A DNA stretch of 50,492 nt from Marmoricola sp. (GTDB taxonomy: Bacteria > Actinomycetota > Actinomycetes > Propionibacteriales > Nocardioidaceae): contig NZ_JAOPXP010000193.1 in NCBI RefSeq assembly GCF_025965085.1, positions 1-50,492 on the forward strand, in the 5' to 3' direction. The position numbers and the translations under genes were made by a program. Below are positions 1 through 50,492 of the stretch, in pieces. A model generated the notes under the pieces. That model did no database searches and was not told the DNA's origin. It saw only the letters and a program-made list of their open reading frames with translations. Numbering within the stretch: position 1 is the stretch's first letter; every line of letters starts with the position of its first letter.

Positions 1-132
1 TCCTCCGAAGACGTCCGCCGCGCAGCGCTGGCAGGATGGCTGCACCAGTACAACCACCACCGGACCCACTCAGCCCTCGGTGGCCGTCCACCCATCACCC
101 GGTTGGACAACCTGGCTGGGCATCACAGCTAG
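1..132 (+). CDS. Transposase, C-terminal fragment (IS481/IS3-like)
   Basis: The reading frame is open from the first base and ends at a TAG at 130-132. The 43 visible residues contain YNHHRTHSALGG followed by RPPITRL and NLAGHH, the usual C-terminal end of DDE transposases of the IS481/IS3 group, just after the catalytic glutamate region. The start and most of the catalytic domain lie outside the window, so intactness cannot be judged. No terminal inverted repeat could be recognised downstream. It indicates that the left edge of the window is, or was, an insertion sequence. Confidence 0.8.
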   Translation, partial: SSEDVRRAALAGWLHQYNHHRTHSALGGRPPITRLDNLAGHHS

Positions 133-417
133 CCGCCGTTCCCGGTGCCCCGGTAGGTCGTCGACCCACCGGGGCATCGGTGTCCAGGTCCACTGTGCTG
201 GTTCGCCGGCGCTCGTGGCTGCGCGCGTAGACCGGTGCAGGCGTACGCGCGGGCCCGAGGAGGCCCTTCCCCGGACCGAGGCCGCGGTCTTTCGCAAAAG
301 GCCTGTGTGTGTTCAGGTAATGGTCGACGCTGGAGGCCCCCAGGGCGCGGATCGTCGAGCCATGACGATCCCAGGCGTCTACCGGCTGCTCACCCGGAAG
401 AAGGATCCGCTGTGCTC
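133..417. other. Gene-free stretch between transposase end and carboxypeptidase
   Basis: No coding region is convincing here. It should hold the right end of the insertion element and the promoter of the downstream carboxypeptidase. A purine-rich AAGAAGGA at about 400-407 precedes the ATG at 418 and is the likely ribosome binding site. I looked for a c-di-AMP (ydaO-type) leader, since these often precede cell-wall hydrolases in actinobacteria, and did not find its conserved core. Confidence 0.5.
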
Positions 418-1461
418 ATGTCGCACCGACCACGCCACCTGCCGGCCGCGCTGGCCGCGGCGTTGCTCCTCGCGAGCGTCTCGGGGTCGGTGCCGGTCTC
501 CGCCGGCGTCGTCCGAACCGTGGCGCCGAGTCACAGGGCACAGGCTTCCGTGGCCGTGCCGCCCGCTGCCGCCGCACCGGCGCCGACGCCCTCGATCCGG
601 GTGGTCAACCGGACCGCGTTCCTGCCCGCCACCGTGAGAACGGCCACCGGCGCCGCGGCGTACGCCCCGGTCACCGCCCCGCCGCGCCTCAGGGCGCGCG
701 CCTGGGCAGTGGCCGACATGGAGACCGGACGCATCCTGGGTACCCACCGGCACCGCGACCGCCTGCCCCAGGCCTCGACCATCAAGCTGCTCACCGCGGT
801 CACGGCAGCCGAGACCGTGGCCGCTCACCCCATCCACCGGGTCACGTGGGCAGAGAAGCGGCCGCAGTACTGCAGCTGCGCGGGGCTCCAGGTCGGTCGG
901 CGCTACACGCGGACGACGCTGCTGGCCGGCATGCTGTTGCCCTCCGGGAACGACGCGGCCGAGGCTCTCGCGGGGTCCCACCCCCGAGGTCGGTCAGCGT
1001 TCGTCGCGGAGATGAACGCCGAGGCGGGGCGTCTGGGCGCCAGCGACACCCACGTCGTCACCCCGTCGGGGCTGACCGCTGCCGGGGCGTACTCCTCGGC
1101 GAGGGATCTGCTCGTGTTCCTGCGGGCCGCCCAGCGCAGCCCGGTCGTGGAGCCGATCCTGAACCTCGCGTCGTACCGGTTCGGTCCGGTCGGAGGCCGG
1201 ACCCACCGGGTCTACCGCAGCACGGACTACGTCAACAAGTACTACCGTTTCCACCCGGGAACGCAGGGGAAGGGCGGGTACACGACGCCGGCGAAGAACA
1301 CGCTGGTGGTGGTCACGCCCATCAAGGGGCACCGGATCGGTGTCGCCACGCTCGGTGCCCCGAGCGGCTACTCCACGAAGGGTGCGCGGGCACTGTCGTT
1401 GTGGGCAGCGCGGAACTTCCCCTCGCTACGCGCGGTCGGGATGCTGCCACCGGTGAAGTAG
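418..1461 (+). CDS. Secreted D-alanyl-D-alanine carboxypeptidase (peptidase S11)
   Basis: A 347-residue low-molecular-weight penicillin-binding protein that trims the terminal D-Ala of peptidoglycan stem peptides outside the membrane. The ATG at 418 follows a purine-rich ribosome site and begins a signal peptide (basic MSHRPRH, then a hydrophobic Ala/Leu run to about residue 30). A Pro/Ala-rich linker to about residue 90 precedes the catalytic domain. The three motifs are S120-T-I-K123, S176-G-N178 and K285-G-G287. The third box is usually KTG, so KGG is a variant. No C-terminal amphipathic anchor is obvious, so the protein may be released. The gene stands alone between the IS end and the riboswitch-controlled gene. 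Confidence 0.85.
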   Translation: MSHRPRHLPAALAAALLLASVSGSVPVSAGVVRTVAPSHRAQASVAVPPAAAAPAPTPSIRVVNRTAFLPATVRTATGAAAYAPVTAPPRLRARAWAVADMETGRILGTHRHRDRLPQASTIKLLTAVTAAETVAAHPIHRVTWAEKRPQYCSCAGLQVGRRYTRTTLLAGMLLPSGNDAAEALAGSHPRGRSAFVAEMNAEAGRLGASDTHVVTPSGLTAAGAYSSARDLLVFLRAAQRSPVVEPILNLASYRFGPVGGRTHRVYRSTDYVNKYYRFHPGTQGKGGYTTPAKNTLVVVTPIKGHRIGVATLGAPSGYSTKGARALSLWAARNFPSLRAVGMLPPVK

Positions 1462-1684
1462 CCGCCCCGAGGTTGCTGCGCCCTGGGCCGAACTGCTGGG
1501 CCCCAGCGCTCAGACAGCGACCGGCCGGCGGGCGTGGTCGCGCGCTCGAAAAGATGTATGCCCTTTTTAAACTTTTTGCCCGCTTTACTCAAGTGGGGCC
1601 ACCAAGAGGGCGATGCTCAGTGCGGAGACTCGGTGCCCGCACGCGCCGTGGATCCGGGACCGGACAGACGTCCGGGACATCCAT
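1462..1684 (+). promoter_or_regulatory. AT-rich leader/promoter region ahead of the riboswitch
   Basis: The stretch at about 1547-1592 (AAAAGATGTATGCC, then T and A runs including CTTTTTAAACTTTTTGCC) is strikingly AT-rich against its surroundings. It lies roughly 100 bp upstream of the c-di-GMP aptamer, where the promoter should be. No exact -35/-10 pair is assigned. Confidence 0.4.
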
Positions 1685-1760
1685 CAGCGACAACGGCAAA
1701 GCCGATGCGAGTCGGTGACGCAAAGCCACGGGACCCCCTGGGTCAGCCGGGCTGCCGAAC
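1685..1760 (+). promoter_or_regulatory. Cyclic di-GMP-I (GEMM-I) riboswitch
   Basis: The RNA carries the hallmark GEMM-I elements in order. GGCAAA lies at 1695-1700. A first hairpin with a GCGA tetraloop (GNRA class) follows at 1702-1716 (CCGAT/GTCGG). The conserved linker GACGCAAAGCCACGGG lies at 1717-1732. A second arm ends in CAGCCGGGCTGCCG at 1744-1757. The 5' CGGCA and 3' TGCCG segments can pair to close the aptamer. This closely resembles the actinobacterial version of the family. The ribosome site GAGAGGA (1761-1767) follows directly and the ATG is at 1774, so control is probably at translation initiation. Ligand and ON/OFF sense cannot be read from sequence. Confidence 0.88.
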
Positions 1761-1773
1761 GAGAGGAAACACC

Positions 1774-2268
1774 ATGACCGAGAAGACGCCTGCCCCCGCC
1801 AAGCGGAGGATCAGCCGCAAGAAGAAGGTCGCTGTCGCGACCGTCGCCCTCATCGGCGTCGGCGGCGCCGCCTTCGCCTACTGGACCGCGGGGGGTGCCG
1901 GAAACGATAGCGCCAGCACTGCCACCGCCAGCCAGGCTGTGATCATCCGCCAGACCAGCTCGGTGGCCGACATCGCGCCGGCGGAGACGCGGTCGCTCAG
2001 CGGCACCATCGACAACCCGAACGCGGGTCAGGCCTACGTGACCTCCATCACCGCGTCGATCGCGAGTGTCGTCGACCCGACGACCGGGGACCCCGTCACC
2101 GGTTGTGACAAGAACGACTTCGTCATCGGTGGCCTTTCGGGCCCCTACACAGCAGAGTCCGGCAACACCACTCCGTGGAGCGGCCTGACCATCACGTTCA
2201 CCGACACTGGGGTGAGCCAGGACGCCTGCAAGGGCGCCAAGGTGAACATCGCCTACGTCGCCAGCTGA
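1774..2268 (+). CDS. Small secreted protein with SipW-type signal peptide
   Basis: A 164-residue exported protein of unknown function. It starts at ATG 1774 after a clear GAGAGGA site. The N-terminus has a strongly basic n-region (KRRISRKKK, residues 10-18), one hydrophobic segment (about 19-36) and an AFAYWT motif, the pattern annotated as a SipW-dependent signal peptide in camelysin/TasA-like proteins. The mature part is Ser/Thr/Gly-rich and beta-like, with two cysteines near its end (GCDKND, DACKGA) that could form a disulfide. Its leader is a c-di-GMP riboswitch, so it is probably a surface or matrix protein tied to the sessile/motile switch. No SipW-type peptidase gene is visible here. 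Confidence 0.75.
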   Translation: MTEKTPAPAKRRISRKKKVAVATVALIGVGGAAFAYWTAGGAGNDSASTATASQAVIIRQTSSVADIAPAETRSLSGTIDNPNAGQAYVTSITASIASVVDPTTGDPVTGCDKNDFVIGGLSGPYTAESGNTTPWSGLTITFTDTGVSQDACKGAKVNIAYVAS

Positions 2269-2272
2269 TGAC

Positions 2273-2312
2273 CGGGTGGGGACAGGCCGTTCCAGCTGCC
2301 TGTCCCCACCCG
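2273..2312 (+). terminator. 14-bp perfect stem-loop terminator
   Basis: CGGGTGGGGACAGG at 2273-2286 pairs perfectly with 2299-2312 around a 12-nt loop. It begins 5 nt after the stop of the riboswitch-controlled gene. There is no U-tract, as is common in actinobacterial terminators. It argues that the next gene starts downstream of it. Confidence 0.75.
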
Positions 2313-2338
2313 TCACAGCGCACACCTTCGACCCCGTC

Positions 2339-4075
2339 GTGAACCGCACGCACCGCAGCAGACGCCGCGGACACCCGCACCCCGGCCGGCGGCGCACCGC
2401 CCCCCGGCATGCCGCACCCCGACGGCGGCGACTCCGCCGACTCACCGCCTGCTGCCTGGTCCTGGCCCCCCTCGGGCTGGGCTGGGGACCGAGCTGGGGC
2501 TACTGGACGGCGACCGGGGAGGGTGTCGGTCTCGCACTGACAGGCGCCCTGGCGCCCCCGCCCGCTGTCGCCGCCAGTGCCCAGCCGTGGACCGACACGG
2601 TCCACCTGTCGTGGGCTCCTGCGACCTCGGGCGCCACCGCCGACGGCTACCGCGTGTCCCGCGTCCGGGAGAGCGACGGCGACAGCACACCGGTGTGCGG
2701 CACGGCTCCCGACACCCTCGTCGCCGCCCTGGCGTGCGAGGACGTCTCCGTCCCGGACGGCACCTACCACTACCTCGTCACGGCGGTTCTGGCGGGCTGG
2801 ACCGCAACGAGCGGTAGCAGCAACCCCGTTGCGGTCCTGAGGGACGTGGACGCACCCTCCGTTCCCGTTGCCTCCGTCTCGCCGGCCGCCGACGAGAACG
2901 GCTACCACGACACCGACCCGGTCACCGTCGACCTGTCCGCCACCGACGCCGGCCCCTCGGGCGTCGCGTCGATCACCTACCAGATCGACGACAACGAACC
3001 CGTGACCGTGGACGACGACGCAGCCTCGGTCACGGTGAGCGGTGACGGCGCCCACGTCGTCTCGTACTTCGCCACCGACACGGCCGGCAACGTCAGCCAG
3101 CGAGGCAGCCAGCCGGTCCTGATCGACACCACCGCGCCGGGCGTCAGCGTGCAGCAGGCCGCTGGCCAGGCCGATCCGACCAACGCCGACACCGTGCAGT
3201 TCACCGCGGCCTTCACGGAGCCGGTCACCGGCTTCACCGCCGCCGACGTGACCGTCTCCGCCGCCGCTGCGGGGGCCTCCGTCGAGGTCACCGGCTCCGG
3301 CGCGGCGTACCTGATCTCGGTCACCGGCCTGACGCAGGACGGCGCGATCACCGTCTCCGTCGGCGCGGACGCGGCCTTCGACGTGGCCGGGCGCGGCAAC
3401 ACCGCCTCCACCGACGCGGACGCCACCGTCACCCGGGACGCGACACCACCATCGGCGCCCTCCGCGCCCTCCCTGACCGCGGCGAGCGATACCGGGACCT
3501 CCACCAGTGACCTGATCACCAGCGACGCGACACCCACGTTCACCGGGTCCGCGGAGACCGGCTCGACGGTCACCCTCTACGACGGAACCGTCGCGGTGGG
3601 GAGCGGTCACGCCGTCGACGGCGCGTACACGATCACCGCCGGCACCCTGAGCGAAGGCACCCACACCCTCACGACCCGGGCCACCGACCCGAGCGGGAAC
3701 ACCAGCCCGCCCTCCAGCGACAGCACCGTCACCGTCACCGTCGACACCACCGCCCCGGCCGTCGAGATCCTCTTCCTCACGGCCGCGGACGGTGCGCTCA
3801 CCGCCTCCGGCCGCGCCGGAGCGGGAGCGGGCGACGGCTCCACCGTGACGGTCATGATCTGCCAGGGCACTGGTGAGCTGGGCGCCTCCGAGCCCTCGTT
3901 CCCCTGCACTCCGAGCGCCGTCCTCACCGCATCCGTCGACGGCACGACAGCCGAGTGGTCCGTCACCTCCGACGCACTGGCTCCCGGCACCTACTACGTC
4001 CGAGCCGAGCAGCAGGACACTGCGGGGAACACCGGCGTCAGCGGCGTGCTGTCGGCGGCCATCCCCCAGCCCTGA
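2339..4075 (+). CDS. Exported multidomain protein with FN3 and bacterial Ig-like repeats
   Basis: A large surface or secreted protein, about 578 residues from a GTG at 2339. I chose this start because an upstream GTG at 2276 lies inside the terminator hairpin; no strong ribosome site supports either. A very Arg-rich n-region (to about residue 34) and a hydrophobic stretch end in GYWTATG, echoing the AYWT motif of the preceding protein. Next come an FN3-like module (about 72-160), an OmpL47-like Ig module with VSYFATDTAGN (about 170-260), a TNADTVQFTA-type Ig module (about 270-370) and an Ig-like repeat with DATPTFTGSAETGSTV and TRATDPSGN (about 380-480). Acidic, Thr/Asp-rich composition fits an adhesin or matrix component. 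No catalytic domain is seen. Confidence 0.7.
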   Translation: MNRTHRSRRRGHPHPGRRRTAPRHAAPRRRRLRRLTACCLVLAPLGLGWGPSWGYWTATGEGVGLALTGALAPPPAVAASAQPWTDTVHLSWAPATSGATADGYRVSRVRESDGDSTPVCGTAPDTLVAALACEDVSVPDGTYHYLVTAVLAGWTATSGSSNPVAVLRDVDAPSVPVASVSPAADENGYHDTDPVTVDLSATDAGPSGVASITYQIDDNEPVTVDDDAASVTVSGDGAHVVSYFATDTAGNVSQRGSQPVLIDTTAPGVSVQQAAGQADPTNADTVQFTAAFTEPVTGFTAADVTVSAAAAGASVEVTGSGAAYLISVTGLTQDGAITVSVGADAAFDVAGRGNTASTDADATVTRDATPPSAPSAPSLTAASDTGTSTSDLITSDATPTFTGSAETGSTVTLYDGTVAVGSGHAVDGAYTITAGTLSEGTHTLTTRATDPSGNTSPPSSDSTVTVTVDTTAPAVEILFLTAADGALTASGRAGAGAGDGSTVTVMICQGTGELGASEPSFPCTPSAVLTASVDGTTAEWSVTSDALAPGTYYVRAEQQDTAGNTGVSGVLSAAIPQP

Positions 4076-4086
4076 CGCGGGGCGCC

Positions 4087-5565
4087 TCAGTGGACGCCGG
4101 ACATCAGCCCACGGATCGGCTTCCTGGCAGCGAGCACCACGAGCCCGGTGACCACCGCGGCGCCACCCACGACGAGGAAGAACGGCGTCTCGTTGTGGGG
4201 GTCGTAGTAGCCGGCCAGCTTGCCGGACATCGCGGTGCCCAGCGCCACCGAGAGGAAGAACAGCGCGACCATCTGGGTGCGGTACTTCACCGGCGCGAGC
4301 TTGGTGGAGACCGAGAGGCCCACCGGGGAGATCAGCAGCTCGGCGACGGTGAAGACGAGCAGGATCAGCGCCAGCCCGACCAGCGGCACCGAGTGGGGCC
4401 CCGACGGCATCGCCAGGAAGAGGAAGAACGCCAGACCCATCAACACCGTGGCGAGGCCGAACTTCATCGGCGTCGACGGCGCCCGCTCGCCCAGGCGCGT
4501 CCACAGCGAGGCGAAGACACCGGCCAGCACGATGATGAAGACAGGGTTGATCGACTGCACCCAGGAGATCGGCATCTCCCAGCCGAACAGGTTGCGGTTC
4601 AGCCGCTCGTCGGAGTAGATCGTCACGACGGTGAACTGCTGCTGGTAGAGGGACCAGAAGACGGCGCTGCACACGAACAGGGGCATCATCGCGTAGACGC
4701 GGCGCCGCTGGACGCCGACGACGTCCCGGTCGGTCAGCATCATCACGAAGTAGCCGACGGTGGCGACCACGCTGACCGAGATCACGATGGTGGAGAGCCG
4801 ACCCGCGGTGACCACACCCGCCAGCGCGAGCGCGACCACCACGGCGACGAAGGCGACCAGTGCGGCGGCGTACCTCACTCGCGCGGAGGCCGGCAGCGGG
4901 TTGGGGACGACGTGCGTCTCGGGAGGCAGCTTGTTCCGGCCCAGGCTGTACTGCGCGAGACCCAGCGCCATGCCGAGCGCGGCCAGCGCGAAGCCGGCGT
5001 GGAAGCCCCACTCCTTCTGCAGCAGGCCTGTGAGCAGCGGACCGAAGAGAGCCCCGATGTTGATCCCCATGTAGAACAGCGAGAACCCGGCGTCGCGACG
5101 CTCGTCGTGCTCGTCATAGAGCGACCCGACCAGCGAGGTGGCGTTGGCCTTGACGCCACCGCTGCCCAGGGCGATGAGCACCAGACCCACCCCCACCCCG
5201 AACACGCCGGGAATGGCGGAGAGAGCGATGTGTCCCAGCATCACCACGACGGCGGAGTAGAAGAGCGTGCGCTCGGCGCCGATCATCCGGTCCGCGAGCC
5301 ACGCCCCGAGGATGGTCGCCAGGTAGACGGCCCCGCCGTAGGCCCCCACGATCCCGGTGGCCGTGCGCTGGTCGATCCCCAGGCCACCCCGGGTGACGCT
5401 GAAGTACAGATAGATCAGCAGGATGCCCTGCATGCCGTAGAAGCTGAACCGCTCCCAGAGCTCTACGCCGAAGAGGTTCGCCAGCACGGCGGGTTGGCCG
5501 AAGAAGCCATGGTCCTGGGCCGGCCTCTCGCCGGGCGTGCTGCTGGCGGTGTCGGGCGTGCTCAC
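4087..5565 (-). CDS. POT-family peptide:proton symporter (MFS)
   Basis: An integral membrane proton-dependent oligopeptide transporter of about 492 residues with some 12-14 hydrophobic segments. Diagnostic features are ELWERFSFYGMQGIL near the N-terminus (the ExxERFxxYG motif) and the FSLFYMGINIGA PTR2 signature. It is transcribed towards the exported Ig-like gene and stops 11 bp from that gene's end. The start is uncertain. The best in-frame codon is GTG at 5565, but AAGGA abuts it with no spacer. An ACG two codons further in would have ideal spacing. The long upstream extension of the open frame crosses hairpins and is unlikely to be translated. Confidence 0.88.
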   Translation of the reverse strand: MSTPDTASSTPGERPAQDHGFFGQPAVLANLFGVELWERFSFYGMQGILLIYLYFSVTRGGLGIDQRTATGIVGAYGGAVYLATILGAWLADRMIGAERTLFYSAVVVMLGHIALSAIPGVFGVGVGLVLIALGSGGVKANATSLVGSLYDEHDERRDAGFSLFYMGINIGALFGPLLTGLLQKEWGFHAGFALAALGMALGLAQYSLGRNKLPPETHVVPNPLPASARVRYAAALVAFVAVVVALALAGVVTAGRLSTIVISVSVVATVGYFVMMLTDRDVVGVQRRRVYAMMPLFVCSAVFWSLYQQQFTVVTIYSDERLNRNLFGWEMPISWVQSINPVFIIVLAGVFASLWTRLGERAPSTPMKFGLATVLMGLAFFLFLAMPSGPHSVPLVGLALILLVFTVAELLISPVGLSVSTKLAPVKYRTQMVALFFLSVALGTAMSGKLAGYYDPHNETPFFLVVGGAAVVTGLVVLAARKPIRGLMSGVH

Positions 5566-6243
5566 TCCTTCGACGTTACGACCAGAGGACGACCGGCGCG
5601 CACCCGGCCTCGCACCGCTGGCGGCGGAAGGCCGGGTGCTGGCCCGTGAACCGTGTGACCCCGAGGTGAGGGGGCGGCCGCACAGCGCGAACCGCCCCGG
5701 AGGGCGTACCTCCGGAGCGGCTGGCTTACTGGAGAAGAGCCAACTGCACGTTCCCGCCTTGACGGTCGGCGCAGCCACTCTCGCCACCTCGAACGTACTC
5801 CCGTCTGGGCGCCTTGCGCAGGGACAACTAGTCCGCGCTTCGCCCGGAGCGTCGCTCACGTTCGCTCCGGCCGCTCCCGGTATCGAAAGCACCTGGAAGT
5901 GCTCGTTCCTCCAGGTCCATCCCTCTGCGCCCCACGGCCATGGCTCTGCGGCTCGCCAAGGGGATCAACACAGCCACAAGACCGCTCCGGCTTGGACCAC
6001 TGCCCGGGGCGGTGGGTGTCGGGGCAATGTCCAGCTGCGCGGATGGGGGATCTCGGACGGTGTCGGCCGTGTGGGGCCGAGGGGGTACACCCTGGGGACC
6101 TCGCTGCGGTGCGGCGGCGTGCGCCGCGGTGGGCGGGCCCGGGTTTCCGGTCGGCTCGTCGGCGATGACGAGCTGCGGTCCGGTGACCAGGGCGGGTGCT
6201 TCCTACCCTGACGTCTCAGAACCGGCAGGACGTGCGTGTCTGC
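5566..6243. other. Gene-free region with four inverted repeats
   Basis: No supported gene in 678 bp. The first half holds several perfect stems: 5671-5677 with 5692-5698 (GGGGCGG/CCGCCCC), 5697-5703 with 5709-5715 (CCGGAGG/CCTCCGG), 5844-5851 with 5863-5870 (CCGGAGCG/CGCTCCGG) and 5891-5897 with 5910-5916 (ACCTGGA/TCCAGGT). The first two share two bases, so they compete. This could be a leader of the POT gene on the minus strand, an unknown structured RNA or an element remnant. I recognise no tRNA, tmRNA or known riboswitch. The part 6000-6243 shows nothing clear. Confidence 0.4.
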
Positions 6244-6888
6244 TCAGGCGACGCCCACCGCCAAACCGGTGGCCTCCTGAGCCAGACGCTCGATGCGAGT
6301 CCAGTCACCTGAGGCGAGGGCGTCCTTCGGAGTGAGCCAGGAGCCACCGACGCACGCGACGTTTCCGAGCCCAAGGTAGCCGGATGCGTTGTCGGCCGAG
6401 ATCCCGCCCGTGGGGCAGAAGCGAAGCTCGGGAAGTGGTCCGCTCACCGCGCGCAAGAACGCCCTTCCGCCGCTGGCCTCAGCAGGGAAGAACTTCTGAA
6501 GAGTGATCCCGAGGTCACGCAGACGCATCATCTCGGTCACGGTGCCGGCTCCCGGCAGGACCGGCAGCCCTGAGTCCGCCACGGCGTCCAGCAAGCTGAA
6601 CGGCGATCCTGGCGTGACCACGAACGAGGCGCCCACACGGGCGACAGCCTGAACCTGTCCGACCGTGGTCACGGTGCCGGCACCCACCTGCATGTCAGGC
6701 ACCTCAGCCGCGATGCGTTCTATCGCTTCCATGGCCGCGCCCGACCGCAGGGTGACCTCGACGACTCGAATGCCGCCACGGACCAATGCCTGGGCGAGCG
6801 GTACCGCCTGCCCTGCGTCCTGCACGACGACGACGGGCACGACAGTGACCCCTTCGAGGAGCGCCGACATGGCGGCACACTCGGTCAT
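6244..6888 (-). CDS. eda: 2-keto-3-deoxy-6-phosphogluconate aldolase family
   Basis: A 214-residue class I aldolase. In the KDPG/KHG family the enzyme cleaves a 2-keto-3-deoxy acid (phosphate) to pyruvate and an aldehyde. E44 (VVEVTLRSG) and the Schiff-base lysine K132 (LQKFFPAE) are present, as is the FCPTGGI phosphate loop. It is the last gene of the yhf-type operon, and its ATG overlaps the epimerase stop by four bases (ATGA). In this setting it probably performs the final carbon-carbon cleavage feeding glycolysis, but the exact substrate is unknown. Confidence 0.88.
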   Translation of the reverse strand: MTECAAMSALLEGVTVVPVVVVQDAGQAVPLAQALVRGGIRVVEVTLRSGAAMEAIERIAAEVPDMQVGAGTVTTVGQVQAVARVGASFVVTPGSPFSLLDAVADSGLPVLPGAGTVTEMMRLRDLGITLQKFFPAEASGGRAFLRAVSGPLPELRFCPTGGISADNASGYLGLGNVACVGGSWLTPKDALASGDWTRIERLAQEATGLAVGVA

Positions 6889-7535
6889 GCGATGGCTCCC
6901 AGGGTGCTTCGCATGTCGGCCACTGTCGTCCTGTAGTCGACCTGAGGGCGGAAGACGCTCGAGGTGCCGCAGACGAAGAGTGACGCCCCAGCGTCGCGGG
7001 CGAGGGCCGCCTTCTCCGGGCTGACGTTGCCGTCCACTCCGATGATGACGTCGTCGCTGACGAGGGAGCGAACCTCGGCGATGCGGTCGAGCCCGGACGC
7101 GATCCACTTCTGTCCAGCGAACCCCGGCTCGACGGACATGACCAGCACGTAGGGCGCAGAGAGATGGCGGAGGAAGTCGAGTGGCGTGGCCGGGTTGACC
7201 GCGATCCCGGGGGTCATACCGGCATTGGCGACGCGCTCCATCAGTCTGAGCGGAAAGGGCTCCGCCTCGATGTGGAACATGAAGACGTCAGTGCCGGCGT
7301 CGGCGCACGGCTCGACGTACGAGCCAGGGCTCGTGACCATCAGATGCGCATGCAGAGGCACATCGGTCGCGTCGTTGAGGGCACGGACGATCTCGGGGCC
7401 GAACAACAGGTTGGGCACGAAGTGCCCGTCCATGATGTCGACGTGGATGGAGTCGACGCCTGCCTCCGCCAGCAACCGGCCCTCCTCGGCCAGTGCCCCG
7501 ACGCGGCCACACATGATTGACGCTGAGATGTCCAT
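6885..7535 (-). CDS. rpe: Ribulose-phosphate 3-epimerase family protein
   Basis: A 216-residue TIM-barrel epimerase. Metal ligands and catalytic acids of the family are in place: H31 and D33 (IHVDIMDGHFVPN), H64 (HAHLMV) and D168 (GVDGNVS). VEPGFAGQ and GTSSVF are also typical. The ATG at 7535 follows AGGGA with good spacing; an upstream extension overlapping the mutase gene is not needed. The sequence could equally fit D-allulose-6-phosphate 3-epimerase (AlsE), and an operon-specific hexulose- or pentulose-phosphate substrate is more likely than the housekeeping reaction. It lies 7 bp after the yhfW-like gene and overlaps the aldolase start. Confidence 0.88.
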   Translation of the reverse strand: MDISASIMCGRVGALAEEGRLLAEAGVDSIHVDIMDGHFVPNLLFGPEIVRALNDATDVPLHAHLMVTSPGSYVEPCADAGTDVFMFHIEAEPFPLRLMERVANAGMTPGIAVNPATPLDFLRHLSAPYVLVMSVEPGFAGQKWIASGLDRIAEVRSLVSDDVIIGVDGNVSPEKAALARDAGASLFVCGTSSVFRPQVDYRTTVADMRSTLGAIA

Positions 7536-7542
7536 GCTGTCC

Positions 7543-8769
7543 CTACTTCTTGTGTACGAGATCGGTGCCGTCGGGCGTCGGGCCACACCCGAGCCACCCG
7601 GCCAGGGTGGCTCCGACGTCGGCGAGGGTCTCGCGGGTGCCGAGCTCACCCTCGACCCCGGCGCCGTAGGTCAGGACGGGCACGTACTCGCGCGTGTGCG
7701 CACTGCTGCCCACCGTCGGGTCGTTGCCGTGGTCCGCTGTGATGATGAGCAGGTCTTCGGGCCGGAGCATCTCCAGCACGCCGGCAAGTCGCCTGTCCAC
7801 GGCCCGCAGCACGTCGCCGTAGCGTTGGACGTTCTCCTCGTGACCGGCCAGATCAGTCTCCTGGACGTTGGCGACGATGAGCCCGGTCTCGAGAGTTCGC
7901 AACGCCTCCTCGATGCCGTCGAAGACACCGTCAGTGGCGATCACCGGGTCGCAGACCTCAGCGTCGGGGCAGGTGACGACGTCAGCAGCCTTGCCCAACA
8001 GCACGACAGGAAGCCCCGCTGCCTTCGCCAGGGACGGTGCCTGCAGGTGGGTGGGCACCTGGATGCCGAGATGGCGAACCAGGTAGTGCTCGTCGTAGAC
8101 GCCCAGTGCCGGTGTGTCCACGCCGACATGCGACTGCTCGTGGCGGCGCACGCTCGACAAGATGTCGTCGCGCCGGTAGCCGCGACCGCCGACCGCAATG
8201 ACCCGGGTGACGCCCACCAGCTCGCGCACCGCCTGCGCGAGGGTGACGACGTCCTCGAAGTCCACCTCGTCCATGGACGCGGTGACGTTGATGTTCATGC
8301 CGTACGCCGCCTCGATGTTGTCCGCCACGACGATGTCGCCGAACAAGAGAACCGCGCCGCTGTCGAGCTCGAGCTTGACCCCGTCGTGCCCGCGCTCCTG
8401 CAGTCCCAGAAGCAGGCCGTCACCGATGTCGGCCAGCACACTCTTCGCCGGACTCGGCGGAACCGTCCCCATCATCTCCTGATGGCCCAGGTAGGTGTCG
8501 GCGCCTGCGTGACGGATCGCGGCACGCCCCCAGCCGCCGATCACCGAGTCCTTCGCCTCCGGAACTCCCTTGATCGTCGTGAGGTTGCCCAGGCCGAGCC
8601 GGCCCAGGGTGGGCAGTGCCAGCCCGTCGTTGCCCTGGGCCACGCGCTCGGCCGTGTTGCCGGTTCCTCCTTGCTCGGCGTCCGGCATCGCGCCGACGCC
8701 GAAGCCGTCGAGGATCACGCACAGGGCCCTGCGGCCCTGTCCGTCGGTTGCGTTGTCACTAGGCGCCAT
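7543..8769 (-). CDS. yhfW: Phosphopentomutase-like metalloenzyme (YhfW)
   Basis: A 408-residue member of the alkaline phosphatase/phosphopentomutase superfamily, which moves phosphate between C1 and C5 of pentoses using two metal ions. Visible motifs are the metal-binding ILDGFGVG near D21, YLGHQEMMG, TADHGND and AHTREYVP near the C-terminus. Length matches DeoB/YhfW. Its place between YhfX and an epimerase points to the YhfW subgroup of the E. coli yhf operon, whose substrate I do not know to be established. The start overlaps the end of yhfX by 11 bp. Confidence 0.87.
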   Translation of the reverse strand: MAPSDNATDGQGRRALCVILDGFGVGAMPDAEQGGTGNTAERVAQGNDGLALPTLGRLGLGNLTTIKGVPEAKDSVIGGWGRAAIRHAGADTYLGHQEMMGTVPPSPAKSVLADIGDGLLLGLQERGHDGVKLELDSGAVLLFGDIVVADNIEAAYGMNINVTASMDEVDFEDVVTLAQAVRELVGVTRVIAVGGRGYRRDDILSSVRRHEQSHVGVDTPALGVYDEHYLVRHLGIQVPTHLQAPSLAKAAGLPVVLLGKAADVVTCPDAEVCDPVIATDGVFDGIEEALRTLETGLIVANVQETDLAGHEENVQRYGDVLRAVDRRLAGVLEMLRPEDLLIITADHGNDPTVGSSAHTREYVPVLTYGAGVEGELGTRETLADVGATLAGWLGCGPTPDGTDLVHKK

Positions 8770-9946
8770 CGAGAAGTCTTCCCAAGCTGTCGTAGATGCC
8801 GGTCACGCGCGCCCGGGCCGGATCGCGCATCAGTCCCTCGACGACGGCGACCCTGGAGCGAGCCACGAACACCTGGTTGCGAAAGGCGTACACCACCGTG
8901 TCCCCCGTCCGAGCCACACCCTCGGGGTCGTCCAGCTCGCCGTAGTAGTCGATCGCCTCGGCGGGGTGGTGGGCGGCGGTGAGCACGGCTCCGGCCTCCT
9001 GTCCTTGGCCTGCAGCGACGACAAGCGCCTGGCGGGTCCGGCCGCGGGGATAGAAGCCGCCGCCGAACGTGAAGGCGCGCTCGCCGTGCCGATGCGAGAC
9101 CTCGCTGACGTAGACGACTGCAGGAACCTCGGGCTGGTCGCTGACCGCGTGCAGCGGGGTGGACCCGGTGAGCGCGCTCCCGGGCTCGACCGTGGTGGCA
9201 CCCTCTGCCTTGGTGATGCTCATGGTGGTCACTGACGTGATGCCCGGCGCATTGATCTCCACGAACCCCTCACGAGCGCGGGAGATGCGTTCCGCGGCCG
9301 CGCGCAGAAGCGCGAGCTTGCCCGTCACGATCACCTGCTCGTCGGCGTAGTCATAGTCCAGGCACGGGTGCGTGGTGACCCCGCGGACGTGCAGGTGGCG
9401 CAACGAGGCGAGCTGCGTCAGCGCGGCGTCGAGATCCGCGAGCTCGAAGCCACCGTGCTGGCCGGGGTGGTAGGTCTCGACAGGGTCGTACATGCGCAGC
9501 AGGACGTCCTGACGGTGACCGCTCCTGCCAGACGCTTCGTCGAGCCGTCGGGCCTGCTCCAGGTTGAAGACGGTCACGGTCGCCGGTCGGTGGTCGATGA
9601 CCTCGTCGACGTCGGACGCCGCGAGGCCCACGAGGTGGCCGACGTGGGCAACGTCCAGCCCGGCCTGCCACAGCACGCGTGCCTCATCCACGTCGACAGC
9701 GACGAAGCGCGTGAGTCCGGCATCCCGAATCAACTGTGAGACGCGCGGGTTCCGGCCGTACTGCTTGGTCATCACGTTGGCGACGAGGCCGTGCCCCCGG
9801 GCGGCCTCAGCGGTCACTCGAGCGTTCTCCGCGATGGTGTCGGCGTCGAGAACGTAGGTGTTCGGCCTGATCACCTCCTCGCGGTGCAGCCGTACCGCTG
9901 CCTCCACCAGAGCGGGGTTGCGGCGGCGGGTCGACTCAAGAAACAT
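8759..9946 (-). CDS. yhfX: YhfX-type PLP enzyme (alanine racemase fold), copy 1
   Basis: A 395-residue fold-type III PLP enzyme. The PLP lysine is K61 in MTKQYGRNP, matching KANAYGHG of alanine racemase. NAPG, HAVSDQP and FGGGFYPRGR are further shared blocks. I chose ATG 9946 because its paralogue at 19972-21156 starts identically (MFxExTxRRNPAL), although an in-frame GTG lies 9 bp upstream. It overlaps the PRD gene by 11 bp. YhfX activity is uncertain; racemisation or another PLP reaction on an aminated substrate is plausible. Confidence 0.87.
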   Translation of the reverse strand: MFLESTRRRNPALVEAAVRLHREEVIRPNTYVLDADTIAENARVTAEAARGHGLVANVMTKQYGRNPRVSQLIRDAGLTRFVAVDVDEARVLWQAGLDVAHVGHLVGLAASDVDEVIDHRPATVTVFNLEQARRLDEASGRSGHRQDVLLRMYDPVETYHPGQHGGFELADLDAALTQLASLRHLHVRGVTTHPCLDYDYADEQVIVTGKLALLRAAAERISRAREGFVEINAPGITSVTTMSITKAEGATTVEPGSALTGSTPLHAVSDQPEVPAVVYVSEVSHRHGERAFTFGGGFYPRGRTRQALVVAAGQGQEAGAVLTAAHHPAEAIDYYGELDDPEGVARTGDTVVYAFRNQVFVARSRVAVVEGLMRDPARARVTGIYDSLGRLLDGA

Positions 9947-10340
9947 CGTCGCCACGAAGCGTGCACACGTGGGCGGTGATGTAGAACAACTCGGCGTCAG
10001 GCAGCGGTCCGCCGATGTCGCCCTCCATCTCCCGCGCGATCTGCTCGACGGCGGCCTTCTCCTCGGTCCTCGAGCTCAGTTCCTCCACCAGCACGTGTGG
10101 CACCGCCGGGGCGGACTCGTCGCGCCGGACCCGGGTGAAGGCGACGGCGACGTGGGTGATGAACATGGCCGCTCCCTCGGACTCAGGATCGATGCCGAAG
10201 CGCGCCGCGAGGCTGCCGACGAACTCCTCGGCAGCACGGCGGGCCGCTCCATCGATCTGCCCGTGGCCCTCGAGGAGCTCGAGCCTTCCGGCATGACCTT
10301 CCCGGAATCGGCGGGTCATGGTCACAGCGGCCTCGCTCAT
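9936..10340 (-). CDS. yhfY: PRD-domain protein (YhfY-like)
   Basis: A 134-residue protein consisting of little more than one PTS regulation domain. Conserved histidine candidates are H63 (FITHVAV) and H124 (YITAHV). PRDs in antiterminators and activators are phosphorylated on histidine by HPr or EIIB, so this could be a phosphorylation sensor or accessory subunit. There is no RNA-binding or HTH domain. It starts in an ATGA overlap with the oxidoreductase stop and overlaps yhfX. An EI/HPr pair nearby with no enzyme II makes this PRD a natural phosphoryl target. Confidence 0.75.
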   Translation of the reverse strand: MSEAAVTMTRRFREGHAGRLELLEGHGQIDGAARRAAEEFVGSLAARFGIDPESEGAAMFITHVAVAFTRVRRDESAPAVPHVLVEELSSRTEEKAAVEQIAREMEGDIGGPLPDAELFYITAHVCTLRGDDVS

Positions 10341-11917
10341 GGTGCCTCCTTCAGAAATGTCCCTGATACGGGCGCCTTGGTCAGCGCTCGCTGCACCACG
10401 GCTGCCGCGTTGTGACCCGGCGCCCCAGTCACCTCACCGCCGGGATGCGCACCGGCGCCGCACATGAACAGGTTGCCGACCGGGGTGACGTAGCCACCTC
10501 CTGTGAAGAGGCGGTCTCCCAGGACCTGCCCCGCGGCGTGGTTGATGTGGTGGATGTTCCCATCGGTCAGGCCCGCCCGTGCCTCCATGTCGTCAGGGGT
10601 GTAGACGACCCAGTCCTCCACGGAATCGGCGAAGTTCGGGGCGTACTCGGTCATCATGTCGATCAGCTGCTTACCCAGCTGGGGCTTGAGCGACGCCCAG
10701 TCCCCGTCCTTGAGCCGGGAGGGCTGGAACTTCACCCGGATGGACATCAGGTGCTTGCCCGCCGGCGCCGTGGTGGCGTCGTACACGCTGGGGATCTGAC
10801 CGATGAGGATGGGGTGGGCCGTGGGCACGCCGGCAGCCGCGTCGGCCAGCGAGCTCTCCACGTAGGCCAGCGACGGGGCGATGCGCAGCATGCCGAGCAG
10901 CGTGGGCTCGAAGTCGGGCCCCAGGTGACGTGAGAAGTCCGGCAGCTCGGAGAGCGCGGCATGGAACTTCAGCGAGCCGCTCTCGGTCTCCAGCGCCGCC
11001 ACTGCGTCGCGGGCGTGCCCGGGGGCCGAGTGGCCGGGAAGCAGGGACGCGAAGGTGCGCTTGGGGTCCGCGTTGGACACCACCACACGGCTCCGTACGA
11101 CGCTGCCGTTCTCGAGGCGTACGCCGACAGCACACCCGTCCTCGACCAGCACCTCGTCGACGTTCTGGTTGAGACGGATCTCCACACCGTTCTTCTCCGC
11201 AGCCGCGGCCAGCGCCGAGGTGAGCGTGCCCATGCCGCCCACCGGGATGCCCTGGTCCTCCGGCGCCACGCCGGGACCGGCCACGGTCATCGCCCAGCCG
11301 AGAAGCTCACCGGGCTGGTCGAGGCTGACGATGTCGCTGTTCGGTAGCAGTGCGGCCTGGACCTGGTCGTTCCCGAAGAACTCGTCCATGAGCTCCCGGA
11401 CGGTCTGGTTCTCGAGCCGGGCGAGGATCTCTGCGTCGGCGGTTCCGGCCACGACGGTCCGCAGCTGCTCGACGGTCGGCGGTGCCGGGTCGAGGGCGTA
11501 GCGACCTACCAGTGCGCCAGCGCTCCGCCAGAACGCGACATAGTCGGCGAACCTCTCGGCGTCGCGCCGCGAGAAGGTGCCGATGCTCTCCTGCGTGCGG
11601 CGCCAGTCGCGCCACTGCACGAGGACCCTGCCGTCCGGGTAGGGCGAGACGTAGGTCGGGTCGACCCCGATCGTGGACCAGCCGTGCGCACGGAGGTCGA
11701 GGTCGGTGACCACGCGGTGCTGCAGCACGTGAAGCCAATAGGCACAGGGAGAGGTGCGGTAGCCCCCGAAGAGGACCTCGGTCGTGGCGGCGCCGCCAAC
11801 GTGCGACGACCGCTCCAGCACGAGCACGTCGTGTCCCGCACGGGCGAGGTACGCCGCAGCGACGAGGCCGTTGTGGCCCGCGCCGATGACGACGACGTCA
11901 CGGGTCTCGTCACTCAT
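10337..11917 (-). CDS. FAD-dependent phytoene-desaturase-like oxidoreductase
   Basis: A 526-residue NAD(P)/FAD-binding amine-oxidase-superfamily protein, closest in look to the PYROXD2/CrtI group. The dinucleotide loop VVVIGAGHNGLVAA lies at residues 9-22, followed by the FAD ribose site LVLERSSHVGG. The C-terminal FAD motif LFMCGAGAHPGGEVTGAPG is present, as are a substrate region and VSNADPKRTF. It probably oxidises or desaturates an operon intermediate. It is linked by ATGA overlaps to the aldo/keto reductase upstream and the PRD gene downstream. This enzyme class is not part of the E. coli yhf operon. Confidence 0.85.
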   Translation of the reverse strand: MSDETRDVVVIGAGHNGLVAAAYLARAGHDVLVLERSSHVGGAATTEVLFGGYRTSPCAYWLHVLQHRVVTDLDLRAHGWSTIGVDPTYVSPYPDGRVLVQWRDWRRTQESIGTFSRRDAERFADYVAFWRSAGALVGRYALDPAPPTVEQLRTVVAGTADAEILARLENQTVRELMDEFFGNDQVQAALLPNSDIVSLDQPGELLGWAMTVAGPGVAPEDQGIPVGGMGTLTSALAAAAEKNGVEIRLNQNVDEVLVEDGCAVGVRLENGSVVRSRVVVSNADPKRTFASLLPGHSAPGHARDAVAALETESGSLKFHAALSELPDFSRHLGPDFEPTLLGMLRIAPSLAYVESSLADAAAGVPTAHPILIGQIPSVYDATTAPAGKHLMSIRVKFQPSRLKDGDWASLKPQLGKQLIDMMTEYAPNFADSVEDWVVYTPDDMEARAGLTDGNIHHINHAAGQVLGDRLFTGGGYVTPVGNLFMCGAGAHPGGEVTGAPGHNAAAVVQRALTKAPVSGTFLKEAP

Positions 11918-12873
11918 CTGGCCGCCCCGTCAGTCGTCGCGTCGACCCGTCCCGCCTCGAGGAAGGACCGCTGCTCAGCGCTGAGGGTGGTGCCGACGGC
12001 AGCCACGTTCGCGCGCAACTGCTCGACCGACCTGGCACCGCAGAGGGTCGAGGCCACCTCGGAATAGCTGAGCGGGTAGCCGATTGCCGTCGCGGACATG
12101 GATCGGTCGAGCTGCTCCGCGACCTGACGCACCCTCTCGGCGTGCTCCAGGCCCGCGTTGAGCCAGTCGGCACCCTTGTCGTTGCGGTGGTCACCCTCGG
12201 GGAACTGCTGGCCGGTGGCGTACTTCCCGGTCAGCAGGCCGCGCTCGAGCGGCTCGCGCGCCAGGACGGCAGTGCCGTGCTTCCTGGCCAGCGGGAGGAT
12301 TCCGCAGGCCCAGTTGCGGACGACGTTCAACGGGAGCTCGACCACGTCGACCCCGGCCTCGATGACGGCGCGAGCGTCCTCCTCACTCCCCACCGAGGCA
12401 CCGATCCACTTCGCGCCACCACGGGCCTGGATGTCGCGCAGCGTGGACAGCCCCTCGCTCTCCGCGACCTCCGCGGCGCTCGGGTTGTGCAGCAGGTAGA
12501 TGTCAATCGTGCTGCGCGCCAACCGGCGGCAGGACTGTGCGAACGCAGACTCGATGTAGTCGCGCTCGTAGACGCGTCGCGACCCGCCGACCACACGCGG
12601 CTCGGTGTAGATGTCCCAGCCGACCTTGGAGACGATCTGTACGTCGTCCTCGGGTCGCACCGCCTCCCCGAGGAGCTCCTCGCTGTGGCCGAAGCCGTAG
12701 ACGTCAGCAGTGTCGAAGAGTGTCACGCCCTCGCTGATCGCTGCGCGGAGCACGTCCAGGCTCTGCTGGTCGTCGCTGGCCCCCCACTCGTCACCGCCCA
12801 TGGCCCAGGTACCGAGGCCAAGGGCCGAGACGGTCCGACCGGTTCCGCCGAGCGCACGCTGCGCGATCACCAT
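11914..12873 (-). CDS. Aldo/keto reductase
   Basis: A 319-residue NAD(P)H-dependent carbonyl reductase. The catalytic tetrad is intact: D54 and Y59 (FDTADVYG), K83 (VSKVGW) and H129 (IYLLHNPS). The ATG at 12873 follows AAGGAG; the frame extends 48 bp upstream into the yhfT end without a better start. It lies 19 bp after the yhfT-like gene and overlaps the FAD oxidoreductase by four bases. It likely interconverts a sugar carbonyl and alcohol, or a ketose and alditol, in the same pathway. Confidence 0.9.
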   Translation of the reverse strand: MVIAQRALGGTGRTVSALGLGTWAMGGDEWGASDDQQSLDVLRAAISEGVTLFDTADVYGFGHSEELLGEAVRPEDDVQIVSKVGWDIYTEPRVVGGSRRVYERDYIESAFAQSCRRLARSTIDIYLLHNPSAAEVAESEGLSTLRDIQARGGAKWIGASVGSEEDARAVIEAGVDVVELPLNVVRNWACGILPLARKHGTAVLAREPLERGLLTGKYATGQQFPEGDHRNDKGADWLNAGLEHAERVRQVAEQLDRSMSATAIGYPLSYSEVASTLCGARSVEQLRANVAAVGTTLSAEQRSFLEAGRVDATTDGAAR

Positions 12874-12892
12874 GTCTCCTTCATGAGGTTGA

Positions 12893-14176
12893 CTAACCGA
12901 GGCCCAGCGTCTGCAGGGCATCGGACGTGAGAGCTACCAAGAGAAATCCGAACACCGGGACGGCCATCGGCATGATGGGCCGGCCCTTCGCCTCGTTGAA
13001 GGCGTACATCACCACGACGATGCCGGCGCCGATGACGCCGCCGAGGCCCGATGCAGCCACGACCGCTCCGGCCAGGATCGAGACGCCGGGGACGACGTCG
13101 AGCGCGTCCCGGGCAGCCGACCCGATGCCGTGCAACCGGGGGCGGGTCATCAGCAGGTGCATGACGCGTCGGAGGGAGCCGAGCTCGACTGCGACCAGCG
13201 CGAGTCCCGCCGCCACCGCGCCCACCGGCTCACGCACGAGGTAGCCGGCGCCGAGGTACCAGTCGGGGTAACCGTCCTGGTTCCACACCCCGCTGACGGT
13301 GGAGGACATCGCGATCAGCGGGATGAACGCCACCACGGAGTAGAACGCGACTGCTGCCGCCGCCTCGTGACTGCCGACTGCGAGGAGGACCAGCTGAAGC
13401 GGCTCCCCGGCGAGCCAACCCTGCGAGGCAGCGACAGTGATGAGCACCGGCGGCAGGACCAAGTAGGGCCAGTGCCGGTGCACCCGCTTGACGCCCTCTG
13501 CGTACAGCTGGTCGCCCACCGCCGGGGTGCGGGGGCCGGTGAAGGCGCTGGCCACCAAGCCCAGTGTCATCAGCCCCAACGTCAGGGCCCCGGACTTCGC
13601 GGACAGGCTGTGGTCCGAGCCGGTGAGCGCCGTCTCCAAGATCCGCCAGACCGCGAGCGTCAGGACCGCCGCAGCGACACCCCATCGCACGCCGAACTGG
13701 TGGGCGATCGCGACTGCCACCAGGAACGGGAAGGTGGCCGCCACGGGAGCGAACATCGCCTGCAGCGCCCCTTCGTAGTCGGGGAGATGCTGCATCCCGA
13801 AGGCAGCTGCCGCGATGACCACGGTCGCCACGGCCCCGAACGCGAAGGACGCAGCGAGGACCGTCCATGTGCGCTGGAACCACAGCCCGAGAACGTCACT
13901 GGAGAGGAGGATGATGTGGATGACCATGATCCCGGTGGCCAGCGAGTACGGGAGCGCGTACGCAAGCACGAAGCCGATGCCGATGGCGTACGAGTACTTC
14001 GCGAGGTCGACTCTGGGACGCTGGTTCAACCACAGCTCGGGGACCGAGGTCCGCAGGCCGTCGTGGTAGACCGCGGCGGTCTTGTGGACCGCCAGTGCTG
14101 AGGCAGCGGCGAGGAGGCCGAAGACCAGGACTGCTGCGAGAGGGAGCTGGAAGGAGCCGATGGAGAGCTCGCTCAC
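12893..14176 (-). CDS. yhfT: YhfT-family polytopic membrane protein, copy 1
   Basis: A 427-residue inner-membrane protein with about 11-12 hydrophobic segments, no Walker motifs and no known transporter signature. It ends with MYAFNEAKGRPIMPMAVPVFGF, closely matched by MANEALGRPVIRMAAAPSA in the paralogue at 24096-25379. It begins at a GTG overlapping the yhfU stop (GTGA). Constant pairing of YhfT with YhfU suggests a transporter or channel complex. The function of the family is unknown to me. Confidence 0.82.
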   Translation of the reverse strand: MSELSIGSFQLPLAAVLVFGLLAAASALAVHKTAAVYHDGLRTSVPELWLNQRPRVDLAKYSYAIGIGFVLAYALPYSLATGIMVIHIILLSSDVLGLWFQRTWTVLAASFAFGAVATVVIAAAAFGMQHLPDYEGALQAMFAPVAATFPFLVAVAIAHQFGVRWGVAAAVLTLAVWRILETALTGSDHSLSAKSGALTLGLMTLGLVASAFTGPRTPAVGDQLYAEGVKRVHRHWPYLVLPPVLITVAASQGWLAGEPLQLVLLAVGSHEAAAAVAFYSVVAFIPLIAMSSTVSGVWNQDGYPDWYLGAGYLVREPVGAVAAGLALVAVELGSLRRVMHLLMTRPRLHGIGSAARDALDVVPGVSILAGAVVAASGLGGVIGAGIVVVMYAFNEAKGRPIMPMAVPVFGFLLVALTSDALQTLGLG

Positions 14177-14544
14177 GGCTCGATTCGCTTCAGGATGGCC
14201 TCGACCAGGTTCGGCACCGCCTGATCGATGTGGCTGTGCGCGACACCGAACGCCACCCGGCCAGACTCCAGCGCCTCGATGATCGTCTCGGGCGTCGCCG
14301 TGGGAATGCCGACGCCGGAGAGGCGTGTGACGCGGTCGGCACCGAGGATGGCTGTGGCTATGGCCAAAGCACCTCCGGCTCCGCTCTGGCACGCACCGAT
14401 GTAGTAGTCGGCCACGCCCTGGGACACGGCGCTGGCCGCCTCGAAGTCTGACTTGACCTCCACCGTGGCGCGGCCGTCGGCCGCGCTACGGACTGCTCGT
14501 GCGATCTGTTCCTTGCCCATGCCGCAGACTGCGATCGTGATCAC
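14173..14544 (-). CDS. yhfU: YhfU-family protein (DUF2620), copy 1
   Basis: A 123-residue cytoplasmic protein that starts at GTG after AAAGGA. Features are a glycine-rich N-terminal loop (VCGMGKEQIARAV) and a block DYYIGACQSGAGGALAIA with C52, well conserved in the second copy (AYYLGSCHTGAGAALGVL). It overlaps yhfT by four bases and follows the yhfS-like gene by 39 bp. The N-terminal CGMGK resembles the PTS EIIB phosphocysteine loop, but the cysteine is Gly in copy 2. The strictly shared C52 is the more likely functional residue. No activity is known to me. Confidence 0.8.
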   Translation of the reverse strand: MITIAVCGMGKEQIARAVRSAADGRATVEVKSDFEAASAVSQGVADYYIGACQSGAGGALAIATAILGADRVTRLSGVGIPTATPETIIEALESGRVAFGVAHSHIDQAVPNLVEAILKRIEP

Positions 14545-14583
14545 GCGGGTGAGTCCTTTCTGCCTTCGAGTTGACGGGGAGCC

Positions 14584-15774
14584 CTAGCCTGCACCGTCGG
14601 TCGCCTGGGCCGCGGCCCGCTCCATCACGGCCTGCTCACGGGCAGCCTGGATGGTGTCGGTGAGCACCCGGATGACGGTGTCTGGCCCGGCGCGGAACGG
14701 GCTGACCCGCACCATTCGCCGAGCGAGCTCGGGATCGGCCTCGCACATGGCGCGCGAGAGCCGGTAGACCAGCATGTGCGTGTCGAAGCGCGACTGCGAG
14801 CCGACGGGGTGCGTGGCAGCGCCGAAGCGCGTGGCCACCTTGATCACGTCCTCGGCGATCGGCTCCTCGAGCTCCACCAGCAGCGACCGCTCCTGGTGGT
14901 TGCCAGGGTGTACGGCGCGCACACCCGGGATCGGGTTCTGCGCCACCTGCTCCAGCACGGTCTCGACGGCCTCGCTGGCCACCGCGAACATCACCGGAGC
15001 CTGGACGACGCCACGCAGGGTGCTCAGGGCGATGGGCCCCTGGATCTTGGTGCCACCGGAGTAGGCGTCGTCGCGAAGCTGGGCGATCAGGTCCGCACGG
15101 CCGACGACACAGCCGACACCCGGCTCCCCGAGCAGCTTGAACAAAGAGAACGCCGACAGGTCGGCACCCAGCTGCGTGCCGATGCGCGGGACCTGCAGGG
15201 CGGTGTAGTTGTCGTCCACCATCACCAGGCACCCGGGAGCGAGCTCCCGGACGTCGGCGATCACCTGCTCGACGTCGTAGTGATCGGCGAGCATCTGTCG
15301 CGAGTGCTGCAGGTAGACCATGCTCGGTCCCTGCTCGAACGCGGCGCGACGCGCGGCCCGGTCGTTGAGGTCGACAGCCTTCAGCTGGAGACCCATGGCC
15401 CGGAACGTGACCGACGTGGTTGCGTACACCGGAACGTCGTGGAGGACCACGCGGGCGCCCGGCGACAACGTCCCCATCAGGGCAGACCTGATGGCGCCGG
15501 TGCCGGCGCCGGCGACGAGCGTGGCGTCCTCCGCGCCGAAGAGCTCGGCGAGGACCGCCTCGACCCTCGCTGTGGTCCGCGGCCGGCCCAGACCCGCAGG
15601 TGCGCCGTAGTCACCGGCCTCCATCGCGAGGTCACCGTCGAAGTGCTGGTGCATGATGTCGACGAGCTTGAACTGGAGCTGGGTTGCCTCGGCGATCGTC
15701 AGCTGTCGCAGTGGGTGCGTCACCAGGCGCCCGGCTCCTTCGACTCCGCTGCGCGAGAGCTCGACGCCTGTCAC
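14584..15774 (-). CDS. yhfS: YhfS-like PLP-dependent aminotransferase-fold enzyme
   Basis: A 396-residue fold-type I PLP enzyme. K213 (AFSLFKLLGEPGVG) is the internal-aldimine lysine. D187/D188 (VMVDDNY) should contact the PLP pyridine nitrogen. GAGTGAI near residue 90 is the phosphate-binding loop. A GTG at 15774 overlaps the binding-protein stop (GTGA) and is a much better start than the further-upstream in-frame ATG. It fits YhfS of the yhf operon. The reaction (transamination, beta/gamma elimination or C-C/C-S lyase) is not determinable here. Confidence 0.82.
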   Translation of the reverse strand: MTGVELSRSGVEGAGRLVTHPLRQLTIAEATQLQFKLVDIMHQHFDGDLAMEAGDYGAPAGLGRPRTTARVEAVLAELFGAEDATLVAGAGTGAIRSALMGTLSPGARVVLHDVPVYATTSVTFRAMGLQLKAVDLNDRAARRAAFEQGPSMVYLQHSRQMLADHYDVEQVIADVRELAPGCLVMVDDNYTALQVPRIGTQLGADLSAFSLFKLLGEPGVGCVVGRADLIAQLRDDAYSGGTKIQGPIALSTLRGVVQAPVMFAVASEAVETVLEQVAQNPIPGVRAVHPGNHQERSLLVELEEPIAEDVIKVATRFGAATHPVGSQSRFDTHMLVYRLSRAMCEADPELARRMVRVSPFRAGPDTVIRVLTDTIQAAREQAVMERAAAQATDGAG

Positions 15775-16901
15775 TTCGCCAGCGCCGACATGATCTCGGC
15801 CGACGGCTTCTGGCCGAGGCTGTCCATCCATGCCTGCTCGAGCGTCGCCTTGGACGCCTTCACCGGGTCGACGGTGACGAAGGCCGGCGCCTCCTTGCCC
15901 ATCAGGGACAGCACGGCGAGGCGCAGCAGGATCTGGCCCTCCAGGTACGGCTTGTCAGCGGCAGCACCGAAGAGGTTCTCGCCCTTCGCGATCTGGAGGT
16001 CGTTCGTCGCGTCGAGATCGTGCGTCACGACCTTGGTGGTCGTGTTGCCTGCGGCGCGCAGGGCGTCGAGGACCCCGGTCGCCGCTGCGCTCCACGACAC
16101 GTAGATGCCGTCGAGATCGGGGTGCTGCGTCAGCATGCCGTTGGCGATCTCCGAGGTTGATCCCTCCGAGGTGAAGCCGGCTTCGGCCGCGATCTTGATG
16201 TCAGGGTGCTCCTGCTCGATCACGGCCTTGAAGTACTGGTCGCGGTTGTTCGTCACGTAGAACTGGGCGTCGTGGAAGATGTAGCCGATCTTGCCCTTGT
16301 CACCGATCGCGTCCGCCATCAGTTCGGCCGCCGCGCGGCCCATGCCGAAGTGATCGCCGGTGACGATGGAGACGTATTCCTTGCCGGCCTTGTAACCCTC
16401 GATGCCGTTGTCCACGAAGAGCAGCTTGACGCCCTTCTGCACCGCGGGACGGAACGCCTCCGCGGCGGATACAGGATCGACGGGCAGCGTCACGATGGCG
16501 TCGGGCGACTTCGACATCGCCGTCTCGACCTGGTCGGCCTGCTTGGCGGCGTCGAACTCCGCCGAGGTGGTGAGCACGATGTCGACGCCCAGCTTCTTGG
16601 CCTCCGCCTCGATGCCCTGCTCCATCGACTTGAACCAGGTCGATGACCCGCCGTGCAGGATCGCGACCTTGTAGCCGGCGGTCTTTGCCTTCTCCAGGTC
16701 CGCCCCGGTCAGCTCCTTCACCGAGTCAGCCGGCGTCGCGGTCTCCCCGTTGGGACCGGTGGTGGCACGAGAGAGATCAAAGTTGCTCGCCTTGGCGTCG
16801 CCCTTGGTGCCGCTGTTGCTGCTGCTACTACCGCAGCCCGCGAACGCCACACACATGGCAGCCAGGGCCGCCACCGCTACTGCCTTCTTGTGCTTGATCA
16901 C
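15771..16901 (-). CDS. Sugar-type ABC substrate-binding lipoprotein, copy 1
   Basis: A 376-residue extracytoplasmic binding protein of the periplasmic-binding-protein/LacI-fold type. A lipobox (VAFAGC, C23) anchors it to the membrane. The start is GTG 16901 preceded by GAGGAG. Typical blocks are GIEAEAKKLGVDI, DAIVTLPVDPV, VSIVTGDHFGMGR and HPDLDGIYVSW. It opens the yhf-type operon and overlaps yhfS, yet no permease or ATPase gene follows. It probably feeds the single ABC permease/ATPase at 25821-28351. It shares much sequence pattern with the second binding protein at 28408-29550 (HDAxFYVTNxRDQxFK). Confidence 0.88.
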   Translation of the reverse strand: MIKHKKAVAVAALAAMCVAFAGCGSSSSNSGTKGDAKASNFDLSRATTGPNGETATPADSVKELTGADLEKAKTAGYKVAILHGGSSTWFKSMEQGIEAEAKKLGVDIVLTTSAEFDAAKQADQVETAMSKSPDAIVTLPVDPVSAAEAFRPAVQKGVKLLFVDNGIEGYKAGKEYVSIVTGDHFGMGRAAAELMADAIGDKGKIGYIFHDAQFYVTNNRDQYFKAVIEQEHPDIKIAAEAGFTSEGSTSEIANGMLTQHPDLDGIYVSWSAAATGVLDALRAAGNTTTKVVTHDLDATNDLQIAKGENLFGAAADKPYLEGQILLRLAVLSLMGKEAPAFVTVDPVKASKATLEQAWMDSLGQKPSAEIMSALAK

Positions 16902-16991
16902 AGCTGCTCCTCGGTTGAAGGTGCGTCCCCGTCGTGGGTTCTGGCCTTATCGTGGCGGCGCCTGCAAGAACCGTCAAGGATTTCGCCAATT

Positions 16992-17012
16992 ATTTGCAAA
17001 ATCAATGCTTGT
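16992..17012. promoter_or_regulatory. Predicted 21-bp DeoR-type operator, site 1
   Basis: ATTTGCA, 7 nt, TGCTTGT: the same GCA-N7-TGC frame as the perfect site at 22335-22355, matching it at 15 of 21 positions when read on the minus strand. It sits about 90 bp upstream of the binding-protein gene. On the minus strand a TTGACG (16972-16977) lies between it and the gene and may be the -35 element, preceded by ATCC as in the promoter at 22303-22332. Confidence 0.6.
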
Positions 17013-17040
17013 TTGTGATCGAAGTCCGCCGGCGGCTTGA

Positions 17041-18693
17041 TCAGCCGTCGATCTTCAGCAACGCCCGCACGCCCGCCCGCGCCGCTGCCGGTTCCTCAGC
17101 GCCGAGGGCGATCTGCGCCGCCTGCTGGCACCCGGTCATGGTGAGCTCGAACAGCGCCGCACGTACGGCCGGGATCGACACCGGCGCCATGGAGAGGGAC
17201 GAGACGCCGACGCCTGCCAGGACGAGGGCCAGCAGTGGGTCGCTGGCAGCCTCGCCGCAGACACTGACCGACTTGCCCGATCGCTTGGCCGCTTCCGCCG
17301 CCATCGAGACCAGGCGCAGCAGGGCCGGCTGCCAGGGGTCGAGGAGCACCGCGAGTTCGTCCAGCTGCCGGTCTGCCGCGAAGGTGTACTGCGCGAGGTC
17401 GTTGGTCCCGATGCTCAGGAAGTCGCACTCCGCCAGCACCCGGTCAGCGGACAGGACCAGCGCCGGGACCTCTGCCATCACTCCGACCTCCCGCAACCCG
17501 TGAGCGCGGGCCTGAGCGACGAAGGAGCGGACCTCGGCCACCGTGGCGACCATCGGCGCCATCACCGCCGCAGTGGCCCCGGCCAGCTGTTCGGCAGTCG
17601 CCACGGCGCGAAGCTGTTCATCGACCAGCTCCTGGTAGTGCGCCGCGATTCGATAGCCGCGGACTCCCAGGGCCGGGTTCGGCTCGTGACCGACGTCCAC
17701 GAAACCAAGGGGCTTGTCCGAGCCCGCATCCAGGGTGCGGAAGACGACGCGGCGCCCGGCGGCGCTGCGCAGGAGTGCGCTGTAGACCTCGACCTGCTCG
17801 TCGAAGCTGGGCGCGTCGTCGCGGTCGAGGAACAGGAACTCCGTCCGGAAAAGGCCGACCCCCTCGCAGTCCGTGGCGGCCAGGACGTCGTGGTCGCCAC
17901 CCAGGTTGGCCAGCAGCGCCACCGGCGTGCCGTCGGCCGTCCGGCCGGGGCCGGCCAGCGCGCCGATCCTGGCCTTGCTGGCCGCGTCGGCCGCCAAGTG
18001 CTCGTCGACCTGTTCTCGAGTGGGTGCGGCCACCACGACACCCGTGCCCCCGTCGAGCAGGACGACGGTGTCGTCCGCCAGCTCGCAGGCGCCGGCACAT
18101 CCGACGACGGCGGGGATGCCCAAGGACTTCGCGACGATGGCCGTGTGTCCGGTGGCGCCGCCTCGCTGAGTCACCAGGCCCACCACCGAAGGGCCGAGCA
18201 CCACGAGGTCGGCGGGTGCGAGCTCGTCGGCCACGATGATCCTCGGCGACCTGGGTGCCACCCGCGAAGGCATCGCGACGCCCAGGACCGACGCCCGGAT
18301 GCGGTAGCTGAGGTCGTCCAGGTCCTCGATGCGATCTGCGAAGTACGGACCGGCGGCTGCGAGCTGCTCACGGAACTCGGAAAAGGAGTCCTCCACCGCG
18401 TCCGTTCGGGTCGAGCCGTCACCGATCCGGCGCTTGATGGCATCAAGCAGGGTGGGATCCCCGACGATCAGCGCCTGCGCCTGCAGCACGGCGGCTATGT
18501 CGTGCGACACCTCCTGCGCCTGGGCCTCGAGATGGGCCGCCACGCTGGCGATCGCACGCTCGACGTCGCCCACGGCGCTCGCGGCGTCTGCGTCGGTTCG
18601 CACGTCAGGCGGCAGTGCCGGTCGTTTACGCAGGACCAGCACCGGCGCCGCGACCGACCCGGGGCTCACGGCGACTCCTTGGAGCTCGCGCAC
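17041..18693 (-). CDS. ptsI: PTS enzyme I (phosphoenolpyruvate-protein phosphotransferase)
   Basis: A 550-residue soluble enzyme that takes phosphate from phosphoenolpyruvate and passes it to HPr. The phosphohistidine is H183 in GGATGHTAIVAKSLGIPAVVG. PEP-binding blocks LFRTEFLFLDRDDAPSF and VSVCGEAASD are present, and the length fits EI without a GAF domain. It starts at GTG 18693, 4 bp after HPr, with GGAGG inside the last HPr codons, so the two are co-translated. No EIIA, EIIB or EIIC gene is in the window. Confidence 0.93.
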   Translation of the reverse strand: MRELQGVAVSPGSVAAPVLVLRKRPALPPDVRTDADAASAVGDVERAIASVAAHLEAQAQEVSHDIAAVLQAQALIVGDPTLLDAIKRRIGDGSTRTDAVEDSFSEFREQLAAAGPYFADRIEDLDDLSYRIRASVLGVAMPSRVAPRSPRIIVADELAPADLVVLGPSVVGLVTQRGGATGHTAIVAKSLGIPAVVGCAGACELADDTVVLLDGGTGVVVAAPTREQVDEHLAADAASKARIGALAGPGRTADGTPVALLANLGGDHDVLAATDCEGVGLFRTEFLFLDRDDAPSFDEQVEVYSALLRSAAGRRVVFRTLDAGSDKPLGFVDVGHEPNPALGVRGYRIAAHYQELVDEQLRAVATAEQLAGATAAVMAPMVATVAEVRSFVAQARAHGLREVGVMAEVPALVLSADRVLAECDFLSIGTNDLAQYTFAADRQLDELAVLLDPWQPALLRLVSMAAEAAKRSGKSVSVCGEAASDPLLALVLAGVGVSSLSMAPVSIPAVRAALFELTMTGCQQAAQIALGAEEPAAARAGVRALLKIDG

Positions 18694-18697
18694 GGAG

Positions 18698-18973
18698 CTA
18701 GTCCTCCCGGTCGAGGTCCTGGCCGAGCAGGGCGCTCAGCTCGTCGAGCGCACCCACTGCGAGCTCGTCCTCGGCGGTCAGGACGACCTCCTCGCCGTAC
18801 CCGACGTGAAGCCCGAGGACGGAGAGGATGCTGCTGGCGACGACAGCGGGGCCGTCAGGGCGACCAATGGTGATGCGATGCGGGTGGGCCGCGGCCGCCC
18901 GGACGAACGCGGCAGCTGGCCGGGCGTGCAAGCCGCTGCTGGATCCGACCTGCACTCGACGCTCGAATGGCAT
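18698..18973 (-). CDS. ptsH: Phosphocarrier protein HPr
   Basis: A 91-residue HPr. H16 in SGLHARPA is the phosphorylation site, and serines 47-48 in VVASSILSVLGL correspond to the regulatory serine region. I chose ATG 18973 with GAGGAA upstream, since it gives the usual HPr N-terminus; a longer in-frame version is unlikely. It heads the HPr-EI pair and has a predicted operator about 35 bp upstream. It may phosphorylate the PRD protein (9936-10340) or a remote enzyme II. Confidence 0.92.
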   Translation of the reverse strand: MPFERRVQVGSSSGLHARPAAAFVRAAAAHPHRITIGRPDGPAVVASSILSVLGLHVGYGEEVVLTAEDELAVGALDELSALLGQDLDRED

Positions 18974-19005
18974 GGTTCCTCTTACCCTTGACGAAGTGCG
19001 CATAT

Positions 19006-19026
19006 TCGCGCAAGAACTTTGCTCAC
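19006..19026. promoter_or_regulatory. Predicted 21-bp DeoR-type operator, site 2
   Basis: TCGCGCA, 7 nt (AGAACTT), TGCTCAC. The right half matches the perfect site in 6 of 7 positions and the GCA-N7-TGC geometry is identical. It is 33 bp upstream of the HPr ATG and about 70 bp downstream of the DeoR-family gene's stop, so it should govern ptsH-ptsI. Confidence 0.6.
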
Positions 19027-19093
19027 TATTGCAGACTTGGACGCATTCGGCTAGCCATACGGGCCTCCATGACCGCCGAGATCTTGACTGGGG

Positions 19094-19870
19094 TCAGCGG
19101 GGCTCGGCGAGGATGACCTTGGTGCCGTGCGCGCGGATGGCAGCCACCTCGTTGGTCCCGTCAGGGGCCGGGTCCGTGATCACGACGTCCACGTCGGACA
19201 GCGGGCACACCTGGGCGAACGCTGCACGACCCAGTTTCGAGTGGTCGGCCACGACGACACGGTTGCGTGCCCGTTGGAGCAGCAGGCTGTTGGTCCGCGC
19301 CTCGAGCTCGTCGAGCAGGGTGAGGCCGGCTGCGGCGGTGATGCCGTCGACCCCGACGACGGTCACGTCCAGATTCACCTTCTCGATGGTGGCGTCCGCA
19401 AAGGGGCCCACCAGCTCCAGTGAGGCCGGCCTGATGAAGCCGCCCGTCATCACCAGGTTGTAGCCCGGCTGCATGGAGAAGTCGTAGGCGATCGCCAGAG
19501 AATTGGTCACGATCGTGACGTCCTTCAACCGGCGCTTCATGAGCTCACGCGCGACGGCGGCCATCGTCGTACCGCCGGTGAGCCCGACCGCCATGCCGGG
19601 CTCGATCAGGTCCACTGCTGCGTTGGCGATCCACTGCTTGCCCTCTTGCTGCTGCCCGATCCGGTGGCGCAGGGGCAGCTCGGAGAAGATCCCTGAGGAT
19701 GTGGCTCCCCCGTGCACCCGCGAGAGCAGGTGCTGGTTGTGCAACTCCTGCAGGTCACGACGCGCCGTGGCCGGAGAGACGTCCATCTCCTCGGCCAGCG
19801 TGTTGACGTCGAGGTCACCATCACGCCCAAGCCGCGTCAGGATGTACTCCCAGCGTTCAGCCTTGCGCAC
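19094..19870 (-). CDS. DeoR/GlpR-family transcriptional regulator
   Basis: A 258-residue sugar-phosphate-responsive regulator. The N-terminal winged HTH (residues 1-55) has LAEEMDVSPATARRDLQELHNQHLLSRVHGG, the DeoR signature. The DeoRC effector domain follows, with GLTGGTTM and VTNSLA, the sugar-phosphate-binding loops. I chose GTG 19870 because GGAGG precedes it with 5-nt spacing; an ATG 30 bp upstream has a poorer site. It sits in the centre of the gene set, between HPr and yhfX2, and is the best candidate for binding the four ATGAGCA-N7-TGCTCAT sites. The effector is presumably a phosphorylated pathway intermediate. Confidence 0.9.
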   Translation of the reverse strand: MRKAERWEYILTRLGRDGDLDVNTLAEEMDVSPATARRDLQELHNQHLLSRVHGGATSSGIFSELPLRHRIGQQQEGKQWIANAAVDLIEPGMAVGLTGGTTMAAVARELMKRRLKDVTIVTNSLAIAYDFSMQPGYNLVMTGGFIRPASLELVGPFADATIEKVNLDVTVVGVDGITAAAGLTLLDELEARTNSLLLQRARNRVVVADHSKLGRAAFAQVCPLSDVDVVITDPAPDGTNEVAAIRAHGTKVILAEPR

Positions 19871-19971
19871 GTGAGCCTCCTTGGTGTTTGAGTACCTCAT
19901 CCCCCCGAGCAGGTTAGCGTCGAAGGCGCGCCTCGCGGGGAAAGCTGACAGGGACTGGTTGGCCGCGCCCG

Positions 19972-21156
19972 TCAGTGCCCCAGCGGCCGGAGCGTGTCGT
20001 CGATGGCGAAGCCGTCACGGTTGAACAGCCCCACGACCTCGGGCGAACCCTGCACGTTCTGGACGACCGCAACCGATGCTCGCGAGACGAACACCTGGGA
20101 GCGGAACGAGTACACCGCGGTGTTGCCGACGGCGACGGGTGCCTCCGTCTCGACGGTGCCGTGGTAGTCGATCGCATCGGGCGGGTTCGGCTGCACACGC
20201 GTCGCCACCGGCCCGTCCCCGTCACCGTAGACGAGAGCGGTCTCGGCCCGGGAGCGCGCGTAGAAGCCACCACCGAGGGTGTTGGCCAGTGGCCCCTCCA
20301 CGTGCGTGACCTCGGTGACGTACACCATGGCGGGGAGCTCCGGCTGGTCGGAGACCGCGTGCAGCGGCGTCTGCCCGAGCAGACAGCTGCCTGGCTCGGC
20401 CTGCGTCGCTCCCGCCGCCGCCAACGTCGGCAGGGTGGCGATGCACGTGGCACTGGGGGCGTTCACAACCGTCACGTCGATACCGAGCCCGCGCAGCCGC
20501 TCGGCGCTGCGCAGCAGCGTGCCGAGGTTCGGGGTCGGCTCGAGGGCAGCGGTCTCCGGGTTCCACAGCACGCAGGGGAACGAGGTCACCCCGATCACCC
20601 GCACCCCGGGCAGGGCGGCGACGGCCTGTGCCGTCTCCTCCAGCGCAGCCTCGGGGATTCCACCGCGCTGGGCAGGGTAGAAGACGTCCTCCGGGCCCTC
20701 GACGCGTAGCAGGATCGACTGCACGACGCCGGCTGCGACCGCTGCACGCGACAGGTTGGCAGCCTGGGCGTAGTTCTGCACGGTGACCTGGTCCGGACTC
20801 ATCTCGATGGCGTGGCCGGCCTCCTTGCGGGGCACCTGGACGAGGTGGCCCAGGTGGCCGATGTCCACACCCGCTCGGTGCAGGACGCGCGCCTCGTCGA
20901 AGTCGACGACGACGGCCTTGGGGATGCCCGCGCGGGCCACGGCCAGCGCCACGACGGGATTGCGCCCCCACTGCTTGGTCATCTGGAACAGCGTGAGCCC
21001 CGCCTCGGCGCCGGCCTTGGCCACGAGACCTGCATTGGCTGCGACCGTGTCCACGTCGACGACATAACAGTTGGAGGGGATCGCCCCCCGCTGGTGCAGC
21101 TTGACGGCCGCGTCGATCAGAGCCGGGTTGCGGCGCTGCGTGACTTCGATGAACAT
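19972..21156 (-). CDS. yhfX: YhfX-type PLP enzyme (alanine racemase fold), copy 2
   Basis: A 394-residue paralogue of the protein at 8759-9946. K61 in MTKQWGRNP is at the identical position, and HAVSDQPELPAMVYVTEV and LGGGFYARSR are shared. The ATG at 21156 follows AGGAG. It lies 39 bp after the SIS gene and 101 bp before the DeoR-family gene, so these may form a small operon driven from the promoter at 22303-22332. Two diverged copies in one regulon suggest two related substrates, or two steps such as opposite stereochemistry. Confidence 0.87.
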   Translation of the reverse strand: MFIEVTQRRNPALIDAAVKLHQRGAIPSNCYVVDVDTVAANAGLVAKAGAEAGLTLFQMTKQWGRNPVVALAVARAGIPKAVVVDFDEARVLHRAGVDIGHLGHLVQVPRKEAGHAIEMSPDQVTVQNYAQAANLSRAAVAAGVVQSILLRVEGPEDVFYPAQRGGIPEAALEETAQAVAALPGVRVIGVTSFPCVLWNPETAALEPTPNLGTLLRSAERLRGLGIDVTVVNAPSATCIATLPTLAAAGATQAEPGSCLLGQTPLHAVSDQPELPAMVYVTEVTHVEGPLANTLGGGFYARSRAETALVYGDGDGPVATRVQPNPPDAIDYHGTVETEAPVAVGNTAVYSFRSQVFVSRASVAVVQNVQGSPEVVGLFNRDGFAIDDTLRPLGH

Positions 21157-21195
21157 CTCGCTCCTGAACCTCGTGAACCGCCGCGACCTGAAGGT

Positions 21196-22245
21196 CTAGG
21201 CAGTGACAATGACGGGCACGGTGTTGCGGAACTCCCCGGGTACGACGCCGTTGCGCGCGGCGAGCTCCGCGGAGAGCAACTGCATCGGCAGCACCTCGAG
21301 GATCGGCCTGAGCGCCGCGGGCGTCGGAGGCAGGCCGACGAACCGGTCGCCCCTGACGCCTTCCCCGTCCTCGGGACCCACCACGACGACCGGCGCGCCG
21401 TAGCTGCGCAGCTCACCCACGAGGTTGTCGTCGAGGGTCCGCACGCCCGGCTGGTCACCGGTGAACACGATCACTGCCGTCTCCGTCGAGATGACCTCGA
21501 CCGCACCGTGCCGGAACTGGGCGCTGCCACTGCCTTCGCAGTTGCGCTTCGCTGCCTCCTTCAGCAGGAGGCCAGTCGCGAACGCACTGGCGATCGAAGC
21601 ACCGCGCCCCACGGCGTAGATCTGCTCGGCCCCGCCGATGTGGTCGGCAACTGCCGGGGTCTCTTCGCTCAGACGGGGGATCTGCTTCTCGATCGTGTCC
21701 GCGACCTGGGAGATGCCCTTGAGTACCTCGTCGACGTCGCCGTCCCCCAGCTCCGCAGCGAGCAGCGCGAGCACCGCAACGGTGGATGAATAGGTCTGCA
21801 CCGCCACGGAGAGGTCGCCATCGCACGCCATGGGGAGGACGAGGTCGGCCGCCGTGGCGACGCTGCTGTCCAGGTTGCGGGTGATCGCGACGGTGGGTAC
21901 GGATGACGGGCGCATCCCTTGGAGTTCGCGCGCCTCGACGGTCTCGCCGGACTGCGAGACGAGCAGGAGAGCCTCGAGGGGACGGCTCAGGTCGGAGAGG
22001 TTCTCCGAGAGGTATCCCGTCTCCTCGATGAGGTGTCCGGGCACCGCTGCATCCAGCAGCCGCCGGGTGGCCTGCAGCGCGAAGAGCGAGGCGCCCATTC
22101 CGCTGGAGTGGACGACCTTCCCCCGCAGCAGGTCGTGCGCCCCGCCGAGCAGCGTCCGCCCTCCCTGGCTGCCGTAGACGTCGACCACCCGACGCAGCGC
22201 GTCGGGCTGGGCGTCGATGTTCTGCAGGAAGGTGTTGCTCGTCAA
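21196..22245 (-). CDS. SIS-domain sugar-phosphate isomerase/deaminase
   Basis: A protein of about 349 residues with two tandem SIS domains, like the C-terminal half of GlmS, the fructoselysine-6-P deglycase FrlB or AgaS. Domain 1 has VHSSGMGASLFAL and LLVSQSGETVEA, the sugar-phosphate serine loops. Domain 2 has IYAVGRGASIASA and RHGAVEVI, then the catalytic-type end AARNGV near the C-terminus. The start is uncertain: TTG 22245 has a GGTGGGGAAG site, while a GTG at 22281 would add 12 residues. It is preceded by a recognisable promoter and a perfect operator. Such proteins release or shift the amino group of amino-sugar phosphates or fructosamine phosphates, a strong hint about the pathway substrate. 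Confidence 0.85.
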   Translation of the reverse strand: MTSNTFLQNIDAQPDALRRVVDVYGSQGGRTLLGGAHDLLRGKVVHSSGMGASLFALQATRRLLDAAVPGHLIEETGYLSENLSDLSRPLEALLLVSQSGETVEARELQGMRPSSVPTVAITRNLDSSVATAADLVLPMACDGDLSVAVQTYSSTVAVLALLAAELGDGDVDEVLKGISQVADTIEKQIPRLSEETPAVADHIGGAEQIYAVGRGASIASAFATGLLLKEAAKRNCEGSGSAQFRHGAVEVISTETAVIVFTGDQPGVRTLDDNLVGELRSYGAPVVVVGPEDGEGVRGDRFVGLPPTPAALRPILEVLPMQLLSAELAARNGVVPGEFRNTVPVIVTA

Positions 22246-22302
22246 TTTGCTTCCCCACCTCAGAGGTTGGCGGCACTTCACTCAGCGCCACCCTGAAACC
22301 AA

Positions 22303-22332
22303 ACAGTAAGACCCATCCCGGATATCAGTCAA
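22303..22332 (-). promoter_or_regulatory. Predicted promoter of the SIS-yhfX2 genes
   Basis: On the minus strand TTGACT (22327-22332) and TACTGT (22303-22308, fitting TAnnnT) are separated by 18 bp. The predicted operator at 22335-22355 begins two bases upstream of the -35 element, so the regulator should touch polymerase directly. Confidence 0.5.
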
Positions 22333-22334
22333 GG

Positions 22335-22355
22335 ATGAGCATAAATTTTGCTCAT
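22335..22355. promoter_or_regulatory. Perfect 21-bp DeoR-type operator, site 3
   Basis: ATGAGCA, 7 nt (TAAATTT), TGCTCAT: a perfect 7+7+7 inverted repeat in an AT-rich island between the SIS gene and the end of the SDR gene. It is the best copy of the element and defines the motif used to find the three others. It lies next to the -35 box of the SIS promoter. Confidence 0.75.
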
Positions 22356-22364
22356 ATTTGTCAA

Positions 22365-23150
22365 TCAGTGCTGCCCCACCGAGGAACCGCCGTCCATGAC
22401 GAGCACGCTGCCGTTGCAGTAGGAGGCTTCGTCGGAGGCCATGAACAGGCAGCCGTTCGCGATCTCCGCCGGGTCCGCAGGACGACCTGCGGGCGTGTGT
22501 CGCCGGGCAGTCTCGGGGTCGCCGAAGTCGTCCAGAGCCCCTGCGGCAAGGGGCGTCTGGACGTAGCCAGGCGCGATGCAATTGGCGCGGACACCACGGT
22601 CGCCGTACGTCGTTGCGGTGCTGCGCGTCAGGCTGATGACCCCTGCCTTGGCCGCCGCGTAGGCGTGCGCCGCCGTCGTACCCAGGAACCCCGAGATGCT
22701 GGAGATGTTGACGATCGCGCCCCCGCCCGCGGCAACCATGGCCGGCAGCACGAGTCTGCTCATGCCGGACACCGAGCCCAGGTTGATGTCGAGCACGTGT
22801 CGCCAGTCCTCGTCGGTGGTGGCGATGACGTCCCCCATGCTGCCGGGCCGACGTCCGAGGTAGGAGTAGCCGACTCCGGCGGCGTTCACGAGCACGTCGA
22901 CGCTCTCGAGCCAGCTCGTGGCGTGGTCGACTGCCCGGACGCGGTCCTCCTCGACCGAGAGATCGGCAGCGACGACGCCGACGACGCCGTCACCGATCTC
23001 GTCCGCGCAGTCGCGGAGCTTGCTCTCGGTCCACCCGACCAGGACCACCCTCGCGCCCTCGTCAACGAACCGGTGGGCGGTCGCGCGTCCGATCCCGGAG
23101 CCACCCCCGGTGATGAGTGCCGTGCGACCTTCGAGCCTGCGATCAGCCAA
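22365..23150 (-). CDS. Short-chain dehydrogenase/reductase
   Basis: A 261-residue classical SDR. The NAD(P) loop TGGGSGIG lies at 14-21, NAAG at 89-92, and the catalytic serine near 151 with Y164-A-A-A-K168. The C-terminal MDGGSS is typical. It starts at TTG 23150, preceded by GGAGAAGG, and overlaps the PTE-family gene by 8 bp. It is the last gene of the M20-ABC-yhf operon and probably oxidises or reduces a sugar-derived hydroxyl. Confidence 0.9.
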   Translation of the reverse strand: MADRRLEGRTALITGGGSGIGRATAHRFVDEGARVVLVGWTESKLRDCADEIGDGVVGVVAADLSVEEDRVRAVDHATSWLESVDVLVNAAGVGYSYLGRRPGSMGDVIATTDEDWRHVLDINLGSVSGMSRLVLPAMVAAGGGAIVNISSISGFLGTTAAHAYAAAKAGVISLTRSTATTYGDRGVRANCIAPGYVQTPLAAGALDDFGDPETARRHTPAGRPADPAEIANGCLFMASDEASYCNGSVLVMDGGSSVGQH

Positions 23151-24099
23151 GACCTTCTCCTTCGGTGAGGGGCTCCCCCGCCGCGGGCTGTGCCCCGGTC
23201 AGGAAGCGGATGGGGTTCTCACGGGTCAGCAGCCGGACTGTCGCCTCGTCGACCCCCGCCTCCCGCAGTCGCGGCAGGAAGGAGTTGAACAGATGGCCGT
23301 AGCCACCGGTGGGGCGACTCAGATAGCTGTCGCGCGAGATGTCGTTGGAGAGCAGTGCCCGGTCGGCGTGGCCGGACGCGATCAGATCCAGCAGACAGGC
23401 GAGTCGCACCTCGTCGCTCTGGAAGCTGGTCTTGCCGATCGTGTCGAAGGCGACGTACGCCCCCGCAGCAGCGATCTGCTCGTGGACGGTGCGATCGCTG
23501 TGCAGGTCCTGGTGCCCGATGCTGACGCGGCCGGGATCGAGGCCCTCTCCGCCGCAGAGCAGGTCGAGCTGTGCCAGCCCCCCGACACCGTCCTGGGCAT
23601 GGGTCGCAACCGAGACGTCGCACGCCTTTGCTGCCCGGGCGGCGGCTCGCAGGCACTTCTCCTCGGCCGGCGTCGGCACGTGGCCATGGCTGCCGATCTC
23701 ACCCAGCAGACCGGCACGAACGTCGGTGCCGTCCATCCCGACGAGCACATCAGCGACCAGTGTCTCCGTCAGCCCGTCCAGGTCGAGCTGGTCGACCTCG
23801 GCAGGATGGAAGGGCTCCCAGTAGTGCCCGGTGGCCGCGATGACCACGACGCCGGTCCGCTCCGAAAGCTGGCGCAGTCCGGCCGCGTTCCGCCCCATGT
23901 TCCGTCCGCTGAGCTCGATGAGCGCTCCGAGGCCGCCGGTCCGGCGCAGCTCGGTCAACTCATGACCGATGCGCCGCTCCTCGCCGAGCACCACCTGGCC
24001 CTCCTCCCGCTCCAGGGTGAGGAAGAGATGCTCGTGTGCGAGCACCGCGCCCTTGACCGCCGACAGGTCGACCGGCCCGGTCACCGACTGCACCGTCAT
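23143..24099 (-). CDS. php: Phosphotriesterase-family metal hydrolase (Php/YhfV-like)
   Basis: A 318-residue amidohydrolase-superfamily TIM barrel with a binuclear metal site. Ligands are H22 and H24 (AHEHLF), the bridging position E134 (LLGEIGSHG), then ATHAQDG, SIGHQD and the catalytic aspartate in LLSNDISRD. The bridging residue is Glu, as in PTE homology proteins, rather than carboxylated Lys. It begins in an ATGA overlap with the yhfT2 stop. Relatives act as lactonases, esterases or amidohydrolases; the substrate here is unknown. Confidence 0.88.
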   Translation of the reverse strand: MTVQSVTGPVDLSAVKGAVLAHEHLFLTLEREEGQVVLGEERRIGHELTELRRTGGLGALIELSGRNMGRNAAGLRQLSERTGVVVIAATGHYWEPFHPAEVDQLDLDGLTETLVADVLVGMDGTDVRAGLLGEIGSHGHVPTPAEEKCLRAAARAAKACDVSVATHAQDGVGGLAQLDLLCGGEGLDPGRVSIGHQDLHSDRTVHEQIAAAGAYVAFDTIGKTSFQSDEVRLACLLDLIASGHADRALLSNDISRDSYLSRPTGGYGHLFNSFLPRLREAGVDEATVRLLTRENPIRFLTGAQPAAGEPLTEGEGLG

Positions 24100-25379
24100 G
24101 AGCGCTCCAGCATCGAGACGAACGCCTCCGGTGGGATGAGGTTGAGCAGGACCACGGTGATCAAGAGCGCCGACGGGGCGGCGGCCATGCGTATGACGGG
24201 CCGGCCCAACGCCTCGTTGGCCATGAACAGGCCACCGACCAGGGCGAACCCGACAGCACCCAGGGACTGTGCGGCGATCAGCAGGCATCCGCCCGACAGA
24301 CCGAGCTCCAGCGTCGTGTAGAGGGCGTTGCGGAGGTGGTCGGTCGTGGTCCGGATGCACGGGTAGCGGATCGCCACGTCGTTCGCACGACGCAGCAGGC
24401 AGACCTCGAGTGCGATGACAAGAGCACCCAGGACCGCCGCGGTCGCGAGGTTCGGGGACAGGTATCCCACCGGGTAGACGAGGGTGAGGCCGGCGGCGCC
24501 GTACGTCCCGGAGGCCATCGCGACCATCACGATCAGTGGGAGGTAGCCAAGCGCCCGAAAGCCATCCAGCATCGCGGCTCCCCCGACATCGCCGTCGGCG
24601 AGCAGGAACAGCGACACCTCACTGCCTCCGTAGACCTGCAGGTGGCAGGCAGCGCCGGTGAGCGCGCCCAGCACCATGAGCAACGGCAGCGCCCGGCGCA
24701 GCCGGGCGGAGTTGGCGGCCTGCAGCTCGGCGAAGGGCGAGGCGCCGGCTCGGGGCCCCTGCTCACGATGGGCCAGGCGGAAGGTCGGTACGAGAAGCAC
24801 GAGGTAGAGCCCCACCCCGAGGATGAGCGGCAACCACATCCACGCTCCGGTACCGCCTGTCCTGGCCACGACCACGGTGGCAGCCACCACGACGCCGAGG
24901 ACCGCCGCGCCGCGGAGCCGTCCGAGCTGCTCGGCAGCCGCGAGGGCCGGGAAGAAGGGCAGCATCAGGACCAGGGCGTCGGCCAGCGTGCTCAGGTACG
25001 GCATCGGCGAGTGGTCGACCGACTCGAGGGCGCGATGCAGGCCGAGAACAGCGGCGACCGCTGCCGCGCCCCAGCATGCGCCGAGCACGACCGCCAACCA
25101 GCGTCGCGTCGACCGCAGCCCGATGGCGTCGGTTGGCAGGAGCAGCAGGAACGGGTTGAGCAGTCCGCTGAGCACACTCATCACGGCACCGAACCCGAAC
25201 ACCGACGGACCCGCCAGGCGGGCGGCCTGCTTCGCCGTCGCCTTGCGGCCCTCGTGGGTGGCCACGGCGATCCGTGCCGTGGCGCGGACCCCGTCGTTGA
25301 ACACCGCCAGTCCCAGGTGGGCCACCAAGGATCCTGTGGCCGCGAGGAGCACCAGGACCACGGCCCCGTCCATCGTCAT
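24096..25379 (-). CDS. yhfT: YhfT-family polytopic membrane protein, copy 2
   Basis: A 427-residue membrane protein, exactly as long as copy 1, with about 11-12 hydrophobic segments. It shares the N-terminal pattern (short hydrophobic helix, then a loop with DGVRA) and the C-terminal MANEALGRPVIRMA block. The ATG at 25379 has AGGGA upstream. It follows yhfU2 by 35 bp and overlaps php by four bases. A full ABC importer sits in the same operon, so YhfT may export, sense or move a second compound rather than duplicate the uptake role. Confidence 0.82.
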   Translation of the reverse strand: MTMDGAVVLVLLAATGSLVAHLGLAVFNDGVRATARIAVATHEGRKATAKQAARLAGPSVFGFGAVMSVLSGLLNPFLLLLPTDAIGLRSTRRWLAVVLGACWGAAAVAAVLGLHRALESVDHSPMPYLSTLADALVLMLPFFPALAAAEQLGRLRGAAVLGVVVAATVVVARTGGTGAWMWLPLILGVGLYLVLLVPTFRLAHREQGPRAGASPFAELQAANSARLRRALPLLMVLGALTGAACHLQVYGGSEVSLFLLADGDVGGAAMLDGFRALGYLPLIVMVAMASGTYGAAGLTLVYPVGYLSPNLATAAVLGALVIALEVCLLRRANDVAIRYPCIRTTTDHLRNALYTTLELGLSGGCLLIAAQSLGAVGFALVGGLFMANEALGRPVIRMAAAPSALLITVVLLNLIPPEAFVSMLERS

Positions 25380-25414
25380 CTCAGCCGTCCCTCGTCACAC
25401 GCCGACGACAACAC

Positions 25415-25777
25415 TCAGCTCTTTTCCGCAGAGCCGGACAGCACGTCGACAAAGACGCCCACCACGGCGGCGGTGTTGTCCACCGGGAAGCCGAAGGCGG
25501 CCTTGCCGGCCGCCAGCAGAGCGTTCAGCTCGTCCGCGGTGGGAACGCTCCGTCCGAAGGCGTGGCACCGGTCCGGACCGAGCAGAGGCACCAGGACGCC
25601 CAGAGCTGCTCCGGCTCCCGTGTGGCAGCTGCCGAGGTAGTACGCGCCAGCCTCCGTGGCCACGACCGCTGCGGCCTCGAAGTCGCTGCTGATCTCGACC
25701 TCCACGCCGGTGCCGAGCCCGTTCACCAGGATCCTGCTCGTCTCCGCCTTGCCGATGCCGCCAACCAAGATCTTGAT
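25415..25777 (-). CDS. yhfU: YhfU-family protein (DUF2620), copy 2, probable ATC start
   Basis: A protein of about 120 residues, paralogous to 14173-14544. The shared core is YYLGSCHTGAGAAL with C51, preceded by SDFEAA. The glycine loop here is LVGGIGKAETSR, lacking the cysteine of copy 1. No ATG, GTG, TTG or CTG lies in frame where the protein should begin. The codon aligned with copy 1's GTG is GAC, and the next is ATC at 25777, seven bases after GGAG. Use of ATC as start would give MKILVGGIGK. The alternative GTG at 25852 would overlap the ATPase gene and add 25 unconserved residues. The start is therefore tentative. Confidence 0.72.
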   Translation of the reverse strand: MKILVGGIGKAETSRILVNGLGTGVEVEISSDFEAAAVVATEAGAYYLGSCHTGAGAALGVLVPLLGPDRCHAFGRSVPTADELNALLAAGKAAFGFPVDNTAAVVGVFVDVLSGSAEKS

Positions 25778-25820
25778 GTCAGTTCTCCGTCCGTGTTCTG
25801 TACGAGTGGGGCTTTCTCCG

Positions 25821-27383
25821 CTAACCGACCTGAACGGCCAGGGACAGCGCACCCTCCGAGATGTCGTCGCCGTTGGCGCGGCTCAAGGCGCGGGTGACCT
25901 TTCCACCGTGCAGGACCAGAACCCGGTCCGAGAGGGCGGTGAGCTCGGAGAGCTCGGACGACACGATGATGATTCCGTTGCCATCCGCGGCGAGCTGACG
26001 GACCTCTTCGAGGATGTCGGCCTTGGACTTCACGTCGATACCGACCGTCGGCTCGTCCAGGAGCAGGACCTTCGGCGTCACGCTGAGGTTCTTGCCGACG
26101 ACGATCTTCTGCTGGTTGCCACCGGAGAGGTGGGCAACCTGCTGTCGGAGCCCCGCGGTCTTCACCTTGAGCCGGTCGACGAGTTCCTTCGAACGCTTCT
26201 CTGCCGACCGTCTGCCGACCCAGCCCCAGCGCGTCACCCGCGGCCAGGAGGCCATCATCAGGTTGGAGAAGACCGAGTCCTTCAGGACCAGCCCGGCTAC
26301 GCGCCTGTCCTCGGGCACGAAGCCCAGACCGGCGTCGAGGGCCTTCTTGGGCGAGGTCAGCGACAGGCGCTCGCCGGCCAGGTCGACGGTGCCGCTGTCG
26401 AGCTTGTCGATGCCGAAGAGGCCACGCATGATCTCGCTTCGGCCACTGCCCAGCAGCCCGGCGATCCCGACGATCTCACCCGGCCACAGGTCGAAGGTGA
26501 CGTCCTCGAAGATCCCTCGACGGGTCAGGCCGGTCACGCGAAGCAGCGGCTCCCCCACGTGCTCTCGCGCCACGGGCGCAGACTGGTCGTTCTGCAGCTC
26601 CTCCAGCTCCCGGCCCAGGGTTGGCCCGAGCATCTCCGCGACGATCTGGTCGATGGTCAGCGTGTCCGCGTCGGCGCTCTTGGTGACCGCCCCGTCGCGC
26701 AGGACCGTGATCTGTTGACAGATCTCGAAGAGCTCAGGCATCCGGTGGGAGATGTAGACAACCGAGATCCCCCGGGCCGTCAGCCTGCGGATCGCGGCGA
26801 ACAGGGTCTCCACCTCGGAGCTGGTCAGCGAGGCCGTCGGCTCGTCGAGCACCAGGATCCTGGGCTTCTGCGACAGCGCCTTGGCGATCTCGACGAGCTG
26901 ACGCGACCCCACCGAGAGACGCGCCGTGTCCGCGCGGGGATCGATGTCCACGCCGATCTCGGCGAAGATGGCCTTGGTCTGCTCGACGGCCTGTCGGTCG
27001 CTGAGCAGCACGCGTCCCCGCGGTTCGCGGGTCAGAAGCACGTTCTGCGCGACCGTCATCGAGTTGATCAGGCTGAGCTCCTGGAAGACCATCCCGATGC
27101 CGGCCGCCTGGGCCTCGTTCGGCGTGGAGTAGTCGACCACCTGCCCGTCGACGAGGATCTCGCCGCCGTCCCTGGTGTACACCCCGTTGAGGATCTTCAT
27201 CAGGGTCGACTTGCCGGCGCCGTTCTGGCCGACCAGCCCGTGGACCTTGCCCTTCTCGAGGCGGAAGTCGACGCCCTTGAGGACCTCGACCCCACCGAAG
27301 GACTTGCGGATGCCTCTCGCTTCCAGCCTGAGCGCCGACTCGGCGAGTCCGGAGCGAGGCTGGCTCTCGGGAACCGGTGTCAT
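25821..27383 (-). CDS. Sugar ABC transporter ATPase, two fused domains (RbsA-like)
   Basis: A 520-residue energy-coupling protein with two nucleotide-binding domains. The first has GLVGQNGAGKST, LSVGSRQLVEIAKAL and LVLDEPTASLT. The second has the degenerate Walker A GLLGSGRSE, a normal LSGGNQQK signature and LLLDEPTVGIDV. This asymmetry is usual in RbsA/MglA/XylG proteins. The ATG at 27383 overlaps the permease stop (ATGA). It works with the permease at 27380-28351 and probably with both binding proteins of the region. Confidence 0.93.
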   Translation of the reverse strand: MTPVPESQPRSGLAESALRLEARGIRKSFGGVEVLKGVDFRLEKGKVHGLVGQNGAGKSTLMKILNGVYTRDGGEILVDGQVVDYSTPNEAQAAGIGMVFQELSLINSMTVAQNVLLTREPRGRVLLSDRQAVEQTKAIFAEIGVDIDPRADTARLSVGSRQLVEIAKALSQKPRILVLDEPTASLTSSEVETLFAAIRRLTARGISVVYISHRMPELFEICQQITVLRDGAVTKSADADTLTIDQIVAEMLGPTLGRELEELQNDQSAPVAREHVGEPLLRVTGLTRRGIFEDVTFDLWPGEIVGIAGLLGSGRSEIMRGLFGIDKLDSGTVDLAGERLSLTSPKKALDAGLGFVPEDRRVAGLVLKDSVFSNLMMASWPRVTRWGWVGRRSAEKRSKELVDRLKVKTAGLRQQVAHLSGGNQQKIVVGKNLSVTPKVLLLDEPTVGIDVKSKADILEEVRQLAADGNGIIIVSSELSELTALSDRVLVLHGGKVTRALSRANGDDISEGALSLAVQVG

Positions 27384-28351
27384 GCTTCCTTCGGCTCCCT
27401 CAGGCTGAGCGCGACCGCCGCGATGATGATCAGACCACGAGCGATCATCTGGGCGTTCACCGATAGCCCCATGAGGATCAGGCCGTTGTTCAGCACCCCC
27501 ATCACCAGAGACCCCACGACCGCTCCGACGACCGATCCCTTGCCTCCGAAGAGGCTGGTGCCGCCGATGATCGCGGCCGCGATGACCGTGAGCAGGTCCG
27601 CCTCGCCCAAGGTGTAGCGCGCACCGTGCAGCCGGCCGGCATACAGCATGCCTGCGAGCGCCGCGGAGGACGCGCTGATGACGAGGACTGCGATCCGCAC
27701 CCGGTCGGTGTTGATGCCCGAGTGCCGAGCCGCGACCCGGTTGCCGCCAGTGGCGAGCACCCGGCGGCCGAAGGCGAACTTGCGGTAGACCAGGTGCCCC
27801 ACGAGCAGGATGACGAGGGTCCACACGACCAGGATCGGGATCGGGCCGATGTCGCCGCTACCGAACACGAAGTTGTAGGTCTCGTTGGTGACGGCGACCG
27901 CCTGCAGGTCGGTGAGGTTGCGCGCGATGCCCGCGACGACACCTGTCATGCCCAGTGTCACCAGGAATGACGGGATGCGGAGCTTCGTGGTGAGCAGCCC
28001 GTTGACGAGCCCGACGGCGATGCCCACGGCCAGCCCGGCCGCGACGGCGACGATCAAGGACTGAGTCCTGAGCGTCTCCGCCACGACCAGCGCTGACAGC
28101 GCGACCGTTGCACCGATCGACAGGTCGATCTCACCCGCCGACAGAGCGAAGGTGACGCCGATCGCCATGATCGACACCATCGCCGTCTGGCGGAGGATGT
28201 TGAGCAGGTTCGCTGAGGTCAGGAACCCGTCGTTGCCAAGCGTGATCGAGAAGAACAGCGTGATCAGGACGAGACTCGCGTAGACCACGAAACTGCTCAA
28301 GCGCTCGCGGACATTGGCTCCTCTGTCCGATGTGAGTGCCAGTGAAACCAT
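27380..28351 (-). CDS. Sugar ABC transporter permease (RbsC-like)
   Basis: A 323-residue inner-membrane permease with 8-10 hydrophobic segments. Family blocks include ALSAGEIDLSIGATVALSALV, PSFLVTLGMTGVVAGIA, FGRRVLATGGNRVAARHSGI and AAIIGGTSLFGGKGSVVGAVVG. One permease gene suggests a homodimer. It follows the second binding protein by 56 bp and overlaps the ATPase gene. Confidence 0.93.
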   Translation of the reverse strand: MVSLALTSDRGANVRERLSSFVVYASLVLITLFFSITLGNDGFLTSANLLNILRQTAMVSIMAIGVTFALSAGEIDLSIGATVALSALVVAETLRTQSLIVAVAAGLAVGIAVGLVNGLLTTKLRIPSFLVTLGMTGVVAGIARNLTDLQAVAVTNETYNFVFGSGDIGPIPILVVWTLVILLVGHLVYRKFAFGRRVLATGGNRVAARHSGINTDRVRIAVLVISASSAALAGMLYAGRLHGARYTLGEADLLTVIAAAIIGGTSLFGGKGSVVGAVVGSLVMGVLNNGLILMGLSVNAQMIARGLIIIAAVALSLREPKEA

Positions 28352-28407
28352 AGTGATTGTTCTCCTCTGCCAAGCTCAGTTGATGGTGGGTTCTCCGCAG
28401 GCAGCGG

Positions 28408-29550
28408 TCAGTTCTTGTTGACCGCTTCGAGCAGTTGCGCGGGCGGCTCGACACCCAGGGAGTCCTTCCATGCCTCCACCAGGTTGTCCTTGGTGACCGT
28501 GACCGCAGGCGCCACGATGAACGGCGGCACCTTTTCACCAGCGAGATCCAGGGCGACCGCTGAAGCCAGTCCCCGACCGATCTCATACGACGCGTCGGCG
28601 ACCATGGCGACCGTGGGGCCGCCCTGCAGCATGTCGAGGGCAGAAGGAACGCTGAGGTCAAGAGTCGTCAACTTGATGTCGTCACGCCCCGCCGCGCGGA
28701 TGGCAGCGAGGACATCCTCGGCCGGTGGCGTCCACGGGACGTAGATGCCAGTCATGTCGGGGTGCTGGGTGATCATCGCCGACGCGATCTCCTCGACACG
28801 AGCCGGGTCGGCCATGCCGGCCTCGGCGACGATCTCCATGTTCGGGTAGTCCTCGGAGATGATCGTCTTGAAGGCCTGATCACGCTGGTTCGTCACGTAG
28901 AAGTCGGCGTCGTGGTAGATGTAGCCGACCTTCCCCTTCTCGTCCATCGCTCCGGCCAGCGCCTTGGCGGCCTGCGAGCCCATGGCGAACAGGTCGTCGG
29001 TCACGAGCGAGACGTAGTCCTGGCCCTGCTTGTAGCCCTTGGGGACGTTGCTCAGGAGCGCGAGCTTCGTTCCGGCCTCGACCGCTGGACGGAAGGTCTC
29101 AGCCGAGGCGACCGGGTCCACGATCAGGGCGACGATGATGTCGGGCTTCAGCGCGAAGACGGTCTCGAAGTTGTCGCGCTCCTTGGCCGAGTCGAAGCCG
29201 GAGTCGGTCACCGAGACGACCTTGATGTCGAGCTTCTTGAAGGTGTCCTCGATGCCCTTCGCGGCCGCCGAGAAGAACGGGGTGGAGTCGGGCCACATGA
29301 TGGCAGCCGTCTTCGCCTTGCCGGTCGCCTTCTTGATGACGTCGTCGGTGACCTGCAGGTCGGCGACGGCGGTGGCGGTCTCCCCAGCCGGGCCCCGGGT
29401 CTCCCGCAGTCCCTTCTCCGAGGAGCTGCCGGACGTGCCGCTGGACTTCGAGTTGCTGTCCGTCGAGCTACCGCACGCCGCGACGAGCATGAGGCCGGCC
29501 GCGGCGACTGCCACACCCAACCGGAATCGCTTCACCTTCTGGTACATCAC
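28408..29550 (-). CDS. Sugar-type ABC substrate-binding lipoprotein, copy 2
   Basis: A 380-residue LacI-fold binding protein. The signal peptide ends in a lipobox (LVAAC, C26), followed by a Ser-rich tether. The start is GTG 29550 or the adjacent ATG 29547, behind AAGGAG; the M20 stop overlaps both. It heads the ABC cassette with permease and ATPase in order. It shares HDADFYVTNQRDQAFK and TQHPDMTGIYV blocks with copy 1, so the ligands are likely related. Differences between the pair probably reflect two forms of the substrate. Confidence 0.9.
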   Translation of the reverse strand: MMYQKVKRFRLGVAVAAAGLMLVAACGSSTDSNSKSSGTSGSSSEKGLRETRGPAGETATAVADLQVTDDVIKKATGKAKTAAIMWPDSTPFFSAAAKGIEDTFKKLDIKVVSVTDSGFDSAKERDNFETVFALKPDIIVALIVDPVASAETFRPAVEAGTKLALLSNVPKGYKQGQDYVSLVTDDLFAMGSQAAKALAGAMDEKGKVGYIYHDADFYVTNQRDQAFKTIISEDYPNMEIVAEAGMADPARVEEIASAMITQHPDMTGIYVPWTPPAEDVLAAIRAAGRDDIKLTTLDLSVPSALDMLQGGPTVAMVADASYEIGRGLASAVALDLAGEKVPPFIVAPAVTVTKDNLVEAWKDSLGVEPPAQLLEAVNKN

Positions 29551-30839
29551 AACATCTCCTTACTAGGGGTTGGGGACATCTCTGGCTCGACGCCACAGGT
29601 TTCGAGAATGAACAGAGCGAACGCCTCGGTCGCCTGGATGACCTCACGGACGCTGACCCGCTCGTCGGCGGTGTGGCAGCAGGAGATGTCCCCCGGGCCG
29701 CAGTAGACAGTCGGGATACCGAGCTGGCGCTGCGTGAACGACATCTCCGACCAGTAGGGCGCACCTTCGACGCCGCCGCGGTCGGGAGCAACAGTCCGCA
29801 GGGCCCGTTGCAGGGTCGCAGCGTGCGGGTTCTCACCGATCAGCTCCGCCGGCGTCCCCCCTGCCGGGTGGTCCCGCGGCGAGGTGTACTCGATGGTGGC
29901 CTGGATCCCGTCTCGCACCGCGGCTGCCTTGAGCAGGTCGTCCAGCCCTGCCTGGGCCTCGTCCAAGCTCTGGCCCGGCAGGATCTTCTGGATCAAGCTG
30001 ATCACGGCCTCCCCGGGTACGGCCACGAGCCCGCCAGCCTGGACCCCGGTGACGAGGACGAAGGGACGCTCGATGAGCGGGTGGCGCGCCGCCTCCCAGA
30101 GCCCGTCGGAGTAGTCCCACAGGCGTGAGAGCAGCACGTGTGCCTGACGTAGCGCGTCGCGACCCAGCCACGGCATGCCGAAGTAGGCGCTCTCGCCGTG
30201 GACGGTGATGTCCGCGGTCAGGAAGCCCATCTGTGCCGTGTAGACCTGCAGCGTCGTGGGCTCGGTGTAGACGGCGAAGTCAGCCGAGGGAATCCTGCCT
30301 GCCTCGATCTCGGTGACGCATGCCTTGATGCCGAGGCTCTGACCGGTGGCGCTGCCGGGCTCGCCACCCTCCTCGTCGGCGACGAAGACCCCGGTGACAT
30401 CACCCTTGAGCCGGACGCCGCTGCGCTTGATCAGGTCCATGGCCATGATCGCCGCCACGACACCGGCCTTCTGGTCCGCGGAGCCGCGGCCGGTCATCTC
30501 TCCGTCGACGACGACGGCACCGAAGGGGTCCTCGCGTGGGGAGCCGGCCCACTGCTGGGCCCAGTCGCCCACGGAGACGGTGTCGATGTGCCCCAGGAAC
30601 ATGACGCCGGCGCCCCCGCCGGTCCCTCGCAGCCCTCCCCAGACGTTCGCCCGGTCTTCAGCGAAGGGCAACACCTCGGAGTGGTCGAAGTCCATCTCCC
30701 TCATGGCCTGGCCCAGCAGGTCAGCGTACCCACGCTCACTGCCGGTGACGCTGGGCGTCTGGATGGACGCGCGCAGGAGGTCGAGGACTCGATCCTCGTC
30801 CAGGTGGCGCGCCACCAGTTCCTTCGGACTCTCCTGCAA
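29547..30839 (-). CDS. M20-family metallopeptidase/deacylase
   Basis: A two-zinc amidohydrolase of the ArgE/DapE/ACY1 group, about 430 residues. Metal ligands and catalytic residues visible are H84 and D86 (FLGHIDTVSV), the bridging Asp in GRGSADQKAG, Glu-Glu in VADEEGGEPGS and a final His in DISCCHTADERV. The lid domain begins near HGESAYFG. The start is uncertain: TTG 30839 has GGAG at 8-nt spacing, and a GTG at 30869 would add ten residues. It is the first gene of its operon, directly below the divergent operator region, and likely removes an acyl or aminoacyl group from the imported compound. Confidence 0.85.
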   Translation of the reverse strand: MQESPKELVARHLDEDRVLDLLRASIQTPSVTGSERGYADLLGQAMREMDFDHSEVLPFAEDRANVWGGLRGTGGGAGVMFLGHIDTVSVGDWAQQWAGSPREDPFGAVVVDGEMTGRGSADQKAGVVAAIMAMDLIKRSGVRLKGDVTGVFVADEEGGEPGSATGQSLGIKACVTEIEAGRIPSADFAVYTEPTTLQVYTAQMGFLTADITVHGESAYFGMPWLGRDALRQAHVLLSRLWDYSDGLWEAARHPLIERPFVLVTGVQAGGLVAVPGEAVISLIQKILPGQSLDEAQAGLDDLLKAAAVRDGIQATIEYTSPRDHPAGGTPAELIGENPHAATLQRALRTVAPDRGGVEGAPYWSEMSFTQRQLGIPTVYCGPGDISCCHTADERVSVREVIQATEAFALFILETCGVEPEMSPTPSKEML

Positions 30840-30935
30840 GATCCACGCTCCTACGCGGCGGCACTGCACGGGTTAAGCGATGCGGTCCAGCAGCAGTCGA
30901 CGAGAAACTTGGGGAGTGACGAAGCCAACTGCGGT

Positions 30936-30951
30936 ATGCTCGATTGAGCAT
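30936..30951. repeat. Short palindrome beside operator site 4
   Basis: ATGCTC, 4 nt (GATT), GAGCAT form a perfect inverted repeat that reuses the operator half-site. The GAGCAT at 30946 recurs at 30956, exactly 10 bp on, so several half-sites stand on one face of the helix between two divergent operons. Confidence 0.5.
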
Positions 30952-30953
30952 GT

Positions 30954-30974
30954 TCGAGCATTTGTAGCGCTCAT
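30954..30974. promoter_or_regulatory. Predicted 21-bp DeoR-type operator, site 4
   Basis: TCGAGCA, 7 nt (TTTGTAG), CGCTCAT. It matches the perfect site in 5 of 7 and 6 of 7 half-site positions with the same spacer. It lies between the divergent M20-ABC-yhf operon (minus) and the cupin operon (plus), so one site could serve both. Confidence 0.6.
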
Positions 30975-31010
30975 ACTTGCCCACGTCGCAGGCCAACTGT
31001 GCGCAGCCGT

Positions 31011-31040
31011 TCAACCGTTAGTCAACCGTTATCAACGTTC
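31011..31040. repeat. Three direct repeats TCAACCGTTA-like
   Basis: TCAACCGTTA occurs at 31011-31020 and 31022-31031, followed by TCAACGTTCG at 31032. Starts are 11 and 10 bp apart, about one helical turn. They lie 76 bp upstream of the cupin operon start and differ from the GCA-N7-TGC operator, so a second regulator may bind here. Confidence 0.45.
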
Positions 31041-31115
31041 GGTTTTCCCAGACCGGGGCCACACCGACCTGCGCCGCCGGGTCGACGCGGCACCCAAAGC
31101 CCTCGAGGAGACGCC

Positions 31116-31691
31116 TTGTCGCACTTCAGTGCCACGCCGCTCGACCCCCTGCTGGTGACGATGGACATTGCCGCCGGTCGCATGAGTCCACCCGGCCCGA
31201 CCATGGTTCGGCGCATGGCCGACCTCGAGGGACTGTTCGCAGATCAGGCGGCCTGGGCACGCTCGGTGGAGAGCGACAACCCGGTCGTCTACGAGGTCAG
31301 CTCCTCCCCTGTGCCGGAGGTGCCTCGCGAGCTGCCGCACTCGATCACCACCATCTTTCCCGGAGCCTGCTCCAACGAGCTCTACATGACCAAGGGCCAC
31401 CAGCACCCGGACCCCCAGGGAGAGATCTACCTCGGGCTCTCCGGTGTCGGCGGCCTGCTGATGTACGACGGGACACGGACTGAGTGGCTCGAGATGCGGC
31501 CTGGGACGATCGGCTACATCCCTCCGGGCTGGGCCCACCGCTCGGTCAACACGCACGACGAGCCCTACCGATTCCTCGCCGTGTACCCCGGTGGGGCAGG
31601 CCACGACTACGGCTGGGTGCTCAAGCACGGCATGGGCAGTCGTGTCGTCGCTCGCGACGGCGGCGTTCATCTGCTGCCGGACCCTCGATGA
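31116..31691 (+). CDS. Cupin-type glucose-6-phosphate isomerase family
   Basis: A 191-residue single-domain cupin of the archaeal-type phosphoglucose isomerase family. Metal ligands are H95 and H97 (KGHQHPDPQGE), E103 and H141 (PPGWAHRSVN). The start is TTG 31116 after GAGGAG with 5-nt spacing; upstream ATG-like codons have no ribosome site. Family members interconvert aldose and ketose phosphates. It opens a tight plus-strand operon, its stop overlapping the next ATG. In a bacterium this is more likely an operon-specific aldose-ketose isomerase than the glycolytic enzyme. Confidence 0.82.
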   Translation: MSHFSATPLDPLLVTMDIAAGRMSPPGPTMVRRMADLEGLFADQAAWARSVESDNPVVYEVSSSPVPEVPRELPHSITTIFPGACSNELYMTKGHQHPDPQGEIYLGLSGVGGLLMYDGTRTEWLEMRPGTIGYIPPGWAHRSVNTHDEPYRFLAVYPGGAGHDYGWVLKHGMGSRVVARDGGVHLLPDPR

Positions 31692-32659
31692 CGGCCTCCG
31701 CGAAGCGCGTGGTCGTGACCGCACGATCGTTCGGCAGCGGGTCCAGCGACGTGCTCGGCAGGCTGGAGCGGGCAGGGCTCGAGGTCGTGCGGGCATCGGC
31801 AGATCATGATCCGCTTCTGCTGCGGGACCCCTTGGCGAAGGCCTGCGCGTGGATCGCAGGGACCGGCCCGGTGACAGTCGAGCACCTGGCGCTGGCGCCA
31901 CACCTGTCGGTACTGGCGCGCTACGGGGTAGGGGTGGACTCGGTGGATCTCGACGCCGCCGCGTGCGCGGGTGTTCTGGTGGCCAACACGCCAGGGGCCA
32001 ACAGCGACGCGGTCGCCGAGCACGCGATCGCACTTCTCCTCGCAGCTCTCCGCTCCGTGCCCGCAGGGGATCGTCGCGTCCGCTCCGGCACCTGGACGGT
32101 GTCCCGGGGACGGCAGCTCGCGGGCACCACTGCCGGTGTCGTGGGCTTCGGTCTGATCGGCCGTCGCGTCGCTGCGCGACTCGCCGCACTCGGGTGCAGC
32201 GTGGTGGTCCACGACCCCGGCGTCGACGACGAGGCCATCGCTGCCATGGGCCACCGACCCCTGCCGCTGCAGTCGCTGTGCAGCGAGGCCGACGTGGTGT
32301 CGCTGCACGCTCCCGGTGGCACTGTCATCGTGGACGAGGACTGGCTGGCGCATGCTCGCGCCGGCCAAGTGGTCGTCAACACTGCGCGCGCCGACCTCGT
32401 CGACGAGCAGGTCGTGTGCGCGGGCCTGAGCAGTGGCACGTTCTTCGCCTACGCCGCGGACACGCTCGCCACCGAAGCAGGTCGCGCAGGGTCTCCGCTG
32501 CTCGCCGAGGAGTTCGCAGACCGTGTCGTGCTCACCCCCCACCTCGGTGCCCAGACCATCGAGGCGGTCGACTCCATGGGAACCATGGCCGTGGACGCCG
32601 TGCTGGCCGTCCTGAGCGGTGGTACCCCCCAGCACGTGGTGTCCGCGGGGGCACGATGA
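31688..32659 (+). CDS. D-isomer-specific 2-hydroxyacid dehydrogenase
   Basis: A 323-residue NAD-dependent dehydrogenase of the SerA/D-3-phosphoglycerate type without a regulatory domain. It has the Rossmann loop VVGFGLIGRRVAA, the substrate loop ARYGVGVDSVDLDAA, VVNTARADLVDE with the substrate-binding Arg and LTPHLGAQT with the catalytic His. It is linked by ATGA overlaps on both sides. It would interconvert a 2-hydroxy acid (for example a sugar acid) and the 2-keto acid, which suits the 2-keto-3-deoxy aldolase at 6244-6888. Confidence 0.9.
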   Translation: MTASAKRVVVTARSFGSGSSDVLGRLERAGLEVVRASADHDPLLLRDPLAKACAWIAGTGPVTVEHLALAPHLSVLARYGVGVDSVDLDAAACAGVLVANTPGANSDAVAEHAIALLLAALRSVPAGDRRVRSGTWTVSRGRQLAGTTAGVVGFGLIGRRVAARLAALGCSVVVHDPGVDDEAIAAMGHRPLPLQSLCSEADVVSLHAPGGTVIVDEDWLAHARAGQVVVNTARADLVDEQVVCAGLSSGTFFAYAADTLATEAGRAGSPLLAEEFADRVVLTPHLGAQTIEAVDSMGTMAVDAVLAVLSGGTPQHVVSAGAR

Positions 32660-33573
32660 GTGCCCCTCACCCCACACAGCGGATGCGGTTCGTCGGCGTC
32701 TCCACGGCCAACTCCTCCATCACGCGGATCTTTCCGCGATGGTGCGAGATCCTCGGTCTGGACGCGGAGCTGGTCGGGCTCGACCTCCCGTTGGACGCGA
32801 CGCCGGAGCAGTACCGCGCAGCTGTCCGCGAACTGCGTGACGATCCCGCGTGTGTGGGCGCTTTGGTGACAACCCACAAGATCGGTCTGTATGACGCCGC
32901 CGCGAACCTCTTCGGCTCGGTGGACGAGTTCGCCGACGCCTGCGGCGAGGTGTCCTCGATCGTCGTGCGCGACGGACACCTCAGCGCAGCTGCCAAGGAC
33001 CCGCTTACCGCTGGCCGGTCCCTCGAGGAGTTCCTTGCGCCCGACCACTTCGCCTCCGGGGCAGAGGTCATCTGCCTGGGCGCCGGTGGAGCGGGTACTG
33101 CGATCGGCTGGTATCTGGCGGGTCGAGCCGACTCGCCGACGAAGATGACCTTCGTCGACACCCGTCTCGACAGATTGCAACACCTCGAGCACGTCGTCGA
33201 GCCGAGGATGCGTGGAGGCGAGCTCCACATCGCGTCGACCACGACCGCCGACGTCCGTGGACTCATCGAGGCAGCGTCACCGGGAACGCTCGTGATCAAT
33301 GCCACCGGCATGGGCAAGGATCGTCCAGGGAGTCCGCTCCCCGACGAGGTCGTCCTGCCGCGCGAGGGCATCGTCTGGGAACTCAACTACCGCGGCCAGT
33401 TGGACTACCTGAGGCAGGCACACCATCAGGCCGCCGCACGTGGTCTGACTGTCGTGGACGGTTGGCGCTACTTCATCCATGGCTGGACCTACGTCATGGC
33501 CGACGTCTTCGACGTCGATATGAACAACGAGGTGGTCGAGGAGCTGGCACTCGTCGCGGAGGCCGCCCGATGA
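32656..33573 (+). CDS. Shikimate dehydrogenase-like protein
   Basis: A 305-residue member of the shikimate/quinate dehydrogenase family. The catalytic Lys-Asp pair appears as K75 (LVTTHKIGLYD) and D115 (AAKDPLTAGRSLEEF). The NAD(P) loop is CLGAGGAGTAIG, and VINATGMGKD and ELNYRG are typical later blocks. The substrate pocket motif is altered (VSTANSSITRIF), and no other shikimate pathway gene is nearby, so it is probably a catabolic polyol/cyclitol-type dehydrogenase. ATGA overlaps both neighbours. Confidence 0.82.
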   Translation: MSAPHPTQRMRFVGVSTANSSITRIFPRWCEILGLDAELVGLDLPLDATPEQYRAAVRELRDDPACVGALVTTHKIGLYDAAANLFGSVDEFADACGEVSSIVVRDGHLSAAAKDPLTAGRSLEEFLAPDHFASGAEVICLGAGGAGTAIGWYLAGRADSPTKMTFVDTRLDRLQHLEHVVEPRMRGGELHIASTTTADVRGLIEAASPGTLVINATGMGKDRPGSPLPDEVVLPREGIVWELNYRGQLDYLRQAHHQAAARGLTVVDGWRYFIHGWTYVMADVFDVDMNNEVVEELALVAEAAR

Positions 33574-34538
33574 CGGCAGTGATCCGCACGGTGCTCGGAG
33601 ACATCGCGCCAGACGCCCTCGGCATCGTGGACTACCACGAGCACCTGTTCCAGGTGACTCCTCTGCTCTCTGGCGACGAGCTCGACGACGAGGAGCGGAG
33701 TGGCGCGGAGGCCGTGATGCTCCGCTCGGCCGGCGCCACCGGCGTGGTCGAGGCGACGCCCATCGGGCTGGGTCGTCGGCCTGCTGCCACCGCTCGGATC
33801 TCGGGGACGGCTGACCTCCACGTGGTCCACACGACCGGCGTCCACCGCGAGGCGCATTACCCTTCCGGACATCCACTGCTCGGCCGATCGCTCGCCGGAC
33901 TCGTGGACGACTTTGCCCGCGAGCTGCTTGTCGGCATGCCCGAGCACGACGATGCGCCTTCTTGCAATGCTGCCCTCGATCACCGAGGACGGCCGGTGCG
34001 GGCGGGGCTGCTCAAGGCGGGCGTCGGCTACTGGTCGATCAGCGACTTCGAGCGGACCGCCGTGCAGGCGGTCGGAAGGCTGTCCGCCGAGACGGGCGCC
34101 CCGGTGATGATCCATCTCGAACACGGCAGTGCGGCCCACGAAGTCCTCGATCTACTGGAGGCGACCGGCTGCTCACTGGATCGGGTGGCCCTCGCGCACG
34201 TCGACCGCAACCCCGATGCGGGGCTCCACCTGGAGCTCGCCGGACGAGGAGCCCGGCTTGGCTACGACGGCGCGGCCAGGCACAACCGCTGGCCAGACTC
34301 GGTTCTCATCGACTCGCTCGCCGCGGTGGTGGCCGGCGGAGGTGTCGATCGACTTCTGCTCGGCGGAGACGTCGCACGCTCCAGCCGCTATGTGGCCTAC
34401 GGGGGCATGCCGGGCCTGGCCTATCTCTTTGACCGTTTCGTGCCGCGACTGAGAAATGCGATCGGCGCGGAGGCCACGACGAGAATCCTGTCGAACAACC
34501 CCGCCAGCTGGCTCGCATGGGCGCCACCTGCCGGGTAG
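33570..34538 (+). CDS. Phosphotriesterase-family hydrolase with lysine metal bridge
   Basis: A 322-residue binuclear-metal amidohydrolase. Ligands are H23 and H25 (DYHEHLF), K149 (AGLLKAGVGYWSI, the residue usually carboxylated), IHLEHG, ALAHVDRNPD and the aspartate in LLLGGDVARSS. It differs from the PTE protein at 23143-24099, which carries Glu at the bridging position. It ends the cupin operon. Lactonase or sugar-lactone/phosphate-ester hydrolysis is plausible from the family and the dehydrogenase neighbours. The substrate is unknown. Confidence 0.87.
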   Translation: MTAVIRTVLGDIAPDALGIVDYHEHLFQVTPLLSGDELDDEERSGAEAVMLRSAGATGVVEATPIGLGRRPAATARISGTADLHVVHTTGVHREAHYPSGHPLLGRSLAGLVDDFARELLVGMPEHDDAPSCNAALDHRGRPVRAGLLKAGVGYWSISDFERTAVQAVGRLSAETGAPVMIHLEHGSAAHEVLDLLEATGCSLDRVALAHVDRNPDAGLHLELAGRGARLGYDGAARHNRWPDSVLIDSLAAVVAGGGVDRLLLGGDVARSSRYVAYGGMPGLAYLFDRFVPRLRNAIGAEATTRILSNNPASWLAWAPPAG

Positions 34539-34697
34539 GCACGCAGGCACGCCCTCGCCACCTCCGTGGGCGCACCGCGCGCCGTATGCGCGGAGCCCGA
34601 TGGCGCGCTGTCAGTCGCGCTGACCGACTGGGATCCTCGAGGCACCCTGTCTCGCGACCGCGCGTCGGGCTGCTCGGTTGCTGGCCATGCCCTTCAC

Positions 34698-35140
34698 TCA
34701 GGACCCTGCGGACGAGATGGCGTCACGAGTCCGGTCGACGAGAGACGCGAACGGACCCAACGCCCATTGCGCCACTGGTGACCCTGCGGTCGAGGGGTGT
34801 GGATGGGTGGGGGCGACGGCCTCCTCGGTGCTCGACACGTCGAGCTTCTCCAGCTGCTTGAGCACCTCGTTGGCCTCTGACTCCTCTTGGTTGCGGGCAT
34901 CCACCACAGCCTTTCCCGCGGTGTCGTTGGTCACCGGTCGCAGCACCATCTCCTCGGCCGTCTCGTGCACGGCCAGGAGGGCGCGAAGTTCGTCAAAGGC
35001 TTGTTGCTTGTGCGTTCCTGAGGCTCTGAAACGTGCTGGAAGAGGTCACGAATCCGTGCGTGCTGCTCGAGCAGAACACGGATCACGTCCCCCTCCGGCA
35101 GCTCGTTCGCCTTGGCTCGATCTTCGGCGGCATCGCCCAT
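34698..35140 (-). pseudogene. Hemerythrin HHE-domain protein, frameshifted and truncated
   Basis: The first frame from ATG 35140 gives DVIRVLLEQHARIRDLFQHV. The second, from about 35030, gives the expected continuation ASGTHKQQAFDELRALLAVHETAEEMVLRPV and then LEKLDVSS. A 1-nt loss in the GAAAC tract near 35028-35032 breaks the frame. The C-terminal HHE half is also missing, replaced by unrelated residues up to the stop at 34698. Diiron-binding function is therefore lost unless the shift is a sequencing error. Confidence 0.7.
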
Positions 35141-35258
35141 GGCATCCTCCTCGCGCTATCGGTTCGTTCGTGGGTGGCGAACCCGTTACCCGACTTCAGG
35201 AGTCGCACACATCCCGCGGCAGCCGGATGCGGAGATGGACCCACCCCTCATGCTGGGG

Positions 35259-35505
35259 TGAACAGCCCCGGCGTCTACAGCCCGTGGGAGTCGTTGCACG
35301 CTGCCCTCGACTACCTCAGTGAGCGTTACCCCGAGGAGGTCGGTGCGGTCACGACGCGCGTCGTCGATGAGCCCATCCAGTCCTCCGGTTCTGGGTCCAT
35401 CACTGGTTGTCGAGCCGGGAGGCCGACGCTACTTCGAACTGCGCACACCCGTCTTGAGCCTCTTCCCGCCCTGGATGTGCCCGGACCGGGCAGGCCACAT
35501 AAGCG
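35259..35505 (+). pseudogene. Possible broken small gene, unknown function
   Basis: From GTG 35259 a G/C3-rich frame reads NSPGVYSPWESLHAALDYL, then ERYPEEVGAVTTRVV. At about 35385-35395 the coding-like signal moves to another frame, reading LGPSLVVEPGGRRYFELR and SLFPPWMC before fading. The two halves would join sensibly through a single indel. I recognise no family. The call rests on codon bias and residue composition only. Confidence 0.3.
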
Positions 35506-35739
35506 CCACACGGCGAACAAGGGACAGCCGATGTGGGGACGTTCAAGCACGGCCCGGGCGTGTGCGGCGGCTGCCTCGGTCGGGCGCTTTGGTGTGCTCG
35601 CACGGGCCGGAGCCGGTTCGGGTGGTGTAGCGTGCGTGGTCTGTCTTCGGCTGATCAACCCACGGTCACCGTCGGTCCACAGGGCTTCGTCTAGCGAACG
35701 CCTCTCTGTGCACCTGTGTCGCACAGAATGAGGGACCGC

Positions 35740-36453
35740 GTGAATACCGACCTCGGGGAAGCGATGGCCAGGGCTGCTCGCTCCATCCACACCAAAGTCA
35801 GCCTCGACGAGACCCTGGGCACCATCGCGACCACCGCGCTGCTCTCGGTGCCGCACTTCGACGCGGTCGGCATCTCCACGATCGATGCCAAGGGGAATGT
35901 GGTGACCCGGGCTGCCACCGGGGACCTGGTGTGGCAGTTGGACACGCTGCAATACGAACTGGGCGAAGGCCCCTGCGTGGAGACACTTCGCGAGGCCGAG
36001 GTTGTCGTAGCGCCTGAGATCCGGAACGACCAGCGATGGCCTCGCTACGTTCCGCGTGCAGTCGAACTCGGCCTGCGGTCCCAGCTTGCGGTCAAGCTCT
36101 ACCTCGACGACGAGGGAACCCTCGGCGGATTGAACCTCTACTCCACCGAGAGCGAGGAGATTCACCCCGAGGCTGAAGGCATCGCGGAGCTGTTTGCCGC
36201 ACACGCCGCGATCGCCCTGGGCAACGCGCGCGAGATCGACGGCCTCAACGAGGCTCTGAACACCCGCAAGGCGATCGGCCAGGCCATCGGCATGCTGATG
36301 AACCAGTACACCCTGAGCGAGGACGCGGCTTTCGGGCTGCTGGTGAGGATGTCGTCGCACAGCAACGTCAAGCTGCGCGACATCGCGGCCCGTATGGTCG
36401 AGGAGGCCAACGAGAAGGCGGCAGCCGCCACAGGGCAGAAGACCGGCCGCTGA
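35740..36453 (+). CDS. GAF and ANTAR domain regulator
   Basis: A 237-residue probable RNA-binding antiterminator. The GAF domain (about 15-165) has the ELGEGPCVETL block common in actinobacterial GAF-ANTAR proteins. The ANTAR domain (about 170-224) has TRKAIGQAIGMLM and the alternating hydrophobic pattern of its three helices. I chose GTG 35740, with GAGGGA five bases upstream, over ATG 35728, which has no ribosome site. These proteins bind paired hairpins in leader RNAs in response to signals sensed by GAF. No target hairpin pair is evident in this window. Confidence 0.88.
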   Translation: MNTDLGEAMARAARSIHTKVSLDETLGTIATTALLSVPHFDAVGISTIDAKGNVVTRAATGDLVWQLDTLQYELGEGPCVETLREAEVVVAPEIRNDQRWPRYVPRAVELGLRSQLAVKLYLDDEGTLGGLNLYSTESEEIHPEAEGIAELFAAHAAIALGNAREIDGLNEALNTRKAIGQAIGMLMNQYTLSEDAAFGLLVRMSSHSNVKLRDIAARMVEEANEKAAAATGQKTGR

Positions 36454-36495
36454 CCGGGTTGCCCTTTTCGCACGCATCTGGACCCACGTTGCAGG

Positions 36496-37331
36496 TCAAT
36501 GACTTGCCAGCTGCCGCGGCAGGGTGGTCATCGGGGAGACGTGGCGCCAGCCGTTGCCGGCCTCGTCGTGGCCGTGTGCCGCCATCAGGCTCAGCCCACC
36601 GTCGACGGCGAGCGACGCCCCGGTGACGTACGCCGAGCGCGGGGAGGCCAGGAACCCGATCAGGGAGGCCACCTCGTTGACGTGGCCGGGACGTCCAAGC
36701 GGGTTTCCGGCCCGGCGCTGGTGGTAGGCCTCCGACTCCTCCATGCCGGTCATCTCCGTGGCGATCTCACCCGGGGCGACGGAGTTGACAGTGATCGCGT
36801 GCTCGCCGAGCTCGAGCGCCAGCACTTTGGTGAGCATGCCGAGGCCGGCCTTCGCCGAGCAATAGGCAGCGGCCCCCAGGCGAGGGACGTGCTCGTGCAC
36901 GCTCGTCACGTTGATGATCCGACCGCCCTGGTCGGCGTCGATCATGTGGCGCGCAGCCCGTTGGGGGCGCACAGGAAGGGGCCGTCCAGATCGGTGGCAA
37001 TCACCTCTCGCCACTTCTCCAGCGGCAGGTCGACCACCCGGTTGCTGTGACCGGTGCCGGCCACGTTCACCAGCACGCCCAGACCGCCCAGCTGCCCGGT
37101 GAGCCGGTCGACCACCGAGCCGGCGTCCGCGGCCGACGCGTCGAAGGCCTCCACGAAGGACCGCTGGCCGCGCCTGGCGACCTCCTCGGCGGTTTCGCGG
37201 ATCCCCTCCTCGTCGGTGTGGAAGGTGAGGCCGACGTCGAACCCCTCAGTGGCGAGCAGCTCAGCGGTCGCCCTGCCGATACCGGAGTCGCTACCGGTCA
37301 CGATCGCGAGCCGGGGAAACTTGTTGGTCAT
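36496..37331 (-). pseudogene. SDR oxidoreductase broken by one frameshift
   Basis: ATG 37331, with GGAGGAG upstream, opens a glucose-dehydrogenase-like SDR with TGSDSGIG and NVAGTGH. The frame fails after DGPFLCAP near 36960 at a run of C/G (TTGGGGGCG, 36961-36969). The other frame resumes at once with QRAARHMIDADQGG, then INVTSVHEH, YCSAK and VDGGLSLMAAHGHDEAGNGW. The break is at a homopolymer, so it may be a sequencing error or a recent mutation. All catalytic residues are otherwise present across the two parts. Confidence 0.8.
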
Positions 37332-38037
37332 CTGGTGCTCCTCCGCTTTCCGGGACGCTGCGTCTCGCAGGTGTAGGGGTCCGTCGTCGGATCGGGTACC
37401 CCTACCCGAGCCGCAGATGTGCACCATCCGGGAGCTGCTCGGACGGGGCCCCGGCACGACCAGAGGGAGGCCGGGCACACAGGCCCAGACCTTGAGGGCC
37501 GCAGCCGCACGAGGCGTCGAGGCGTCGAGGCGTCGAGGCGTCGAGGCAGCGTCAACACTGTCTGCGAGTCGCTCGACAGGATGCACAGCCCCCACTTCGT
37601 ACTCTGGATCGAGATCGACAGGCAGGGCGCCGGGCCGCTTGGTGCGAGGCCTCCGCGGGCCGCCTGACGAGGTGGCTCCGGGCTGGGCCCCGACGACTAC
37701 ACGCTGAGCGGGCGCCGAAAGGACTTGCCGGGCGTCACTTGCAACTCGACGAGCTCCCACTGTCTCACCGCGTCGCGAGTACCGTCTTCAGCTGCGACCC
37801 CTCTGCGGGGCATGGACGCGTTGGCATTTTGCCGGTGGTTGCGTGGCAGCTTTCGTTGGCCAGGATCTAGCCACTTGCTCGAGGAGTGGAACCACCTCAG
37901 CGAGCGCCGTCACGGACGAACTCGGCATGCCATCCAGGCCGCTCCGAAGTAGAACGGACGCTGCTGTGTGGTTGACGTCACAGCCTAACGGTGATTCACT
38001 TTTGCAACCACTGGACCTCACTGAAGGATGGCCGGAC
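37332..38037. other. Gene-free 0.7-kb region upstream of the acyl-CoA operon
   Basis: I cannot support a gene here. Short G/C3-rich stretches, such as one reading HSPHFVLWIEIDR near 37582-37620, suggest decayed coding DNA. An 8-bp tandem repeat lies at 37511-37547. The region just before 38038 includes a less GC-rich patch (GATTCACTTTTGCAACC, about 37992-38008), probably part of the operon promoter. GAAGGA precedes the MFS ATG. Confidence 0.4.
37511..37547. repeat. 8-bp tandem repeat (GAGGCGTC)
   Basis: GAGGCGTC is repeated four times without a mismatch and followed by a partial fifth copy. It lies between the broken SDR and the MFS gene. The array is too short and lacks spacers, so it is not CRISPR. 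Slippage-prone DNA of this kind may vary between strains. Confidence 0.8.
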
Positions 38038-39303
38038 ATGGTCGCGACCAAAGAGAGCATCACGGTCTCCGAGACCGGGTACACCTCAGCTGAACGTCGG
38101 AAAGTCATCGCTGCAGCGGGCCTGGGATGGGGCCTGGAGTTCTTCGACCTGACCCTCGTGGCGCTCCTCGCCGTCCAGATCTCCGACGACTTCGGCATCA
38201 GCCTGGCGTCGCTGGGCATCGTGTTCACCGCCCAGCTGATCGCCACCGCCGTCGGCGGCATCATCTTCGGCCGCCTGGCCGACCTCTACGGTCGCAAGCG
38301 CGTCCTCACGTGGACCATCTGGATCTTCGGACTGGCTACGTTCGCCTGCGCCTTCGCCCCCAACCTCGCGGTCTTCGTGGTTCTGCGTGTCATCACCGGC
38401 CTCGGGGTCGGCGGCGAGTGGGCTGTCGGCTTCGCGCTCCTCAACGAGGCATGGAGCCCCAAGCGTCGCGGCCTCGCGGGTGGTGCGGTCCAGGCGGCCA
38501 TCTGGCCCGCCTACGCGCTGGCAATCTTCGTGACCGGCGCGGTCTCCGACTGGCGGCACGCCTTCATCGTCGGCGCCTTCCCCATCCTCGCGGCGGTCTG
38601 GGTCCGACGCACCTGCCCGGAGTCACGACAGTGGCTGGCGCTCCAGCGGGGCGAGGGAACAGCGACCACGCTCGAGCCGAAGGCGAAGCAGGGCTCGTTG
38701 GCCGAGCTCTTCGACCCCGAGAACCTGCGCATCCTCGTGGTCGGGACGCTGGTCGTCTTCGGCGCGCAGTACTCCTACTACGTCTACTCCTCGTGGATGC
38801 CGACGTACCTCAAGAGCGACCTGGGCATCAGCGCGGACAGCGCCCAGACCGTGCTCTACGTCAGCGCGGCGATCGCCCTGGTCTCCTACGTTGCTGCCGG
38901 AGCTGCCAGTGACCACCTCGGGCGCCGGCGCACACTGCTGCTCTTCGCCACGGTCCAGTTCGCAGCGTTCGTGGCCTTCGCCGCACTGAACCTGATCGAT
39001 GGCTCTACGGGGCTCATCGTCGCGACGTACTTCGTGATCTCCTTCGGCCTGGGCTACTTCGCCATCTTCGGTGCCTGGTTCGGAGAGCTGTTCGCAACGC
39101 CGATCCGCGCGTCCGGATCGAGCTTCTGCTACTCCGTCGGACGCGGCTTCGCCAGCTTTGGACCGTTCATCGTCGGCTACCTCGCCGCGGACTACGGCCT
39201 GGGCGGCGGCATCTCGACGGGCCTCATCGCAGTGCTCTTCATGATGGCGCTCTCCCTGCTGCTGGCCGACCGTCGGGGTCGCGTCATCACGGCGATCGAC
39301 TGA
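38038..39303 (+). CDS. MFS transporter, metabolite:proton symporter type
   Basis: A 421-residue 12-helix transporter. The loop 2-3 motif GRLADLYGRKRVL and GLGVGGEWAVGFALLNE are typical of sialate/aromatic-acid type symporters, and the second half repeats DHLGRRRTLL. ATG 38038 follows GAAGGA. It lies 60 bp ahead of the acyl-CoA dehydrogenase and probably imports the carboxylic acid that the next three enzymes degrade. Confidence 0.88.
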   Translation: MVATKESITVSETGYTSAERRKVIAAAGLGWGLEFFDLTLVALLAVQISDDFGISLASLGIVFTAQLIATAVGGIIFGRLADLYGRKRVLTWTIWIFGLATFACAFAPNLAVFVVLRVITGLGVGGEWAVGFALLNEAWSPKRRGLAGGAVQAAIWPAYALAIFVTGAVSDWRHAFIVGAFPILAAVWVRRTCPESRQWLALQRGEGTATTLEPKAKQGSLAELFDPENLRILVVGTLVVFGAQYSYYVYSSWMPTYLKSDLGISADSAQTVLYVSAAIALVSYVAAGAASDHLGRRRTLLLFATVQFAAFVAFAALNLIDGSTGLIVATYFVISFGLGYFAIFGAWFGELFATPIRASGSSFCYSVGRGFASFGPFIVGYLAADYGLGGGISTGLIAVLFMMALSLLLADRRGRVITAID

Positions 39304-39363
39304 CGTGACCGCGCCCGCCTACCTGCCCCACCCACCCAGCCTTACCGCACACCAGGGAGAAAA

Positions 39364-40509
39364 ATGAACTTCTGGAGATACCTGACCGATCCCGCCGTCA
39401 CCCAACCGGCGCGGGAGTTCGCGACGACGCACGTGACCCCGGCCGCCGACCAACTCGATGCCGAGGACGTCTACCCAGTCGACCTGGTCTCGATGACGGC
39501 CGCGCAGTCCTGGAACGCCATGACCCTGCCCACTCGCTACGGCGGTGAAGGCGCCCCCATCGAGCACGCGCTCGGTGTGTTCGAGGAGCTGGCGGTGGGT
39601 TCGGCAAGTCTCGGCATCTCGCTGATCACGATCTTCCAGTCGCAGAAGATCATCGAGCTGTACGGCCAGGAGTCACTCAAGGAGCGCGTGCTCCCGCGGT
39701 ACGCCGAAGGCCTCCGCGCGTCGTACGCCCTCACCGAGGGAGCCCACGGCAGCGACATCCGGAGCCTGGACACCAAGGCCAACCGCACCGACCAGGGGTG
39801 GATCCTCAGCGGCGAGAAGGCCTTCATCACCTCCGGGTCGGCGGCCGACTTCTTCGTGGTCCTGGCGGAGACCCCAGTCGGGGTGTCGACCTTCGCGGTC
39901 CCCCGCGAGACCGAGGGCATCACCACCCACCAGACCCGTGACGCGGAGACGTTTGGGCTGCGCAACGGCCCGCACGTCAACCTCGTGCTCAACGACGTCG
40001 AGATCCCCCACGACGCGCTGATCGGCGTCGAGGGCAACGGCCTCAAGCAGGCCCTGGTGACGTTGTCCAACTCGCGCACGCTCGCTGCCGGCATCTCGTT
40101 GGGCATCGCACGAGCAGCGTTCGACGGGGCCTTCGACTACGCCACGGGGCGAGGAGCCTTCGGTGGAAAGATCATCGACTTCCAAGGCATCCAGTGGTAC
40201 TTCGCGGAGGCCGCCGCCGAGCTCGACGCCGCCAGGCTCGTCACCTACCAGGCGGCCCAGGACTTGGACGCCGGCCGGGAGTACCAGCGGTCCTCCTCCG
40301 CGGCCAAGCTGATGGCCGGTAGCGTCGCGACCAAGGTCGCAGGCATGGCCGTCCAGGTCTGCGGCGCGCGCGGCACCATGGAGTCCGCCCCGTTCGGGCG
40401 CTACTTCCGCGACGCGAAGGCCTATGAGGTCGCCGGCGGCTCCAATGAGATCCTCAAGAACACGATTGCCAAGGCGCTGGTGAAGTCCCGACCCCTTGAG
40501 GAGGACTGA
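39364..40509 (+). CDS. Acyl-CoA dehydrogenase
   Basis: A 381-residue FAD flavoenzyme introducing an alpha-beta double bond in acyl-CoA. YALTEGAHGSDI and GEKAFITSG are the flavin/substrate signatures. YEVAGGSNEILKN near the end holds the usual catalytic-glutamate region. ATG 39364 follows AGGGAGAAAA. Its stop overlaps the ligase start (TGATG). Electrons should go to electron transfer flavoprotein, not encoded here. Confidence 0.92.
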   Translation: MNFWRYLTDPAVTQPAREFATTHVTPAADQLDAEDVYPVDLVSMTAAQSWNAMTLPTRYGGEGAPIEHALGVFEELAVGSASLGISLITIFQSQKIIELYGQESLKERVLPRYAEGLRASYALTEGAHGSDIRSLDTKANRTDQGWILSGEKAFITSGSAADFFVVLAETPVGVSTFAVPRETEGITTHQTRDAETFGLRNGPHVNLVLNDVEIPHDALIGVEGNGLKQALVTLSNSRTLAAGISLGIARAAFDGAFDYATGRGAFGGKIIDFQGIQWYFAEAAAELDAARLVTYQAAQDLDAGREYQRSSSAAKLMAGSVATKVAGMAVQVCGARGTMESAPFGRYFRDAKAYEVAGGSNEILKNTIAKALVKSRPLEED

Positions 40510-42020
40510 TGTTCCCTCGAACGCTGAGCGAGCGCGTCGCTCAGCACGGCGAGCGGACCTTCCTGCACTTCGAGGGCGACGACATCACCTGGGCCGAGGC
40601 CGTGGACACTGTCGCCCGCACGGCATCGCTGCTCCGGCAAAGCGGTGTGACCCCCGGTGACCGAGTCATGCTCGCTGCCGGGAACAGCCCGACGTTCATC
40701 TACCTGTGGTTCGCGCTCCGCTGGGTCGGGGCCACCTGCGTCCCCCTGCACGTGGGTGCCACCCCGGCCGCCGTGGCCAGCATGGTCAAGGACGCCGGGC
40801 TCAGCGCCGTGGTGGGCGACGAAGGGCACCGGGGGCGCGTCCTGGACGCCGCGCCTTCGCTGGCGAGCAGGTGCCTTCTGTTCACGGACCACGAGGCCCT
40901 TCGGGCGAAGGTCGCCGACCTTCCCCCGCTCGAGCCGGTCGAGACCAGCCCCTACGCGGAGTGCAACATCCTCTACACCTCCGGGACCACGGGCGCCCCG
41001 AAGGGAGCCGTCCTCTCGAGCGAGGCGTTCCTGGCGGGTGGCCGCGAGCTGGCTGCCGCCCTCGAGGTCACCCCTGAGGACCGCATTCTGCTGGCACTCC
41101 CGCTGTTCCACACCAACCCGCAGGTCTACGGCGTGATGGTGGCGCTGCAGACCGGGTGCTCGATCGCGATCCTGCGTGACTTCAAGCCCCGGGGGTTCTT
41201 CGCCGATGCGGCCCGGACCGGCGCGACGGGATTCACTTACGTGGGCACCGTCCTCTCGCTGCTGCTGGCCAAGACCGAGTCGGTGCCCCAGCACCAGCTG
41301 CGGTTCTGTGTCGGCGGCGGAGCGCCCGAAGGACTGTGGCGTGCGGTCGAGACCGAGTTGGGCGTACCCGTGCACGAGCTCTACGGCATGACCGAGACCG
41401 GGGGGTGGGTGACCGCCACGAGCACCAAGCACCGCCGCATCGGCAGCTGCGGTGTCGTGCGCCCAGACATGGAGTGTGTCGCCCTGGACCCCGACGACCG
41501 CGTCCTGCCGGCAGGCCAGATCGGCCAGATCGCGGTGCGACCCAAGGTGCCCGGCGTCATCTTCGACGGCTACCACGCCCGCGCCGAGCTCACGTGGTCG
41601 AAGTTCCGTAACGCGTGGTTCCACACGGGGGATCTCGGACACTTCGATGAGGACGGCTACCTCTACTTCCACGGCCGGGCCGACGACCTCATCCGCCGCG
41701 GCGGGGAGAACGTGGCGCCTCTGGACGTCGACACGGTCCTGAGCGAACACCCCGACATCGTTGAGGTGGCCGTCGTCGGCGTACCCGACGAGGTGATGGG
41801 CGAGGAGATCAAGGCCGTCATCGTCCCCGGCCCCGCATTCACCATCGACACCCTCGAGGGCTTCCTGCAGGACCGGCTCCCCCGCTTCGCCTGGCCCCGC
41901 TACGTCGAGGTCGTGCACGCGCTTCCCAAGACACCCACCCAGAAGATCCGGCTCGGCGAACTTCGTGCACTCGGCTCCGACGTCGTCGATCTCCGCTCAC
42001 GCCCTGGAGTCCCCTCATGA
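40509..42020 (+). CDS. AMP-forming acyl-CoA ligase
   Basis: A 503-residue class I adenylate-forming enzyme that activates a carboxylic acid with ATP and CoA. The P-loop YTSGTTGAPKG lies at 156-166, followed by YGMTETGGW, HTGDLGHFDEDGYL with GRADDLI, and the catalytic lysine in PKTPTQKI near the C-terminus. Overlaps on both sides (TGATG and ATGA) make it part of one translationally coupled unit. The layout recalls caiC beside caiA and caiD. Confidence 0.93.
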   Translation: MFPRTLSERVAQHGERTFLHFEGDDITWAEAVDTVARTASLLRQSGVTPGDRVMLAAGNSPTFIYLWFALRWVGATCVPLHVGATPAAVASMVKDAGLSAVVGDEGHRGRVLDAAPSLASRCLLFTDHEALRAKVADLPPLEPVETSPYAECNILYTSGTTGAPKGAVLSSEAFLAGGRELAAALEVTPEDRILLALPLFHTNPQVYGVMVALQTGCSIAILRDFKPRGFFADAARTGATGFTYVGTVLSLLLAKTESVPQHQLRFCVGGGAPEGLWRAVETELGVPVHELYGMTETGGWVTATSTKHRRIGSCGVVRPDMECVALDPDDRVLPAGQIGQIAVRPKVPGVIFDGYHARAELTWSKFRNAWFHTGDLGHFDEDGYLYFHGRADDLIRRGGENVAPLDVDTVLSEHPDIVEVAVVGVPDEVMGEEIKAVIVPGPAFTIDTLEGFLQDRLPRFAWPRYVEVVHALPKTPTQKIRLGELRALGSDVVDLRSRPGVPS

Positions 42021-42790
42021 GTTCCCTCGTCTCCGTCAGCACCGAGAACGGGCTGGCTCACCTGACCCTGCAAAACCCGTCTCGCCGCAACGCCATCGAC
42101 GCGCCCCTGGCCGACGAACTCGTCGCCGCGTGCGACGCCATCGACGCCGACGAGTCGATCGGGGCCGTGGTCGTTCGCGGCTCGGGAGGCTACTTCTGCT
42201 CCGGCGGCGACCGCGATGAGCTCGCCGAGGTGTGCAAGGAGCCCGCGAGCAACCACTCGATGGGCGTGATCTCACGCATCTACGCGGCGTTCCTCCGGGT
42301 CGGTTCGTTGCAGCCGCTGACCATCGCAGCAGTGCGCGGTGGCGCGCTCGGTGCCGGACTGAACCTTGCCCTTGCCACGGATTTGCGGGTGGTCAGCCAC
42401 GACGCCAGGATCGGTTCGGGGTTCCTGGGCCTGGGAGTGCACCCCGGGGGCGGGCACTTCCACCTGCTCAGATCCCTCGCAGGACCAGAGGCGGCAGCTG
42501 CGCTCGGCCTGGCCGGGCAAGCAGTGGACGGGCAGCGCGCCCAGCAGCTGGGTCTTGCCTGGGCCTCGGTGCCCGATCACGAGGTCGAGCCGACAGCCGC
42601 GGAGCTGGCCCGAACCGCCGCCGCTGATCCGGACCTCGCCCGGCGCGCCAAGGCCAGCTTTGCCACGTCCACCGCCCCTGCGACGACGTGGCCGGCGGCG
42701 GTGGCCATCGAACGGACACCGCAGATCTGGTCCTTCGCCCGCAAGGGCGCCGAGGCGTGGGATGCGCGGGAGCGACCGCTACAGGTCTAG
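42017..42790 (+). CDS. Enoyl-CoA hydratase/isomerase
   Basis: A 257-residue crotonase-fold enzyme that hydrates or isomerises enoyl-CoA. Oxyanion-hole segments are FCSGGDRDEL and RGGALGAGLNLALATDLRV. GSGFLGLGVHPGGG follows; the usual catalytic glutamate of hydratases is not obvious there, so isomerase, CaiD-like or another crotonase reaction is possible. It starts in an ATGA overlap with the ligase and ends 16 bp from the convergent regulator. Confidence 0.87.
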   Translation: MSSLVSVSTENGLAHLTLQNPSRRNAIDAPLADELVAACDAIDADESIGAVVVRGSGGYFCSGGDRDELAEVCKEPASNHSMGVISRIYAAFLRVGSLQPLTIAAVRGGALGAGLNLALATDLRVVSHDARIGSGFLGLGVHPGGGHFHLLRSLAGPEAAAALGLAGQAVDGQRAQQLGLAWASVPDHEVEPTAAELARTAAADPDLARRAKASFATSTAPATTWPAAVAIERTPQIWSFARKGAEAWDARERPLQV

Positions 42791-42806
42791 TCAGTCCCGG
42801 CGACGG

Positions 42807-44012
42807 TCAGTTGCCGAGTAGAGCGGAAAGCGCCAGCGCCTCGAGCCGCGCAGCAAGCGACGCGTCGTCTGTCCAGCGGCGCGACCGCGCCACGGCAAAG
42901 ATCATCTCCAGCGTGGCCAGCACGGTGATGCGGGCGGCCCGGTCGTCGAGATCGGGCCGCGTCCTCACCAGAAGCACGGTCCACCGGCGAGCTCGTCCCT
43001 GACGGCGTTGCAGCAGTAGCGCAAGCCGTTCTGGGGGCAGGTGCTGCAGCTCCGCGACATAGACCGCGAGGAGGTCGCGGTGCTCCAGGCTGAGCCGGAC
43101 GTACTCCCCAGCCAGGCGCTCGACGGCCTCGCGGGGGTCTTCCATACCGGCGGCCGTGGACAGCGCCTCGTCGAGCAGGTCCGCCATGCGGGTCAGCAGT
43201 TCGTTAAGGACGTCGGACTTGCTCGCGAAGTAGCCGTACATCGAGGGGCCGCGGATGCCCGCGGCCTCACCGATGTCGTCGATACCGACGCGGTGATAGC
43301 CGCGTTGACGAAACAGCCGCGCGCCGACACGCAGCAGGTCCTCGCGCCGGTCGAGCGGACCGTCCTCCCCCTCCGACGAATCCAGCCCAGAGCCCCGGCA
43401 GGACAACGACGCAGCTGGACGCGACGAACGGATCACCTCGTGCATGAGGACCTCGTAGTGGGCCAGCGTTCTGGTGCGGCTGACGGCCTTGGTGAGCAAC
43501 GCGACGCTGTTGAGCAGGCCCAAAGCTGCACGGATCCGGAACTCTGCTTCGTCGGGCGGCAACGTCGGTTCGAGATCTCTGAGGCATTCGGACCACAGGT
43601 CCACCGTCCGCCCTCGCACGGCCACGAGTTCGGTGCGTACGTCGTCGGGCAGGTGACGGGCCTCACGGTGCCAAAGTCCGACAACTGCTGGCCGGTCGAC
43701 GGCCACCATCACCACCGCGGAGATGAGGCGGGCGAGCCGCTCCTCAGGATTGTGCCCTCCATCGACCGCGACCAGAGCACTGGCGTACCACGCCATCACC
43801 ATCTCGCGGATCGGCTCGACCAGAAGCGCCTCCTTGCCCGGAACATGCCGGTAGACCGCCGAAGCGGCAATCCCCACGCTTGAGGCGACATCAGAAACGG
43901 TCACACCGTCGTACCCGTCTCTCCAGAACAGCTCGGCAGCATGGGAGATGATCTGCGCGCGACGGTCCTTCGGGCGGGTCACGACTTTGGCCCGCGCCCC
44001 GGCTGAGGCCAC
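42807..44012 (-). CDS. Tandem TetR-family regulator (two TetR units in one chain)
   Basis: A regulator of about 401 residues made of two TetR proteins end to end. HTH 1 has ISHAAELFWRDGYDGVTVSD and SAVYRHVPGKEALL (about 20-65). HTH 2 has LLRVGARLFRQRGYHRVGID and SMYGYFASKSDVL (about 215-265). Each is followed by helical ligand-domain sequence. I chose GTG 44012, seven bases after AGGAGG; a GTG at 44045 would add eleven residues with a weaker site. It faces the acyl-CoA operon and probably represses it in response to an acyl-CoA. Confidence 0.87.
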   Translation of the reverse strand: MASAGARAKVVTRPKDRRAQIISHAAELFWRDGYDGVTVSDVASSVGIAASAVYRHVPGKEALLVEPIREMVMAWYASALVAVDGGHNPEERLARLISAVVMVAVDRPAVVGLWHREARHLPDDVRTELVAVRGRTVDLWSECLRDLEPTLPPDEAEFRIRAALGLLNSVALLTKAVSRTRTLAHYEVLMHEVIRSSRPAASLSCRGSGLDSSEGEDGPLDRREDLLRVGARLFRQRGYHRVGIDDIGEAAGIRGPSMYGYFASKSDVLNELLTRMADLLDEALSTAAGMEDPREAVERLAGEYVRLSLEHRDLLAVYVAELQHLPPERLALLLQRRQGRARRWTVLLVRTRPDLDDRAARITVLATLEMIFAVARSRRWTDDASLAARLEALALSALLGN

Positions 44013-44469
44013 CGCTGCACCTCCTGGTCGATACGGGACGCTCACCCTTTGCGAACCATCATTCTAGGGGTCACCGGCGCGGGCGTTGGGGTGACCACTG
44101 CACGGATGGGTGACATCTGATCTGTGGCGTCGTGAGGCCTCGTCGTAAAGATGTGCACTGCACCCAAGCCCCTATCCCGAGGAGTCCCCGCTGACGTGGT
44201 GAACGTCGGGGACTGGTCCATCCTGGCTCCTCCGAGGGCGCCGATCGACGCACAGGGCCGAGCTATCTGACCCAGCCCTACTGCCGCGCCCCATGCGTCG
44301 CTGGCGTTGCGCGCGGGCTCTTTCTCCCCCATTTGGGGGAGAGGTTCTCGGCCATTTCGCGGAGTTGGATTTCGGGCTTCTGGGTGATGTGCGCGGACCC
44401 TCAAAACCGGATTCTTGGTGGCAGCAGCAGCCGCTGCAAACACCACTCAAGACTCCAAGGAGCAGCACC
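44013..44469. other. Gene-free region with a perfect hairpin
   Basis: No supported gene. A perfect 8-bp stem with a 4-nt loop lies at 44323-44342 (TCTCCCCC, ATTT, GGGGGAGA). It may be an operator or a terminator without U-tract. AAGGAG at about 44457 serves the next gene. Confidence 0.45.
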
Positions 44470-45148
44470 ATGTCCATCCCCACCACCCACGCCGAAGGCT
44501 TCGACAGCACCTCAGTCCCGGACGGGTCGCACCCGTTCGTCGGGCACCCCCTGATCGAACCCGCCGACATGGGCCCTGAGGTCAGCGCCGCCATCGACGC
44601 CGCGCTCGAGCACTTCGCACCAGTGAACCGACACTGGCTCACGCTGGTCAAGCTGGCCGAGACAGCTGAGGTCGCATCTGCCATCTACCTGGCGCTGAGC
44701 ACCGTCAACGCTGAACTGCTGGCCGCCGATGGACGCGCGAAGGACCTCGAGTGCAGGCTGCCAGACCGCCAGCTACGTCAAGCACGGGCTGCTCGAGCAG
44801 GACGACGATGCCGCACTCATGGCCGCACAGACCCTCGCGTCGCGCTGGGCATTCCGGTTCACCTCCACAGCCGACGGCCTGGTTGAGCAGTACGCCGAGG
44901 TGGCGGGGCGCCGCAACCAGGTCGAGGCGTTCTTCGGCTGGCTGGAGCGGTGCTTCTACAACAAGGACCGTCACGCCAGCTGGGGACGCACCGCGCAGCT
45001 GTTCAACCTGATCGGTGCCGCTCTTCTGCACAACTCGCAGGCCTGGGCCCACCTGGCCTACCGCCACCCCGAGCAGGCCGAGCAACTCGCGGCAGAGATC
45101 CGGGAGCTCGCCGAGAAGGTGCACGGAGACGTTCCCACGGCCGACTAG
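44470..45148 (+). pseudogene. Unknown protein, frameshifted
   Basis: ATG 44470, after AAGGAG, starts SIPTTHAEGFDSTSVP and runs with good codon bias to AADGRAKDLEC near 44756. The same bias then continues in another frame as CQTASYVKHGLLEQDDDAAL, through QVEAFFGWLERCFYN to a stop at 45148. The two parts read as one protein of about 225 residues split by a single indel near 44750. The second part recalls DDE transposase C-termini only vaguely (VEAFFGWLER); I do not assign it. A programmed shift is possible but no slippery heptamer was seen. Confidence 0.5.
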
Positions 45149-45169
45149 GAAACCGACTGCGCTCCCTCA

Positions 45170-45224
45170 GGGGCTCCGGACGGTGCCTCGTGTCCTAACC
45201 AACACGAGACACCCCCGGAGCCCC
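45170..45224 (+). promoter_or_regulatory. Two-stage hairpin covering the ribosome site of the next gene
   Basis: The outer stem GGGGCTCCGG (45170-45179) pairs perfectly with 45215-45224. The inner stem CTCGTGT (45187-45193) pairs with 45202-45208 around an 8-nt loop. The 3' arm holds the only GGAG before the ATG at 45227, so folding should hide it. It could also act as a terminator for the upstream gene. Confidence 0.6.
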
Positions 45225-45690
45225 CGATGCTTTCCATCACTTACGAGTACACCCGCTACCTCCTGCGCACCGACCCCAGTTGCCCGGTGCCCGCCTCCGA
45301 GGCCGCCGAGGCGGCCGCAGCCGCACCGGACCTCGTCGCCGCGCTCAGCGGAACCTTCATTGGCACCATGCCCGTCATCACCAGCATCTGGACACAGGTC
45401 AGTCCCGACCCTGTTGCCCTGAAGGCGATGATCCAGATTGTCCTGGACTTCACCGAGACCGCGGCTCAGCGTGGCTTCACCCGTTGGGCCGACGTGCCCA
45501 CCGCCGTGATCAGCGACTTCGTGCACGAGGCCCACGCCCTGATCACTAACGACGCCAGTCGGCTGCGCAAGAACGCCATGCACACCTGCTATCTCGCGCT
45601 CGTCGACGCCGACCTGCACCACGACGTCAGTCCCGCCGAAGGCATCCACCCCGTCGTCGGGGCGGTGCGCACCGACGAGCGGGGCAAGCA

Positions 45691-46571
<881 letters not shown>

Positions 46572-46598
46572 GGCTTGACTAGGCTGCTCCTTCGTGTG

Positions 46599-46646
46599 GT
46601 TGTTCCTAGGGTAGTTCCCTTCGTTGTGCCCCTGGTTGTTCCCATA
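46599..46646. repeat. Four 12-bp degenerate tandem repeats
   Basis: Units GTTGTTCCTAGG, GTAGTTCCCTTC, GTTGTGCCCCTG and GTTGTTCCCATA follow each other exactly in register at 46599, 46611, 46623 and 46635. On the minus strand they would encode Gly-Thr-Thr-x repeats. No unique spacers, so not CRISPR. Confidence 0.7.
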
Positions 46647-47247
46647 CGCCGGGCCTCTGGAGTATGGAAAGAACCCCACTGACCTGCGCTTTTGCCGTTC
46701 CGGCGTTCTGGCAGGTGACGCGGATCCAGGGCACCCCCCTCGCGTTCTTGGAACGCCGTTCGCCAGTTCGTGGAACACCGACTTCTGGCGGCCCGGGTGC
46801 GAAACACGTACCTGCTGATCAACGAGGCGTACCCCACCGCAAGAAAGAATCTGCCACTTGAGGGCAGCCGGCCTGGTGCCGCTGCACGATCAGTAGCCGG
46901 CCATGGAACAGCGGTCCGGGCATTGCGTGAGACACGAGGGCCTCCGGGTGGAGGTGGGTTCTAGGCAAGCCACACCCAACCGGGGGCTCTTCTCACGTCA
47001 AGACGTCTCCCCTGTTACCAACGTCCTGTCTCGGTACAGCCAGGCGGGGCCAAGGCGCGCCCCCGTATGAGACTCCATCAGTGGGTCTAACCCGATCCGT
47101 TACACGGCCCGAGGATGACCCCGCGAGGAGAGCCTGACGGCACACGGCACCCTGAGGGCACCGGGGCTGAGCACACAGACCCCAGGCAACAAGGCCCCCG
47201 GCCACCCCGGCCACCCCGACGTCAGGCTCCGGTCACGTTTGCCCTCA

Positions 47248-47253
47248 TACGTT
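47248..47253 (+). promoter_or_regulatory. Candidate -10 box, leaderless start of the ABC ATPase
   Basis: TACGTT fits the actinobacterial TAnnnT -10 consensus and lies seven bases before the ATG at 47261, so transcription would begin at or next to the start codon. No ribosome site is seen upstream of that ATG, which agrees with a leaderless mRNA. Confidence 0.4.
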
Positions 47254-47260
47254 GCGCTTC

Positions 47261-48223
47261 ATGACCCCAACCCTGGCCGTCGACGCCACCGGAGTGACCA
47301 AGAACTTCGGGCCCGTGCGTGCCGTCGACGAGATCACCGTTCAAGTAGCAGCTGGCGAGGTCTACGGCGTCCTGGGACCCAATGGCGCCGGCAAGACCAC
47401 CTTCCTGCGGATGCTCTTCGGGCTGATCCGCCCGGACTGCGGCAGCATCCGCGTCTTCGACAAGTCGTGGGACCAGGCCGGGGTCGGCGTGCTCGACGGC
47501 GTCGCCGGCTTCATCGAGAGCCCCAGGTTCTACCCCTACCTGACCGGTCGAGCGAACCTCGAGGGCCTCGCCCTTCTCGACGGCGGGACCCGTGCGGGCT
47601 TAATCAAGGAGGTCCTCGACATCGTCGACCTGACCGACCGCGCCGACCGCAAGGTGGGTGGCTACTCCTACGGGATGCGCCAGCGTCTCGGGGTCGCTGC
47701 CAGCCTGCTGCGCGAACCCAAGCTGCTGGTCCTTGATGAGCCCGCCAACGGCCTGGACCCGGCCGGCATCCGCGACATGCGTGCCCTGGTCAAGCGGCTC
47801 GCCGCTAGCGGCCTGACGGTGCTGCTCAGTTCCCACGACATGGGCGAGGTCGAAGAGATCTGCGACAACGTCACCATCCTGAACCGGGGGTCGGTGGCCT
47901 TCCACGGCACCATCGCGCAACTGCGCACGATGGCCCCCGACCCGGGCTACCTGCTTGCCACCACCGACGACCGACGCGCGCTCGCTCTGGCCGAACACCA
48001 CCACGGCGTGGACGTGAGTCTGGACCCGGACGCTGCCCTGGTGGTGACGGGTCGCCGTTCCGAGGTTTCGGCCTTTGTTGCCGCCCTGATGCGCGCCGAC
48101 GTCGAGCTCCTCGGGTTCACCGAGACCCAGACCCCTTTGGAGGCCCTGTTCTTCATGCTCACCGACGACACCAGACCCACGTCTGCCCACCGTTCCAACC
48201 AGGCTCAGGAGGCGCTTCGATGA
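47261..48223 (+). CDS. ABC exporter ATP-binding protein (ABC-2/lantibiotic-immunity type)
   Basis: A 320-residue nucleotide-binding subunit. Walker A GPNGAGKT lies at 39-46, signature YSYGMRQRLG at 135-144 and Walker B LLVLDEP at 155-161, followed by LSSHDMGEVEEICD. A C-terminal extension with ALFFML is usual in antibiotic/bacitracin exporter ATPases. I chose ATG 47261 over a TTG nine bases upstream because of the leaderless promoter geometry. It overlaps the permease by four bases. Confidence 0.92.
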   Translation: MTPTLAVDATGVTKNFGPVRAVDEITVQVAAGEVYGVLGPNGAGKTTFLRMLFGLIRPDCGSIRVFDKSWDQAGVGVLDGVAGFIESPRFYPYLTGRANLEGLALLDGGTRAGLIKEVLDIVDLTDRADRKVGGYSYGMRQRLGVAASLLREPKLLVLDEPANGLDPAGIRDMRALVKRLAASGLTVLLSSHDMGEVEEICDNVTILNRGSVAFHGTIAQLRTMAPDPGYLLATTDDRRALALAEHHHGVDVSLDPDAALVVTGRRSEVSAFVAALMRADVELLGFTETQTPLEALFFMLTDDTRPTSAHRSNQAQEALR

Positions 48224-49101
48224 CCGCCGTTCAGACACACATGGACCCGGCCGTTCGGGAGAGCACCGTCGCGGTGGAGCGGCGTCGCGGCGGCCTCGGT
48301 GCCGCGCTGCGGTTCGAGGTACGCAAGCTGCGTGCCCAGTACCGAGGCTGGGCTGTGCTGGCCGGCGCGGTCCTGGCACCGATCCCGATCGTGGTGATCA
48401 TCAACGGCCAGTCCAGGCCCCCGAAGGACACACTGTTCGGCCGGTTCGCCACCGACAACGGGTTCGCACTGACGCTACTCATCCTCGGGTTCGCGACCCA
48501 GTGGGTCCTGCCGCTGCTGACTGCCATCGTCGCCGGCGACATCTTCGCCAGCGAGGACCAGCACGGCACCTGGAAGACGGTCCTGACCCGTTCGACCAGC
48601 CGGGCACAGATCTTCTGGGCCAAGACCCTGACCGCCTGCGGCTTCGCGGTGCTGGTCCTCACCCTGCTCGCCGCCTCCACCATCGCCTCCAGCCTGCTCA
48701 TCGTCGGCCACCAGCCGCTCACCGGGCTCTCGGGCCAGACCATCGGAGCCGGTACCGCGCTGCAACTGGTCACCGCAAGCTGGGCCACGACCTTGGCCCC
48801 GACCCTGGGGTTCACCTGCCTGGCCATCGTGCTCTCGGTGTGGTTCCGCAACCCTGCGGTCGGCATCGCCACACCGGTGGTGCTGGGCATGGTGATGGTG
48901 CTCATCGGTGGCCTCGGCGGCATCGAGATCATCCGCCCACTTCTGCTGACCACCTCGTTCGAGGCCTGGCACGGCCTGTTCACCCAACCCCGGTTCACCG
49001 GACCCCTCGTCGAAGGACTACTGGTCAGCGCCGCCTGGAGCGTCCTGTCGCTCGGCGCCGCGTTCGCCATCGTCCGCCGACGCGACATCACTGGAGGCTG
49101 A
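48220..49101 (+). CDS. ABC-2 type exporter permease
   Basis: A 293-residue membrane protein with about six hydrophobic segments, beginning in an ATGA overlap with its ATPase. After a 30-residue polar N-terminus come WAVLAGAVLAPIPIVVII and AGDIFASEDQHGTWKTVLTRSTSR, the large conserved loop of ABC-2 permeases. It ends in FAIVRRRDI. The pair likely exports a small hydrophobic compound or peptide and may give self-protection. Confidence 0.9.
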   Translation: MTAVQTHMDPAVRESTVAVERRRGGLGAALRFEVRKLRAQYRGWAVLAGAVLAPIPIVVIINGQSRPPKDTLFGRFATDNGFALTLLILGFATQWVLPLLTAIVAGDIFASEDQHGTWKTVLTRSTSRAQIFWAKTLTACGFAVLVLTLLAASTIASSLLIVGHQPLTGLSGQTIGAGTALQLVTASWATTLAPTLGFTCLAIVLSVWFRNPAVGIATPVVLGMVMVLIGGLGGIEIIRPLLLTTSFEAWHGLFTQPRFTGPLVEGLLVSAAWSVLSLGAAFAIVRRRDITGG

Positions 49102-49106
49102 AAGCC

Positions 49107-49889
49107 ATGCGCCGCACCATCCTCATCGTCCTGGCAGCACTCATCGCTGTCATCGGACTCGCCTCGGTCGTCACGGCCACCACCGGGGGCAGCAGCTCGG
49201 TCACCCGGGCACGCCTGGAGAAGTCCCTTCCGGTCGTGTTCGCCAACACCTACGTCAACCAGGCCAACCTCGTGGGCCGCAACGTCACCGCAGCCTCGCT
49301 ACACGCGAAGGCGATGTGCGACAAGCACGGACCCGACGTCGCCGACATCGGTCCCGGCGGCGACTGGAACTGCCTGATGAGCTGGACCGACCCGCAGGTC
49401 CCAATGCCACCGGAGGGGTACGGCAAGTTCGAGCTCAACGTGCACAGCAACGACTGCTTCACCGCCAGCGGACCCTCGAAGCTGACCGGGTTCCTGACCA
49501 TCACCGACAAGCACGGCAAGCCCGTGACCAACCCCCTCTTCGAGTTCGACGGCTGCTTCGACCCGCACAGCGACAACGCCGCCACCGGGGTCTACTTCCC
49601 TTCGCTGTTCGCCATCACCAGTCCCAACGTGACCCCGACCGCGCAGGGCCGGACCACCGTGAAGGTCAACTGCGGAACCGGCAGCCAGGGCTGTGCGGGC
49701 ACCGTGACCGCGACCGCCGGCAGGGTGAACCTCGGGACGATGCCGTACAAGCTCAAGGAAGAGGCAACCGGAACGCTGCAGCTTCCCAAGCCGGTGCCGG
49801 CCGGAGCGAAGGAAGTGACCTTCGAGGTGAAGCCCTCGACCGGCGCCGGGCCCACCAGCCCAGCGACCATCCCAGTCCAACCTCGGTGA
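49107..49889 (+). CDS. Secreted or anchored protein of unknown function, cysteine-paired
   Basis: A 260-residue protein starting at ATG 49107 with GGAGG nine bases upstream, 5 bp after the permease. The N-terminus (RRTILIVLAALIAVIGLASVV) is a signal peptide or anchor. The exterior part has six cysteines (MCDKHG, WNCLMSW, NDCFT, DGCFD, VNCGTG, QGCAG) that could form three disulfides, and a beta-rich look. As third gene of the ABC exporter operon it may be an accessory or target of export. No family recognised. Confidence 0.75.
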   Translation: MRRTILIVLAALIAVIGLASVVTATTGGSSSVTRARLEKSLPVVFANTYVNQANLVGRNVTAASLHAKAMCDKHGPDVADIGPGGDWNCLMSWTDPQVPMPPEGYGKFELNVHSNDCFTASGPSKLTGFLTITDKHGKPVTNPLFEFDGCFDPHSDNAATGVYFPSLFAITSPNVTPTAQGRTTVKVNCGTGSQGCAGTVTATAGRVNLGTMPYKLKEEATGTLQLPKPVPAGAKEVTFEVKPSTGAGPTSPATIPVQPR

Positions 49890-49899
49890 TCGGGTCGTG

Positions 49900-49932
49900 A
49901 TGCTGTGCAGCCACCATGTGGCTGCACAGCAT
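49900..49932 (+). terminator. 15-bp perfect stem-loop terminator
   Basis: ATGCTGTGCAGCCAC (49900-49914) pairs perfectly with 49918-49932 around a 3-nt CAT loop. TTCCCTACC follows. It stands 10 bp after the stop of the exporter operon and should end its transcription. Confidence 0.85.
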
Positions 49933-49995
49933 TTCCCTACCCCGGGCAGCAGCGCGGCCCCCACACACGACCGCCCGGAGGGGTGAACAGGACCG

Positions 49996-50492
49996 ATGAC
50001 CGCACCTGTCAGCGCACCCGGGCACCACACCGCAGCCGCGTGGACTCCGTGGCGCACCGTCGCCGCGTTCGGGCTGGTCAGCCTCGCCGGTGACATGGTC
50101 TACGAGGGCATGCGCTCGGTCGCTGGACCGTTCCTGGGGTCACTGGGCGCATCGGCGCTGACGGTCGGGCTCATCACCGGCGCCGGCGAGGCGATGGCGC
50201 TGACCCTGCGCCTGTTCTCCGGGCCGCTCGCGGACCGCAGCGGCCGCTACTGGTCACTGACCGTCCTCGGGTACGCGATGACGGCCGTGTGCGTCCCACT
50301 GCTCGCGGTGGCGCCGTTCGCCGGAGGCCTCGGGTTGGCGCTGGCCGCGACCTTGATCCTGCTGGAGCGTGCCGGCAAGGCGATCCGCAGCCCGTCGAAG
50401 TCCGCGCTGCTGGCCCGTGTCGCGGTCTCGGTGGGCCGCGGCCGCGGGTTCGCCGTGCACAAGGCTCTGGACCAGATCGGTGCGTTCGCCGG
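49996..50492 (+). CDS. MFS transporter, N-terminal part (cut by window end)
   Basis: ATG 49996, with AACAGGA upstream, opens a frame that runs off the window. The 165 visible residues cover about five hydrophobic helices. AGDMVYEGMRSVAGPFL, then GPLADRSGRYW (loop 2-3 motif A), and ERAGKAIRSPSKSALLA resemble the drug/metabolite MFS proteins with a KAxRxP loop. Substrate unknown. Being after a strong terminator, it is a separate transcription unit. Confidence 0.82.
   Translation, partial: MTAPVSAPGHHTAAAWTPWRTVAAFGLVSLAGDMVYEGMRSVAGPFLGSLGASALTVGLITGAGEAMALTLRLFSGPLADRSGRYWSLTVLGYAMTAVCVPLLAVAPFAGGLGLALAATLILLERAGKAIRSPSKSALLARVAVSVGRGRGFAVHKALDQIGAFA

Follow-up and report, generated by a model that had tools for sequence, protein, structure and literature searches.

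The enzyme I (EI) and HPr genes described here probably serve the yhf-type gene set among which they lie, with a stand-alone PRD protein as the first acceptor of their phosphate. For the arrangement as a whole, found in a stretch of 50,492 nucleotides (the window), the best explanation is a dedicated EI-HPr relay running via the PRD protein and then YhfU to a substrate, a reading whose chances we place a little short of even. In established PTS chemistry, PEP phosphorylates EI and EI~P phosphorylates HPr; here, HPr and EI would act as a dedicated phosphoryl donor for the yhf gene set, with phosphate passing from PEP to H183 of EI and then to H16 of HPr. From HPr~P it would move to H63 of the PRD protein and, in a less secure step, to the loop residue C52 of YhfU, whose final acceptor would be a substrate that YhfU and the membrane protein YhfT handle jointly. 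PRD, YhfU and YhfT would then be working counterparts of EIIA, EIIB and EIIC, with no detectable relation to them. The relay would supply a sugar phosphate, the usual substrate of SIS-, epimerase- and phosphomutase-like enzymes, because a Pfam scan of 23 ORFs in 6885-30869 gave no match to any sugar kinase family.

The EI-HPr pair and its cluster

The EI gene matched all three EI domains (Pfam) and scored 359.6 bits with TIGR01417 (cut-off 341.7), and its alignment with E. coli PtsI retains the motif GGATGHTAIVAK, with H183 lying within GGATGH. HPr passed its family profiles and keeps GLHARPA with H16. These profiles and the alignments with PtsI and PtsH bear out the first-pass annotation, made from the sequence alone, which had described an intact pair and had started HPr at the ATG at 18973, a start preferred over that of the longer ORF from 19003. 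The two genes are spaced by 4 bases. No GAF domain, the mark sought for the regulatory PTS-Ntr type, was matched in the window EI (Pfam). The window copy is the single HPr match in its own genome, and the window gene is the sole EI among three PEP-utilizers_C matches. Of the other two, one is a PEP synthase (NF005057, 1229.5 bits against a cut-off of 598) and one shows a likeness to CitE-type lyases below the cut-off.

The surrounding cluster (Table 1) includes two YhfU-YhfT pairs and, as had been reported, an ABC transporter, which is accompanied by two binding proteins. The lone PRD protein with H63 and H124 was likewise recovered, scoring 28.7 bits with PF00874 (cut-off 23); H63 is invariant in 10/10 aligned sequences. 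A PRD gene is present in all ten yhf clusters examined, including four (L158-L161) in which it adjoins YhfU according to an HMM search and had been missed by tblastn.

The operator predicted upstream of HPr is plausible, and similar sites precede the SIS and M20 genes. The exact pattern, drawn post hoc, occurs at three places in the window against 0.17 expected by chance, a figure that is not independent because the pattern was fitted to the same three places; with two mismatches allowed it is no commoner than chance (40 matches, 52.6 expected). At a related locus (L017), operator-like sites with one or two mismatches lie between the SIS and DeoR genes and upstream of HPr; the number of such matches there is at chance level (23 found, 24 expected), so that their position alone counts in favour.

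Table 1. Genes and candidate regulatory sites of the cluster, in window coordinates
Feature	Position	Strand	Basis and remarks
Ribulose-phosphate 3-epimerase-like protein	6885..7649	-	PF00834
YhfW, phosphopentomutase-like	7543..8769	-	PF01676; NF009049 above cut-off
YhfX-2	8759..9955	-	PF21279, PF01168
Stand-alone PRD protein, YhfY type (H63, H124)	9936..10340	-	PF00874; 10-sequence alignment
YhfT-2, predicted membrane protein	12893..14176	-	PF10797; family hydropathy; start overlaps YhfU-2 stop
YhfU-2 (DUF2620), invariant C52	14173..14544	-	PF10941, alignment; RpiB fold in model (model and fold search)
YhfS-like PLP enzyme	14584..15831	-	PF22475; ORF start probably too early
Periplasmic binding protein 2	15771..16901	-	PF13407
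Enzyme I, 550 aa, active-site H183	17041..18693	-	PF05524, PF00391, PF02896; TIGR01417; aligned with E. coli PtsI
HPr, 91 aa, phospho-acceptor H16	18698..18973	-	PF00381 and TIGR01003 above cut-off; GLHARPA kept in alignment with E. coli PtsH
Candidate operator TGAGCA-N7-TGCGCG upstream of HPr	19007..19025	-	Post hoc pattern
DeoR-family regulator, probably controlling the cluster	19094..19900	-	PF08220, PF00455; 65% identical relative adjoins HPr-EI in L017
YhfX-1, PLP alanine-racemase-like	19972..21156	-	PF21279, PF01168
SIS-domain protein	21196..22281	-	PF01380; NCBIfam likeness below cut-offs (GlmS, FrlB, other sugar-phosphate enzymes)
Palindromic candidate operator TGAGCA-N7-TGCTCA upstream of SIS gene	22336..22354	n/a (.)	Post hoc pattern
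Phosphotriesterase homology protein, Php type	23143..24360	-	PF02126; ORF start probably too early
YhfT-1, predicted membrane protein	24096..25379	-	PF10797
YhfU-1 (DUF2620)	25415..25852	-	PF10941, alignment; actual start probably internal, near 25780
ABC transporter ATPase, two ABC stretches	25821..27824	-	PF00005
ABC permease	27380..28351	-	PF02653
Periplasmic binding protein 1	28408..29550	-	PF13407
M20 amidohydrolase/peptidase	29547..30869	-	PF01546
Candidate operator upstream of M20 gene	30955..30973	-	Post hoc pattern

YhfU, YhfT and the proposed path of phosphate beyond PRD

The cysteine of YhfU (C52) is invariant in 15/15 sequences. A model built from two sequences (pLDDT 84) predicts the RpiB fold for YhfU, with C52 ending the strand 47-52 and preceding the helix 56-67. 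The model found RpiB in Foldseek (E 2.1e-4) and matched RpiB/LacAB structures with Z up to 13.1 over 113 residues; rows 1-22 of the VIA-align comparison are RpiB kin (Z 8.5-13.1), and the EIIB entries 3czc, 3nbm and 1iib reach Z 7.5, 7.0 and 6.8. Sequence profiles gave little signal. A PDB profile search with YhfU returned ten matches, all with E of at least 0.39. The hhalign comparison with E. coli RpiB aligned C52 with C66 at a probability of 1.3-1.6%, a YhfS control giving 1.8%. Weak Pfam matches to LacAB_rpiB (PF02502, 2/13 YhfU members, best E 0.065) and Gly_rich_SFCGS (2/13, best E 0.011) mean little, since DUF7907 was also matched in 8/13 members (best E 0.024). A literature search on the SFCGS link of YhfU found nothing relevant, and no study of the function of YhfU, YhfT or DUF2620 was found among open-licence PMC papers.

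No EIIB family was among the Pfam matches of the 13 YhfU members (E up to 10), and hhalign against GAT- and fructose-type EIIB gave a probability below 1%. The C-x-[ST]-G-x-G loop had suggested that YhfU is an EIIB relative; with negative profiles and an RpiB-like model, this idea was given up in favour of a mere analogy. For YhfT, hhalign produced no profile signal with Ula- and Sgc-type (EIIC-GAT) or fructose-type EIIC, although among the controls Ula-Sgc scored 100% and fructose-Sgc was silent as well. YhfT had no PDB sequence match (E up to 10), and its AlphaFold model from the two window sequences reached a pLDDT of only 41. We only infer a phospho-cysteine on YhfU, because EIIB and EIIC profile likeness is absent and the model is RpiB-like, with the EIIB entries scoring far lower. 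The onward passage of phosphate via YhfU to a substrate is possible but somewhat doubtful.

The main rival is a regulatory relay that ends at PRD, to which we give a smaller though substantial share of belief. Here, HPr~P would phosphorylate the PRD protein and go no further, YhfU would be a sugar-handling RpiB relative and no phosphocarrier, and the PRD protein, which has no DNA-binding part, would modulate YhfT/YhfU, the ABC transporter or DeoR/YhfZ according to the supply of PEP. PRD domains are chiefly known as regulatory targets, classically phosphorylated by HPr/EIIB, and the RpiB fold of the YhfU model fits such an ending. The ABC importer encoded in the cluster also favors it, making group translocation unnecessary for uptake. 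However, the window PRD protein carries no second Pfam domain, and PRD keeps company with YhfU in every cluster examined although the regulators differ (DeoR here; YhfZ beside the yhf genes of E. coli and Cetobacterium). In addition, only the Cys loop of RpiB is retained in YhfU, and the cluster gave no match to a sugar kinase family. Precedents for a regulatory chain come from two sources, which describe EI-HPr chains in bacteria without PTS transporters (PMC2405797) and an incomplete PTS in Brucella (PMC2937029).

Gene company and the search for enzyme II

Gene company speaks for the dedication of EI-HPr to the yhf gene set, through its recurrence in two further families, a separate EI lineage and the constant presence of PRD. 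In a genome of another family of the same class (G264), a single operon reads YhfU-PRD-YhfW-YhfX-HPr-EI, and in a third family (G068) YhfU shares a contig with PRD-HPr-EI at a distance of 7.9 kb. In the EI tree, the window EI groups with that of the yhf-type cluster of L017 (support 100/99), and the EIs of G264 and G068 are set apart from this pair, each group having a starred branch of its own, which makes a minimum of two changes necessary. The tree thus requires that EI-HPr joined yhf genes at least twice separately. The first-pass annotation had proposed that the phosphorelay serves signalling through PRD or feeds an unrecognised carrier such as YhfU/YhfT; this is borne out in part, as gene company supports a tie of EI-HPr to this gene set. 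The YhfU model has the fold of RpiB and not of EIIB, an outcome the first-pass annotation had not foreseen.

YhfT is present in 11/11 genomes with YhfU, and so is HPr, against 152/296 genomes in the class (p 5.5e-4; counted by genus, 5/5, p 0.03). PTS_EIIC is absent from all three genomes with EI-HPr inside the yhf cluster, whereas the other eight YhfU genomes carry one to five PTS_EIIC and encode HPr on a different contig or no closer than 176 kb; counted by genus, the PTS_EIIC contrast is only 3 vs 2 (p 0.1). A DUF2620 survey of 396 genomes of the phylum found it only in G000, G089 and, below threshold, G316, where tblastn detected no other yhf gene in the region. A scan of viral contigs found no relatives of YhfT or YhfU.

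Within the lineage of the window EI, a classical enzyme II lies near HPr-EI in six of the seven named loci inspected (L018, L019, L020, L035, L073 and L095; not L026). Several observations count against a dedicated relay. L017, which combines a related DeoR-HPr-EI with yhf enzymes, shows no PRD, YhfU or YhfT in the 21.6 kb examined; in L026, G263 and G015, neither enzyme II (HMMs, in the stretches examined) nor yhf genes occur near EI; and G068 has further PTS parts, namely a DhaM-like EIIA-HPr-EI fusion and a mannose-family EIID, with no PTS_EIIC.

The absence of EIIA, EIIB and EIIC was first remarked for the cluster; in the whole own-genome assembly, no match was found with PF02378 (EIIC), PF03611 (EIIC-GAT), PF02302 (IIB), PF00359 (EIIA-2, covering EIIA-Ntr) or PF03610 (EIIA-man, covering DhaM). 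The search covered these five families. The pair could have been the general PTS of a genome with many enzyme II genes elsewhere; it is indeed the only EI/HPr found, but the five families yielded none, and a role as no more than the general PTS is therefore unlikely. An ordinary or leftover PTS would imply a classical enzyme II that was lost, that falls within sequence absent from the assembly or that belongs to a family beyond these five (e.g. PF00358, PF00367, PF02255 or a glucitol family). The fragmentary state of the assembly (243 contigs, completeness 95.88%, contamination 2.51%) gives some room for this, as do the partial coverage of known enzyme II families, the PTS_EIIC of the congeners G237 and G295, and the occurrence of HPr-EI without a detected enzyme II beside it in G263 and G015, and of EI without either in L026. 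However, beyond the negative searches, the window EI stands with that of L017 and apart from that of the one congener placed in the tree, EI-HPr and the cluster genes have a candidate operator in common, and the same gene neighbours recur in genomes from two other families, all of which make this explanation improbable.

Comparison with known systems

Like a classical PTS, the window encodes true EI and HPr members with intact active sites, together with a His protein, a Cys protein and a membrane protein, as in EIIA, EIIB and EIIC. In contrast, the His protein is a PRD domain, the Cys protein has, in the model, an RpiB fold, and the membrane protein belongs to the YhfT family, with no detectable profile likeness to the EIIC sets tested. 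PTS enzyme II is known to have more than one evolutionary type, several having been described, and PRD (as EIIA, via H63), YhfU (as EIIB, via phospho-C52) and YhfT (as the membrane part) may, more speculatively, form an unrecognised kind present in E. coli K-12, Vibrio, Cetobacterium and actinobacteria, which captured EI-HPr in some actinobacteria. If so, an isomerase fold would have given rise to an EIIB-like phosphocarrier and a regulatory domain to an EIIA-like one, and some EI-HPr pairs without enzyme II would be explained.

DhaKLM with DhaM, in which EI and HPr drive the phosphorylation of dihydroxyacetone in the cytosol and no enzyme II permease takes part, provides a precedent for such phosphorylation, although the window genome has no EIIA-man/DhaM match. 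RpiB and LacAB share the fold of the YhfU model, and the MAFFT alignment retains the equivalents of RpiB Cys66, Thr68 and Gly71, that is, the Cys-Ser/Thr-Gly loop. However, YhfU is shorter, its profile match to E. coli RpiB alone is not significant (1.3%), and it lacks equivalents of D9/H10, H99/N100 and R133/R137, which, with the loop residues, we take to be the isomerase catalytic residues (H99 is also mentioned in a PDB title). That YhfU itself isomerises sugar phosphates or belongs to a LacA/LacB-like heteromer, tied to the PTS only through phosphorylated substrates, would suit the modelled fold, the two paralogues in the window and the invariant Cys and Ser/Thr of the loop, but is very improbable given the missing residues and the PRD and EI-HPr neighbours that it leaves unexplained.

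The Brucella incomplete PTS (EI-Ntr, NPr, EIIA-Ntr and EIIA-Man) likewise combines EI and HPr-like proteins with a genome without a PTS permease (PMC2937029). In contrast, the window genome has no EIIA-2/Ntr or EIIA-Man matches, its EI has no GAF domain, and its EI-HPr genes sit in a catabolic cluster.

A close counterpart is the E. coli K-12 operon yhfSTU-php-yhfWXYZ, annotated as uncharacterised or putative, which has YhfS, YhfT, YhfU, Php, YhfW, YhfX and the PRD protein YhfY in common with the window. It differs in having no EI/HPr, with the enzyme IIs of E. coli located elsewhere in the genome, and in having YhfZ as regulator where the window has a DeoR-type protein; the window in turn has YhfU-YhfT and YhfX duplicated and adds ABC transporter genes. 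If PRD-YhfU-YhfT takes phosphate from HPr, the E. coli yhf operon would gain a biochemical role, and since E. coli K-12 carries yhfY, yhfU and yhfT, the proposed relay is testable with its proteins.

EI, HPr and the yhf-type cluster

Both phospho-acceptors of the window's EI-HPr pair are intact, H183 in GGATGHTAIVAK of EI (aligned with E. coli PtsI) and H16 in GLHARPA of HPr (aligned with E. coli PtsH), and the closest relatives of the EI are actinobacterial. The two histidines, with the model matches tabulated below, bear out the intact pair of the first-pass annotation, whose lone PRD protein and ABC transporter (a permease, an ATPase and two binding proteins in the cluster) were also recovered. 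Along its strand, the cluster encodes M20, a binding protein, the ABC permease, the ATPase, YhfU-1, YhfT-1, a phosphotriesterase homologue, an SDR, a SIS protein, YhfX-1, DeoR, HPr, EI, the second binding protein, YhfS, YhfU-2, YhfT-2, an aldo-keto reductase, an amine oxidase-like protein, PRD, YhfX-2, YhfW and, at the 6885 end, an epimerase. The 23 ORFs scanned across this interval gave no match to a sugar kinase family, and sugar phosphates are the usual substrates of SIS, epimerase and phosphopentomutase-like proteins.

Features of the window discussed in the text
Feature	Position	Strand	Basis or remark
yhf-type cluster	30869 to 6885	-	Pfam scans of ORFs
HPr	18698-18973	-	Pfam and NCBIfam over cut-offs; longer ORF reaches 19003
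EI	17041-18693	-	Pfam and NCBIfam over cut-offs
Stand-alone PRD protein	9936-10340	-	PF00874
YhfU	14173-14544	-	
YhfU	25415-25852	-	
Site before HPr	19007-19025		exact TGAGCR-N7-TGCKCR
Site before SIS	22336-22354		exact TGAGCR-N7-TGCKCR
Site before M20	30955-30973		exact TGAGCR-N7-TGCKCR
Saccharopine dehydrogenase match near cluster, then second phosphotriesterase homologue	31849-34538	+	dehydrogenase match sub-threshold
412-aa protein with two TetR N-terminal domains	42807-44045	-	apparently two tandem TetR regulators in one frame
Short ORFs in close proximity, resembling parts of DDE transposase (below cut-off) and N-6 DNA methylase	44729-46314	+	possibly the degenerate remains of a mobile or restriction region

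Because the operator pattern was fitted to the same three sites and is not significant when mismatches are allowed, joint DeoR control of these candidate sites is best called plausible.

In the assembly (3.55 Mb, 243 contigs, 95.88% completeness, 2.51% contamination; the window is contig 64), the only HPr match is that of the window, as is the only EI, the other two of three PEP-utilizers_C matches being a PEP synthase and a CitE-like lyase. A search for PTS_EIIC, EIIA-man, EIIA-2, EIIC-GAT and PTS_IIB returned no match in the genome; PF00358, PF00367, PF02255 and the glucitol families lay outside it, and we take glucitol to be the one of these able to do without a PF02378 EIIC, which the other three presumably need. 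The first-pass annotation had named as its counter-case the sole EI and HPr of a genome rich in enzyme II genes: the pair is indeed the only one, but the richness was not found, as five families lack a match in this incomplete assembly. The congeners G237 and G295 each possess PTS_EIIC and HPr, and an HPr there adjoins a fructose EIIB-EIIC protein.

Distribution and history of the association

DUF2620 (YhfU) is rare, occurring in 11 of 296 genomes of the class. All 11 also encode YhfT and HPr, versus 152 of 296 for HPr overall, giving a hypergeometric p of 5.5e-4 by genome and 0.03 by genus (5/5 vs 58/114). EI and HPr lie inside the yhf cluster in three of the 11, from three families (the window's genome, G068 and G264); in the other eight, HPr was found on another contig (four) or 176-431 kb away (four). 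G264 has a single operon of overlapping genes, YhfU-PRD-YhfW-YhfX-HPr-EI, which holds its sole HPr match, with YhfT on another contig, and in G068 7.9 kb separates PRD-HPr-EI from YhfU-YhfT. PTS_EIIC is absent from these three genomes, whereas the other eight carry one to five (p 0.006 by genome and 0.1 by genus). Two points caution against too simple a reading of this contrast: G068 also encodes a DhaM-like fusion of EIIA, HPr and EI, as well as a mannose-family EIID close to another HPr, and the enzyme II search in G264 used PF02378 only. Upstream of YhfU, G264 shows a weak saccharopine dehydrogenase match (locus L156, 1160-2101, +) comparable to that near the window cluster, and G068 encodes, directly upstream, a histidine-phosphatase-superfamily protein (locus L157, 1835-2890, -).

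Among 80 EI loci from named genomes searched by tblastn, many with a short flank on one side, one had yhf-type genes: L017, from a Dactylosporangium MAG, where DeoR-HPr-EI faces SIS-YhfX-YhfW-epimerase, and where PRD, YhfU and YhfT were not found within the 21.6 kb examined. A 20-row EI tree contains two pairs, the window with L017 and G264 with G068 (100/99 for each), whose starred branches are separate, indicating that EI-HPr and yhf-type genes were joined at least twice. Six of seven inspected named loci of the window's EI lineage have classical enzyme II genes near HPr-EI (fructose EIIB-EIIC in L018, L019 and L035; EIIC and EIIA in L020; EIIC and IIB in L073; EIIA-1 in L095), and in the seventh, L026, neither HPr nor enzyme IIs of these kinds were seen. 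The stretches examined contain a fructose enzyme II in G061, G147 and G237 and no enzyme II by the HMMs used in G263 and G015; an HPr-EI pair lacking enzyme II neighbours is therefore nothing unusual in itself.

PRD, YhfU and YhfT

A PRD gene is present in all ten yhf clusters examined (window, G264, G068, G089, G252, G134, G075, E. coli, Cetobacterium and Vibrio; G113, G144, G154 and G174 were left out). Across the ten aligned sequences H63 is invariant; at position 124 the seven sequences from the window's class carry His and the remaining three carry Asn. In YhfU, the Cys of the loop G-x-C-x-[ST]-G-[AG]-G is invariant in two alignments (13 and 15 sequences).

Sequence profile comparisons alone did not reveal a relation between YhfU and RpiB. 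An AlphaFold model of YhfU-2, made from the two window paralogues, reached pLDDT 84.1 and pTM 0.82 (five models span 50.6-84.1); with it, RpiB or LacAB entries filled Foldseek ranks 1-18, and VIA-align gave Z 13.1 over 113 residues, with RpiB kin throughout rows 1-22 and PTS IIB entries at Z 6.8-7.5. In alignment with E. coli RpiB, the invariant Cys falls on Cys66, a catalytic residue of that enzyme, and residues aligned to D9/H10, H99/N100 and R133/R137 are missing. Given this model and these losses, YhfU looks like an RpiB derivative in which the Cys loop alone was retained. Two of 13 YhfU members weakly match Gly_rich_SFCGS in Pfam (best E 0.011); judging by its gene company, the SFCGS family may represent another gene set of similar design. 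YhfT is hydrophobic, and neither profile comparisons nor a PDB sequence search placed it.

A candidate phosphorelay and known systems

Transfer from PEP to EI and HPr is established chemistry and would be the first step here. HPr would then phosphorylate PRD-H63, as PRD domains are targets of HPr and the genes for PRD, HPr and EI lie side by side in G068. More speculatively, the phosphate may pass from PRD to YhfU-C52 and on to a substrate, YhfT supplying the membrane component; this step is suggested by a His and a Cys that do not vary, by the regular association of PRD with YhfU (and YhfT) and by the lack of a kinase. We hold this enzyme-II-like chain through PRD, YhfU and YhfT tentatively, at somewhat below even odds. 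Its main rival, a regulatory relay that ends at PRD and leaves uptake to the cluster's ABC transporter, is only slightly less probable. An ordinary or leftover PTS is improbable. On these odds as a whole, the single EI of the genome and the HPr-EI cases without enzyme II nearby pull in opposite directions.

Among open-licence PMC papers, we found no functional study of YhfT/YhfU, DUF2620, yhfZ/Y/X/W, DUF4310-4312/SFCGS, or RpiB with PTS. PMC2937029 describes a bacterium that has EI- and HPr-type proteins but lacks a PTS permease. In Lactobacillus rhamnosus, according to a table in PMC7513527, the accession numbers of a sigma-54 factor, a PRD regulator, a PRD protein and a DUF2620 protein follow one another almost without gaps, which would be consistent with PTS-type regulation of a yhf cluster in that species.

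In E. coli K-12, fructoselysine (frl) genes directly adjoin the yhf operon (locus L097, 1-12345), and the SIS protein of the window shows similarity, below the cut-offs, to GlmS models and weakly to FrlB-type ones; together these hint that the substrate is an aminated or glycated sugar. The window cluster shares its core with E. coli K-12 yhfSTU-php-yhfWXYZ, in which YhfY is the PRD protein and a kinase annotation is likewise absent. The same core is present on a Vibrio plasmid and on a Cetobacterium plasmid, the latter in the order YhfZ-PRD-DUF2620-YhfT.
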